From: Moniliella sp. 'wahieum'
Taxonomy: Eukaryota; Basidiomycota; Moniliellomycetes; Moniliellales; Moniliellaceae
Length of the DNA stretch: 64,000 nucleotides
NCBI GenBank assembly: GCA_003971905.1
Contig: RSEE01000081.1
Span: forward strand, 248,001 to 312,000
Direction of reading: 5' to 3'
Part shown: piece by piece, positions 1 to 64,000 of the stretch
Layout of the letters: every line of letters starts with the position of its first letter
How positions within the stretch are numbered: the stretch's first letter is position 1
Notes under the pieces: model-generated
What the model was told of the DNA's origin: nothing
The model's database searches: none
What the model saw: only the letters and a program-made list of their open reading frames with translations
Translations under genes and position numbers: made by a program

Positions 1-1995
1 TGCTACGCCCATCTTCCGATACTCCCGGCCTCTGTACCCTCACACTGCATAAATGGCACATACCTCGAGAGCCCTGAGCCTGTGTTCCCTGTAGATGGCT
101 GAACCTCAGCCCTGACCGTTGTTTTATTGCTACGGCAACTCTTGGGTCATCGGTCATCCTGCATTGGGCTGAGTTCATCGAGTTCACCTCAAATCAGTGC
201 TCATACCGCACCATTGGAAGGGGGCGTAACTTCTTCCCTTGCGTTGCACCCCCACCGGCCTTTTTTCGCCACCAACATCAAAGTCTCTACTTTTTGGCAA
301 ATGGGATACTGTAAAGGATTTGTATACTGTCGAAGTAATAGCGACGAAGAAACTAAAATAGTTGATGTTACGTTACAATGATTATCCGTCTGGCGGTAGA
401 CTCTACAAAAAGTCTGATACCCAGCTCCATCCTAGCTGCATCAACTACATCAACGTCATCAAAGTCAGTGGATGAGTCGCAGAGGGAAGATCGAGATCTT
501 GTGTCGCGCGTCGGCGCGTCAGCGCGTCAGCATCGACCGTCATCGAAATGGTACTGTCACGCTGAGTCTCAGCGCTGGCGCGGCTGATGCATCCACACGC
601 AAGCTCTTTTATATACGCGAGTTAGAAAATGTGCCGAAATAGCCCCTTCCCTCTCTTTATCGATTATCGGATTATCGCTCTGCCACCATCGGCGGCATAA
701 CCAAACGGCCCACACCTCTGTTGGAACTCCGATAACTATCTCCAACAATCCATATTTGATACTCTGGCACACCGGCGACATTCTCTAACTATGGTACACA
801 GTGTGGCGAATCACCTGATCTGGGCGCCTTCGCCCGCGGCAGCGCTACTCCCGCATTGGCTCCGAAAATGGGTGGGGGTTTAAAAAAATGTATAGCGCCG
901 TACGCCAATGAGGGTAGGTATAGGCCGCACCCATTCGCAGACGACCTCAGTTGGATCTCTCACGCAACGGTCCATTGGTCACTCGAAATACCTCGTACGG
1001 TAGGCGACCGTTCACCGTGAACGTTAAACGTTGAACTTCAAGCTTCAACGTTGAACGAGAGGAACACAAATGATAAATGCACAGGCCTGGGCAGCTGGGC
1101 AATTGGGGCCTCAGCCTGAGGCAGCAGAGGGGCTGTGGAGTCGAGAAGGGATCTCCGCAGTGTGCCGGCGCAACGACTTACTCTAAGGAGAGTCCCCCTG
1201 AGCTGGGGTCGCGCTGATAAAGTGCCGATAATGTGTTCTTTTCAGCCGATTTGCCGACAGCTGCTCGCTCCCCTCTCAGTAGGCTTATCTGGGCTTAGCG
1301 TTACAGCGCTGACACACGCGCCCTGGGGATGATACTGGACTCCGCAGTTACACCGCGAGAGCGAGAAGGAACCAAATCGTCTTTGTCGCACTGGATCGTT
1401 GTTTGTAACGCGGTTGTAGGCCGCTGGTGGCGCTGATGGCGTTGATGCAGCAGATGGTACCCACAGAAGAGAGACTCAGTGGCCCACACAAAATCTCTGC
1501 TGAAAAGGCTCAGCGCGCTCGGCCCAAGGTCTATAGGGGGGGGTCTCTCCCTGAGCGCCTGAGAGCCCTGAGGCCTGAGGCCGCCTGAGGCTTATGTGAC
1601 TATTGACTTGGTTATTGCTATCCGCACAGTACAGGGGGCGATGCATGTCCAACCGCCCTGATTCTGTAGCCGACGTAATTTCGTCGCTCTGTTGCAAAAA
1701 CCCGATGCTGCTGTGTGGCTACCGATACACGTGAGATACAGGGGGGAGTCAAGCTATCAAGCTATCAAGGGCTACCATACCTGCTTCTTTGAATGACAAG
1801 TGACAGGCGCAGGACTAATCATACACTACATACGCCCACTGCAGTGTTTAGGGGCTGTGGGGGCAATATAACCCCCAGCCTGTGGCGACACAATGGGGAT
1901 GGAGGTACTTCCCGCCGAATTGAGCTGCCCTATCCGTCCGCACCCACCCACCCACCACCACTTGCTCTTTTTCACCATCAAATCACTGCAGCCTC
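1..1995. other. Intergenic region, no gene seen
   Basis: No conserved coding sequence is recognisable on either strand; the open frames are short and low in complexity. It carries short 7-bp periodic patches: around 1025-1057, where AACGTT and AAGCTT cores alternate, and around 1567-1592, where CCTGAGG repeats. The last 100 bases before 1996 are pyrimidine-rich, which fits a fungal promoter or 5' leader for the permease gene downstream. Confidence 0.6.
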
Positions 1996-3707
1996 ATGTC
2001 TGCATCCACGATCGAAGAGGCCAAACCCCTTTCCCTCAGCAAGTTGGAGAAGGAGGATGAAAAGCAATATGAGGGTGAGGGGAGCGGGCCCCAAGTGGCG
2101 GTGTACGAGATTGAGCATCCTACTCACGAAGGGGACGCGGATGAGCTGGGAGGTGAAAAAACAGAGCTGCGCCGCATGAATTGGAAAGAAGGGCGGGTGG
2201 TTGCTGCAAAGCCCAGATCGGAAGTACGTCTTCCCCTCCCCCATTTTTCACCCTTTCTCTCGCCATATTCGTTCTGCTCTGTGGAGCGCGGGAGAGACTG
2301 ACTGACAGTTGTACTGTGTCTTGTTGGTGTAGTTGGAATCCTAGGTATCCCCGCCACGTTTGGTACGTTGGGGTTTGTGCCGGGCCTGATCTCCCTGCTT
2401 CTCTTGTGCGCCATCACGACACTCTCGTCGTGGTACATTGCCAAGATTCGGATGCGGTATCCGCACATTCATTCTGTCGGCGACTTTGGGCAGATGATCG
2501 GGGGTCGTGTGGGGGAGAAGGTTTGGCTGGAGTACTGCATCGTCTTTATCCTCTTTGCTGGTTCGGCAATCGAGTAAGTCGCCTTTCCTCTCTCCACTGT
2601 TTGGCACTCTATTTCTAAGTTGGCCACATGCAAACGAACATCGATCAGATACCCTCTGACACAAAGCATTGTTTGGCAGGACCTTGACAATCGCGTTTAA
2701 TGCGATCACGCTCCATGGGCTATGTACGATAGCCTTTGCCGGCATAGTAACGGTTTCTCTGATTGTCGGCTCGATTCTGCACGAGATGGAGCGAGTTGCG
2801 ATCCTGTCGTATGTTGGCTTGACTTGTGTGATCGTATCGGTGTGGGTGCAGACGATCGCGCTGCTGGTCAAGGGCAAGGGGGAAAGTCGGCCTGCCGGAG
2901 CGGGAACGAGGTGGAGGCAGCGGTACGCTATCCTCTCTACAAGGCGATGAACGCCGTGTCGACGCAACTGTTTGCGTTGATGGGCACACCAGGTTTCTTC
3001 TCCATCTCGGCCGAGATGGAAAAGCCGTCGGATTTTCTCAAGTCAGTATGTCGGCCAAGGCTTTGTGTGCAGCACCTATGTTGTGATTGCCTGTCTGGTC
3101 TATGGGGGGCAGGCAAGTGGCTTCTTCCCCGTTCTCGCCACGGCAGGGCCGACCCTCAAAATTGTGGTTTATGGCATTGCCTTGTTTGGCTTTGTTTGTC
3201 AGTGCCCTCCTCCTCTCCCACATTGGGGCCAAGTACATCTTCGTTCGTGCGCGAGCGGGACACGGCATCTCAACCACGCTACCCGGTACATTGGCTGGTC
3301 TGGTCAGGCTCCTTTTGCACCGTGCTGGTGATCGGGTTTGTGCTAGCATGCGCGGTGCCTGTGTTTGATGACTTGCTCTCCCTCATTGGCGCGTTGACGG
3401 GGGGGGGGGGTTCCTGGTGGTTGGCTTGACAGGCCTGATGGGCTTGTACATGCTTTCGCTGGAGTTTGAACATCCCAATATGGGTACGGTGGTTTCGCCC
3501 TGCGGGAAAACCTGGATTCAACGCGCTTGGAACCGCGCGTTCCACGACGGATCCAAAAAGGACAAGTTAATTTTTGCGTCAGCGTCGCGCTCGTGGGAGC
3601 AGGGTGCTTTGTGACTGGGTGCGGGACGTATGCGGCGGGCGGTGGCAATGGCCAAAGACTCATCTACCTCTGGCCAACCCTTCTCGTGCAGGGACAACAG
3701 CGTTTGA
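1996..3707 (+). CDS. Neutral amino-acid permease (Aa_trans / Mtr-like), frame-broken
   Basis: Predicted plasma-membrane amino-acid/proton symporter of the fungal N amino-acid transport (Mtr) branch of Aa_trans. The N-terminal 75 residues are hydrophilic and acidic. Hydrophobic segments follow, with family signatures GILGIPATFGTLGFVPGL (about 2335-2390), YPHIHSVGDFGQMIGGR, SAGP-like TAGPTLKIVVYGIALFG (about 3147-3195) and a cytosolic C-tail ending in GQPFSC, typical of the family. Likely introns are 2224-2332 (GTACGT donor) and 2574-2679 (GTAAGT donor, GGCAG acceptor; phases join exactly to read SAIETLTIAF). The first intron does not join in phase, and the first half of membrane segment 1 is not visible. 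Frame changes occur near 2920, 3040, 3200, 3330, at a 12-G run at about 3399-3410, and near 3590 and 3635. The final frame stops at 3705-3707. Family call is firm; the frame breaks may be sequence error. Confidence 0.8.
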
Positions 3708-4908
3708 ACACCTCGTTCCCCTTTCGTCGTTTGGTTCGAGAAGGGCAGGGGAGCGCTTGAACTTCCTTCCTTAATTCGATCCTGTGTGTGTGAATAACAA
3801 TACTCTGGCAAAAGGACCCAGCAAAGAAGACCAAGACTTGGAGAGTTGCTGCCACTTTGCTTCAACTCCCCCGCCACTACTAATACAATGATATCTGGGT
3901 TCCATCGCAGTCTCCGCACAGTGACAAAAGTACTGTGCAAAATAGATTGGAATATATAGGGGGAAGCTTGGCTCCAAAGTTTGGCTCTAAAAGCTTGTGT
4001 GGTTGCACCGCTCACACATTGCACGCTTCCATTGATGCACATCAACGTCTTTGGTCCATCCAGCACTCCCCAAACCACATTTTCTGTACTTCTCTCTTCT
4101 CTGAGGGCGCCATGATACTTAGTACCTACTACCCTGAGGCCTCACCCTGAGGCCTGATGCACCTGATGCACGAAGATGTTTCTATTTTTGCCATAGCTCC
4201 ATCTGTTCCACTTCTTTGTGATCCATCTCATGCATCACAGCCATTTTCATGCCGAGAGATCGGAATAGGTACCTACCTAGAGTCAACAGCCGCCCAGAAT
4301 CCACAACAGCGGTTAGACAGGACTCAGGTCTCAGTATAGATTGAGAAGGTCCGGACGGAGTGTGCTGCACCGCCGGGCACATTCCTCTCATTTCTTCATT
4401 GGGGTCAATAATGATTAAATGATTAGGGGGTCGCGGGTATCATCGACATATCAGCCCGATTACCGGTTACACCCCGGCCTAAACGTAAACGTGCACTATA
4501 CTGCACACCCCAAAAGCCTATGACGCGTACAGTATGACGCACCTAGAGTAACCAAGGCTGGCGGTCTCGCCACTAATTCTCCAGTGGTGGAACTATACGC
4601 GGAACGGACGCTAAAAAGGGCATGAGAGGCATACCATTGTGGCTTGGGAGGTTGACAATACAAATAGGAGCCTGATCGGGGGCCTGAGGCAGGGAGAAGA
4701 ACGGGGTTGCCGAATGAAAATGGGGACGTATAGGCCGTGGGCCATGGATCGTGGGTGGTGGGTCGTGGGTCCTGGGGTCGTGGACCCATCGGACAAAAAG
4801 GGAAAAGATGTAACTGACGTTGTGCAAAACGCAAAACACACACACACAACACACAGCACCGCTACTGGGGCCCAAGATGAGGCAGAGGGGGGAGGTGAAA
4901 GAGTGGGA
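3708..4908. other. Intergenic region between convergent genes
   Basis: The space between the 3' ends of two convergent genes. No conserved gene is seen. It holds CCTGAGGCC-type words near 4133-4158 and a GT/GGGTC-rich stretch near 4745-4795. Both strands are partly open near 4500-4900 because of low complexity only. Confidence 0.55.
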
Positions 4909-7900
4909 TCAGGGTGAGACCCACGCTTTTTCTTGATACTCAAGCGTCTCAGTCGAGCCCCAAATCCACTTCCCTCCGCTTCTCCCCGTCGTCGTGAGCA
5001 TGATGCGACCCACCCGGAACGGCGCCGCTCGTACCAGCCACCGAACTCGAGGTCGAGGTCGAGGTGCCCGTCCCCTTATCCCGACTGTGACTGTGACTGT
5101 GGGTGTGGTGTGACTGGGACTGGGACTGATGGGCACAGCCTTGGTCTCACGGGTAGGGAAAGACATGCGAGCGGAAGTGGGGGAAGGTTTGGTGGTGGGA
5201 GCCGGAGCGGGCGCGGGGACCAAATTGGGCTTGGTTGGCGTCGGGTCGGCCAAGGAGGCTGATGGGAAGTGAGGATGAGTGGATGGGTGGGTCGTAGTGG
5301 AGGAGGGTGAGGCGGAGGAAGAGGAGGGGAGGGCGGGACCGCCATGGCGCTCCATCGATGCCCTCTTGGTCTTGGGAGCTGGGGCGGGATGAGTGTGAGT
5401 GGCATCCTTAGGAAGCAGAGACGGAAGCGGAGGCGGCGGCGCATCCGTACTGGAACTCGTCTTTTTGTGGAACAGGTTCGACGCGCGGCGGGAGAGGGAC
5501 TGACGACGCTTAGTAGGCGCAGCAGGTTTCTCTTCCTCGGTAGCCGCTAACTTGTTCTCGGCTTCGTGAGGTGCAGGCTAAAGAACTTCGAAGAGCGGGA
5601 ACGAAGCGGCGAAGGAGTGGCGGTACTACCCGCGTGCGCGTCCGATCCCACACGGTTGTGAATGGGAGAGGGTGTGGTACGAGGGGAAGAAACAGGAGGG
5701 GGCATGGAAAGACGATTGCCTTTGCCTACTGATCCTGGTGTCCGCTCAGGCGGGGGCATGGAAACACGTGCCTTGCGCTTCGACAAGTCTGCTTCCTCAC
5801 GCGACGCACGGGGATCTTGGATGCCGGCGAGAGCGAGGACGAGGGCGAGGGCGAAGGCGAGGGCTCCCAGCGTTTCGTGTACGAATCGTGTTCAGCACTC
5901 CGGCGGGGATTGGGAGGCGTGGTAGGGATTCTGCTTGGCATGGCAGCTCGCTTCCCCGTCTCAGTCCCAGCCGCGGGGACGGCAAGGTGATCCTCCGCAC
6001 TTGGAGAGAAGGGAGAGTACTTTCGCCGGGGGTAGACGGTACCGCAGGAAGCTCCTTTGCAGTACAGAGTCAACCGTTGGAGCGCGCTGAGAGTCACCAG
6101 CCAAAGACGCAGGAGTAAGCCGCTCAGCGGCAGGTTGAATGGAAGGCGAGGCAGTAGGAGGGGTGGTGTACCCGGTGCTCGTGGCGACGGAGATGATCGA
6201 CTGAGCTTCCGATGCGTCAAAAGGATCCGTTGTGGTTTGACGGAAGAGCGGATACCTGCCGCTGTGGTAAAGCTCCCGCGGACGAGGGAGACGAAGGAGA
6301 CGAAGGTACATCCTTAGTAGCGATGGGGGTCAAGCTAGGCTCTTGTTCAACGCCAGAGAGATCACTTGCCTTATGATCAGGTTCACCGATTTCCAAGGCC
6401 GGTGCAGGTGTAGTTTCCACGGGCCCTTGGACTTCCAAATCAGGCGTCAAGACCTGTGCGGAAGTCGGTACATGTAGGGATGTGGGCGTATCCGGATGAG
6501 AGGCCACGTTGTCAACGAAAATACCAGTTTGGGTGCTTGTCTGTTGTCCATGGGCTCGAGTCGGTAGTCTAGTTTTAGGAACGATTGGGTCAAGGTCACT
6601 CAAAGTAACGGCCGGCACCTCCGGGGTCTCGATCTTTTCCTGAATATGACTCTGGCTGTCCTCCTTGGGAAGTTCGGGTGCAGACTGGGTAGGCGGCTGG
6701 GAATCCTCCTTGGGTAGTTCCGCTGCAGACTCAACGGGCGTCTGGATTTCGTCCTTGGGGATTTTGTGGGTTTCGTGGGTCTCGGGGATCTCGGGGATCT
6801 CAGGTGTGTGGACTGAACAGGCGATTGGGCTTCCTTCGTGGGGGGCTCTACGCTGGGCAGGGCATGAACCTCATCAGCCTCCTTATGAACATCATGTTGA
6901 GTAGGCTGAATGGGAGCGTGGGAATCCTCCTTGGGCTCGGGCGTCTGGATGGAAGCCTGGATATCCTTCTTGGGCTCGGTCGTGGGCTGCAGTGGGGCAG
7001 GTGCGAGAGCAACATGATCCGTAAGAGGAGACGACTCGTGAGTTCGAAGTGAATCCTTGTGTTCCAGGGAAGGAAGCGCCCCGTTCTTCACTCCGGGACT
7101 CGTTTGCGGCGAAGCGGAGGTGGAGGAAGCAATGTGTTGGTATGTGTAGGTGTGCTTGCCAGCGTGGTACACATCATCCGTTTTGTTTACCCCCTTCTTG
7201 TTCTTTTCGCTGAGTGCCTCCTTGGGTAGGTGCTCCGTCTTTGGCGAAGGCTGGGAAGTCTTACTGGAAAGAGAGCTGCTGCCGGTGAGAGAACGTGCCC
7301 TGCCACCCGGAGGCACGGGCGGGGAGGGGGCCAAGAAGGCGGGGCCTGGGTCACTGCGCCCGAAGTAGCCGATCCGAAAGGCGTAGCAGGTGAGGTAGGG
7401 GTTGCCATCAAGATCTTTGTACTCTTCCTCCGCGCGTGACCAGGGGCGTGCTTGGTGTCATTCACCTCGGGTGACTTGGCTTCGACTGGCGGAACGATGC
7501 TCTCCTTGTCCAGCACGTTGGGTTCCGGTTGAATGATTTGCGGTGCCGTTTTGACTTGTAGGGGCAGCGGTTCCAAATTGATCGAAGGGGAAAGAGGCTT
7601 CACTGGTTTTTCCTCCACCAGGGCATCCTCCTCAGATGGATTTTCCTCTTGCACGGGGACAGCAGCAACCTTCTCGTCAGGATGGGGCACTTGTGCTACC
7701 GATCCGGCCAATTTCTCTTCCGAGTCCGAGTTGGGAAACGAAGGAGAAAATTCGGAGGCGAGAGTGGCAGCTTTGGGTTCCTCCTCGGGGCAGGGGGGTT
7801 TTGATCGTCCGACGCGGGTTCCGGGGGCACATCTTGAACATCGGACGTGGTCTCAGCTTGCACCTCAGGTTTCAACGCCGGTTGCTTTGAGACTTGGGCC

Positions 7901-8408
7901 GCTTGAATACCCCGCGGTGACTCGGGTGTTGCCGCGGGTTGGGGGAGTTGCGTTGTGGGCTGCGGTTGATGGGGCTTACTCTCTACAGCGGACGGGCGAT
8001 GTTTAGGAACGACAGCAGGGATGACATGGGTGGGTTCAAACCGTTTGGCGGTAAGCGTGAATTCGGGTTCTGGATAGGGTCAGGGCTGGTCAGTGACGAA
8101 CCGGGCACAAAGAGTGAAAACGTACTCGTTGGCGGGGGGATCGCGGGTAACTCTGCATCTGTAACGGGAGCGGCAGGGGCGTGGTTGACAGGCTCTTGCT
8201 CGTCCTGGTGCTTTGTCTCTGGGGTTGAATCGGTCTCGGGCGCAAGCTTAAGGAAAGCACTGCGCTTGCGGGGCTTGCCTTGTTGCTCATCGGACTTCTT
8301 GGGGGCCGGGGGCAAGCGGGAGGTGCGCCAGAGGGCATAGCCCACAGCCAGGGTGGAGACCCCGGCAACGAGGGTGAAGGCGAGCAGCGGCTTGTCCTGG
8401 ACCAGCAT
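4909..8408 (-). CDS. Long disordered protein with an N-terminal membrane anchor, unknown function
   Basis: I do not recognise this gene. The chosen ATG (8406-8408) gives MLVQDKPLLAFTLVAG and a single hydrophobic segment at about residues 8-28 (LLAFTLVAGVSTLAVGYALW), followed by basic and Pro-rich sequence, so a signal-anchor protein is likely. The remaining roughly 1100 residues are disordered, rich in Pro, Ser, Thr, Glu and Lys. They include degenerate repeats built on ELPKEDSQ (about 6660-6730), IPE/THE repeats near 6775-6805, PEPKEDSHAPIQ near 6900-6960 and SMPPP repeats near 5700-5770. The C-terminus turns basic and Arg-rich. The reading frame changes several times (near 8000, 7720, 7390, 6850, 6600, 6300, 5990, 5560 and 5350), always keeping the same composition, so one gene is more likely than many. 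Stop at 4909-4911. No intron was convincing. Confidence 0.6.
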
Positions 8409-9387
8409 TGTGGGCAAGGAGGGGGGGGGTGGTGGATGGGAGGGACGGGGGGGGGTGAAGGGCAGGGCGGGGTGGGTGCAGGTGTCCACGTGCGGAGGGT
8501 GACGGAGAGGAGGGGCGTGGGGCCAGCTGGGCGCTGTGCTCAGCGTTGGTCAGCGCACCCGACCGGCGGCAAGGCAGGCACAGGTAGCACAGGTAAGCAC
8601 CCGCACGCGGTGCTTCCGAAAAACGCTAATTGGACTCCTGGCCGCAGCCAGGGTCCCTGCCGGCGGATTGGATGCGCCCACAAGTCAGCCCATCGGCGCC
8701 ACACGGGTTACGTCATCATAGGTCACGCCTGCCGGCACGCACCAGCACGCACTGGCAGCCATGTGCCCTGCCGTCCGCTCGACGCAGGGGTGGTGCCACA
8801 CTCTGCCCACCGGCCCAGCGCCCCTCCGGCCCCACCCGAGGTGGGCCCACTCCAAATGTGGGGCCCCGCCCTTGCAGCTGCATCTGCATCAGCTTGATCC
8901 ACCCGACGCACGTGACATGCGACGCACACCGCACGTGTAAGCATTAATTGCCTCCCATCCGCAGCCACCCGCAGCAGAAGAGAGCCACCCACAGCCATCT
9001 ACCATTCACAAGTGCTCAGCCAGTGGGGACTGCGAAATCATTAATCACGTCTGTGCCCGCAACGTACAGCTAGCTCTTCTTCGGGCTCTTCTCACGTCTC
9101 GGTCGATCGATGTAGCTGGCGCATGATTCGTTTTGATACCATCTCTTCCCCGTTGGTCATTATACATTGCCATCCCTTTGAAGGCATTCCACAGACACCC
9201 CAGCGTCTCATTGTGCACTTGACAGCGATGTGCTGGTGCGTGGGAATACCCGCACCAAAGCCTCCCCATCTCACGCGCGACGCAATGTTCTCCTATAATA
9301 CTCATCAACACTGGGAGGGGCTCAGTGTAAGTCCACATGCTGATAGAGACAAACGCTGCCTTCGTTTTCTAGTCCGTATCATCTGCG
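8409..9387. other. Intergenic region with a GC-rich island
   Basis: Upstream region of the minus-strand membrane-anchored gene and downstream of the Ser/Thr-rich gene. A GC-rich island spans about 8500-8900, open on both strands by composition, with no conserved protein seen. From about 9150 the sequence belongs to segmental-duplication copy A and matches about 18235-18480. Confidence 0.55.
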
Positions 9388-11218
9388 TTAATTAAAAAGA
9401 AAGAGTCCTGTTTTGGCTCTGTAAGCAAAAAGAAATGCTTGGGACTCACAAAGACCATGCATGTCATAGACAATACGTATACGCCTGTTGCCACTCGTCC
9501 CTTGCCCGTGGTGGCGACGACTGGGGCAAAGTACTACTCGAGTCGTCCACAGATATGCACCTCTGCATAGAAGTTGGCCCGCGTGTAGGAGGATCTGAAT
9601 CAAACCCGCCCGGAGAACAGAGGGTGTGAAGAGGGATGCGACAATCAACAGCACCAGTGTCGGAAACAGAGCCGGGCCAGGTCCCACCACCATCTGCCTT
9701 GCTCCACTACTTGCCGCAGCCAGTTGACCCGGTGCGACGGGAGTCACCTCAATCAACGTGGACGTGCCCGATGGCCCAGCCGCCGTGGTTGCAGCAGCCG
9801 GGACAAGGATGATTGTTTGGGTCAACTCTGAGGTGGTCAATGAGCCTTGGTCCTGTACAGATAGGGAAATAGAAAAAAAGTATCATAGCCGTCAGTAAAG
9901 TTGCGCGGGCGCACTGGGTGAAAAGTGCAATGATGGTATTATGGACAAACGGACGGGGACTAAAAGGACAAGGAGAAAGAGAAAGAAAGAAAAGACGTAC
10001 GTTGGGCCCACAGCCGCTCCTGACTCCAAAACGGTACGGGTGGCGGTCAAGTCTTGCACAGCGACGATGGTTGCTGTAGTTGGGATGGCAGCAACGATGG
10101 CCGAGGCCGAGCCAGGGGCAGTAACGGTGGAAGTGGACGTGGACGTGAAGGTAAGTAGATGAGATTCTCCGTTCTCGGACTGAGTGGTGAAGATGGTCTG
10201 CACTGCCTCCGTCACCGACTCGGAGGGCAAAGCGATGGATACCAGTACCGCACCTGATGTGGGTGACGGCATAGAGAACTTGGACAGAGAGGAGTGGGGA
10301 GAAGAATTGGACGAGGCGGAGCGGGAAGAACTTGACGGAGTGGAGGCGGAAGAGAAAGAGTTCATAGAAGGAGATGGACTCGTGGAGGAAACCGAAACCG
10401 CGGTGGACGTAACGGCGCCTGAATGGGTAGTGTAGTGATCAGAAGTAGACGTGAATGAGATGGGGGCGCTACTGGACGTGAAGGGCGCTGAACTGGATGA
10501 GTTGTCAATGGGAGAAGCCAGGCTCGTTGTCGCAGTGGAAGTAGATGCGGCTGATGACGATGTTTTTGCGGAAGAGGCGTCTGAGATGGCCGTTGAGGCA
10601 GAAGCAAACGAGGAAGAGGAAGGTTCCGAAGACGTCAATGCCAGGGAGCTCGTATCAACCAACGAGGTCATTTCGGATAACGTGCTGGTTGCGGGGACAG
10701 TCGAGGGCAAGGGTTCATCGCTACTGGTTTGCTCTATCGAGGTAGTCGGCATATGCGTGCTGCTTGCCCCAGCAACGGTACTTGGGACAGCGGTGCTAGA
10801 CATGACAGTCGAGGCAACTGTAGGACAGATGAGAACAATTAGAACGGAAAACCTCGTAACGTTACATAGTCAACTCCATCAGCTGCAGCATGACCCTCAT
10901 ATTAGGTGCACAGGTCGTTGTTTGGGAGACTTCCCAAAGCATATAGGGGGCGGGTTGGGGAGCGTACCTGTATAAGCCGAGGATGTTGGGGATACCGCTG
11001 TTGTCGATGTCGATGGGGCAGAAGTAGAAGAAGCGTCAGAAGGTGTTGATTGTTCAAGGCTGCTGCTGCCACTGCTGTGGAAGGGAATGGCGCCACTAGC
11101 GGAAGAGTCGGGAAGAAATGGCTGATGGCAGAGCACCGCTTGAGGTAGGCGAGGGCAGTAGGGATGAGTCAATCGCCTGGGATGCCGTGTCAAGTGGCGG
11201 GGCGGACGTGCTGGACAT
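9388..11218 (-). CDS. Ser/Thr-rich surface-type protein
   Basis: Three exons are supported. Exon 1 starts at the ATG at 11216-11218. Intron 10818-10967 (GTACGC donor, CCTACAG acceptor) joins in phase to read SSAYTVASTVMSS. Intron 9853-10000 (GTACGT donor, TGTACAG acceptor) leads to the last exon, which stops at 9388-9390. The protein is dominated by Ser, Thr and Ala over about 300 residues and carries runs such as TSTSTSTVTAPGSASA. Near the C-terminus is a hydrophobic segment, ALFPTLVLLIVASLF, after a small-residue stretch (AAASSGARQ), which could be a GPI signal or membrane anchor. No signal peptide is visible, and one frame change lies in exon 1 near 11110. It resembles mucin-like wall proteins or sensors by composition only. 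In duplication copy B only a tail remnant exists (about 18558-18780). Confidence 0.6.
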
Positions 11219-11283
11219 TTAGCTTTTTGGGGTGGTGGCGCAACCAGAGGAGGGGCATAAACGACCCCCTCTGGATAGCCAGA

Positions 11284-11291
11284 CTTATATA
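11284..11291 (-). promoter_or_regulatory. TATA box of the Ser/Thr-rich gene
   Basis: TATATAAG on the minus strand, 66 bases upstream of the ATG at 11218. The spacing suits a fungal TATA element, and it supports that ATG over upstream non-ATG extensions of the frame. Confidence 0.45.
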
Positions 11292-11960
11292 TTCCCTGTA
11301 CAGTAGCTAATATAAAGAGGCTTGTGTATATAGCCACCGGAAGATATGGTGGCGTATAGTGAGTGGTAACGCAGCGTGTTAGAGTGTGCCCGCCCGCCGC
11401 ACCCGCACCGCGCCAGTGCCTTCAGTGCCCGCCCGAGTGGGTCTGGCCGCCGGAACCAGGCCAGACCTCTGGCTCTCAGAACTCAGTCAAGTGGCCAGGG
11501 GCGGTTGCTGCGCAGTGGATTCATTAATCATTGTCCCTTAGTCGTACATGACAAGCTTCGCCTAGAATAACCTGCCACACACCATACCCGCTATTAGCCA
11601 CGCCCAGACCACGCTCAAGCAGAGACAGATTTCGTTAGTATATGTTATCTCTTCCCACGTAGTAAGCAGGCATACCCAACTATAGATCCCATCCCGCATT
11701 GCCCACGCCGGCACACGCCAAATTCCGACCCAGAATAAGACAGCCTGCACCACCTGCTTTGTGAGTCATGCATCAGGAGCGACCACAGCAGTGGCATCAA
11801 CCCAAAATATGGCGATGCAGATGTAGTGTGGGGAGATCTCGCACCAATCCAGCTTGCCTCCGTTCGTTCAAAACAACGAGAAAGGTCAGTAACAAGGAAC
11901 AAAGCATGTGGGGGACACGATTTGCAGTGGTCGCGGGAGAGGCGGTGCATGAGAAGCGAA

Positions 11961-12044
11961 CACCCTCAATCTCAATGCTAACGTCCAGGGGAAGACGGGG
12001 GCAACCTCAACGGCGGAGCGGGCAGGCTTGTGGCCTTCAAAAGC
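11961..12044 (-). pseudogene. RidA last-exon remnant
   Basis: Matches the last exon of the RidA gene in copy B (19163-19243), including the acceptor CTATAG at 12045-12050. About 45 bases holding the stop codon and final codons are missing at 11960, and nothing upstream of the acceptor survives beyond a short intron piece before LTR-like sequence begins. It keeps a CTT codon (the Leu of a PLD motif) that copy B has lost, and carries extra C bases beside it, so the two copies have mutated independently. Non-functional. Confidence 0.75.
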
Positions 12045-12119
12045 CTATAGGTAGCAGGAAAGACAACAGTTAGCAAGAGGAAGGGGACTAGGGAGAGAGA
12101 GCCACTCGACGACTTACCC

Positions 12120-12710
12120 ATGAGATGCTTCGGATATCATCCGCGGCCCGCCATGGTCGCATGGGCACATCTGTACAATGTTTTGCGCACATTGCACCCA
12201 GTCTTGGCAGAACCCTTCCTGCTGCGCCCGACACGCAGGGTCAGCGCCTTTGAGAGCATAGGCCGTGCATTAGTCTTTACCTCTCTGGAAAGTGCATCGC
12301 ATTCTGTTTATACCTGTCATGAGGCATTTGAGGCCTGCTTCCTTCTGTTGTATATAAGCAGCCATGTCTAAGGCTTGCTAGTATAACTGTGGTCATTGTC
12401 GACCAGCCTGTCTTTGGTCTCCCGACTACCCGTTCCTCTCTCGCCCTTTTACCTTTTCTAAGTACCACCTTTACGCTTACGAATGTACGACTTTTACGTC
12501 GAGTACGCTGCAAGCCGCGCGTGACTCTGATCAGTACTGGCATTAGTAACGCTTGCTCGTCTTTAGGACGCTGTCTGTTCCCGGCTACTATACAGAGTAC
12601 CGAGTGTAATAGTAACGCTGATGTGAGGAACAGAGTACGGTGCTCCTGGACCCCTTCAACTGGTCTGACGACCTACGTACGCGCTCCTACCTCGGAGGGT
12701 CTGGGACCTG
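12120..12710 (+). mobile_element. Solo LTR-like element (A), plus orientation
   Basis: About 590 bases homologous, in inverted orientation, to 17590-18232. Shared landmarks are TCTTGGCAGAACCC, CTTTACCTCT, the promoter word TATATAAGCAGCC (12351 onward), TTACGCTTACGAA and the GACCTACGTACGCG word near the right end. The length, the internal TATA box and the dispersed, diverged copies fit a long terminal repeat; no internal coding region adjoins it, hence a solo LTR. It occupies exactly the interval where copy B carries the RidA 5' part and tRNA-Arg. Exact ends and target-site duplication are not resolved. Confidence 0.55.
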
Positions 12711-12828
12711 TTAGTACTAGGTTCGATAGCATCATCATGTAGTGAGGGTATAGACATTCAGACAAGAACGCGGGCATGCAAGATAAAGCAGCGATCCCAC
12801 TGTTGCATGATGTGCCTGCAACGCCCTG

Positions 12829-15090
12829 TCAGCATCCTCCACATACGCCACCGCCGAAACCACCGGCTCCGCCACCACCTCCACAGGAACCACCACCTCC
12901 CCCACAGGCACCTCCGGCGCTCCCACCCCACCAGCCGCGGAGCACGAGGAAAACCCGCCCACGGCACTGCAGCCACTCGCACCACAGGAGCCTGCGGCCA
13001 CAGCGCCAACAGGTTCCAGCCACGCACGCTCCCAAACTTCCGGCGCCATGGCGACACACGCGGGGTTGCTTGCATACGTGCCCGAGTTGGAACCGGCAGT
13101 GATAGATGGATCTGGTAGTACGGAGCGTAGTAGGCATGTAGACGGGATAGACTCCCCACGCCATTGTGGGCGCTTCCGAATTGGCTTGAGCACGTTTCTC
13201 GTCTACATTGCCCGTGAGAAGCCCGCGTTTTGTGCAGTCGCCGTTGTGCCGCTTCGGCCTTGGAGACGAGACGACGATGCCGGACTGCCTCGCCACGTAC
13301 CACTGCCTCGTCCCCTTCGGTGGGCACGGAATTGTGGGCAGAAATGTGGGCGTTGCGCTCGGGATGGTTGTGGTCGATGTTGGGGTTAGAATAGAGGGCG
13401 TCCGCGTTGACCCGTGCCTGGGAGGCAGTGGACGAGGAAAACAAAAGCGCCGGTGACGCACGGTTGGTTTGGCTTTCGCGTACCGCCTCGCAGTACCAGC
13501 ACGTACACTCTGAGTACGGCTGGCCATTGGTCAAGTTGGCATAGCGCTTGGTTGTGAGCTCAAATGCATCGCTCAACCGACCCGAGGCGACTTTATCATC
13601 ATGGTTGATCATCCGCTTCATGTGATGCACCGTGTAGCAGTAATACCGTGCCGGGCTGAGTTGGTGGGTGTGCCAAGCCAAGTCCACGTCCAATGTCGGC
13701 ACCGCCATGGAACCAGGGTATTTCTTCATGATTTCGAGAAAGACGGAATACTTGGCAATCAACCGTGCCATGGTGTGCTCCAGTGCCGGCGAATGCAACC
13801 AATCAATCTCATCCATCTTGCGCACAAACGTGCCTTGGCGCAACACTGCCCCCACCAAGTCCAACCCAATGAGACGAGTTTTCCCAGTAACGTGACATCA
13901 TTGCCCGAATCCCCAACGCCGGGCTATTGCCACCTCCCGTTTGACCGGCTGCGAACGTCCAACCGCTCGTACGATCGTCCGGTTAGAAAAGATCACCTCC
14001 ATTTGCTCCCGCACCTCCAACATGGTCAGGTACGGATTGGCGTCAAAGTTCACCTTTCTCTGCAGTACCTCCAGTCCGCGTACCAACAGATGGCTCGCAT
14101 ACGATTGGCTAATCACCGGCAGCGGATTTTGGGGGGACGGCCATCGTAGGAAAGAATGGTACCGGGCATGGCCACATCCTTGCCTACCAGTTGGCTATAG
14201 TCGTACCGGAACTTGCCACACGCAGCGTATCGTGCGTGATGTGAAACTTGCACGAGGTACAGTCGGTGGCTAAATTGGTATCGGTAAACCCGTCCTTTGC
14301 GTCAAACCATGGCTTGGTCAGCTCGCCCAGGGGGCCACCAGTGGCCCATGGAATCTCTTCCTCCCGCTTGCAACGGGGACACTTGATCTTCTTCCCACCC
14401 TGGTCGTCTTGGTTTCGCCAGGCACGGCCGGTGGCTCGTTGAAACGAGTCGGCAGCCTCGGCAGAGGGAAGGTAATCGAGCGAGTCATTGATGCACTCAT
14501 CAATCAGGGCCCAGGGGAAGCCTACATTCCACACCCGCATGTGACCTGTACGAAGACAGTCTTCGAGGTAGTTGGTGGGGTTGAGGCAAAATGCGTGCCA
14601 GACCATCAGTACATCCAGCGGGGGCAGATTTTCCCTGCTCCCAGCGGTGGGTCCGAAGGCGACTTGGTGTTCTTCATCGCATCAGCCAACCTGTGGTTGA
14701 TTCAACCAGGTCAACGGTGATCGCTGGGCCTGAAGATGGCAAACATTCTTCCAAAATTGCTCAAACCGATCGGCGGCGCGTGCCACATAAACTGACCAGC
14801 GCTTTTCCCGCATCAGGGCCAGACCCTTGCTTTGATCTTCCTCCTTCTGGAATTGGCTCAACACGTCCTCGTCACGCAGGCCAAACAGACCATCAATATG
14901 GGCAATCGAATCGCGCAAATCGGCAAAGACAGCAAGCAAGCGCAAATGAGCGACACACTCGTCGGACGTGACAGTCTGTGTGGTGTCGCTGGCAGCGATG
15001 GGGGAAGGTGCGCTGATAGGGGGGTAGGCTGGTGGGGCCTCGCCTAGGCTGGGGGCGAGGGGGGGGGAACACCTTCTTGTCGGGCAACAT
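12829..15090 (-). CDS. GRDP-like (DUF1399) protein, copy A
   Basis: Homologue of the glycine-rich-domain-containing (DUF1399, PF07173-type) proteins, whose biochemical function is poorly known. Start ATG at 15088-15090 (MLPDKKVFPPP), stop at 12829-12831, about 750 residues. Order: helical N-part with SDECVAHLRLLAVFADLRD; MVWHAFCLNPTNYLEDCLR (about 14605); a Cys pair KIKCPRCKR and a second TDCTSC, possibly zinc-binding; the family signature VDLAWHTHQLSPARYYCYT with HHMKRMINHDD (about 13690-13600); then a C-terminus of Gly/Cys/Ser-rich repeats (about 13050-12832). Frame breaks lie near 14990-15040, 14750, 14190, 13900 and 13250. The 14600-14440 region is intact here but broken in copy B. It may be functional if the breaks are sequence errors; otherwise it is a decaying duplicate. 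Confidence 0.7.
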
Positions 15091-16440
15091 ATTGCAGCAG
15101 CAGTGTAGTGAGCCTGGTATAGAGGCGAGTAGCGAGATGGGCTATGCGGGTTGTTGAAGATGGTGAAGGGGAAGGGCAGGGCGGCGTGTGTGTGGGCGGG
15201 GGGGTGTTGGTGGCAGAGAGGGAGACACCCACCGAATTTATGCGAGCACGGAGGGCTGGAGGAGGGATGCAATCGGAGTTGGATGGCCGGCGCCAAGCTT
15301 GGCAACAACGTACAAGAGAGAGTTGGGAGGAGATCACTTAGTTGGGACAGTATCTCTTGTGCTCGGCATGTGTGCACACGTTTCGTGGCACGGGTGATGC
15401 AGTGATGGGCGCAGTCTGATATGGCGTTGCAGGCGAGTGGTTTCCAGCAGGGGTCGAATGAGTGGGCTCACCAAATTAATCGATCTTCATTGCTTCGTAG
15501 TCCTTGTGAGCAAGGGACATAATAGCGCGACGAGCGGCCTTGGTGACCGGTGACCCCGATGACCGGTGACTGGATGAGACATGGGGTGTGAGACAACAGA
15601 GCGCGAAGTGAACTGGGGACCGGTGATCGTTGATCGTTGAGGCCGGCCTGAGGCCTGAGTCCCTGAGTACTCAGACTGAGTAGATCAGAGCCTGGGGGCC
15701 TCACCGACCTCGCACTGGCATGGCCCAACGCCCATCCGCCACCCGACCAAAGCTTCGTCGACATATGGTCGATGATCGATGATTGATGACGTCGATGAGA
15801 TGACGGATCGATGACGTCTGCCGGAAAAACAGTCATAGAACTGGGCGCAGGGGTAGCGGCTGTATTTGGATCCGGTCTGCGGCCGCGAGCAAGTGGGCGC
15901 GGGAGGGCCCTGGTGGCCGGTGACCTCACCCTCCCCCGCTGCAGGAACTAAGGAGCACTAGTAGGCGAACAGCGCGAGTCGGATGTCTGAGGCCAGCCTT
16001 ACGGCACTGTGTGCCAGCTCCGGCAACACGTGGTACACGACAAGTGCTTTTTTGCTGGAAATGTTCGACTGTGTCGTTAAAACGCGTTGCGGCGTTCGCG
16101 TTACGCGTACATGATGCATGATACCAGCACATCCGCTGTATCCCTCGTCCAGGAGCAGCTGCGACTGCTGCGCGTCGTTAGTACGTGTCTCTGTTCGCTC
16201 CGCCTTGCGGGGTAGACAGGTCGCTGTGGGCCGTGCGGGCCGTACAACGCCGCACATGCCACAGCTGATGTACTACCCCGGTGTAACGTATTCAACGTTC
16301 AACGTTTACCCGGTGTGGTCCTCCTCGCGCCCAATTTGCACTCTGCTAGAGCAGGCTACGCGCTGAGGTTCAGCCCATCGCGTATCCCATGTCAGAACAC
16401 ATCAGCCGAACGAGGAAGTGCTATCGGCTGATATTCTTGG
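15091..16440. other. Non-coding flank of copy A
   Basis: No gene is seen. It matches 23087-24630. It contains period-7 patches of the ACCGGTG type (two units at 15542-15555), GATCGATGAT words near 15770-15800 and GAGTACTCAG words near 15660. The pyrimidine-rich part just upstream of 15090 is probably the GRDP gene's leader and promoter. Confidence 0.55.
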
Positions 16441-16570
16441 CGCCTTCGCAGCCTTCGCAACCTTCGCAACCTTCGCAATCTTCGCAATCTTCGCAGTCTT
16501 CGCAGTCTTCGCAGCCTTCGCAGCCTTCGCTTCGCAGTCTTCGCAGCCACAGTCTTCGCAGCCTTCGCTT
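16441..16570 (+). repeat. 9-bp minisatellite, CTTCGCARY unit
   Basis: About nine near-perfect tandem units of TTCGCAGCC, TTCGCAACC, TTCGCAATC and TTCGCAGTC, then shorter or interrupted units to about 16570. It lies just outside the right edge of copy A, between the two duplicated segments. The period of 9 differs from the 7-bp arrays elsewhere. One frame reads as SQP/SQS repeats, but no start or gene context supports coding. Confidence 0.85.
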
Positions 16571-17589
16571 GCTTCTGTTGGAGGGTAGTGCTAGGGTTCA
16601 GGGTTCCCCAGCACGGCCCTCAGTGGATCGGTGACGCTCGCTTAGCCGGCCGGGCGGAAGAGCTCCGCTTGCAGGGCGCGCACACCCTGCTCGTTCCATC
16701 TCCCGTCTCTCTTTCCTGCCTCCTCCCTTCAGGCGTTTCTTGAAGACTTGTGTGGCTCACCACTTTGCCTTCACACCTTGTCTGAAGGGCTTTGCAGCTG
16801 ATCCATAGGATCGCGAGTGCTCCCAAGTCGCACTCTATCGCAGCTTCGTCTGCTTCGCTTTGTCAACATCTATGCCAGTGCGATGGGGCTTAGACAGGAG
16901 GGGTTACCAAAAGGGTCAGCCAACAGTCATCATCCTCGATCAGTGGGGATCCTTTATCCCACCTTCCATTCTCGTCCCTTCCCGCCTTTCCTTTCCAACT
17001 CCTGACCGTTTCCAGCCAACAATTCATTGAGTACAGGCAACCTCTCGTTCCACTTAGCTGTCTCGTCTTCTTCATCCAACCTCGTCCTCAAGCTTTCCAT
17101 CCGCCCCAGTCGGGTGAGCCTTCCTTCAGCCGCGTCGATTCCCAGTACCACAGCATATCTCGTGGGTTCCTTTCACAGCCATGCCTCGACAGCCGCCTTG
17201 CCCAGCCTCAGCCCTCTGGCAGTGCTTGTCCTCCGCTGCATCTACCCGTCCCTAAGCCCCGGAAGCTTCAGACACTTTACTACCTTCGAGCCGCCGGCGC
17301 ATACGCAGCCTCCTTGCTCCACCACTCCGCCTTGTTCCAGGTTACTCTTTGCACCACCGATCCCCTTTTAAGGTAGTGGAGGGACGCATCGACGTCATAG
17401 GTCATGGGCGAGCCCCGAGACGGAGCCCGGCCCCGGAATTTGAGGGTGAAAGCCCTTGGACATGGCATTAGAGAGCTACAAATGTTAGGTCCTGCTTCAG
17501 ATTCTGGTTGAACCGAGCGGGTGTAGAGGCAATGGGAGACCCTCTAGTTTGGGTGGCTGCCTCCGTGCAAAGGCCGCAGTTCAGACCTC
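16571..17589. other. Spacer with possible degenerate retroelement interior
   Basis: Lies immediately downstream of LTR-like element B in that element's orientation (minus). Short broken minus-strand frames there (for example about 17470-17280 and 17150-16890) are charged and could be remnants of a gag-like region, but no motif is recognisable. Otherwise nothing is supported. Confidence 0.3.
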
Positions 17590-18232
17590 CGAGGAGTAGG
17601 AGCCGCGTACGTAGGTCGTAAGACTAATTGAAAGGGGTCCAGCTGTACAGGACCTTCGACGTTGCTCTGTTCCTCGCGGCGTTACCACACTCGGTACGCA
17701 GTAGTATAGGCGGGAACAGATAGAGTCTTAAAGAAGAGCAAGCGACTGATAGTAACCGTGGCTTGCAGAGTGGTCGACGGAAGTCGTAAATTCGTAAGCG
17801 TAAGGGTGAAGCTTGAAGAGGAAGCTTGAAGAGGGAAGTCGGGGGGAAGACGGGGTTGGGCGGGGAGGATCACCGCCAGCAATAAGCCTCAGACCGGCTG
17901 CTTATATACCGTAAATCAGAACAGGCATCAACGTTCAAACAGAAGGAAGGGGATCTACAGTAGTAAGAGGTAAAGGGCGGCCTGTGCTGCCCAGACTGCG
18001 ATCCGGTGGGCCGCAGTCGATGTGGGGTTCTGTCAAGATCGGGCGCCGCAGATACGAAGCTCCGTGCCATTAAGTCAGGTCCTCTCCTGGCCCTCTGCGA
18101 AAATATCCGTGGCAAGTTATCTGTGCTGACTCTTACTCGCAAGTGTCGCGGGGCTGGCGTGGATTCGATGAGATCGAGTTCTACGAAATGCGGGGATCGG
18201 CGTCTGGAGATGACCGGAGCGCCCCATAACAC
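17590..18232 (-). mobile_element. LTR-like element (B), minus orientation
   Basis: Inverted-orientation homologue of 12120-12710. On the minus strand it shows ATCTTGACAGAACCC, CTTTACCTCT, TATATAAGCAGCC (TATA at 17908-17901), TTACGCTTACGAA and GACCTACGTACGCG in the same order. The two LTRs point toward each other, so they are not the pair of one element. Its outer edge coincides, within a few bases, with the left boundary of segmental copy B, which suggests a role in the rearrangement. Ends are approximate. Confidence 0.55.
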
Positions 18233-19128
18233 CATACCTTTTTGAAGGCATTCATTTCCAACAAAGACACCCCAACGATTCATCGTGCGCTTGACAGCAA
18301 TGTGCTGATGCGTGTTCGAATACCCGCACCAAAGCCTCCCTATCTCACGCGCGACGTAATACGTCCCTTCTATGATAACTCATCAACACTGGAAAGGGCT
18401 CAGTGTAAGTCCACATGCTAATAGTACTAGAGACAAACACTGCCTTCGTTTTCTAGTCCGTATCATACGACTCAGCGTATAGCAGTTGGAGATGTTAATG
18501 AAAGGCGGTAAACGGGAGCAGAAGGAATCAAAAGATGAGTCCGTGTTTTCCGAGTGCAGGAGGATCTGAATCAAAACACCCGGAGAACAAACGGGTGGTG
18601 AAGAGGGATGCGACATTCAACAGCAGCAGACGGTGTCGGAAACAGAGCCGGGCCTTGGCTCTGTACAGATAGCGAATAGAAAAAAAGTATCATCATCGTC
18701 AGTAAAGTTGCGCGGGCGCTGGGGTGAAAAGTGCAGTGATGGTATGGACAAACTGACGGGGCAAAAATGACAAGACAAGGACAAAGACAACCTTTCGTAT
18801 ATGTCCTCCCACGTAGTAAGCAGGCATACCCATTATAGATCCCATCCCGCTTTGCCCACGGCCGCACACACCAAATTCCGACCCAGAGTAAGACAGCCTA
18901 CCCACCTCTTTTGTGAATCATGCATCAGGAGCAACCACAGGAGTGGCATCAATGTATCAACCCAAAATATGGCGATACAGATGTAGTATGGGGGGATCGT
19001 ACCAATCCAGCTTGCCGCCGTTCGTCCAAACCAAACGAGAAAGGTCAGGAACAAGGATAAAGCATGTGGGGAATACGGTGGTGTGGTCGGGGAGAGAGGC
19101 GGTGCATGAGAAGCGTTCGCCTGAACGC

Positions 19129-19648
19129 TTACGCACTGCCCGGGGCCTTGACCACCGCAGCGACACACTCAATCTCAATGCTAACGTCCAGGGGAACGGG
19201 CAACCTCGACGGCGGAGCGGGCAGGCTTGTGGCCTTCAAAAGCCTATAGGCAGCAGGAAGACAACAGTCAGCGAAGGAAGGGGGGAGGCAAATTAAAGGG
19301 CATATGAGGTCATATGGTCATACGAAGGCAGAAACGTACTGCTCGTATACAGCATTGATCCGCTTAAAGTGTTCCATGTTCTTGATGAACACTGTCGTCT
19401 TGAGCACCGACGACTTTTCTGCCCCAGCAGCCTTCAGGACAGCGAACAGGTTCTTGAACACCTGCTCCGTCTGTTTCTCAATCACCCCCGGCGCCGAAGC
19501 ATCGCCCTCGCCACCCTCAACCAACTTGCCCGTCTTCGGGTCGAGGGGATGCAGCCACATAAGCAGTCTGCGTGGCCTCATGCACAATGACCTGCGAATA
19601 GGGTCCCAAAGCGGCAGGAGCGTCGGGGGTGCTGTAAGCGGTAGGCAT
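19129..19648 (-). CDS. RidA/YjgF/YER057c-family imine deaminase
   Basis: RidA-family enzymes hydrolyse reactive enamine/imine intermediates released by PLP enzymes. The start at 19646-19648 gives MPTAYSTPDAPAALGPYSQ, the standard RidA N-terminus, then IPLDPKTG-like LDPKTGKLVEGG, QTEQVFKNLFAVLKAAGA, VFIKNMEHFKRINAVYEQY. The intron 19244-19335 (GTTTCT donor, CTATAG acceptor, 92 bases) joins in phase to FEGHKPARSAVEVA, followed by PLDVSIEIECVAAVVKA and a stop at 19129-19131. The Arg of HKPARSAVEV is the usual substrate-binding position. Two small frame errors are visible: near 19555 (about two bases short in GG and CCCC runs) and near 19190 (CT lost relative to the remnant in copy A). No clear mitochondrial presequence, so a cytosolic Hmf1-like form is preferred. 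Confidence 0.85.
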
Positions 19649-20828
19649 GTTGGGAAACAGCGTGGAGAGCAAGGCAACAGTGGTGGTGGTTGTAAACACG
19701 GAGATCTGTCATGCCCAGAATGGCTGAGCGCCACGTCCGTGCGGCGGACGCGCGTTGCACCGAACCACATGACTCACTAGTCTTACCGGTAACCGTTACC
19801 GGTAACCTGGGCTCTGAGCGGACCCTTTGAAACGCACACGCCCAACGCGAGTAAACACTTCAAAGGGATGCGGCAGGAGAAAAGTACAAGACCGGTGGTC
19901 CGGTGATGAGCGGTGCAAAATCTCTATCTATTGGGTGTCCAGAAGAGGAGGTTTTCAAGACTTGGGCAGAAAAAAAGATAATAATCAACCACATTGAAAA
20001 AAATTAGGACGCCCATGTCGGGTCGAACGACGCAGGGGTCGAACCTGCAACCTCCTGATTACAACTAGTCGTAGTCAGACGCGCTACCATTGCGCCAGCC
20101 GTCCTTGGTGCGTAAGTCCACCCCACACTACAAGTAACAAAATGTTACCACCGCATGCATCATATCATTTCCGGAACTGTGAACACTATTGCGCCTATCA
20201 GACTCTTTCCTTCGACGTGTATTGTTTCTCGTGCCAACCCATTCAAGGCTGAAAGATGTGACTCGCCAGCAGACCAGGATCCTCTGCCTCCCTGATTTGC
20301 TTCCAAATGGAGTGATGAGAATGGATACGGATCTTGTCAAGTGTAGAGACTTGTGTGCGTGAGCGAAGAGATGAATCATCTCCACTGAAGGAAAGAGAAG
20401 CTTCCAACACTTACATATCCTGTTGATCATCTTGGTAGCGTAGTAGAGCCCGCGCGTTGCCTTGGCCGGAGGAAGAATGACTCTTGAGTGCAACTACCAA
20501 CTTTCCAAATGTCAAGGTGTTTCCCGAAGCCTAAAACCCTCCATACACTTTCTTTTCACCGTTTGCACCATTTCTGAGAGCTGTTTGTATATAGTGGAGG
20601 CCATTTATGGTGTCTCCATCAGTATAGAGATATACAGAGGAGGAAGGATGGGAACAACAAGGTCAAAAGCAGCATGAGCATTCAACAATTGAGGGTGTGG
20701 GTAGTAGGTTCGATAGCATCATCATGTGGTTCACATCATTCATGTGGAGAGGGTATAGACATTCAGACAAGAACGCGGGCACACAAGAGAAAGCAGCAGC
20801 GCTTCCACTGTGTACCTCGCAGGCCCTC
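19649..20828. other. Intergenic region around tRNA-Arg
   Basis: Apart from the tRNA, no gene is seen. GGTAACC/GGTTACC words form a palindromic cluster at about 19784-19808. From about 20700 the sequence matches copy A again at 12718, which marks the right end of the interval lost from copy A. Confidence 0.5.
20024..20104 (-). tRNA. tRNA-Arg(ACG) with a 9-nt intron
   Basis: Cloverleaf on the minus strand: acceptor GGACGGC pairs with GTCGTTC (with G-U pairs), D-arm GCGCAATGGTAGCGC, anticodon stem TCTGA/TCAGG with loop CTACGA-A interrupted after position 37 by the intron CTAGTTGTA, T-arm GCAGG-TTCGACC-CCTGC, discriminator G. The mature length is 72 nt. A Tyr(GTA) reading would need a non-canonical intron position and a 6-nt loop, so Arg(ACG) is preferred. 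The corresponding position in copy A is occupied by an LTR-like element. Confidence 0.88.
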
Positions 20829-23086
20829 TCAGCATCCTCCACATCCACCACCGCCAACACCGCATCCGCCAGCACCTCCTCCACAGGCACCTGCTCCACC
20901 TGCCACGTTCCCACACCCACCAGCCGCGGAGCACGAGGAAAACCCGCCCACAGCACTGCAGCCACTCGCACCACAGGAGCCTGCGGCCACAGCTCCGCCA
21001 CAGGTCCCAGCCACGCACGCTCCCAAACTTCCGGCGCCCATGGCAACACACGCGGGGTTGCCTGCGTACATTCCCGAGTTGGAACCTGCAGTGATACATG
21101 GATCTGGGTAGTAAGGAGCGTAGTAGGGCATGTAGACAGGATAGACTCCCCACGCCATAGTCGCCGCTTCATCATTGGCCAGAGCACGCTTCTCGTTGCA
21201 TCTCTAGTGAGCAGACCGCGTTTGTGCAGTCGCCGTTGTGCCGCTTCGGCCTTAGAGACGAGACGACGATGCCGGACTGCTTCACCACGTACCGCTGCCT
21301 GGTCCCCTTCGGTGGACACGGCATTGTGGGCAGAAATGTGGGCGTTGCGCTCGGGATGGTTGTGGTCGATGTTGGGGTTAGAATGGAGGGCGTCCGCGTT
21401 GACCCGTGCCTGGAGGCAGTGGACGAGGAAAACAAAAGCGCTGGTGACACACGGCTTGTTTGGCTTTCACGCACCGCCTCACAGTACCAGCACGTACACT
21501 CTGAGTACGGCTGGCCATTGGTCAAGTTGGCATAGCGCTTGGATGTGAGCTCAAATGCATCGCTCAACCGACCCGAGGCGACTTTATCATCATGGTTGAT
21601 CATCCGCTTCATGTGATGCACCGTGTAGCAGTAATACCGTGCCGGGCTGAGTTGGTGGGTGTGCCAAGCCAAGTCCACGTCCAATGTCGGCACCGCCATG
21701 GAACCAGGGTATTTCTTCATGATTTCGAGAAGATGGAATACTTGGCAATCAACCGCGCCATCGTCTGCTCCAGTGCCGGCGAATGCAACCAATCAATCTC
21801 ATCCATCTTGCACACAAACGTGCCTTGGCGCAACACTGCCCCCACCAAGTCCAACCCAAACGGAGACGAATTTTCCCAGTACCGTGACATCATTGCCCGA
21901 ACCCCCACACGCCGGGCAACTGCCACCTCTCGTTGACCGGTTTGGAACCTCCAACCACTCGTACGATCATCCGGTTGGCACACGTCAGCTCCATCTGCTC
22001 CCGCACCTCCAGCATGGTCAGGTACGGATTGGCGTCAAAGTTCACCTTTTTCTGCAGTACCTCCAGCCCGTGTAACAACAGATGGCTCGCGTACGATTGG
22101 CTCATCACCGTCAAAGGATGGTGGGGCGGACGACCGTCGTAGGAAAGAATGGTACGGGCATAGCCACATCCGCGCTTACCAGTTGGCTATAGTCATACCG
22201 GAACTTGGCTACACGCAGCGTATCGTGCGTGATGTGAAATTGCACGAGGTACAGTCGGTGGTTAGGTTGGTATCGGTAAACCCGTCCTTTGCGTCAAACC
22301 ATGGCTTGGTCAGCTCGCCCAGGGGGCCACCAGTGGCCCATGGAATCTCTTCCTCCCGCTTGCAACGGGGACACTTGATCTTCTTCCCACCCTGGTCGTC
22401 TTGGTTTCGCCAGGCACGGCCGGTGGCCCGGGGGAACGCGTCGGCAGCCTCAGCAGAGGGAAGGTAATCGAGCGATCGTTGATGCACTCATCAATCAGGG
22501 CCCAGGGAAGCCTACATTCCACACCCGCATGTGGCCTGTACGAAGACAGTCTTCGAGGTAGTTGGTGGGTTGAGGCAAATGCGTGCCAGACCATCAGTAC
22601 ATCCAGCGGGGGCAGATTTTCCCTGCTCCACAGCGGTGGGTCCGAAGGCGACTTGGTGTTCTTCATCGCATCAGCCAAACCTGTGGTTGAGTCAACCAGG
22701 TCAACAGTGATCGCTGGGCCTGAGGATGGCAAGCAGTTCTTCCAAAATTGCTCAAACCGATCGGCGGCGCGTGCCACATAAACGGACCAGCGCTTTTCCC
22801 GCATCAGGGCCAGACCCTTGCTTTTATCCTCCTCCTTCGGGAATTGGCTCAACACGTCCTCGTCACGCAGGCCAAACAGACCATCAATATGGGCAATCGA
22901 ATCGCGCAAATCGGCAAAGACAGCGAGCAAGCGCAAATGAGCGACACACTCGTCGGACGTGACAGTCTGTGTGGTGTCGCTGGCAGCGATGTGGGGGAAG
23001 GTGCGCTGATAGGGGGTGTAGGCTGGTGGGGCCTCGCCTAGGCTGGGGGGCGAGGGGGGGGGGAACACCTTCTTGTCGAACGGCAT
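20829..23086 (-). CDS. GRDP-like (DUF1399) protein, copy B
   Basis: Paralogue of the 12829-15090 gene with the same domain order and nearly the same length. Start at 23084-23086 (MPFDKKVFPPPSPPS), stop at 20829-20831. The N-terminal third reads through cleanly to ENLPPLDVLMVWHAF, where copy A is broken, and then loses frame at about 22570 where copy A is intact. The Cys motifs (KIKCPRCKR, TDCTSC), the VDLAWHTHQLSP signature (about 21690-21650) and the Gly/Cys-rich tail (GGCGVGGGGCGGC) are all present. Other breaks lie near 22200, 21950, 21740 and 21210. Complementary lesions mean that neither copy reads through as given; base-call error and recent decay are both possible. Confidence 0.7.
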
Positions 23087-26000
23087 ATTGCAGCAGCAGT
23101 GTAGTGAACCTAGTGTAGAGGCGAGTGACGAGATGCGGTATGCGAGGTTGCTGAAGATGGTGAAGGGGAAGGGCAGGTTGGTGTGTATGGGGGGGTGTTG
23201 GTAGCAGAGGGGAGAGAAGAGCAGCGAGGCACCCCCGAATTTATGCGAGCACGGAGGGCTGCAGGAGCGATGCCGTCGGAGTTGAATGGCCGGCGCCAAG
23301 CATGGCAACGTACAAGAGACAGCTGGGAGGAGATCACTTCGTTGGGACAGTATCTCTCTGTGCTCGACATGTGCACACGTTGCGTGTTACGGGTGATGTA
23401 GTGACGGGCGCGGCCTGAGATCTCTGAGATCTGATATGGCGTTCTAGGTGAGTGGTGAGTGGTGAGTTGCTTCCAGCAGGGGGGGGTCGAACGAGTGCGC
23501 TCACCAAATTAATCGATCTTCATAGCTTCATAGTCCTTGGGCAGGAGGGAGCAGTGTGCGTTTGGAGAGACACCAGCGCGACGAGTGCCGGACGTGACCG
23601 GTGACCCTGTGCGACCTGTGACCAGCGACCGGTGACTGGGTGAGACCTGGGGCCTGGGCTGTGAGACAGCAGAGCGCGAGGTGAACCGGGGACCGGTGAG
23701 GCCTGAGTCCTCCTGAAGCCTGAGGCCTGACCGGTGACGGCAGTGCTCGGTGCCTGAGACTGTGAGTACGATGTCCTGCCTATAGTACTCACTGAACTGA
23801 GTATTGGGACTGAGTACACTGAGTGTGTACTGAGTATCCGAGTAGCAGAGACGCAAGCATACGATACGGTGCACTCGCTTACCTCGCCCATCTCCCTCTC
23901 TTCAGGTTTCTGGCCTCAGGGCCTCAAGGCCTCAGGGGCCTCATCGACACCGCACTGGCATCGCCCAACGCGCACCCGCTACCCGACCACAGCTTCGTCG
24001 ACATGTGGTCGATGATCGATGATTGATGACGTCGATGACGTCTACCGGGAAAACAGTCATAGGACCGGGCCGGGGGGCTGTATCTTGGTCCGGTCTGTGG
24101 CCGCGAGCAAGTGGGCGCGGGAGAGCCCGGGTGGCCGGTGACCTCACCCTCCCCGCCGCAGGAACGAAGGAGCGCGAGCGCGAGGAAGCCGAATAGCGCG
24201 AATCGGATATCTGAGGCCAGCTCTACCCCCTGTGCCAGCTCCAGCGACAGATATGTGCTTTTTGCTGAATGTTAGACTGCGTCGTTAACACGCGTTGGGG
24301 CGTTCGCGTTACAGGCTACATGAGCATGATATCAGCACATCTGCTGCATCCCTCTTTCAGTACGTGTCTCTGTCCGCTCCGCCTTGCGGGGTAGACAGGT
24401 CGCTGTAAACATTGCGGGCCGTGGAATGCCGAACGCCGCGCATGGCACACAGCTGATGCACTACACCCGGGTGTTACTATAAACGCATTCAAATTTTACC
24501 CGATGCGGTTCCCCTCGCGCCTAACTTCCCCCTGCTAGAGCAGGCTACGCCCTGAGGTTCAGCGCTGAGGCTCAGCGCTCAGCCTGAGCCCGCTCCCGTG
24601 ACCCATGTCAGAACATATCAGCCGAATACGCGCCCCTGGCCAATTGGGTTCAATTCGCATTCGATCCGTTCGTTTCCGGATCAAGTTTCCCCTAGGTAGA
24701 GTAACCTGCAGAGCAACCTCTACACCTGTAGCATGTGGGTGAACATAATGAACGTTGATGCAGTACGTTGATGCATAATGTGCAGTCAAGGGAGCGTCTC
24801 ACATGACGTCACGCGTCACGCCTTACACGTTAGTACGCACGATTCTCGTCGTGCTGGTGGACACGGCCACTGCAGGCAGGAACAGGCCTCCAGGCGTCGG
24901 TCACAACATATGCCCCCCCCCCCCCCCCCCCCCGCCCAAACAAAGCAGAAGCTTGAATTTGAAGCCTCAGTTTCACCTTATGAATGAAGTCCACCGGTTA
25001 TTCTATACCACCGTTCTTATTTCCCCTCTCTCGGGCCTCCGACGACCATCAAGAAAGGGAAAAGAAAGAGGAAGCAATCCTGCACAAGGCTGGGTCCAAA
25101 GCTATGATGGAATGCTTGAATGTGTGCCTGCGGGCATGTTGGAAATCACGGTACAAGACAGTGTGGACTTGGAACATATGGTGGGCGGTGATATATGATA
25201 GACGATATATATATGGAAGAACGGTGTGGACTATAATGTACGGGAAACTGAACTCCCCATCTCTCACAGATCGAGGGGGGTATAGGGTCAACATGATAGG
25301 CTCTTGATGAGAAAAAAGGGATATGTATTCTCAAAGAAGCGGTGGAGCGCCCACCTCATCATCACCAGGGAATCCAACAAAAATGAGAGGAAGAGAAAAG
25401 AGTTGAATCCCTGCCAATTGCATTCTATCTTTCCCTTTGGACCTTCGTTGTTTACCCAAAAAAGGATGGAGAAGCATCGGTACCAAAAGCTGCCACAGTG
25501 GTGGGACGAAGCGGCCCTCTAGAGTTAGGATATATACCGACATCTTCTTTTTCAAGCATTTTAAGGTGCGAAGAGTTCGTATCGCGCCCAAAAAGCACAG
25601 TGGTACTGCGTTACAACAGATGAGATGCACTCCCTATTTACCAGTTTCGAAATGGGAAACGCCCTTCCCCTTCCAAGAAAACGATGATATGTTGTGCAAA
25701 TTATCGTCACATCTACAAGAGCACACCCTCCGAGAGCAAAACAACTTCCGGCGGTGGCACCGTGGAAATGAACGGGAAGACAAAAGTAAGGGCGACCCTC
25801 TGTTGTCTATACTGCGTTGTTTTGAATTCCCTCTGTTGATAACAGGAGAATGGTGTACTACTACTACTACCATGTTCTCATCTGAGGGTCACCTATACAC
25901 AGAGAGTTGTATTATATATAGTGCCCTATTCCTTATCATCTCTCAAGCTATAGTTGCCCCATCTCTCACTATTCTCAGCTATAAAAAAGCTGATGAGGCC

Positions 26001-26362
26001 AAAACGGCCTCGCCGACAGGCCAGAACGGCCTATGGGTTTCTTCCATACTGGATGAAGCTTGAAAGTGAGAATGGGTGTGGAACAGCGTGCTGCGCTTTT
26101 GATGTGATGGGCGACTGTTGATGCTGATCTATACAACGCACAAACGTGATTGTCCACTATACTTTTAGTTTTGTCCATTTGCGAAATGGCACAAAACAAT
26201 CTTTTTGCAGTCTATGGTTCCTTCTCTCGACTTTAATTAAGGCAAGAATCGGAACAACGGACGCAGTATGCATGCCGCCGATGAACAATGTCACTGCCAA
26301 CTTGGTGAAGTCACGCACAGCTCGATCCAAAGAAGGAAAGTCGCCTTTATGGGCAAAAGAGG
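23087..26362. other. Intergenic region, more AT-rich, with a poly-C tract
   Basis: The part to about 24630 is the non-coding flank of duplication copy B (period-7 and CCTCAGG-type words near 23590-23760 and 23905-23945). A 21-base C run lies at 24913-24933. From about 25000 to 26250 the DNA is visibly more AT-rich; one plus-strand open frame (25437-26063) shows no family motif and I do not support it as a gene. Confidence 0.5.
25995..26032 (+). other. Two tandem GGCC hairpins with matching loops
   Basis: GAGGCC-AAAAC-GGCCTC at 25995-26011 is a perfect 6-bp stem with a 5-base loop. Seven bases later (26018-26032) AGGCC-AGAAC-GGCCT repeats the design with a 5-bp stem and a loop that differs at one base. 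It lies in an AT-rich gene-free stretch, right after GCTATAAAAAAGCTGATG. Function unknown; it could act as an RNA structure or be chance. Confidence 0.4.
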
Positions 26363-26457
26363 TGCTTCAAAGGGGAATCGAACCCCTGTCACATCGATGT
26401 CTTAAGAGCAACAACGCCCTGCTGGCAACGATGTAGTATACCACTAACCCTTGAAGC
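26363..26457 (-). tRNA. tRNA-Gly(GCC) with a 25-nt intron
   Basis: Cloverleaf on the minus strand: acceptor GCTTCAA pairs with TTGAAGC, discriminator A; D-arm region GTTAGTGGTATAC; anticodon stem CATCG/CGATG with loop TTGCCA-T, interrupted after position 37 by 25 bases; T-arm AGGGG-TTCGATT-CCCCT. The spliced anticodon arm matches the usual fungal tRNA-Gly(GCC) form (CGTTGCCATCG). The mature length is about 70 nt. Confidence 0.88.
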
Positions 26458-27592
26458 TTGATGTATACGTATTGGTATATTGTTTTGGGGGCAGTTTCTT
26501 CTATCTCCTGGGTAGTTACTCGATGACGACTGACTGCCATCATCCTGAGGGATAATCATGCAAACTTGTCTTGGCAATATGAACACCCCAAGCAGTTTCC
26601 AGCATGTTTCGACGGACGTAGCTCGCGAGGATATGCGAATGAGCGTGTGGCAGACATCCGAGTGGTAATAAAACGCGTAGAGCGTATAGTTCTATTCAAC
26701 TTTTCTCCGACGTACTTATAGCACGCGTGCAGCCCTGCCGGCGCTGACAGGACGCGTGAAACGGTGGCTACGATGGCTTAGCACGACCAGCGGAACGGTG
26801 GAGGGAAGACGGTGGAACGCGCACCCAATTGAAGCCGAGCATAGATCCAGTGGTCTTCTACTTAATCATATATAGTTAGAGAGGGTTCATGCAGCACTCA
26901 CATGCTGTCCTGCCGCGCTCATTAATCTCATTTTCATACTATATCCAACAACACTCCTGACTCAGGAGTCACAGCCTCAGGGCATTGATGCATTCTATTT
27001 CAAGCCGAATGGCGGGGGTGGCAGAAGATCCTCTGACCTGCTGGCGACGCCACAAAAGAACTTGGTTTGTTGATCGTGTGGTACTCACCACAAACTATTA
27101 TACCTCTCACATGTCACAGGAATACTACTGCTACTACTATACTGGTAAAATGATATAGGACGGAGAAGGGGTCGATCGTCGCTTATGCGGGGAAAACGCC
27201 ATTTTCGTCGACTCAGTACTCATCCGGCTTGGGCCACCTGACGCAGCTATGAGACGCCTGAGACGCGTGAGACGCGTGAGAAAACTAGGAACAGACGCAC
27301 CAAAAATCATGTCAATCTTCTCCCACATTACTATTCCCCTCTATACTCTATACCCAATCAACCAGCACACGGAAAGAGAGCTATATGTGCTGAGAGGGGG
27401 GGATGATCGATGATCGATGACCTCTCGATACGGTTATCGAAAGCTTGATCGCCATGACCGGAACTACTTTTTGATTTGAAACAAGTTTATATAAAGGGTG
27501 TGACCCGTACAACTGAAAACAACACCCCAACCACCACCCACCCCACCACCCCACCACCCCCACTCCACCACCACAACTCACTACCACCGTCG
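26458..27592. other. Intergenic region upstream of the helicase gene
   Basis: No gene is recognised. It has a short GACGCGTGA-type patch near 27255-27280 and two perfect GATCGAT-based heptamers at 27405-27418. A C/A-rich stretch of CCACC repeats (about 27520-27585) immediately precedes the helicase start and is probably its leader. Confidence 0.5.
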
Positions 27593-30507
27593 ATGCCTGC
27601 AACGGGACCCCAATTCTCAGCCTGCAAAATTGAGAGTGCACCTGCAATCTGAAGCGACCGACGCCGCATCGTATTCATCCTGCAACAAGCAGACCTGGTC
27701 CAAAACGAGCTCGCCGCTATCCAGGCCCGGGACCATATCCTATTTGAGCCCCATGCCCCCGAGGAGTCTCGAGAAGGAAGGACTTGCGATTTTGCATATG
27801 CACTCCAACGCGCATGGTACTCATGGCACGCTTCCACCTCATCCTTGAGCTCTTTGCCATCAATCACTTCGCGTACCCTCCCTTGGCATACCTTGAAGAA
27901 GGGTACCACCGCCTGCGTCTTACGGGATGAAGACCGTGCCTTGGACTGAGTACTGGCCCCCTACTCCAGAAGACGAAGACAAAGACAATAAAGAAGACAA
28001 GAGACAAATCAAGGGGCCCGAGGGCCATCAGCGCCTTCGCCGATCCCACTTTGAAGCGGTGGCGTGGTGCGTTCTACTTCCCTGCAGACGGTGGAGATGA
28101 TTATGCGCGCCGCCAAGCGTGCACATGAGCCCTAAGTCGACCCGCCAGGTTTGCCGCTAATGCCCAAGTCAGTCAGTATATCTTCTAGCCAAGGCGATTG
28201 TGACCTCTTCCACATCATGGGAATGCCATCGAAGTTGGCAGAGCCATTGGATGTCGATTTGCCTACGTGGACTACCAGACCCCTCGCAAGACCAAGCCTA
28301 TTGTTTCCAAACAAAAAGCAGCTGGATTGCCGGAGGAAGCCAAATCAGACAAGCTCGGTACCCATTCTAGGCACATGCGTGCTGTGCTTCGCTTGGATGA
28401 GTTTACTTGTGCTCCTCAAGCAACAGAGTCCCTGCCGCCTCTTCCATTGGATGTTTTACAGAAGGATTAAACGAGGAGCAGCTCAAGGCAATTCAACGCT
28501 CCATCATCCACCCCGCTCTGTACTATGCCAATAAGCCCACAAAGAAGAAATGCCCCCAACACCTGTCACAAGTGAGAAGAAAGACATAATAAGGACACTC
28601 TTTTCGTTCTCGATGCTCTTTCATCAATGAGTACTCAGAATGAAGCGAGAGAAGGAGAAAAGAGAGTCGTGTCTTGCCAAAACGCAACCCCGAAGAAGAT
28701 ACTGAATCTGATCCGCTCATCCCAATTTGAGGGGAAGAGGTAGGACCGGATGTACTTCCTTTCCATCTCCTACATGGACCCCTGGTACCGGCAAAACAAC
28801 GCGCTGGTCGAGCTGATCGTTTCAATTGGTTCTAGGAACGATGATTGGCAACGAACATTCGCGCAGACGGGGAACGACGGTCGATTTTCGACGCCCCCGA
28901 ATTTTGGTTACGGCACCTTCCAACTTGGCCATCGATGCGGTTGCCGAGCGGCTGATGGCTCCCACTACACCTTGGTTCCAGCTTTTCCGCAAACATCACA
29001 TCAAGGTGGCCCGAATTGGGAGCCCTGTGAAGATGACCAAACAAGTGGTACAGCACATGCAACACTTTCATCATGGATCTAAGAAATGCCCTATTCCTGA
29101 ATCATATTCCGATGGGCAGGTGTCAACCAAGATGAGGGAGCCTCCCTGCTCCTTCCAATGACACTCCTCTCCATCTGAATCGGAGGAAGATCTGTTGGTG
29201 GAATTCGTTACTAGCACCCTTCGGCCTCGGTATTGGCACGAAGCCGAAGTGGTGTTATGTACTTTGCACAACAGCGGCCGCAAGAATCTGGGTGGCCCGT
29301 TCGATTTTCATTATTGACGAGGCGTGTCAGGCGATGGAGCCGCTGTGTTGGGTGCCCTTAACCCGGGCTTGCCCTAATCCTCAAGGCCCCCTTGTCAAGG
29401 TAGTGATTGCAGGAGATCCGAAGCAACTGGGTCCAGTTCTCCAATCCGACGATGGGCTTTTTCGTCCTCCATCTTCATTCAAGAGAGGTGGAAATGAGGC
29501 AGACCCCCCTGTTCTCGTTCTTCCTCCGGAAAAGCAAGAAACCATGTTTGAGCGTTTATTGCACGCGTACCACGACTGGCCCGGAATCAAGACGTTTCTC
29601 AGAGTTCAGTATCGGTTCAATGAGGAGATCATGGCTTTCCCAAATACGTCCATGTATGAAGAAGGCCTGCGGGCGAACGAGTCCAACGCATCAATTGGAT
29701 TGAAGGGTCTCGTCAATACGTCGGAAACAAGATCCGAAGTTGGCATACCACTTCTGCCCCCATCCACAGAGGTGTCATGGAACAAGTTCCACTTACAATA
29801 TGCCTCCAAAGACACGGGCAAAAATCAAAAGGAGAAGAAGAACGCACGGGCTAAGAGGAGAGCCATGAAACGAGAAGAACGGAATGCACTCGAGAATCCA
29901 GGAGCCAAGGATACCGAGAAAGTAACGCAAGGTGCGCTCGCCAATGGTTATATGCCTGAGGATGACACCGAGTGGGATGCGCCGCTTGTTTTTTATGATA
30001 CGGGAGGGTACAGTCTATGGGAATCAGAACCGTCGGGGGGCCCTACCAAGTCCATGAGTAACCCAGCCGAGATGCGACTGGTCGTGGCTCATGTGCTCAA
30101 ACTTTTGGCTCATGGGGTCCGCCCTGACCAGATTTCCATCTTGACTCCCTACACGGCCCAGGTGCGCGCTTTACTGGAGACGGAATGATGCGCGAAGGGG
30201 CTCCACCGCTCGTCTGGCCAAGTTTTTCCCCAACCTCGCCATTGGCTCCATCGACTCGATGCAAGGCCGAGAGAATGAGGTGGTAATTGTTACCCTCGTG
30301 CGGAGCAACCGGACCCATGATGTGGGTTTCCTTAAAGACACTCGTCGGCTCAATGTTGCCTTGACTCGAGCCAAGCGTCAGCTGTGCATTGTGGGGGACA
30401 GTTGGACGATTAGGGGGAGTAGGCGCCATACTCATACTTACCTTTCGAATTTGATGCGCCATTTGAGGGAGCACGCTAGCCTTCCGTCGATCGAGGCGCT
30501 CATCTAG
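27593..30507 (+). CDS. Hcs1/IGHMBP2-type SF1B helicase, frame-broken
   Basis: Superfamily 1B (UPF1-like) helicase closest in layout to yeast Hcs1, the DNA polymerase alpha-associated helicase A, and to IGHMBP2. Motifs in order: Q-motif LNEEQLKAIQ (about 28470), Walker A region (28775-28800), Ia TAPSNLAIDAVAERL (about 28912), II IIDEACQA (about 29313), III GDPKQLGP (about 29418), IV VQYRFNEEI (about 29605), and V/VI DSMQGRENEVVIV, RRLNVALTRAKR (30250-30372). The Walker A bases read HGP-x-TGKTT only if one C in CCCC and one G in ACGCG are counted as lost; both flanks are otherwise in place. The N-terminus (27593-28460) is weakly conserved and changes frame several times. A charged, Lys-rich insert follows motif IV (about 29820-29930), and another linker lies between the Q-motif and Walker A. 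Stop at 30505-30507. No introns were needed. Confidence 0.75.
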
Positions 30508-30812
30508 GTGAATGTATCCTACACTTCTCGTCATCGAATATGGCTTTCTGAGTTTGGTGGCACAGCGTTAACTGCTATAGTGAACATGCAAAACGAATGA
30601 GCCTCTTGCACCATAGTAGGTAGGGACACATGAAGGGATATGGTGCAATCACGTGGACACTGGGGGTTAACATTGAATGGGAAACTGTGGGAGAAAAGTA
30701 GCGGCCCTTGCAACGGCACAGTTGGACCAAGGCGAGAGAACAAGGGGAAAGTTCATGCGAATTCCAAGGCTAAACGCACTCGCCAGGCAAGGTGAGTATA
30801 GGCAAGGTGAGC

Positions 30813-31893
30813 CTAGAAGTCCACAACTTCTGGGTTAAAGTATTTGCTAAAGTCGACCTTGCGCCAGGGGGCGTCAGCGTCCAAGTCCGGCGCTCCTTCC
30901 CGGCCAATGGCGGCACGGCCAAATTCCAGCGCACCCACAGGGGCAGACTGGGCCGAGCGGAAAGTGCGGCGAGCAAAGGGGGTCCCAGCACCAATGGGTG
31001 CCACAGGCGGGCCCAACTTGGGGTGACGGTGGGACGGCACCGGTTGCACATACGGAGCGGTGGAGGGGGCATGGGGATTCACCGTCTCATTCTCATCCGA
31101 TGAGCTGGAGCTGCCATCGTCCGAGCCAAATCCACTTGAGAGGCAGATGATTGTACAGTTAGTAGTGCTAAAGGGAAAACAAAAGAGGATGGTGCCACAT
31201 ACGCTTCTTCGTCCTCCTCGGCCCAGCGGGCAAGGACAGAGTCAACGTCTTGTCCGCCCAGAGCGCCTTCGTGCTCAATCGAAGGCTTGACACCCACACA
31301 TCCAGCTCAGGCGTCTCAAGGTCGGAGCGAGAAGCAGCGTAGGTCGACAAAGCGTGGGCTGGGACTGAGGCGTAGCGCTGCATTCCCCCGAGGTGCGGAT
31401 CAGACGAAGCGTCATTCCGCTCGGTTCGGGCTTGGAGCTGGCGAGAGGCTGGAGCTCATTGGATCCCGACTCGACGGAAGGGTGGTAGTTGGCTTTAACC
31501 AGCTCAAAGAAGGGCCCGGGGGGAGGAGCCGGGCCACGGCTGAGATGGCGCACTGGAAGGCTGGCGGTGCGTTCAAACGCCGAACGAGTGCGGCGGATGT
31601 ACTGCAGATCGTCCTCGGTGGCGGAAGGGGCGGCCTGGGGAGCCCGCAGTGCGGAGCAGGCGCATGCGAATCTGGGCCGGGTTGGACTGCAGACGATCAA
31701 AGACGCGCACGTCGACGTAATTGTTGGCCGAGACAGAGCCACGCCAGGTGGCTGGATGCTCGTCGCGCTGGCCCAGGGCAGCATCGTCGGCTTGAGCCTG
31801 CGGGTTGGCGTTGTTGCCGAGAAGGCCGACAGGCGAAGACTTGCTGGGGAGCATTGGTGGACGCTTGTCCAGCGGAGAGGCGAGGACCGCCAT
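30813..31893 (-). CDS. Hypothetical protein, Pro/Ser-rich
   Basis: I do not recognise this gene. Start at 31891-31893 (MAVLASPLDKRPPMLPSK); stop at 30813-30815 after a compact C-terminus, PWRKVDFSKYFNPEVVDF. Middle parts include SANNYVDVRVFDRLQS, DDLQYIRRTRSAFERTASL, FFELVKANYHPS and DVDSVLARWAEEDEEAY. An intron at about 31126-31197 is likely: GTATGT donor, perfect TACTAAC branch site and a CTCAAG acceptor, followed by a Ser/Asp-rich stretch. Frame changes near 31640, 31390 and 31290. The conserved-looking short C-terminal block suggests a real gene rather than noise. Confidence 0.5.
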
Positions 31894-33814
31894 CTGGGGA
31901 AGAAAGGGGTGGCGGGTGGTGGTGGTGGTGGTGTGGGGCAGGAGGGAGATGGATGGCCCGCGACTGAGTAAAGTGGGCCCCCTGCCACCGCCCAGCTACG
32001 AGGTAGACCTTATTTTGGGCTCCGCCGCGGCCACGCGACGCGCTTGGGACACTGGCGCCGTGCTGGCTCCTGAGCGCGTCGTTCCACACGCGCCCACTTT
32101 TGCGTGCAGCCCCAACCCTACTGTGCAGCCCGCCCGGAACATGTTGAAAGTATCATTTTGGATTTTGAACATCCACTTCTTGAGCTTCAAGCGCTGCTCC
32201 TGTGCTTGTCGAGTTTTTTGCGGGCGAAGTGACGACCAGTGCTCGCGAGTACTCAACCTATACTCAGTTCGAGTACGAGTGCTGAGTATGTGGAGAGTCC
32301 TGGGTATGCTCTTTGGAAGATTATTATGGGGCAGGATGGTTGCCACTTCAACAAAGCTGACTTCATATATTGAGCAGCACAGGCAAGAATCTTTGAAACC
32401 ACATTGTCCAACAAACGCCGACACTTCTGCCGCAGCGCATCACAGCTCCCCAAAGGCATCATTGTTGGCTATCGCGGCGCATGCATAACTAGCTGGGATT
32501 GGGCGTTTGGTTGAGACCTGAGGATCTGAGGGGCAGGATTGTACGAAGGGAATGTCGATGACCATCATTATTAAGCGCTGTTTTGTCTGGCCACAAAACC
32601 CAGTTTTTAGCACAAACTCCAAGATGATCGGGTCGGTTTAGGGATAGCGTTTCCCTGTCCCAGCCTTTTTAAGCTCTGTCAATGATATGGATGCAGTATC
32701 TGGCGGTGGGGCTTGCAGAAACCATATCTTGTGTTGTTTGGACTAAGCACTAAGTAAGTACTAATAATGCATCAGTATACCGGTGTAGTAGCAGAGTGTA
32801 GCCTAGTAGTAGTAAATGTAGTCCAACCCCATCTTCACACTCTGGCGGAGCACTCTCGCACTTCCGCGGTGTGTACATCAAAACCTCGTCAGACCGCGTC
32901 ACATAGAGGTCGCAAGCATGTGGCATCTATCTCTCTACTGTCCGTACCATCGAGATGTTACAAATGCAGCACTACTGAGAGTTACAGGCCATCGATCACC
33001 TGGGACACGGAACTACAAAACGTCACCCTCTATAAAACCATCCTCCGCAACAGCTATATCCCCTCTCGAGGTGAGGGTACCCTCTCTATCGTGCGTGTTC
33101 CTGTGCTATATTCCATCCCGTCACTGCATACTACTATAACCCATCCTTTCGGAACCGCACCCTGCCGCGCGTCTCGGCTCATTGCGCCTGTCGGCCCTTG
33201 CCCGGCTTCTCACTCTCGATCAGTGTAACAACTCTTCATTCAAACCTGCCCGCCTAATTCCGGTTCATGAAGTTTGAAGATGTCATTCTTGCAAAATCGA
33301 TTCTTGGGTATAGAGTCGAGATCTTCGTGGTCACATGTGGTGGCCTACACGATGGGCTTTGGGCCGAGGGACAATCGATTGCCCATAATGCCCGTGTTTA
33401 GTATATTTCTATCGCATTCTAACCCGTCCTACCCGCTCTCCCAAGGAGCTACTGGTTATCCCCGCCACCGTCACCAACCTCCCCCGATATCGCTCTTCTT
33501 CCATACGTCGCTACTGCGCCATCACTGTATTACAGAGGGCAACCTTCACCCTGTATAAAATACCAACCCTCTTGCGGAATGGGTTATTGAATCTGTGACC
33601 GAGTATGGGTCTCCAACGTATTACTTAATAGTATGTTGCTGTTAGCGTCTTTGTCGTCAAACGTTCTCCTCCCATACATCCCCCCCTACACCCCTGGCCC
33701 GCGGTTTCACAAAATGTAATCATTCTTCCATCAGATTGGTTAACCTCCTTCGTCTATCGCCCCTCCATCTGATGCCCTTTCCCATTTTCAGCGTTCCCGG
33801 TATGAGTGCGTTAA

Positions 33815-33832
33815 CCCCCCCCCCCCCCCCCC
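33815..33832 (+). repeat. Poly-C tract (18)
   Basis: Uninterrupted run of 18 C. Together with the 21-C run at 24913-24933 and the G run at about 3399-3410 it marks unusually long G/C homopolymers, where read length calls are unreliable. Confidence 0.9.
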
Positions 33833-34252
33833 AGTCCATCAGCCCGTCCCATGCTGCCGCCCTCCTACCCCTATACCCTCAACTCTCATCAGATCAACAC
33901 TTACAATATACGCATCCGTCACTCCCCCATATAAGTCCACACCCTCTCTGGGGCAGTTCATTCTCCGAATGACTTGCCGGATACGTTCGCAGTATAATCG
34001 GACTATGGAACGGCGTATAACGCGTAACGCGTAACGGAGGATGCACCGTTTCTACGGAACCCAAAGCGAGGCGGAGCGACAAACACATGCAACATGCAAT
34101 GCACAACGACTGTGACATGTGACATGTGAACCTATAAACACACCAGGTCGAGGCGAAGGGCTGTTGGTGGCGCTCTGTCGATCATGAAGTAGATCATCCC
34201 ATCCTATTCGTACTCTCGCCACTTCAAGACTTGAAGCTTGACTCAGTCTGGT

Positions 34253-34290
34253 GAGTACTGAGTACTGAGTACTGAGTGTACTGAACGTTG
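34253..34290 (+). repeat. 7-bp array, GAGTACT unit
   Basis: Three perfect tandem GAGTACT units (34253-34273), then a spaced GTACT, then GAACGTTGAAC. Each unit is G plus the self-complementary hexamer AGTACT; the next word swaps to AACGTT. Confidence 0.85.
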
Positions 34291-34503
34291 AACTCAGTAC
34301 GCAGTAGGACTCAGTTGATTACTCATATACTCATTTCCCCTGAGATTAGGGACTAGCCATTGGTCCTCAGGCTGAGGCCTCAGGGCCTCACGCGTCTTGT
34401 GCGCTCACACGCGTCACGTACCCCCACGCTTTTGAAAACGCGACACGCGTAACGCATAACGCGCGTCCCGCGTTAGTACTGAGTTTGGAGTACTTAGTGT
34501 ACT

Positions 34504-34562
34504 GAGTATACGGAGTACGGAGTACGGAGTACTGGTTATTGAGTTACTAGTTACTAGTTACT
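34504..34562 (+). repeat. 7-bp arrays, GGAGTAC then ACTAGTT units
   Basis: Period-7 GGAGTAC words (about 34512-34532) followed by two perfect ACTAGTT units (34546-34559), then a larger palindrome centred on ACTAGT (about 34560-34573). The core changes between neighbouring arrays while the 7-bp step is kept. Confidence 0.8.
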
Positions 34563-35155
34563 GACTAGTCAGTGCACTCAGAACACCCAACGCGCTGACG
34601 TTTGTGACCGTTGATTCAATAGGCAGTGCCGGCACCGACGAAGAACCGACGGAAGCGGGGCTGGCTCTGGAAGCTGGATAGTCGATAGCTGCGCGCATGT
34701 TCGCACAAACAAGTCCAGAATGGAGAAAATGGCAGTGTCGCGCTTCAGTGGGGGTGGTCCAGGGTGTTCTGTTCCCCCATATAACCTGGGTAAACATACA
34801 ACGCGCTCGTGGATGTCAAGCTTCAAAAAGGACATGTATCATGTGTGTCACAAGTCGGCCATTAGTAAGTACAACGACAGGATGGTCGATGGTATCGATG
34901 GCGAGCCTAGCGAGCCTCGCTTGCTGCGAAGGCGAGGGAGGCGGTGAGAGAGGCAGCTTATTAGCGCTTAAAGCCGGAAAAAAGCTGGGGTTTTTGTTAC
35001 GTACAGGGGTCGGATCTCATCCGTTTTGTTTTGTGCCCTTGTGGGCGGCGACTGCAATTGGGAAGGTGCGGCCTGTACTGCCTCCAACGGCACGGGAGGG
35101 GTCTGGGCCTGAATTGGTTCACATGCTACGTAGTGTGAGAAAATAAGATGCACAT

Positions 35156-35183
35156 GATGCATGATGCATGATGCATGATGCGT
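35156..35183 (+). repeat. 7-bp array, GATGCAT unit
   Basis: Three perfect GATGCAT units (35156-35176) and a fourth reading GATGCGT. The core is the self-complementary hexamer ATGCAT. Confidence 0.88.
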
Positions 35184-35570
35184 GGTGTATGATACAATGA
35201 TCGATGATCGCTGAGTATTGAGTCAATGATCAATGCAGCGGTTACATACATTACAGGGATCGGTACTCGGTATGCGTATGAATTTCGAGACAAAGGCATG
35301 GGAGCCGTTATACTTTTGATACACAATGATTGTGACACGGGATGAAGACAAATAGTCATGCATGTCACCGGTTCCTGTGGACTAGCAAGGGACTACGTAG
35401 GGCTGTATCTCATCCATCTGTTTGCCACCCGCGCACCTCCTTTTTATCCGACCTGAGAATTTCACATCCATCGATTCAAGGAGCGATCATCGATTTCATC
35501 GACCATCGATCAGGTATTCGGTGACATGCAACATGCGACATGCGACATGCACGACACGCGATACGACTGT

Positions 35571-35597
35571 GACATGTGACGCGTGACATGTGACACG
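35571..35597 (+). repeat. 7-bp array with alternating cores
   Basis: Consecutive units are GACATGT, then GACGCGT, then GACATGT, then GACACG. All share the frame G-A-four bases-T; the middle four switch between CATG and CGCG, each self-complementary. Just upstream (35523-35550) further 7-bp ACATGCG words occur. Confidence 0.88.
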
Positions 35598-36582
35598 AGG
35601 AGCACGTGACCAGTGACTTGACCGGGTGCCTAAGTGATTAAGTGATTAAGCGGATTTGTGACGCATGATGCATGGATGATTCGGCGTGCACGATGCATGA
35701 CGCCACGTGATGGAGTGGCCATTGAATTATTGAATGCACGCGCTGCGACAAGCTGCGCCAACTGTGGCTGCTGTGGCGTTTTTGACCCTGTCGGCTCGTT
35801 AGGCATCAGGCGTTCCGCGTTCCGTGTTCCGCGTTCTGCGTTTAGGTCCTAGGATTCGGTCTCGGTACTCGCCAGGACATCGCAGGACTTGCCGCTGGCT
35901 CGACGTGCTCAGGCTTAGCACTGACCGGCTGACCGCTGTCTTTGGGTTTTAGCTTGGGATTCGGTAGGGTACTGGCCACAAGCCTACGGGACAAGCTTCG
36001 AACCTGGGCCCATCGCACTACATACATCTCGTCGAGCCGTGAGCGCGTGAGCGGAAGGGCCTCAGCGCCTCAGCACCTCAGCGCCCCAGCTGACCTCAAA
36101 TTTGGAGGCCAGAGAGACGAGGATGAGATGGATGAGTTCCCAGATCTGAGATCGATCATGTATGAGGCCGAGGGAGCCTGGATGAGGGGGTACACTGTCC
36201 CCATACTTACGCCCCCTCCACCAATTTCCCCCAAGAAGATGATCGATGATCAATACATCGATGAAACGCGTGGAATTAAGCGCTAAGCAGGTACCGCAAC
36301 GCGTAACGGGCGTAAGCCTACCTGCGTAAAGCCGCTGTCGGCCCACGCAATACATTCCTACCCTTTTCGGCCCTCTGCAGTCCCTAGTACAAGAGCCCCT
36401 TGCGCCTTTGCCTTACGCTGGAACCTGAGCTCCTGTGCCTCCGGTCTTATCGATCTTATCGGGCTTAGCGGTTAGGCCTTCGGCCTTCGGTCTGACCGGC
36501 TCACTCGCCATCGCTAACCCACTTCTCGATTCTTCCCGGTTGTACGCGGCAAGCGCCCCCGCGGTACATCATGGGTAACTAT

Positions 36583-36617
36583 GTAACTGGTAACCGGTAA
36601 CCAGTAGCCGGTAGCCC
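36583..36617 (+). repeat. 7-bp array, GTAACCG family
   Basis: Five consecutive 7-bp units with one or two differences each: GTAACTG, GTAACCG, GTAACCA, GTAGCCG and GTAGCCC. The phase is exact over 35 bases. The second unit boundary creates ACCGGT. Confidence 0.88.
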
Positions 36618-36990
36618 GTTAAAAAGCAGCGTTCAACAAATTTCCTTGGCCCACGGTTCTCTTTAGACTCAGACTCAGATCTCTGTTTTCAGAATCTCAA
36701 CAGTAATTCAAAGTTGAACACGTTGAACATATTAAACTGCACGGACTGAACGTACTGAACGGTAACATCGCAGGGTCTAGACGAACTAGGGTCCCGCTGT
36801 TCTTGGTGCCGTATGGATCGACGCCTGGCATCTACATCCCATGCTGCATCTGCTACATGCCGCCAGCTGCGAGGAACAAGTGCGCTCAGCCCCTCAGGTA
36901 CTCAGGGACAGCACTGCGACAGCTGGCCAGTTTGGGGAAGACGTGAACTGGCAGCTGCTGCTGCGCCAGGCTGCACCTGTAATTTCAGCG

Positions 36991-37018
36991 GTTCAACGTT
37001 CAACGTTCAACGTTCAAC
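36991..37018 (+). repeat. 7-bp array, GTTCAAC unit
   Basis: Four perfect GTTCAAC units, equivalent to AACGTT plus C. The same word recurs at about 1029, 16290 and 37035. Confidence 0.92.
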
Positions 37019-37395
37019 GTGCATGAAAGAGGAACGTTGAACGATGGGACGTTGGCACGTTCAGATCGTGCTTCGAAGACCCAAGTCAGGCCCCTAACAT
37101 GCTAACACTTAAACGCGCCTCTGGGCTTAAGCGGTCTGCGCGGATGATCGATGAGGTCGATGAGGCCGAGTATCCGTCCAGCGCCCATTCCCTTGGTAGC
37201 ATGCACCGCGTTACGCTGCACGCGAACTGCTGAGCCGCAGTGCCTCACCGCCCACTACCTCGCAGGTCCCAGGCTTCAAGCTTCAGGCTGAACAAGAGGC
37301 CTATGCGCCTATGCCACGATGGGTAGTGTTCTGATGGGGGGTGCCCCTGACGCCGCAGCCTGGCGCAGCCCGCGCTCAGGCGCTCGAACTCAGTG

Positions 37396-37437
37396 CTTCA
37401 AGCTCCAAGCTTCAAGCTGTAAGCTGTAGGCTGTGAG
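37396..37437 (+). repeat. 7-bp array, CTTCAAG to CTGTGAG gradient
   Basis: Six consecutive units drift step by step: CTTCAAG, CTCCAAG, CTTCAAG, CTGTAAG, CTGTAGG, CTGTGAG. The phase is exact over 42 bases. The first three contain the AAGCTT junction; the later ones lose self-complementarity. Confidence 0.88.
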
Positions 37438-37752
37438 TACTGTGAGTCGAGGGACGCGTTGATGGCTGCACAGTGCACAAGTTCATAATCAGCCACGTGT
37501 ACGTTGGTGGCGAAGTTGTTGCCCCCGTCGAACGGGGAGCTTGGATGCCGTCCACTTGGGTACTAGCAGGGATAAGTGGGGCGGACGCAGGACGCGGGAC
37601 GCGTGCCGCGTGAAGCGTGAAGCTTTTGAAAGGGACGTGCGAGAGATCTGATCGAAATCCAGGCGGCCTGGACCGAGGCACGGCCCGGCGCCCAGCCTGG
37701 TGCATGGCTGAGCAGTGGCTAGTGGCTGGGCATTACACGGCCGGAGTTATGT

Positions 37753-37773
37753 GACGCGTGACGCGTGACGCGT
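37753..37773 (+). repeat. 7-bp array, GACGCGT unit
   Basis: Three perfect GACGCGT units, core ACGCGT. A complementary-strand version (ACGCGTC, two units) lies at about 37855-37868. Confidence 0.9.
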
Positions 37774-38202
37774 GATCATCTCGATCATCGTTCATCAATT
37801 GATGCCAACGATTAATGATTCGATGGAATGCGAGCGCGCCAGCATGCATGACTCACGCGTCACGCGTCACGCCTCCCACGCTGAGCCGCTCAGCTCTAGA
37901 TCTCACACCCACAGAGCTAGTGACAGTGACGCTGTGACGAATGTGGTTGAACGTTGATGCGTGATGCATGGTCATGATGCATGATGACTGACAGCACCAT
38001 GCCAGAGAAGCGTTATCAACACGTCAATTGCATGTCAATTCAATATTCAAGCCAGCGCAAGGATATACCCATCCAGACCCCAGGGGAGGCTGGGGAGGCC
38101 GAAAAGAAGAGAGCGTAGAAAGAAACCCCCGCAGCTGGGACCATGAATGCGAAAGGCTTCTTTCCTGTATAGCTAGGATCCTAAAACATGCGAGCAGCCA
38201 GA

Positions 38203-38286
38203 GTTAGCCGTTAGACGTTAGCGCTAGCGTTTAGCGCTTAGCGGTACCGGTTATCGATTATCGGTTGCCGATTGTCGACTGCTAGC
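38203..38286 (+). repeat. 12-unit 7-bp array with changing cores
   Basis: Twelve consecutive 7-bp units in one phase over 84 bases. They pass from GTTAGCC-like units through TTAGCGC, TACCGGT, TATCGAT, TGCCGAT and TGTCGAC to TGCTAGC. Several cores are perfect palindromes (ACCGGT, ATCGAT, GTCGAC, GCTAGC). This is the longest phase-locked array seen in the window. Confidence 0.88.
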
Positions 38287-40351
38287 ATGTCAGCATGTCA
38301 GCGCTGAGGCACAGCGCTCTGCCTGTGGCCTGAGCGCTCGCTCCCACGGGTACCGGGTACGAGTTGCCGGCTGGGGCTGCGTGAATTTAGGCCTGTGCTG
38401 CCCTTTGATGAATTTGCGCACTTGAGACATCTATGATCGATGCCACCCGGTTACGACTTGGGCGTTACGCGTTACGGGTACAACGGCCGATGATCGATGG
38501 TCATGCATCGTGGATTGTTGACCGGTGATCGGGGAGTGACGGGCTACCAGCCTCGGCAACAACGCATGGCTGCTGGCCCTGTTGCTGTGTAAAATTCGGA
38601 AGGCTGACCATGTGCCAGGGGAGCAGCACATGTTCCCGTGTGAGGCAATGCCTGCGTCCCGCCCTGGCACCAGCTCAGCCATGGGGGACACGCGCTGATA
38701 TCGATAGCGCACCTGTCCTGCAGCTGTCGCATGTGGGCGCAGGCAGCAGCGCGCTTGCGGCTGGTGGGTGCGACAGGCTGGCCATGTACGCGGTGCGGCT
38801 GCATGCTGCATGCCCATGCCCCATGCACCATGTCCAAAGAACGGGTGTGCCAGGGTGCGCCACGTCACCCTTCATGCATCACGCTGCCGCTTTCACCGCG
38901 CCCACCTGGACCCCGCAGGCATCCCTGGCACCCCAGGACACACCGCCTGGGACCACGCTGTCTGCTCGATTTACTGTGCCATCGGCCGGTTGTCTTCGAT
39001 CTGCAAACAGAACGAGCGGCGGACAAGATTCCGTGGCTGACACAGCGCTGGTGCGCGGCAGGTGCTTGGCCACAGGGGCTGGCGGCGAGGCTGGCGCCCT
39101 GCCGGGTCGGATTCCGATTGGATCTGGGATGGCGACGAGACAGGGGAGGCGCTGGAGGGTACCCGCCTCAGGCTGTGGGGAAGGGGTTGACGACCATTAG
39201 TCACTAGTCATGCGTCGTGTGTGGCAGTCAGCGGTCCTGTACATAGGGGCGTCGGCCCCAAGATGGCTGCAGTGCCTGCGGTGCGGTCAGTTTTGCCGTG
39301 TGGGACCGGGGTGGTGCAGAGCCACCGACGGCGTGGGGGCGCCCAGGCGCACCGGATGCACCGGGGGGGCAGTGTGGGCTGCGGTGGCGGGCGCCTGCAG
39401 GGGTGGCCGGTGGCAGCGATCGCTTGGTGCGATCAACCGTTTCCCATCGCACGGTCATGCATCCGCCCATCAGCGCTCGGCAGCACCCGCCCCCTGGGCT
39501 GGCACGCTGCTGCGGGGACCGCGGGAGCAAGGCGCAAGGGGTACGTTGGCGCGGGCTCTTGGTCGGTCGGCCGTCGGTGGGGAGCTGCGTCACGCGTCCC
39601 TAACCGCTTCGGCGGCGCACCAGCCTCACACTTGCCCGTCACCGCTGCGGTGGCTGGGACGGTGGGTGCTGGGCAGTGCCGTGCGTGGGGGCGCGCGTGC
39701 TACGTAGGGCTGGTGCGGCTGGCCTGCCTGCTGCTTGCTGCGGGCGTACGCGCTGCTGCCGGCTGCTGCAGGCTGGCACCAGCACTCGGCCCTGGCTGGG
39801 CGCTGCGACGGTTGTGGCCTGTGGTCTGCTGGCTGGCCTGCTGGCCTGCGGACTGGCTGGGGTGTTCTGTCTTGTCTTGCCTGCACTCGGTCCAGCACCG
39901 GCACCTCCTTGCCTGGCCTGCCTACGCTTGTCTTGGGCGTTTCTTCGGTCTTTGCCGCTGCGTTCCATCCGCTCTGCCTTCTCCATCTCGCTTCTCTGCT
40001 GCCTCCGCCCCACCTCCATCCCCGCCGCCTGCCTTCCTGCCTCCTCCTCCGGCCGCTCCGCCCGCTGTGTCGCTCGCTCCCTCCGCCCCACCTCGTCCGC
40101 CTGCTTTCTGCTGCTGTCCCCCCACACCCGCGAGACCGGCTCAGGCACCCCGCCCACCCGCCCTCCCCTTCGCCTTCTTTCGCCGCCCCCCACACGCGCC
40201 CCGCCTCGGCTGCGGGCCCTGTTCTTTCTCCTGCTGCTGCTGCCGTTGAGCCCAGCCAGCCTGCTGTGCCCATTGCTCCTGCCGCTGTCCGTACGTAGCA
40301 CGCCCGATCGACGGCCTGCTCGCGTCACGTCGCGTGTCCGACCCTTCACCC

Positions 40352-43300
40352 ATGCCCCCCGCGCCCGAATACACACCCTACCAGATCGTTCGCCCACCAG
40401 CCCTACAAACGCCAGTTAGCCAGTCCACCGCGGCCCGATCATGCCTGCCGCCTGCTGTGCTCCCTGCCTTGTCGGGCCCCAGCTGGGACTCCTCCCCCTT
40501 TGGCCCGTCGTCCGGTCCCGCGGGTGCGCCTGTTGGTGCCTCCGCGTCCGAAGGCCCCTTGGGCCCACCTTACTCGGATCCTAGCACTGGGCCCAATGCC
40601 GTTGCCCCCCATACCGACCAATACTATTACCAGCGCACCTCCCCCACCCTTCCCCCCTGCGCGGCCCGCCCACCACTCGCCGCAGTGCACCCCAACTGCC
40701 GTCGCAATCGCAGACGCAATCGCAAGCGCAATCCCAGCCCCCGCCTGCCTCCCCCCCTACCTTCTCCTACTCCGACCCGGCCCTGCTCCAAATCAGCCGT
40801 CGCTCCACTACGACCAACGTCGGAGCCATCTCCCCTATCCATCGTTCCTCGGTCCCCTCGGTCTCTCTTCCTGCTCCGCCTCTGTCGCGCAGGCGCAGCT
40901 CCAGTACCAAGGCTCTCACCGGTGCCAAGCCCGACGTGGCTGCCGATCCGCATTCGACAGCTAGGGCGCCATCGGGTGGCCCGCGTCGTCGTTCGGTACG
41001 CAAGTCGCCAAGTACGGGTCCCACTGTCGCCGTGGTTCCCGTTGGCTCAAAGTCCATCGGAAAGTACATTGCGGCAGTATGATGATACGATTGTCACGAT
41101 GAAAAATGGCTGGCAACCCACAAGCCCGAGCTTGCCGATTCGTTTGATCAAGTGTCGGAATTGACGCTGGACGCGATGCTGCTGTACATTGATGATGCGT
41201 GGACCGCGGCTTGTCGTACAATACCGTGAGTCGGGTCAATTCAGCCCTAGCCGCGTACTTTAAGTTTCGTCTGAAGCGCGAATTGGCTGCCTGGGACCAG
41301 ATTCAGGACCTCAATGAGCGTCACGCAAAAGGAAACCCCTGTTTCTCGGAGCGGTACCGTGCTCGTACAATTCCATTTCCCGCACTGGCGGGGAACGCCG
41401 GCGCCGGCGCGACTCGGAGCAGGATGTGAAAGTCAAGCCCCTCCTTTATCCTGAGCTGGCCGTAGTCCTATCATATTTGCGCGAGACGATGGATGAGGTG
41501 CGTGTGAAACATCTGCCCCGCCCTACTCCCCCCGTCCCTCGTCCCTTGGCATTCTTACTGACTCATGCATGTCGTCTGTTCAGGACGCTATCACGAACAA
41601 CAAGTTCTTCCCGGGAGCTGGTGCTGTTTCTGTTTATGCCACCTTTTTGACCCTCAGCTACTTGCTCTGGACGCGCCTCGATGAGTTGCTCTTGCTCAAG
41701 TGGGAGAACATTTCGTTCAGCGACTACACTGGCAAGTTTGTCTCGCCCGAGGCTACTACGAAACTGTTGAAGGGTACGCTCGGTCTCACCGATGACCCGG
41801 CAGCGCTGTCGACCCAAACTACACACGCCTACCCCGACCGCCGTGGTCACTCTACCCTGGCGAGAAAATAACGATCGGCAGCCCAAGACGTACTGTCTCC
41901 AGTACCCAGGCCGAAAAGCCAACGCTGGATCCCGCTGGCACCATTACGCGTTGGCCCAATTTTGTGTCCGGCTCAATGGCAACCAGCCGCTGGAACCCAA
42001 GTTCCTCGTTTTTCCCTCCTTCAATAAGACCAACCTCTATGCTCCGCATTCACGCATGTATGGGACCAAGTTGCTTGACCAGATGAAAGAACTCTTTCGT
42101 CTCGCCGGTCTGGGCACGTCGAGCGGGCCTTCTCTCTCTCTCTCTCTCGGTGGAGCGGGCGTGCCGCCGCAAGGTGCTTTGGGCCGTTCCTCGCGCCCAG
42201 GTTCGCTGGGCGAATCTCCTGACTTGGAGGGAGATTATACCCAGCTCAGCGCCTTCGCAAGGGGGGGTGATCGATGGTTTGCTGCAGGGCAGTCGGTATG
42301 ACTCACCTGATGGCGCCGCATGGGCGGTCTGGTGGGGATGATGGGTTGTCGCAGGCCTCGATGAACAGCTTCCTTCACATGAGGGACAGTCGAGGAGCCG
42401 GCCGATGCTTCTTCTGCAACTTCGCCGGACCCAATGCGAGCGGGCGGGAGGAAGGCGGGCTTCAGGACGCAACTTGCCCCGGCGTGCAGCCTCCTGCGGC
42501 GATTCAGCACGCGGGCCAGCAATAACTCCACGCTTCGGTTGGCTCGGGCGTGACGGATGCGTCGCTGAGCCCCGAGGAGGCCCAGCTACCGGCTCAGCCG
42601 CCTAACCCGCTGCCACCTCACGGCGCCCCAGCCTCTACGGGGCCAGCGTACTGAGCCACCTCTTCCGAATGCACATCTCGCCGCGGGCACTACGGCTCCT
42701 ACGGCGTTTTCCCCCCACCGACAGCGACACGCGCTTTCCTTCCATCGTATACCATGCGCCAGTCCGATCCTGCCTTGGCATCCAACCCCCTTGTTGGACC
42801 AGGCAACGCGCGTCTGGACCGTCGGCTGGGTTGTATGGCCCCTCTCCTACCCCCCTCGGACCCGGTGCAGGCGCACATGTTTGTCGATCCCAATTCGCCC
42901 CCTCCGCCTACGTCCACCGGTCATCCCGCTGGCCCCGGCCCGGTTCCCACGTCTGCGCCTGCCCCTTCGGATCGAAGGGTGAGCGTTGACCCGATGGGGG
43001 GGATGAGTGTCTTGCCCCCCCACACGGTGGATCGGCGGCTGTCCTTGGGTCCTACTCCCCCGGGTTTGCCGCCCATTGCGGGAGCCGGGCCGCAAGGGGG
43101 CGGCACGATGCCCTCGCCGGTAGGCAGTCGACCGGGTCCGCGTCAACGCCCTGGACCGTACTATTACGATCCTGTTCTCCGCGTCAAGGCGATGGCTACG
43201 GGATCTACCCGCCGCCGGTCCCCCGTCCCATTTCCCCTGCGAGTCACATGGCGCACGTGCCCGGCCACATGAACCATGTTCCGCCCCATGTGGGCCATGT

Positions 43301-43493
43301 TACCGACCGACCCTCCGTTTCGCCGCACCAAGGCCATCACCTCTCCCCCTCGCCTTACCTTGGCCACGCGTACCACCCCCGGCCCACCACCCCGCTCCTA
43401 CGCAAACCATGCCCTACTCAACTTCCCTTCCCAGCCCCCCCCACAGCTGGGCAGGGCTACCACGCCCCGCCTCAGGAGCGGTGGTACAATTAA
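40352..43493 (+). CDS. Tyrosine-recombinase-like protein with disordered flanks
   Basis: Putative DNA-binding protein with a tyrosine recombinase (Crypton/integrase-like) fold. Start at 40352-40354 (MPPAPEYTPYQIVRPPA). The first 240 residues are Pro/Ser/Gln-rich and basic. A SAM-like N-domain follows: YDDTIVTMK, WLATHKPELADSFDQVSEL, RGLSYNTVSRVNSALAAYFK (about 41080-41260). The catalytic-domain box I is clear: LSYLLWTRLDELLLLKWENI (about 41660-41715), whose Arg is in the position of the first catalytic Arg. It continues with YPGRKANAGSRWHHYALAQF and LFRLAGLG. The expected His-x-x-Arg box falls on a TC microsatellite (about 42130-42150) and is not readable. The C-terminal 300 residues are Pro/Gly/His-rich with DRRVSVDP- and DRRLSLGP-type repeats and HMAHVPGHMNHVPPHV; stop at 43491-43493. 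Frame breaks near 40690, 41080, 41190, 41420, 41560, 41860, 42150, 42310, 42660, 43200 and 43410. It could be a domesticated recombinase regulator or a decaying Crypton; no terminal repeats were found. Confidence 0.55.
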
Positions 43494-44880
43494 CCCCCAT
43501 TCTTTCCCTTTCCCTTTCCTTCTTTGACCCCCTCTGGCCCTTTAGCGGGCCTGAGGCGAGCCCCCTCCTGATCCCTGTCCCTGCCCTGCTCTTTTCCGGT
43601 GCCGTCAGCCACGCCTTCGGTTGGAGCAGGTGGACCAAGTGTGCATGTTCCCTACCCCGCACACGTCTTGACATGGTTACGATTTACGAGCCTCATGTTT
43701 CCTGGTGCGAAGATCTGCGTGCGCCCTCTTTGGTTTTGTCTTTCTCTTTTTTTTTCTCCCCTTCGCCCTTCACTTGCCCGTTGCCCCTTGTCCCTTGCCC
43801 CTTGTCTCTCTTGCCCCTTTCCCCTTGCTCCATGCCCCTTACTCCTTGCCTTTCTTCCGTTCCTCTTTTGTTCCTCTTTTGCTCTTTGTTTGATCGCTGT
43901 TCTCTTCCTTCCCTTGTTTCTCGCCTACCAAATCATGCTTTGCTCTGCCCCGCCGTTTCCCGCTAGTCGCTCTATGACGGTTTGTATGGATTTTTTTTAC
44001 CCGCCTACCAGCCTGCGCATGCCCATCACCAAACCAAGGTTTTACTAGTGGTGGCAGTGACTCCCGACTCGCAAGGGGGGAGAGACAACTATAGGAAGAC
44101 TGGCCGTGCGCGCAGCGAGGCGCGATATGGAGCCGTGACATGCGGGAAAGCTACACTGAGTTACGAGGGGGGTGGGAGGGAAGTGGCGCGGTGCGGTGCG
44201 GCAGTGGGCCATTGAATATGGATGGACACCGAATTCATCGGACTGTGGCTCTCTAACCATCCGTCGGTAACACGCCACACAGTTCTATGATCTCCTATCT
44301 CCCCACTGTGGCACGTTCCCCCCCGATGCGCGAACCTTGGTGGCGAATCTGGTGCAGTGCAGCCTACCCGCCTTCTGAAGTCTGTGATCTGAGGCCTACT
44401 GAGATGCACTGATGGCCGATGCTTCAGGCGATGGAGCGTATGTGCGATTTCGTCAACGTTCACCACTACGCCCGATCCAATCAATACATGCAACACCTCC
44501 GCATTGCGCCGAGCCATCCTCCTTCCACACCTCAATCATCTTCAAGATTGGAATCGAATCAGATATGCACAGGAGCAACGTTGGCATACATGTGATCGGG
44601 GGGCAGTTGACAGGCACCTACACTGGCCAAAGCAGAAAGCGTCTCTTGGAACTTGACGGACTTGCCTTGATCGATGGCTAAGGTTATGGTTGCGACTCGG
44701 CCAGCCCAACATACAGAAACAACTACAGGGCAAGCACAAGAGCGAGGCAGGTATCATATTTTGGTGTGGGGGATCCACGGTCGAGGACGGGCCACAAACT
44801 GTGGCCGACCAAAGTAAGGAGATGAGTGTATCCTAGGGGGACGGCATGAGTGACATGGGGACAGAAAGCGTATTCAACAG
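43494..44880. other. Intergenic region with a pyrimidine-rich tract
   Basis: 3' flank of the recombinase-like gene, then a pyrimidine-rich tract of GCCCCTTGTCCCTT-type repeats (about 43730-43930). No conserved gene is seen from there to RPL31. Confidence 0.5.
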
Positions 44881-45493
44881 TTACTCCTGGTCAATAACGA
44901 CCGTCTCGAGGCCCTTGAACGAGGTGATGCCAAACACGGGCGTGGCCACAACGTAAAGCTTCTCCTTGGCGTCCTCATCGTCATTGCGCTTGCGCTCCAG
45001 ACGCACCCGAATCCGGCGCGGGACCGACTTGACGCCCAACTTCCAAATCTCCTCGTTGAGCTTAGGGTCGATGCGAACGTCCTTGACGCTCATGGCGCGC
45101 TGGGCAAAACGGACAACCTCCTTGATGGCACGAGGGGCCGTCTTCTTGTCTTGCATGCGGAAAACACGCTTGGCCAAGTGGATCGTGTACTCGCGCTACC
45201 AACCAAAACAAACGAAACAAGTTAGCCAATCGGGCACACCCAAAGCAGACCAAGCGATGTCGTAATGCGCACAGGGCAAAAATAGCCAAGCGAAGGGCAA
45301 ATCTGCCCAACGCTCTCGACGATTCCCCCCTAAGGGGGAAGGGTACCGGCCTCTTACAGAGACCGGGACCGAGGCGTCGACCGGCAGACCTTCATGCATC
45401 TCGGGCAAAGGACGGCATTCAGAGTCCCAGCAGGATACTCACGGTCACGACGTCCTTGAGGACGGAACGCTGTGTCTTCTTCGTAGGAGCCAT
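44881..45493 (-). CDS. 60S ribosomal protein L31 (eL31)
   Basis: Component of the large ribosomal subunit near the exit tunnel. Exon 1 is 45443-45493 ([17 protein letters not shown]), the intron is 45196-45442 (GTGAGT donor, GGTAG acceptor, 247 bases), and exon 2 is 44881-45195, giving 121 residues, normal for the family. Signature parts are [46 protein letters not shown] and [20 protein letters not shown]. This is the one conserved gene in the window with no frame defect. An early intron within the first 20 codons is typical of fungal ribosomal protein genes. Confidence 0.96.
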
Positions 45494-47670
45494 GGTTGAG
45501 TGAGGTACGGCCAGAGGTGGATGGGTGCGGGAGACAACCTGCTCGGATGTCCCAGGGCCAATAGCCAACCGTGCACATCCGCTCCGCAACCCCACGTTTT
45601 ATTGCGCCGGCTGTTTTCGACACGGTCGGTTGTGGGCATGTTAGGGTTGACCCCTTCTTGGCCGGGTCAACAAGGGTACATTTCAATAGTTGATGATCAT
45701 CGATCTCATCGATTATCGATCAGCCTGCTCCCTACTATGGTGTCTCAGAACCCACGTGTCCGTCCACCACTCCTTTGTGGGTGAAGCTACTATATATAGG
45801 AGCGGTGAAGCTATAGGAAGCAGCGCAGTGGGGGCTTCCTTAAACGTTGTCAAGTAATTGTAACCCATCATTGTATTGTCCACCTCCAAGTTTCGTTGAG
45901 TGCACCAAACTTCACTCTAACATCTCAACCACACTCAGAGAGTGCTTCGGAGGTCTCCACTTTGAGGGCATGCCCTCATATGACAAGGCCGGGGCGACAT
46001 AGTTGGTGACAAACCAGACTGTAAATCGCAGAACGTCAGAGGCAGTTGGGAAGACCTCCTGCTCACATATACGGCCTTTTTGTTGACTGCTGGGACTCTA
46101 TATGTTTACAGCGCCGCAGGGATGCAGCCAAGGCCTGTGTTCCTCTCTCGTTGTGGCCATGATTAAACGCGCCGGATATTACGCCATCAGATTGCCAGGA
46201 TATTGGAACACTGGAAGAACTTGTTGAAGAGTCTCATGATGGGCGGCGTCCATCTGAACGCTCACACAACGCACAACTGCACAGTATCTACCTGCACTAT
46301 ATCTGGTTTAGAAAATTGTCAGAGAGTCCCCCGACCTGCTGTGGTGTCATCACTGGCATCTTTTGAATGAATGGGCACGAGCTGATCACAAAGGCAGACC
46401 GAGCGAGTTTGATGCGGTACATGCCTTGACGGACTCCTGGTTTAGAAGTTTTTCCAAAAACGGTGTACACCTCTAATACTGTTCTATACACTGCCACTAC
46501 TCCGAAGACCGACGGGTCATGCTGATGGTGATGATGCGATGATGAACCAATGATGCCATGTTACATGAGCGGCTCAGAGCGCGCATGAACATACTCACGT
46601 AGAGAACAATACTCTGACCGTTGTTCACGCTGCGCGAGCGATTCGAACACATATTGTCATGCGCAACGTATTGGACTCTGTTTTTTCGCAACATCAGGCA
46701 GTCTTGTATTGCTTTTGTGCTTGCAAAAGTTACTTCTGGATACGTTTGCTCTACTTTGCACGTAATACGTTGTTTTCACTTAAATGTTTGCACATCACGC
46801 AAAAAGGCCCTACTGGCGGATTCAATCGTGTGGCCATTTGTCCGTGCACTCAACAAGACTGAACTCGATTTAATGAATCAAATGACACTACTACTTTGTT
46901 AGGCTTGATGCACAGGGCCCACAGAGAAAACACACACCTAGTATAAAGTCCTTCGGCGGAGCACACAGGTTCGCATTATTGATGATGGGAACCCTAACGA
47001 CGTATGCGAGATTCAATACCCCGCTGTTTTGTGGGGGGCATGGCAGCGGTCAGATACTATGAGTAGCAGCTGCCCTATAGCCTGGCTGGGCATCTGGAAG
47101 AAGCGAAGCACATTCTGCAGACCAACGTAGTGCTGGTGCTAGTGACCAAGCTAGTGATACAAGTGATGGGCGATGGTCCACCTTCTACGGGCAGTCGGCC
47201 AGTCATGTCATGAAGTGACATGTGAAGATGTGAAGCTGGAAGCTTGAAGCTCCCCGGCCAGCGGCCACACACAGACAGGCAGTGCCGCCTTGGCGCCAGT
47301 GCCGACCCATCGTCTTCATCGTCTGGGCACGAGAACGCAGGTGGGGGTGGAAGGTTGCCTCCGATAAGGGTCTTCGGCTTCGTCCGTCGCAGGGAGCCAG
47401 TGACTGTAGCTTGAAGTGATGCATGAGGATGGTCTGACCGATGACTGTCAGGTGACTAGTACGTACTACCGGCTGTAAGCTGCACCAGCCTGGATCTGGC
47501 AGGTGCCGGACTTTTTTTTTGTTCGGCAGTCCGGAACCCACCCTGGGGGCCACCAGCCCAACCATCCCCACTCACCTCCACCACCCATCCGGCGCCAGCC
47601 AGCCCCATCCTTCTCATCCCCCCCCAACCACCTCGTCTGTATCTCGCCGCCCCACCCCTGCCACTGCCCA
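45494..47670. other. Intergenic region between RPL31 and AVT1
   Basis: A shared upstream region for divergent genes. It holds the RPL31 promoter (telobox above), TATATATAGG near 45791, and an AT-richer stretch at 46200-46950 without recognisable coding. GTGAAGCTTGAAGC-type words occur near 47229-47250. A C/A-rich leader (about 47525-47670) precedes the AVT1 start. Confidence 0.5.
45641..45648 (-). promoter_or_regulatory. Telobox (AACCCTAA) upstream of RPL31
   Basis: AACCCTAA on the minus strand, about 150 bases upstream of the RPL31 ATG. Teloboxes bound by Tbf1-type factors are known ribosomal-protein promoter elements in many fungi. Further upstream (about 45689-45722) is a cluster of ATCGAT/GATCATCGAT words. 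Confidence 0.5.
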
Positions 47671-50236
47671 ATGGCAGGTACCCGCTCCATCCCGGCTCCT
47701 CGCCCTGTCCCTGGCCCCAGTGGCCGTGGCGTTGCTGCTCCAGGTGTCCGTCCCACCGCCACCCGCACCCGCGAAGTGTCAGGCCACCAACAGCCCCCCT
47801 GGAAGAGCAGCTTGGACCTTGTTTGGTCTTACTCTCGCTCCCAGGCTTTTTATGGGGAGAACACTGGCACGTCTCCCTCCTTTGTCGAGCGCTTTGCCCT
47901 GCCTGCCGCCTCAGGCACGTCTACTCCAGCCGATTCAGAAGCCGAAGGACCTTCCCTCACGTCAGATTCTTACGAATACTCGGACGAGGATGAGGATGAT
48001 GATCTTTTTCTTGACGGAGACGAGGAGGATCAGTACAGCGACGAAGAGTACGACAGCGACGAGTCCCGAAGCGATTCGGACAATGACGATGCTGGTGATT
48101 AACGCCCGTAGAGAGCGTCGCCGCTTCCCACGCGAGTGATACTGCGATTCCAGACCGCAATATCCCCGGCAATGCGCAGTCCCAATGGGCTTCGGAGCAG
48201 CTTCCCTCCAACGCACTCAAGCCTGTGCCTGATCGGCGGTCACGCGGTCGCTCGGTACCTGGACTGAGTAACCTCAGTCGCGCTGCCTTGCAAGCTCGCA
48301 ATGCCAAGCTCCGCACTCTCGAAGATGATGATACCAACTCGGACGATGGTCGGGGTCGGAGATTGAGTGGCTCCCGCTCCCGCTCCCACTCTCGCACTCG
48401 TACTGCTACAGGCCCAACCGCCCCTTCGGCCGGTCTTCCCCCACCTAGTCTTTCCCCGGGGGGATCAATTCTGTTGCCAATGGAGGATCCTCCACCCCTC
48501 ACAGCGAAGCGCTTCTTCGAATGGGCGAAAGTCGAGTCGTTCTCGTACCCGAGGAAGCCATTCTCGTGGGCGGGGGACTCGGGGGAGGCGAAATGGATCA
48601 GCGCGCTTTAGCCAGGCCCGTGCCCATCAGGCAGAAGATGGCGATGCGGACAAGCCTCCATTTTTGGTTACCGACATTCCTAATGGAGAGAGGGATTGCC
48701 CACCACATACCAATGGGCGCACTTCAGCCAATTTACTGCGGGCAGCTGTACTGAAGCGCAATGGTAACCCCTCCTCTGACACCACCAAAGGAGTGGCGTT
48801 CCCTGCGGGAAGGAGCACCTTTCTTCAGAGCTGGTTCAACACCTTGAATGCGGTGATGGGCGTCGGCATCCTTGCCACGCCGTGGCATTCAGCTATGCCG
48901 GCTGGATCTTGGGGCCGCTGCTGTTCTTGGTGTGTGGGCTGCTAACCAGCTACACGGGCAAGGTTCTTTTGGCATTATGGCCCGCAATGGCCGGCTTCGC
49001 ACGTACGCCGACATTGGAAGCTATGCGTTTGGGCCGCGCGCGCGTGCGTGGGTCAGCACGCTTTTCTGCCTTGAACTGTGGGCGGTCTGCGTGGCACTCG
49101 TTATTCTCTTTGCCGACAGCCTCCACGCCATCTTCCCCAACGGGCCTGGGAGCAACACTTACAAGGTTTTGTGCTTGCATTGGTGCTCCAACCATCTTCC
49201 TCCCGCTCAAGCTCTTTCGCCAGTCAGTGTCGTTGGCATTCTCTCTGCCTTTACTCTCGTGGTGGTAGTAGTGGTGGACGGGTTTATCAAACCTACGTCT
49301 CCGGGTAGCCTGCATCAGTGGAACAGCAGCGCGTCGGCGGTGCCCGACTGGATGCGTCTGCCGTTATCCTTTGGCTTGATCATGAGTGGCTTCAGCTCTC
49401 ACCCCGTTATCCCCAGCCTCGCGCGCGACATGCGCGAACCCAGACGCTTCCCCTCTATGCTTAACCGGGCTTATGTGACGGCGACAATCCTGTATCTCAC
49501 CATGGCTGCTGCCGGTTACGCCATGTTTGGCCGCTCGGTGAGCGACGAGATCACCAAGGACCTTGCCCAGACCCCTGGCTTCCCCGAGACGTTCAACCGC
49601 ATTGCCGTCTGGCTCATTGTCGTCAACCCCTTGTCCAAGTTTGCCCTCGCATCTCGTCCTATCATCAACACTTTCGAGGGCACGTTGGGAATCGAAGAGC
49701 CTCATCCCACCCATTCCACGCACTCCCAACCTCCCCTCCTGCAAGCCCACATTCCTACGGATCCCTCTCACCAGACTCAGATCAGTGCCCGCAACCTGTA
49801 CCGGCGCTCTCTCCAACACATGTTGGTCCAGCTCCAAAGAAAAGGATCACCCACCCAATCCAAGAAGTCGTTCAGCTGGGACTTGCCCCTTCCCGCCACA
49901 GCTGGGCAAACTGTGACCTCGCCGCTTCTCATGAACGCGGATCAATCTCCATCAGCATCCGAGCCACGCTGGCATCGCCCGGCTCGCATTGCGGTCCAAG
50001 TAACTCTGGCTGGCCTGATTGTCTTGACGGCCATCGTACTGCCCGGGTTTGAGAAGACGATGGCTTTCCTCGGCTCGTTCCTCGTGATCACGACCTGTGT
50101 CCTGGGCCCTCTCTTGGCCAACTTGAAGCTATTTGGTCACGAGATGAGTTGGATGCGGATCGCTGGTGATGTGGCCCTGCTGACCGTCTCGGCAGTGGCG
50201 GCCATTGTGGGCACGATTTGGGCCTTTATCACTTAG
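47671..50236 (+). CDS. AVT1-like vacuolar amino-acid transporter
   Basis: Aa_trans-family transporter predicted to move neutral amino acids across the vacuolar membrane. The long hydrophilic N-terminus has SSLDLVWSYSRSQAFYGEN and a very acidic Ser/Asp/Glu stretch (about 47960-48100), then Arg/Ser-rich sequence. The membrane domain begins at SWFNTLNAVMGVGILATP (about 48835) and continues with FSYAGWILGPLLFLVCGLL, YADIGSYAFGPRARAWV, CVALVILFADSLHAIFP, PLSFGLIMSGFSSHPVIPSL, YLTMAAAGYAMFG and C-terminal segments ending VSAVAAIVGTIWAFIT; stop at 50234-50236. A cytosolic loop of about 130 residues with Ser/Thr/Gln lies between late membrane segments (49690-49980). Frame breaks near 48100, 48600, 48880, 48965 and 49175-49215; the last 1 kb is clean. 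Length and acidic N-terminus favour AVT1 over the other AVT members. Confidence 0.85.
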
Positions 50237-50757
50237 GTTCCCAGCCATGAGAGGGTCTCATGAGTCTACTGGACGCCTTCTTCATTCAACCACACCTCCT
50301 CCCCTTGTCACCGGGTATCGGAACATCCTACACCATACATGTGCATGCCAGGCTCGCCAAGAGCCGCCATGGCTACAGTGTCTCCTCATACCACTCACTG
50401 TCGTTTGTTTCATCCTGTCCTGTCCTGTCCTGTTTGTTCTGTCCTATTCTGTTCATCCTGTCTCGTATTGTCTCGTCTTGTCTCACCATCTCTTTCTTTC
50501 CTGTCGGCCTGCATCGTTTAACCGCACTCCCACTCAAGCTGTCCTCAACGCCCGCATGGGCTGGCATCACCTCATGACTCCTCTGTGCCCATGTCGGGCT
50601 TCATTTCTGTCGTCCCCCTTTCCATTTCCATTCCCATTCCCATTCCCGTTCTATCTCGTCTGTGGCATGTATATGTCATTCCTGGAAGCTAGGCCAGGCG
50701 AATTGTATTGCGAACCCAGCATGCTAGGTCGATGCAAAACCTCACATCTGCCACAGG
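50237..50757. other. Space between convergent AVT1 and PRP24
   Basis: 3' flanks of two convergent genes. It contains a TGTCC/TGTTC microsatellite-like stretch (about 50412-50475) and TTCCATTCCCATTCCC-type repeats near 50620-50650. No gene is seen. Confidence 0.55.
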
Positions 50758-53700
50758 TCACCCGAGCAAGGCACGGAATTTGTCCTGGTTGGATTTACGA
50801 GGGGGAGCATCAACTGCGGGGCGGGGGCACGTCCATCGAGTCACCCTGATCCGGAACCGAGGAGGGAGGAGGCAGCGTCTGCGTCCGCGGCGGGTTCTGG
50901 GCCTGAGGTCGAGGTCGCGTGGTGCGGGGAGCAAATGCCGTGGCCGACGTGGGTGGAGGAGGGCGTGACCCAGATGCAGTGGCCCGCACGCTGGATCTGC
51001 CTCCACCTTGCCGACCCTGCTCCAGGGAGGAGAGGATCAGAGGCTGATCGTCGTACATCACCTGTGGGGCCAACAGGGCCTGACCAGCCGCCTGGGCTGT
51101 GATCAGTTCAACAACTGCTGTGTTCGACCCAGGGCTATACTCGACCTTGCGGACAGAATTCAGTCCAAGGAGGTGCTCGAACGTTTGTTGGACCAGCGCC
51201 TCTTGGGCATTGCTGGGCAACCGGCAACGTGAACGGCGCGCGAACGGAATCCCTGCCCTCCACGTGGCGTTTGCTGGTGCTTCTTTCCCGGGTCGGCCAT
51301 AGTAGCCTTCAAGGTTCGGCTCTGCACTTCGAGCCCATTCAGCTGGGCTAAGGCCTTGTGCGCGTCCAAGGCGGTCCGGAAGTCGGCAAAAGCAATCCCA
51401 GGCCGAGGAACTCGCACGGCAAGGAGGTCCCCATGCACAGCAAACAGTTCCCTCACCTCGTCTACTGTCATATGGTGCGGCAGACCCGCCACATACACTT
51501 CCCGTTCCGAGGCATTCGCATCCGAGCGCACCTTGCGCCGCTCAGGGTCCGAAAGAGCTACCGTCAACCGGTTGAGCTCTGAGAGCTGCCGCCCATTCGC
51601 GCTTAACGAGCGGCTTGCCCCTTGAGCTGTAGCCATCTCCACATAACAGAAACGGCGTGAGGAGGCAAAGCGTCTTGAGGGCCAACGGGTGTCCAATACA
51701 TCCCCAAATTCGGAAAAGAGAGACGTGATGTCCGTGTTAGTGTAGGTATCTGGGAAGTTGGTCACATAGAGTGTGCAATCCCTGCTGACAGATACATGGA
51801 CCGGACCTGTAGTCCCACCCGCCACGGGGATCCGTTTTTGGTCTCGAGTCAAGGCTGTGGGGATCGCCCCTCGATCAGAAAAGACGACCGTGCCTGCCCA
51901 GTTTCCGCTAGCCAAAGCACGCGGACCCACCACATCACTGATGGTGCCACACCCTTTGAACAATGTTCGTAGCTCGTCTGTCGGAGGGGGGGGTTCTGCA
52001 ACGCTAGACGAGACGACCACAGAAGTGTTCTCCCGGTCGGGGTTAGAGTGAAGTCCGCCACTTTGGGCTTAGGCTTGGGCCGAGCCATCTCCTCAGCTCC
52101 ACGAGGTGCCTGACCCGGTGCAGCTGTTGGATCGGTACTAGCGAGGCCCAGTGCAGCCTCGTCTGCTGTACGTTTGCTGCCCGTACGGACATGGGACGCA
52201 GTCGAGGATGGGGTGGTCTCGAAGCTAGGCGGAGGAACTGCCGCAGTCTGGGCTGTGGAGGGAACAGTGGTAGCAGTAGACTCCGTAGCAACCGGGGCAG
52301 CTGCTTCATATGCCTGGGCTTGGTATGACGAATAGTACTGCTCCCATGCCTTTTGGGTTTCGCGTTTAGACCGTGCCAGGGCGTACTCGAGATCCGACAA
52401 TGTCCCATGAACTTGCTCAAAGGCGACCCAGGCGTCGAGCAGACGAGACTGGTCCTCGGTGACAATACGCGAGCCTCGCTTGTAGATGTGGCGTGCCTCG
52501 TCCAGCATTCCTACACGCGTAAAGTACTCGGCAGCAGTCACCTGAGCCCGGCACTGAGTCCGCTGCGCATTTGCTACCTCCTTCCACACAGTGTTGGCCA
52601 TCAGAGCCGTATCAGGGCCAAAGAGCTCACACCAACTCGAGTAAAATCGCTCTAACCGCAGCTCCGGATCTGTACCCGCTTTGCCCCCGCCTTGCCCTTG
52701 GGGAGAAGGCGAGCCTTGCCCAGCTCCAGCGCATGGGAGGTTACTTCCTCCACACGGACGAATGTTTCAAGCTCTTCAGCTAGCTTCACTTCAGTGATAG
52801 GCACTCCCTGAGTCTGAGCCAGATCAATCAAAGCCAGCTGCTTCTCGGCCACACAACGACCCAGAAGCAGGGTAGCGAAAGGAGCCGGGCCCCGCTTGGC
52901 TACTTGTCGTAGGTCCAAAGCAGTCTGGAACGTTGCTTCCACCACTTCAAAAGGCTGCCACAGACGCGTTTGGGTCCGCAGCAAGAACGCCCACAAAGTC
53001 CCACTCCCCGGCATCGCGCGTAGAGCTTCGGTGTAGATATCCAATTCCTCCGCTGGGGATGCATCCTGGCCGTGGATAGCGTGGAAAGAAAGATAATCCT
53101 CCCACATCCCCTCGGCAGTGGCAAACGCCGAGTCCAACTCAGTCGCTGCGGCCGCCTTGACCTCAGGGTTCTTGGCCTGACGTCCTTGCTCGTACTCGGG
53201 GGTAGGTGGTGCCTGCTCTGCTCGGGTCAAGGTCGGTGGCAAGCCCACAAGAGCTAGCACCCGACGGTAAAGTACGACGGCTTGCTCGATCACAGGATTG
53301 GATCGGTCCGTAACCGTAACAAGGTATTTCGTCAATTGGGTAAGCTCCTCGTAGGATACTCCTTGAGTTCCCCTAGGATCAGAGGTAGTGGCAAAGATTC
53401 CTCGGAGTGATTCTTCTTGGGCCCGGACTCGGTTGGCATGCTCTACCGCGGCGGCACCCGCCGTAGCAGCAGCAGCCATGAGAGACTCGTATTTTTCCGA
53501 GTCAAAGAAGGTGGTAACAAATTCGCTCATCATGGACATGGTGAGGGGGCGTTGTTCATGAGCCACGGCGGCCCGTGCTTTGAACGCGCGCAGGACACGG
53601 TCCCGCTGCTCGGTGTCCCCGCGGATACGGAAATAAGCCATCTCGAAGGAGAGGTACATGAGAAAGATGGCTTGACTGTTGACTGCATCATGCGCGATTC

Positions 53701-54469
53701 GAGAATATGCGGTCCAGAGACGTTCCCGCACCGCCGGCTCCCCAAGAAGGGACTCATACTCGACGAGAATATCGTCCGACCCTTGCTCTTGCGCCTTGGT
53801 TGCCACCTCGATCAGGCTGGGAACGGCAGGCAAAGAGGGCGCGACATACGTCCAGGCACCTGACTTGGTAGATTGAAGTACAGCCCCACCCACAAGCCCT
53901 GTCTGCTCTTGAAGCACATCCACTGTCGGCACACCCTCGTTGATCGGCGCAGGCACCGATTCGTGCATCGCCTCGTCTGCCCCGAGCCCGGTGGTACCGT
54001 TGAAAAGTCCCCAGACATCGGTACCAGAGTAAGTACTGTGCCAATGAAGAAGAAGAGAGGCAAAACGCGCGTGGGCCGCAGCGTCCATACCAGAGCCGGC
54101 CTGCGTGGCGCGGTCGTGGATCTGGAGCACCGCCTCCAGTTGCGCGGCGGGGATGACGGTCAATGAGGCCGTACGCTGCTCGTGAGCCACCCGTGAAAGG
54201 GAGTAGGTCGAGTAGAGTGCCCACTGTGCCGGACGCAGCGCAACGTGCTGCTCCATCTGAGCAAAAGCCTGGGCCAGCTCGGTGCTAGCCGCCTGGGCGC
54301 TTGCTTCTGCCTCGAGCACCGCCTCGGCGTTACTCGATTGCATCTCAGCGCGCGCGGACAAGAGCTTGGCCTGCAGGGATCGCACCCACAACGCATATCC
54401 GCGCGCATCGTTTTGCTCCACCTCGGACGGCTGGTCGTCGGATGCGTTCTGCCCTCGCTTCGGCGGCAT
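50758..54469 (-). CDS. Prp24/SART3 U6 snRNP assembly factor
   Basis: Anneals U4 and U6 snRNAs and recycles U6 snRNP in the nucleus. Start at 54467-54469 (MPPKRGQNASDDQPSEVE). About 620 residues of HAT-type helical repeats follow, for example EEYLSFHAIHG-like MWEDYLSFHAIHG, YTEALRAMPGSGTLWAFLL, AEYFTRVGMLDEARHIYKRG. Then come four RRMs: a divergent RRM1 (about 52030-51850), RRM2 with LYVTNFPDTYTNTDITSLF, RRM3 with VYVAGLPHHMTVDEVRELF, and RRM4 with LPSNAQEALVQQTFEHLLG. The C-terminus ends in the Lsm-binding motif KSNQDKFRALLG, stop 50758-50760, reached only after a frame change at about 50825; the unshifted frame stops at 50810. Other breaks near 52680, 52020 and 51215. No intron was seen over 3.7 kb. 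The identification rests on domain order and the terminal motif. Confidence 0.9.
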
Positions 54470-54737
54470 GGTGGTGGTGGTGGCGAGGCAAGAAGCACAG
54501 GCCCTTTGAGCAATGGGTGATGCATGCATGATGTGTCGGCCGAGGTGGGGGACGGCTCTCGGGTTCAAATGTTCAACATCCATTCTCTGCCAATCAAAGA
54601 ACGATGATCGGTGGGTGACCGGCGGGCGTCTATATGGCCATCTATTAGATCTACGGAGGCAAGTTGAAGCTTGGAGCTTATATTCAGGAGATGTCGATGA
54701 GGATCGATGCAGCCGATGAAGCAGAAGGCACTCTCGC

Positions 54738-56140
54738 TTACCTCCTTCCCGCGCGGGCGTTCTTCCCCGGCCGGTTCTTCTTGCTCGAGGGAGCACGCAC
54801 GCCCGCCGTGCCCGAGATGCGGCGCTTCTTGGCCGGCCCCCCGCACCGCCCCCAAACGAAAAGTTCTCCGTCGACTCGCGCGTGTTGGCCTTGGAGTGCT
54901 TCTTCTTGCCCCCGTAGCCGTACTTGGCATCGCGCGCCGAGCGGGGCATATGCTTGCCCCCACGTCCACGCCCGCGCCCAGCCGAACCGCCGCGCACGCC
55001 GCGGGGGGGCGCTTCGCCCTCCATGACATCAGCCAACTGGATATCAAACCCATCGTCACCACCGCCCGAATGCTCTGGACAAGGCAGGAAAAGGGTCAGT
55101 CAGCACAGCGATCCTTACAGAGATGACGCCGGTTGTGTGAGGGGGAAGGGACGGGTCTACATACTGCGCTTCAGATCCTTGACCTTGTCGGCAAACTCTC
55201 GTTTTTGCTTTTGACGTTCCAACTGCTTCTCCACCTGGACCTTCTTGCCGAACTTCTTGAGCTCACGTTGACGCTTGGCCTCTTCCGACGCTTTGATTCC
55301 GGCACGCTCATCCAGCATGCGCTGGCGGACCCGCTCCATGTGCTCATCCGACTTGACCATCTCGGCAAAATAATCTTTAGGACGAATGAAGGGCACCCCA
55401 GCCTGGGCTAGGCGACGACGACCTTCCTCAGCACCGGCAAGGGCTTGTCGGTAGAACACAAGTTCCCGCTTCAAGTCATCCTCGAGGGCAGTACCAACTT
55501 CTTCCGCTACGTTCTCTGGCCAAGACATCCATCGTCTCGGTCCAGGCCAAGGGGGGGCCCTTGGCCAGCGCATTGAGCGAAATGGCCTCAGTCAAAGCCT
55601 TGAGCGCAACCACATTGTTGATCCGTACTCGGTTGTGCTTGGTAGCCAAGACAGCAGGAGATACTTCCCCTTTGATGTGGTCCAGTTCCACGTCCTCATC
55701 TTCCTCCTCGTCTTCCTCCTCGTCCTCCTCCTCGTCATCTTCCCCAGACTCGGTTGGAACGAGACCGCTGCGGAGAATGCTCTCAGCCAGGGTGGGCTTA
55801 GACATGGGCTTCTCCATGTCTTCCTCCTCCTCCTCTTCCTCCTCTGAATCACCCTCCTCCTCCTCCCATCATCCTCATCATCCTCATCCTCACCCGTAGG
55901 GAGTTCGACACCTTGCCTCTTCAGTGCAGCCATGAGGTTTTGCATCTCCTCCTCATTAATCTCCTCCTCCGAGTCATCGTTGTCGTCGTCCTCCTCCTCC
56001 TCCTCCGAATCGGCAGAATCGACATCTTGCTCCGGCTCGGGGTTCTTGGACACTTTGACAGCCTTCTTGGCAGGCTTGGCAGGCACAGCCTTCTTGCTGG
56101 GCGCGGCGGCGCGTGTGGCAGGTGCAGACTTGCGACCCAT
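54738..56140 (-). CDS. Ebp2 rRNA-processing protein
   Basis: Nucleolar protein needed for 60S subunit precursor processing. Start at 56138-56140 (MGRKSAPATRAAAPSKK); basic N-terminus, long acidic Asp/Glu tracts (about 56020-55700), then the conserved core: FYRQALAGAEEGRRRL, VPFIRPKDYFAEMVKSDEHM, RQRELKKFGKKVQVEKQ, KREFADKVKDLKR. The intron 55075-55164 (GTATGT donor, TCCAG acceptor) joins in phase to KHSGGGDDGFDIQLADVM. The tail has GRGRGRGGKHMPRSARDAKY, GYGGKKKHSKANTREST and RPGKNARAGRR; stop 54738-54740. Frame breaks near 55860, 55530 and 54860. The stop lies 268 bases before the PRP24 start on the same strand. Confidence 0.9.
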
Positions 56141-56804
56141 GATCCGTACTCGTTGGGCAAAAAGGACTGGGGGGCTGCAAACTAAGTGGATGGGTGGAGT
56201 GTAGGTGAGCGAGTTTGCAGAGAAAACAAAAAATCAGGCCGTCGGAATGAGTATCGGCCAAGCAAATTATTCCGCCGAGGGGGCGCAACGAGGCATAAAT
56301 TGCATCAATGAGGCTCATTCCCCCGCAAGGGGTGTAGTTGGATGAAATGGAGTTTCTCGACCACATACCGTGGCAAGTACTAGAGCAGCACACAAGCCTG
56401 ACCTTGTCAAGGCCCACACAGCATATCTATAACTTGACAACTTCATGCAATAACTTGTCCTTGGACGTCTGCTCGTTGCCCTGAAAAGGTCTACGTCCCC
56501 TCTATGAGTACACTTGACAGGAGGCCAAGCTGAGCCTTGATGTATTCGGATGTGGAAGATAGGGGGGCTGCTCTCTCGAAACGAAGCATGTAAACATTTT
56601 TTGGCGAGAGGCAACATGGCACAGGTAGAGAAGGAAGATCAAATGAAGGTGGTGTGCCACAGTTGATGAGACGGGGGAAAAGAGAGTTGGTACCAATACG
56701 AGGCTGGTGGTTATATGTGTGGAGGGTATTAAATGAAAAAGCTGACGGCACAGCTGTGGCGCAACCAGAGAGCGTTCTGAGATGTTGTACAGCGCACCGC
56801 AGAT
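56141..56804. other. Intergenic region between EBP2 and SLM1
   Basis: Upstream region of EBP2 and 3' flank of SLM1 (both minus). No gene is seen. Confidence 0.55.
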
Positions 56805-58608
56805 TTAGCCCCCCCGTGCCGCATCTGCGCTACTCTGCCCCCGAACAGGGCTGGCGGCAATGGGCTGTGGTGCCTTCTTCTCGAGCGCATACCCGTTGGG
56901 GCCAATGACCACCCCCGCCTGGCCTGGATGCCCCGTGTAGCCCGGCACTTGTTCCTCCTCTTGCGGGTGGTGGGTGTAATCCTGCATGTGCTGAGGATCC
57001 TCCTCCTCTTCAGGTTCCGACTCCTCGGCAATGTGATCATGGGCAGGGACTAGATGTTGGGGGTGAACGCCCTCATCCTCGGATTCGGTCTCGTATTCCA
57101 CTTCTTCCTCTTCCTCAGACCCATCTTGACCATAGTACGCCTCTTCCCCATCTTCCTCCTCCTCTTCCTCTTCTTCTTCTTCTTCTTCGTAATCATCATC
57201 TTCATACTCCTCCTCCGACTCGGAGCGGTACCCCACAGCACGGACCGCGGCCGGCACCGGGCCCGAGCGGTCCATTTGCTCCGACGTGGTGAGGTAGACC
57301 TTGGAGAGCTGCTTAATGTCGTTCCACCACTCCATCATCTCGGTATGACTGCGGGCGCGGAAGACATAAGCCTGTTCACCGCGCAGACTAGCCAAGGGGC
57401 TGTCGGATTTGCCGCGGTGATGCGGAACTTGTGGCTACGCGAGGCCATGGTGGACGGCGCTCCGAGTGTGCATACAGGGAGGAAGAGGGAAAGGGAGGGC
57501 TTGGGATGGCGATGCGGATCCGAAGAGGCGTGTTCATGCAAGTAGCCGGCAGGAGTAAGAACATAGAACCCCTCACGGTACGACTTGGTCAGACGACTCT
57601 TCCGTTCCAAAATACCATGGTGGACAGGGATGACCGACGGGTCGTCCTTGCCCGGATAGTCGATCGTTTCGGGGTTGCGCAGTGGAGTGTCCGGGTCTAG
57701 CAGATGGTCTGAACGAGCAGCAAACGCAATCCACTCGGCATTGGGTTGGAGGCTGCGCATCTGTACTCCAAGGGAGAGCCACGTGTCCTGCACCTGAGCC
57801 GACATGCGGCCCGACCACTCGTCAAACGTTTGCCAGGCAGACTGAATGGAACGAACGATTCCTTCTTCAAAGTGTGCTGAGTTTTGCTGCATGATGATGA
57901 TGGACTTTTGCAGAGCATTCTCCTCGTTGACCTGCTTGTGCAACTGACGATAGACGAGGGAGTTCTGGGCCCAAGGGTCCTCACGCGCTGTGACACTCAT
58001 GGGGCGTTCTTGAGGAGGGTAATCGACTTGGCCAGATCAGTGACCATCTTGGTCGACAGTTCACGCTCCTTGGCCACACTGCTGGCGAGTTTGCCCGTGT
58101 CGAGCTGGACGTTGCGAATGTGGGCCTTGATCTCGGTGCGGAGCTTCTCGAGGTGCTGGACAATGGAGCCCTCGACAGTCTTGCCCAGATTGGCGTGGTG
58201 GTCTGCGATGACACGCGTCTTGTCGCGGATGGAATAGTAGACGTCCTGGATTCCATCCTCACCGAGGAACTGGTTCCCCTCGCGGAAAGGGACTTGAATC
58301 ACACCTCCGAGCCTGGTCAGCTCGCGGGCAGTGTTGTACTCAATGTCAGCGATGCCCTCAAAGTAGGCAATGAGCTGTTTGGTAATGTGCTTCCATCCTG
58401 AAAGAAAAAAGTTAGCAGAGAGAGGGGGACAAACAAGGGTTAGGTGTGGTGGGGGTGACGTACCAGTGAAGCGCTCGATGAGCAGGTCGCTTGGCCGCAG
58501 CTCGTTGGGGCCGGTGTTCTTCTTGATGAGCGACGCGTTGCGTGAGGTGGCCGCCGAGCGGCGAGAGACGACGGAATGAGTGATGGACTGTGCGTCGTAC
58601 AGTGACAT
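56805..58608 (-). CDS. Slm1/Slm2-type BAR-PH protein
   Basis: Fungal eisosome/plasma-membrane protein that binds PI(4,5)P2 and links to TORC2. Start at 58606-58608 (MSLYDAQSITHSVVSRRS). The intron 58398-58463 (GTACGT donor, TTTCAG acceptor, 66 bases) joins in phase. The BAR-like helical part runs WKHITKQLIAYFEGIADIEY through AREDPWAQNSLVYRQLHKQV to SAWQTFDEWSGRMSAQV. The PH domain follows: SVIPVHHGILERKSRLTKSY, REGFYVLTPAGYLHEH, SRSHKFRITAA, EQAYVFRARSHTEMMEWWND (about 57630-57310). The C-terminus is a poly-Glu/Asp/Tyr tract (57230-57000) and a Pro/His-rich tail; stop 56805-56807. Frame breaks at 58004 (a CCCC run, one base short) and about 57410. The acidic tail is an addition relative to the core family layout. 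Confidence 0.92.
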
Positions 58609-59988
58609 GGCGAGCGGGAGGGGTGGGGGTGGTGGTGGGGGGGGATGGTGGTGGGTGGGCCGGCGAGCACGCCTGCCGCGAGCGCGTCAGCGTTCAATTG
58701 AAGCTTGAAGCTTCCCTTGAAGCTTGAACGCTTGCCCTGAGGAGCAGCTGAGCGAAGGGAGTAGTGGCCCAAGCCTCCGAGCGACGCTGACCGGTGAGGG
58801 CTTGGCGTGAAGGTGGAAGGGTGACGATGATCGGCTGTGCTGCATGTGCTGCCGCGCCCTGCCCTGGCGCCGCTCTGCGCGCGGATGGCGGGCAGGCGTG
58901 GCGCCAGTGTGCATCTGCGGCGCCTGTGCTAGGCTGGGCCAGTGCGGGGCGCTCCGGCTCCGGCATGCGGGTACACTGGCGCCACGCCTGCCTGTCGGCG
59001 GCCGGCCAGGGTCTGCGACGGGGCGGCTGCGCGCCGCGGCTGCGCACAAATGCAGCTGCATGCATCCCGGCTGGCCTGGCTGGCGTCTGTGCCTGCGGAC
59101 ATCCTGGACATTTCAACCCTGGGCTTTCAATATTCAATCGGCACGGCACACTGCCCCCACACCACGCCTCTCTCAGCACCACGGGCGCAGTAGGCGGCCG
59201 TCCTGCTCCTTCGCCGAGCAGTCGGCTGTCTATAATGCCTGCCATGTCACAGGGACCACAGCTGAGCTGGACGTTTAGTTGAACATTCTACTCAGCGCAG
59301 CCTTCAAGCTGCTCTTGAAGCGTACAAAACAAGACATTCGTGTCCATCAGCGTCACCATTGATGAGATCGAGAGCACACTTCGATCCAGATGGTAATAGG
59401 TGCCAGAGCTCCCGGAGCCTTGTGGGCTGCCTGCGTCCAACCCGGGTATCGATTTCACAGACAACTTTCGCAGCTTTTGTGGGGGAGGGACTTTGCATGG
59501 ACGACCCACTTCATGCTTTCCTTATGGCCTCGATCCCTCTATGCAGGTTCTGCCAGAGATTTGGATTTAGCCCCTCGCACCCCTCCGAATTCTCTTTTCC
59601 CCGCACTTTGTCCACTCGGGGTATGCTGTGCTTCCTCATGCTAGCGTACGTCTAACCCAGTCAGGAGGCCAGCAGTGTGGAGTCTCGTCAACAGGTCCGG
59701 ACCTTCTCTCTCGCGGCAATCTCTTAGTTCCAAATCGGATGTAGAGCGAGTGGAGATGAATGAGCATGACACGCATGCGAGTTTTCAACGTTCAAGATGG
59801 TCCATCTCCACAATGAGACTCTCCAGTTAGGCCTTTCCACTGTGCTCAACCCTTGAAACGAGAGCTGTGTTGACTGGGAAGTATATGCAACACTTCTATC
59901 CCTCTTCTCTCGTCAGCCACACAACACACGCTGCTATCTTGTCATCACATCAAGTTTCGATTCCCACCGAAACCCCAAACGTCAGATC
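58609..59988. other. Intergenic region upstream of SLM1
   Basis: SLM1 promoter side, then the 3' flank of RAD10. It includes TTGAAGC-type 7-bp words at about 58698-58735 and a GC-rich island (58800-59230) open on both strands by composition. No gene is supported. Confidence 0.5.
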
Positions 59989-61481
59989 TTAAACCCCCCG
60001 TTGGCTCATCTGCAAAGCCAGCGCCAATTGCTCTTCTTCCGTCAGGTCGTCCAAGTCCTCTAGATCCAGGTCCACGTCTGCCTCGGGACCAAACTCGGGC
60101 TCCGGTGGGTTCTGTTCCTCAGCTGCAGGCGCAGACGAAGTAGGAGGAGCAGGAGCAGGAGCTGGAGCTGGAGCTGGAGCTGGAGCTGGAGCTGGAGCTG
60201 GAGCAGAAGCAGGAGCAGGAGCTGGAGTTGGAGGGTCTGTGGAACCTTTCCCCTGTGTACCAGAGAGCTGAAGTGCCAACGCCAACTGAGCCGCTTCGTC
60301 CGTCTTCCAGGTCCCGCAATTCGAAGTCCAAATCTTCCTCTGCCTCCTTCGCCTCTGTAGCCTGCTGTGGCACAGGCGGTACAGGCCGAAGAGTGTCGCT
60401 CGTCTCTTCTTCCGACCGTTGCCGTTTGGTTCCCCGTTCTTCTGTGTTGGTCGGGCCAAACGTACGTTTGGGAGCGAGAGGTCTCTTGCCCTCCCGACGC
60501 AAGGCCATGACGGCACGTAGAGCAGGATGATCTGGTACTGTGGGTTTCAGTCCGTTCCTCAACAGGGGGTGGGAGGGGGCATAAGATCCGGATCGCCTGG
60601 AGGAAGGAGGGCTTCTTCTTCAGGAGAAGGGTCCCTCCTTGGCCCAGCCGATGCTTCCCTTTCAGTATTGTGCATAGCTTCCTGAGCCTTGCGTTGGCGC
60701 ATGGTTCGTGTCTCTCCCACGCGGAAGGGTTGGTGTGAAACGCTTCTCGGATGTTACGAACTTTGGCTGGGCCAAAACCAGTGAGGCAGGACAACTGATC
60801 CGCCGAGGTGCGCACAATCGAGTCGAGAGAACCCAAATTGGAAGTGAGCGTAACGACATCTGTCTTGTTCACCCGGTCCACCGCGGTGAGGAGGGATTCC
60901 ATCTGTTGGCCGTACTCGGCCCTGGGGCGACCTCGGATTGCATCAGGAGGTTTCTTCTCAAAAAGCTTGTACATCTCAATGTAATTCGCAGCCTCTTCGT
61001 TGTTCCAAGCCATGACGATGACCAAATCATTGAGCAGTGCCATGCGCGAAAGCTCGCGCACATCCGTCATCGAGTCGTGCACATCATTCATCACCAGCAA
61101 CACTCGCAGCTCAAAGGATCGACCTAGTTTCTGGATCCGTTCCTGAATGTAGTACGGCTTGGCCCGATGGTACATGAGGCTGGATCGTGTCAGATAAAGC
61201 AAATGAATACATCAGAACATGAGAACAAACCTGAGAAAGAGGATCGCTGTCGTCCCCATCTGAAAATCAGGCACAATCTCTGCCATTTCCCAGCCAACTC
61301 CCTTGATTGACGATAAAAGCGGGTTCTTGCGCTGGGACTTATTGACCAGGATGGTGTTGCCTCCACCTAAGCCACGGATGATAGGCCTGGGCCTAGGCCT
61401 AGGCCGCGGCCTGTTACCAGGTGGAGCAGGTTGGTGAGAGGAAGATCCCTCGCCAGAACCAGCAGTAGGAGCGGCACTCAT
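59989..61481 (-). CDS. Rad10/ERCC1 repair subunit with two C-terminal UIMs
   Basis: Non-catalytic partner of the Rad1/XPF nuclease in nucleotide excision and interstrand crosslink repair. Start at 61479-61481 (MSAAPTAGSGEGSSSHQ). The central domain has NTILVNKSQRKNPLLSSIKG, WEMAEIVPDFQMGTTAILFL; the 51-base intron 61180-61230 (GTTTGT donor, TCCAG acceptor) joins in phase to SLMYHRAKPYYIQERIQKLG, then VLLVMNDVHDSMTDVREL and IVMAWNNEEAANYIEMYK. The HhH2 domain carries VNKTDVVTLTSNLGSLDSIV and LTGFGPAKVRNIREAFH. Past the usual ERCC1 end there are about 230 extra residues: a basic/acidic linker (EEDLDFELRDLED), a UIM-like DEAAQLALALQLSG, an Ala-Pro repeat coded by a GGAGCT minisatellite (60158-60203), and a second UIM, TEEEQLALALQMSQRG, at the very end; stop 59989-59991. 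Frame breaks near 60745, 60555 and 60285. The core call is firm; the extension being one gene is inferred from continuous composition and lack of other starts. Confidence 0.88.
60158..60203 (+). repeat. GGAGCT hexamer minisatellite inside RAD10
   Basis: Between seven and eight tandem GGAGCT units, flanked by degenerate GGAGCA units. On the coding strand it encodes an Ala-Pro repeat linking the two UIM-like motifs. Confidence 0.9.
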
Positions 61482-61722
61482 GGCGGTGGTGGTACAGACC
61501 CGACTGCAGCCCCAGCAACCAACCGGACTACGCACAATGGCCACAATGGCCCTGGGCAATTATCGAGGTGACTTGGTTGATTGATGACGTCGGTGCAACC
61601 TGCCAGTGATTTAATTTTTTATTTCTTTTTGATATGCAATTCCTCCATTGCGGCGCCACCAAAATTTTTCTGGGTTCTACGCCCCATCAACTCAAGCGCC
61701 TCCATCGTCGACGACCGCAACC
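61482..61722. promoter_or_regulatory. Bidirectional promoter of RAD10 and NUG1
   Basis: Only 241 bases separate the divergent start codons. The region contains one TGACGTC word (61585-61591), the core of ATF/CREB-type sites, and two GGCCACAATGGCC-like words near 61540-61555. Any regulatory role is inferred. Confidence 0.45.
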
Positions 61723-64000
61723 ATGGGGCAACGTACCGCTGCCAGCCGCCGCAAGCAGCAAGGGAGACAGGACAAGCGCAACGGTGCCCAAAGGAAAGGC
61801 GCGCTTCCTACTTCCGGCCCCAATGGCGGTGGAGGAAAGGAAGGCCTGCCTGCCTTTTTTAAGCATCGCAAGTACGCTGCCGCCGCCGCCGCGCACGAGA
61901 GCGGGACGAGGTCCGGGGAGGCGAGGTAGAGATGGACGAAGCTGGTGAAGGTGGGTCCCTTGCGTCGGAAACGGCTACTGTTGCCCAAGTGCCCCAATCC
62001 GACTTTCAATTTACCCTCCGCCCCGACGCAGAGGGGGAGACGTATGCCTCCCTTTCGGCGGACCGAGCATTGACGGGGGGCAAGGACAGTTCTCTGCGTG
62101 CCTACTCGGGTCAGTTGAAGGAACTGATTGCATCTTCGGATGTTATTGGAGGTGTTGGATGCGCGGGACCCGATGGCCTGTAGGTCCTTGACCACCGAGA
62201 CCCTGGCCTTGGGACAGGGAAAAAGGGTGATTCTCATTCTCAACAAGGTTGATTTGGTGCCGCGAGAAAACGTGGAGCGGTGGCTCAAATTTTTACGCCA
62301 TGACTTTACCACCTTGGCATTCAAGGCCTCGACGCAGCAGCAGCGCTCTCATCTAGCCCAGGGGGCTGGGAAGGTGCCCTCCGCGGGGGCCGGCGCATTG
62401 CACACAGGCAACGAGGCTTTGGGAGCCACCGCGCTGTTGCAGCTAATGAAGAACTATTCGCGTAACTTTTCAGTCAAGACATCCTTGACGGTCGGGATCT
62501 TTGGAGCGCCCAATGTGGGCAAGTCTTCCCTGATCAATTCGCTCAAGCGGGCCCGGGTATGTGGTGTGGCCTCTACCCCGGGTCACACCAAGGTGCTCCA
62601 ATCTGTCGCGCTCGACAAAAAGATCCGGCTGATCGATTGCCCCGGCGTGTCATTTCATGAGCCTCCCTCGGCCGGGAAGGGGATGACTGAGTTTGACACG
62701 ATGGCTGCTGCCCTCCGAAACGTGGTTAAGGTCGAATTACTGGAAGACCCTATCACTCCCGTCCGAGCCATCCTTTCCCGTGTCCCCATTTCCCAATTGG
62801 AAGAAGTGTACGACCTCCCGCCTTCCTCTTCCCTTGGTCAAGAAGGAGACGAAGTGGATGTGACACAACCGATTCCCTCCCCTACCCTACTTATGGCACA
62901 ACGCTTCCTCCTCCGCTCGCCCTGCGCCGAGGACGGCTACAATCTGCTACCGGCGCACCGGATCTCGAGGGTTCAGCCCGCTCGGTTCTGCATGATTGGA
63001 ATGTGGGCAAAATCAAGTACTGCACTGCACCTCCGCTCGTTCATCGTTCCGCCCTCGTTGACCCCAATGCGACCACCAAGGCACCTACGTCTTCGGTTTC
63101 GCAGCAGACCGACGCTGAAGCCGCTCGGGCTGCAATTAACGCCACAAGCGAAATCAAGACCACATTGGATAAGGAGTTTGATCTAGATGCGCTCTTTGCC
63201 GGGCTGGACAATCCGGACGAGGCGCTGCAAGGTGCTCAAGCCGCCGACGAGGGCAACACGGGCCGGGAAGTGTAGCCCAAGGCGGCGCAGCGCTCCAAGC
63301 CCGCGAACGCAGGTTTGCTACCCAACAGGACTTGGATCGTGCCGCCGGAGTTGAGACGATCGAGGAGGATGACGAAGACGAAGCTATTGTGCCTCCTGCC
63401 CCGGTCCCGGCCCCTGCTCTGGTTTCCGAACCCGCCAACACTTCGCTTGGGAAAAGGCGGAGGGACCTAGACGATTCCGATGAGGAGGAAGAGATGGTTC
63501 CTTCATACCTTCAACCCACTGGTTTCGACACGGACTCAGATGATGAGGATTTGGTGCCACGTCGTCTCCGACCCCCGCCCCCGCCGGAGGAAGATGATGT
63601 GATGGTCCCCGTCCCCGCGGGCGGAGGATCTGAAGAACCTGTGGAGGCGACGCAGAACCTCCCTTCCTGGTTGGAGAAACAGCAACGCAAGGCAGCGCAA
63701 GAGCGCAAGCATACCGACCTCGGCAAGCGCTCTCAATTGGCTACCATCTTTTCCGAGCAAGAACTCGAGGGGATCCAGTTGCAGTCCAAGGGCAAGGCGC
63801 GCAAAAGGCCCGCAAACTCGCTCGCCGTGAACGTCGGGCTAACGCGGATGGTCTGGGCGAATTGATCGAGATGGGTATGGGCCTTGCCGAGGAGGAGGAC
63901 CCCGAGGTATACGCCGCAGGCTCAGGACAATCCAAGTTTGCCCCGGGCGCTGGGCCCAAACCTACCTCGCCTGAGGCCATTGATACGGACGATGAGGAGG
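61723..64000 (+). CDS. Nug1/nucleostemin-type nucleolar GTPase, 3' end outside window
   Basis: Circularly permuted GTPase of the YlqF/GNL3 family needed for 60S subunit maturation and export. Start at 61723-61725 (MGQRTAASRRKQQGRQDKR); a basic N-terminus, then G-motifs in permuted order: G5-like LEVLDARDPMA (about 62152), G4 ILNKVDLVP (about 62236), G1 GAPNVGKSSLINSL (about 62507), G2 region STPGHTK, G3 LIDCPGV (about 62632). Later parts include ARSVLHDWNVGKIKYCTAPP (about 62975-63030) and an acidic C-terminus with EEEEMVPSYLQPTGFDTDSD. Frame breaks near 61930, 62150, 62910-62960, 63275 and 63810. The frame is still open at 64000. Confidence 0.88.

Follow-up and report, generated by a model that had tools for sequence, protein, structure and literature searches.

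Short intergenic arrays in a Moniliella genome share a grammar, T-N-A joined to a self-complementary tetramer, and no fixed word

The window, a 64,000-nucleotide stretch of contig RSEE01000081.1 from Moniliella sp. 'wahieum', contains several clusters of short tandem arrays, to which no strand is assigned. The densest occupies a 6.6-kb predicted non-coding interval (32004..38651, from the codon-usage mask and interval table) flanked by two divergent predicted coding segments, and includes 13 exact period-7 arrays in which T-N-A (TNA) is joined to a self-complementary tetramer. An exact array search located TAA-CGCG (34018..34036, also found by TRF), TGA-CATG (34111..34129), TTA-CTAG (34542..34562), TGA-TGCA (35153..35181), TGA-TCGA (36238..36251), TAA-CCGG (36589..36602), TCA-CGCG (37853..37872), a second TGA-TGCA (37973..37986) and TTA-CGCG (38462..38476). 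Just upstream of 37973..37986 the other haplotype carries AACGTT units and the window TGCA-like units. Four further period-7 arrays vary in length: TGA-GTAC (34252..34277) is largely absent from the other haplotype because of a 30-bp gap, TGA-TCGA (35197..35210) is longer there by a 7-bp unit with one broken pair, and TCA-ACGT (36991..37020) and TGA-CGCG (37751..37775) are shorter there by 21 and 14 bp, respectively. A mixed in-phase array, ACATGT-G-ACGCGT-G-ACATGT (35572..35591), also lacks 14 bp in the other haplotype. Period-8 arrays in the same interval comprise TGA-TTAA (35631..35650), TGA-GCGC (36038..36053) and TCA-GCGC (36059..36074), each with one additional base, and TCA, one base and CATG (38284..38302); a period-9 array consists of TGA, two bases and TCGA (37148..37165). 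A second, smaller cluster (15542..15783) holds period-7 TGA-CCGG at 15542, TGA-GGCC at 15645 and TGA-TCGA at 15769. A third (23415..24583) combines period-9 (23415 and 24025), period-8 (23518) and period-7 (24009 and 24570) arrays, and a pair at 27259..27420 comprises period-9 TGA-ga-CGCG (27259) and period-7 TGA-TCGA (27402).

The first-pass annotation had described 7-bp arrays of palindromic hexamers between genes, and these are indeed present. Within window positions 33961-38560, 168 6-mers recur at lag 7, against 1.4 in dinucleotide shuffles, while lags 6, 8, 9 and 14 give 5, 37, 36 and 70 recurrences, respectively. The effect is not local: a further 160 kb, sampled as 16 10-kb stretches outside the focal one, contains 39 recurrences of an identical palindromic hexamer at distance 7, versus 0.8 expected; distances 6, 8 and 14 give 1, 2 and 16 cases. 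Recurrence at lag 7 in predicted non-coding DNA is 34.4-fold over shuffled sequence, the largest excess among lags 2-22, with lags 6, 8 and 9 at 9.6-, 10.1- and 11.8-fold; in predicted coding DNA, as assigned by the codon-usage mask, the lag-7 value is 2.9-fold, and arrays are scarce there. Head-to-tail copies of a short unit thus occur beyond chance, as in tandem simple sequence repeats or microsatellites. The A....T form of the hexamers noted initially is borne out by 54 of the 57 hexamers repeated at distance 7, compared with 969 of 3498 palindromic hexamers overall, and the spacer base is identical in 11 of 11 exact triples. Two other elements of that description hold only in part. Palindromic hexamers are enriched in the focal stretch (1.73) but not across the 160 kb (ratio 0.99). 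A change of word between neighbouring units is modestly enriched for A....T words (15 at distance 7 in non-coding DNA versus an average of 6.2 across distances 8-35), but such changes are rare overall and show no excess when all palindromes in the 160 kb are counted (40 versus 36.0).

The arrays share no fixed word, only a grammar. In a sample of 98.5 kb of predicted non-coding DNA from the 69.5-Mb genome, 68 of 112 exact period-7 arrays (at least 14 bp) consist of TNA plus a self-complementary tetramer, a form taken by 4.7% of random non-coding 7-mers; their units are self-complementary but for one base, as in hairpin-forming repeats. Among TNA-bearing period-7 arrays the tetramer is self-complementary in 68 of 82, compared with 4597 of 31921 random 7-mers. 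The 68 arrays, 14-32 bp long, use all 12 self-complementary tetramers that contain G/C and all four bases at N, and both tetramer pairs vary together across the 12 words, which is the type of covariation that base pairing gives. Symmetry therefore matters, as the first-pass annotation supposed, but is insufficient: when words of two or fewer letters are set aside, leaving 104 arrays, those with a self-complementary tetramer number 68 with TNA, and 0, 1 and 0 with the equally symmetric ANT, CNG and GNC, respectively.

For the words counted, the rule extends genome-wide. The array TGA-AGCT-TGA-AGCT-TGA has 2270 matches in the 69.5 Mb. Letter order matters, as its reversal has 0 matches and a scrambled tetramer 3. 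A G-C pair in the tetramer is also needed, because the all-AT counterpart, TGA-ATAT, has only 11. This scarcity stands although the sample contains 35 single ATATAT and 54 single AAGCTT hexamers. An exception is provided by the all-AT tetramer TTAA, which occurs in 2 of the 18 rule-obeying period-8 arrays, including that at 35631..35650.

A 7-bp step that stays constant while the word changes was initially taken to be the invariant of the arrays. This is not borne out: recurrence is elevated at lags 8 and 9 too, and the same rule is obeyed at period 8 (18 of 26 arrays) and period 9 (12 of 21), where the TNA-tetramer module is accompanied by one or two further bases; the step of 7 is thus not the defining property. 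The rule is followed by 65%, 72% and 57% of arrays of period 7, 8 and 9, respectively, compared with 4-9% of random k-mers and 6-11% of shuffled letters. Self-complementary tetramers are not in excess at periods 5 and 6, in which the complete module does not fit and a 4-bp stem would leave a loop of 1-2 nt. Non-coding arrays with two full copies number 104 at period 7, 94 at period 5, 59 at period 6, 25 at period 8 and 21 at period 9, counts to be read with the proviso that shorter periods match by chance more easily. Period 7 is favoured among periods, as in bacterial-type heptamer repeats, and ordinary microsatellite slippage with a 7-nt step preference, as proposed for those repeats, would leave the words incidental. 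Heptamers are reported to be over-represented in bacteria, with a proposed tie to the stretch of DNA that the polymerase active site accommodates (PMC4692102), and in the bacterial loci that we fetched period-7 arrays (query word excluded) number 229, against 57 of period 8 and 36 of period 9; period-6 arrays (492), however, outnumber them. The view of the words as incidental is already refuted by the share of period-7 arrays that obey the rule, 68 of 104 here versus 8 of 229 in the bacterial loci, and by the extension of the rule to periods 8 and 9. We therefore regard this form of slippage as highly improbable.

Whole-unit length differences between haplotypes occur at many individual arrays, which in this respect display the length polymorphism of microsatellites. 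Among nine 7-bp haplotype gaps, five are exact rule units, three have one broken pair and one lacks TNA; two are all-AT rule units. A rule unit is present in 2 of 5 14-bp gaps and in both 21-bp gaps, while some arrays differ by 30, 16 or 15 bp. The spectrum of all 717 gaps displays no peak at 7 bp (22, 9, 12 and 5 gaps of 6, 7, 8 and 9 bp, respectively), and only 14 and 21 bp exceed neighbouring sizes, on 5 and 2 cases. These length differences are unpolarised, gain and loss looking alike. Between haplotypes, 15 of 224 comparisons of array bases (counted from both sides) show a difference, against 3.4% of other non-coding bases, so that in this small sample of two haplotypes the word shows no conservation; for the outer T and A the figure is 2 of 64. 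No two-base change that keeps the palindrome was seen between haplotypes, and 42 of 305 comparisons of A-type hexamers are broken by one base, so symmetry is not being repaired. At window position 26887 the two alleles carry one and two exact copies of a TCA-TGCA unit, as would be expected if a dedicated enzyme recognized a small hairpin or odd palindrome centred on TNA and cut it with a stagger of ~7-9 nt and fill-in duplicated the unit, the arrays being its footprints. Such an enzyme would account for the demand for both symmetry and TNA, for unit-length steps and for seeds that stand at chance level outside arrays (see below). Nevertheless, one- versus two-copy cases, being unpolarised, may be deletions between short repeats, and a fixed stagger should yield a single period, yet 7, 8 and 9 are seen; we consider this explanation quite unlikely.

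The position of the arrays relative to predicted genes could signify function. Repeated hexamers lie mainly in tandem (42 in 45.6 kb) and divergent (26 in 22.9 kb) intervals, with 2 in 15.4 kb of convergent intervals. Of 70 such hexamers 48 are nearer a predicted 5' end and 22 a predicted 3' end, although these locations depend on the predicted coding mask and two intervals contain 47 of the 70; no repeated hexamer falls in the 250 bp next to a predicted 5' end. Binding of a protein at seven-base intervals, one of the causes first suggested, may be involved, and we considered the arrays as clusters of sites recognized by dimeric DNA-binding proteins, one or several, and selected in long upstream regions, with TNA the shared contact and the tetramer a symmetric pair of half-sites. 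The interval distribution, the sequence specificity of TNA and the occurrence of different words in phase accord with this proposal. A protein that reads base by base, however, cannot demand complementarity of both x-x' and y-y' across 12 words, the array bases are not conserved between haplotypes, and TGA and TCA forms are mixed inside one interval. Selected protein sites are thus an unlikely explanation.

The rule hints at a process that multiplies self-foldable DNA and reads the loop as well. The reading that we tentatively favour, with a little less than even confidence, is that the arrays are born and lengthened by mutation that amplifies units able to fold, together with a factor that reads TNA, and with no selection for the word. 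We infer three components, a hairpin, slippage as the copying step and the TNA-reading factor. Base pairing between neighbouring tetramers on a single strand could produce a 4-bp stem that closes a 3-5-nt loop containing TNA, and this small hairpin, forming on nascent or displaced single-stranded DNA, would allow slippage or recopying of the end over one to three whole units. Foldable units would be multiplied in preference to non-foldable ones, any chance seed of the rule form could start an array, and the additional factor would read TNA, either within the loop or next to the tetramer. TNA-loop hairpins outside arrays stand at the chance level (10 versus 10.2 expected), as expected if seeds arise randomly and only copying is biased. 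Hairpin-templated slippage had been proposed in the first-pass annotation; it is consistent with both the symmetry and the size of the loops, yet leaves TNA unexplained. Stem stability alone fails, as GNC and CNG are predicted to fold better than TNA as single strands (ANT is level with TNA) yet contribute 0 and 1 of the 104 arrays. Four G/C bases in a word do not raise its tendency to form arrays above that of words with two (7 arrays to 173 singles versus 32 to 333, summed); array propensity thus does not follow fold stability, though the rarity of all-AT stems fits. Against slippage, different words are found in phase with one another at a higher frequency than expected, a pattern not predicted by plain slippage.

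A bolder and doubtful proposal is that the fungus possesses a DNA-writing activity that recognizes a shape, a 4-bp self-complementary stem over T-N-A, rather than a word, and that by multiplying this shape it has seeded, by extrapolation, some ten thousand arrays per haploid genome. If so, the arrays would form a repeat class defined by grammar and not by sequence. Whereas a repeat class usually takes its definition from a word, these arrays keep a rule and leave the word free. They thereby reveal the features to which the underlying process responds, namely self-complementarity, a G-C pair in the stem, a spacer of 3-5 bases and an inner T-N-A. The old question of whether folding of the DNA determines which short repeats expand becomes directly testable, as one genome supplies very many examples, controls (ANT, CNG, GNC, scrambled and all-AT) and two haplotypes to compare.

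Hairpin slip-outs are the presumed intermediate in length changes of the hairpin-forming trinucleotide repeats CAG/CTG and CGG/CCG. The fungal arrays resemble these in their odd period, in having one non-self-complementary base per unit and in changing length by whole units; they differ in a period of 7-9 rather than 3, in their many words and short arrays, and in placing T and A, not C and G, around the odd base. Quasi-palindrome (template-switch) mutagenesis (PMC3820800) likewise has intrastrand pairing guide copying, but would create two-base compensatory changes, and between the haplotypes no such change that preserves a palindrome was seen. The REP/BIME families of extragenic palindromes (PMC2817692) are also non-coding, palindromic and present in many copies, but they share one sequence, whereas the fungal arrays have no sequence in common beyond TNA. 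Bacterial heptameric simple sequence repeats are already known as a class, with Xanthomonas GGGAATC, Nostoc GGGGA(T/C)T and Calothrix heptanucleotides among the examples reported (PMC4692102). In both systems a 7-bp unit forms short intergenic arrays that vary, between close relatives in bacteria and between haplotypes here. The bacterial examples given in that source use one or a few words per genome, whereas the fungal word is free within the rule, 12 tetramers and all four bases at N being found among 68 arrays.

The sample analysed here comprised the window, the contig carrying the second haplotype (C85) and sixteen other 10-kb stretches of the 69.5-Mb genome (223 contigs). The sixteen stretches were picked by position before being seen and, with the window, represent ∼0.3% of the genome. 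Predicted coding (119.9 kb) and non-coding (98.5 kb) DNA were separated with a self-made codon-usage mask, for which long ORFs rather than annotation provided the training; the mask overlooks exons, such as those around window 2300-3700. In window 33961-38560, 168 6-mers recur at lag 7, compared with 1.4 in shuffled sequence, and lags 6, 8 and 9 give 5, 37 and 36 recurring 6-mers, respectively. Across predicted non-coding DNA the lag-7 count is 34.4-fold that of shuffled sequence, exceeding lags 6, 8 and 9 (9.6-, 10.1- and 11.8-fold), and the ratio is still 24.8 when the densest array cluster (window 32004-38651, predicted non-coding) is removed. The lag-7 excess envisaged in the first-pass annotation is therefore upheld. 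Its supposed confinement to non-coding DNA is true in the main, although predicted coding DNA retains a 2.9-fold excess at lag 7, its leading lags being 3, 6, 9 and 12. In short, the periodicity is genuine and lies chiefly in non-coding DNA. No Pfam match above the cut-off was found among ten ORFs scanned in the flanks of the dense interval, near which lies a run of 18 C (window 33815-33832).

The period-7 arrays obey a rule, in which each unit places a self-complementary tetramer directly after T-N-A. Of the 112 exact non-coding arrays of at least 14 bp (104 once words of two or fewer letters are dropped), TNA is present in 82, and TNA together with a self-complementary tetramer in 68, compared with 4.7% of random non-coding 7-mers; the rest divide into 10 with one broken pair, 4 with no pair and 30 without TNA. 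All 12 tetramers that contain G or C are represented in the 68 rule arrays, the four all-AT tetramers being absent. The spacer is constant in each of 11 exact triples. The same preference is evident in palindromic hexamers repeated at a distance of 7, where 54 of 57 start with A and end with T (A....T, a form overlapping the tetramer and the flanking TNA letters), a class that makes up 969 of 3498 palindromic hexamers overall. By first base, the repeated hexamers number 50 (A), 0 (T), 1 (C) and 0 (G) in non-coding DNA, and 2, 0, 1 and 1 in coding DNA, where the rule holds for 5 of 23 period-7 arrays. In loci of the same fungus outside the main counts, the rule was obeyed by 10 of 20 period-7 arrays at L156, a locus picked for its AGCT arrays (one fitted the control form GNC, which has the same symmetry with other bases round N), and by 35 of 52 at L003-L007 and L027-L030 (one ANT and one CNG control form), of which L003-L007 were retrieved because they resemble an array.

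The first-pass annotation regarded the 7-bp step as the invariant feature of these arrays. This view has been abandoned, as the rule extends to 18 of 26 period-8 and 12 of 21 period-9 arrays, in which one or two bases are added to TNA and the tetramer. The ANT, CNG and GNC forms occur in 1, 4 and 5 of the 26 period-8 arrays, and in 1, 3 and 1 of the 21 at period 9; only one of these cases at each period lacks the TNA form. The rule thus accounts for 65% of arrays at period 7, 72% at period 8 (18/25 under a stricter filter) and 57% at period 9, compared with 4-9% for random k-mers and 6-11% for shuffled letters. The all-AT tetramer TTAA appears in 2 of the 18 period-8 rule arrays, and TNA adjoins the tetramer in 11 of the 12 period-9 units. 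At periods 5 and 6, which cannot accommodate the whole module, self-complementary tetramers are no commoner than in shuffled letters (27% versus 27% and 32% versus 33%, respectively). Periods 10-13 contributed just 1, 1, 1 and 4 arrays, too few for a verdict. Since periods 8 and 9 obey the same rule, the module is TNA plus tetramer with zero, one or two extra bases, and at its most compact it has period 7. Modelled as a hairpin, the module would have a stem fixed at 4 bp and a loop of 3, 4 or 5 nt. A long 9-bp array at window 16442-16568 (GCCTTCGCA, ∼15 copies) falls outside the rule.

The proposal that the word switches between neighbouring units survives for one class of word. Different palindromic words at a distance of 7 are not in excess when all palindromes are considered (40 versus 36.0; 160 kb), but different A....T words in non-coding DNA occur 15 times at this distance, against a mean of 6.2 (173 in total over distances 8-35). 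Such units abut in phase across a shared TNA, exemplified by ACATGT-g-ACGCGT-g-ACATGT at window 35572.

The two haplotypes are 95.4% identical over window 32579-64000. Their 717 gaps, tabulated over window 11508-17394, 17436-27011 and 32579-64000, do not peak at 7 bp (22 of 6 bp, 9 of 7 bp, 12 of 8 bp and 5 of 9 bp), and a 7-bp peak is therefore rejected. Gaps of 14 bp (5) and 21 bp (2) stand above their neighbours at 13 (2), 15 (2), 20 (0) and 22 bp (1). The nine 7-bp gaps comprise five exact rule units (two all-AT), three with one broken pair and one without TNA, while a rule unit is present in 2 of the 5 14-bp gaps and both 21-bp gaps; one of the three 14-bp gaps without a rule unit lies in predicted coding DNA. 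The haplotypes differ at some arrays by other lengths, for example 30 bp (at 34262) and 16 bp (near 34509). Substitutions, counted from both sides in window 17436-27011 and 32579-64000, affect 15 of 224 array base comparisons (both haplotypes in turn), compared with 692 of 20,209 non-coding bases, which means that the arrays lack conservation; at the outer T and A there are 2 differences in 64, a number too small to judge. If palindromes were repaired by compensatory changes, paired substitutions would be expected. Among 305 A....T hexamer comparisons, however, 42 are broken by one base and none carries a two-base change that leaves the palindrome intact, and such repair was rejected. One site changed by four bases reflects an array replacement at 37964, counted from both sides.

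The haplotypes also differ on a larger scale. A 5.1-kb segment at C85 ∼278803-283941, beside the array-rich interval, is missing from the window at 32579-32580; self-comparison revealed no terminal repeats in it, and its initial 90 bases are similar to window 46211-46301. Window 12730-15658 aligns with two separate places on C85 (92.7% and 87.7%), and the haplotypes seem to differ here by a local duplication. At C14:586301-587100 the EF-1-alpha reading frame shifts close to conserved sequence, which suggests that small errors remain in the assembly, and one-base haplotype gaps may have the same origin. EF-1-alpha carries an insertion that we take to be opisthokont; together with matches to STE3 on two contigs, TTAGGG at the ends of several contigs and the lack of a genome match to the single family IFT57, this suggests a fungus without flagella, present as two haplotypes and perhaps a basidiomycete. 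That the DNA is eukaryotic is also indicated by EBP2 and Rad10 matches. The actin family gave 69 matches over many loci, several scoring near conventional actin, which is more than expected of a fungus.

Whole-genome counts were made for three array words, each also reversed, and for a single gapped hexamer pair; they are counts of matches, such that one long array scores several times. The exact array TGA-AGCT-TGA-AGCT-TGA has 2270 matches (1199 + 1071) and its reversal none; scrambling the tetramer letters leaves 3, and an array with the tetramer ATAT has 11. AACGTT followed by AACGTT after 0-12 bases occurs at 2186 places, compared with 119 for the reversal, and among the 68 plus-strand matches listed, all on contig C1, the distance is 7 in 40, 6 in 2, 8 in 2 and 11-18 in 24. 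If 68 arrays per 98.5 kb of non-coding DNA is typical, and assuming two haplotypes, extrapolation from 0.3% of the genome puts the number of rule arrays in each haploid genome at around ten thousand as an order of magnitude, a figure that clustering makes rough. Arrays are absent from 50 of 69 non-coding intervals, an unevenness equalled in 3 of 5000 random placements, and window 32004-38651 and L015:1668-5714 together hold 47 of 70 repeated hexamers. Under the predicted mask, these hexamers occur at 1.14, 0.92 and 0.13 per kb in divergent, tandem and convergent intervals, respectively; the closer predicted end is 5' for 48 of the 70 and 3' for the other 22, with none within 250 bp of a 5' end and two within 250 bp of a 3' end. 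As the coding mask is self-made, location is a lead rather than a result.

The tetramer pairs vary jointly, a G-C pair is required, loops span 3-5 nt and the haplotypes differ by whole units, all of which points to a strand folding on itself while it is copied. Hairpin stability was rejected as a complete explanation, as the mean predicted energies for the tetramer plus three units (TNA −7.35, ANT −7.52, GNC −9.82 and CNG −9.49 kcal/mol) favour GNC and CNG loops and place ANT level with TNA. The demand for TNA does not, therefore, stem from stability; something reads TNA. GNA loops, which are very stable in DNA, are not enriched. A general enrichment of TNA-loop hairpins was also dismissed, their number outside the arrays being at chance (10 versus 10.2 expected). 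GNC-loop hairpins with a stem of at least 5 bp number 41 outside period-7 arrays, versus 20.6 in shuffles (window and sixteen stretches). Hairpins at the RNA level were likewise set aside as an explanation: a single interval contains both TGA and TCA forms, and few of the ten one-mismatch units are accounted for, by eye, by G-T pairs. We tentatively favour a mechanism, although its probability falls a little short of even, in which folding would aid the amplification of units and a factor would read TNA.

To our knowledge the TNA rule has not been reported; the literature searched yielded no account of it, which is weak evidence of absence. Heptameric repeats as such are over-represented in many bacterial genomes, according to the part of PMC4692102 consulted, which also cites a proposed link between these repeats and the stretch of DNA that the polymerase holds. 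Among the matches listed, many bacterial genomes contain a 24-base TGACGCG array; they include Bacteroidetes, Nitrospira, Planctomycetes, Streptomyces and others, and the array occurs several times in some draft genomes. In the 120 bacterial loci fetched (L036-L155; 877,935 bp), the rule is obeyed by only 8 of the 229 period-7 arrays that remain once the query word is set aside, and ANT, CNG and GNC forms number 5, 1 and 16, respectively. The bacterial heptamer repeats are thus akin to the fungal arrays in period but unlike them in rule.
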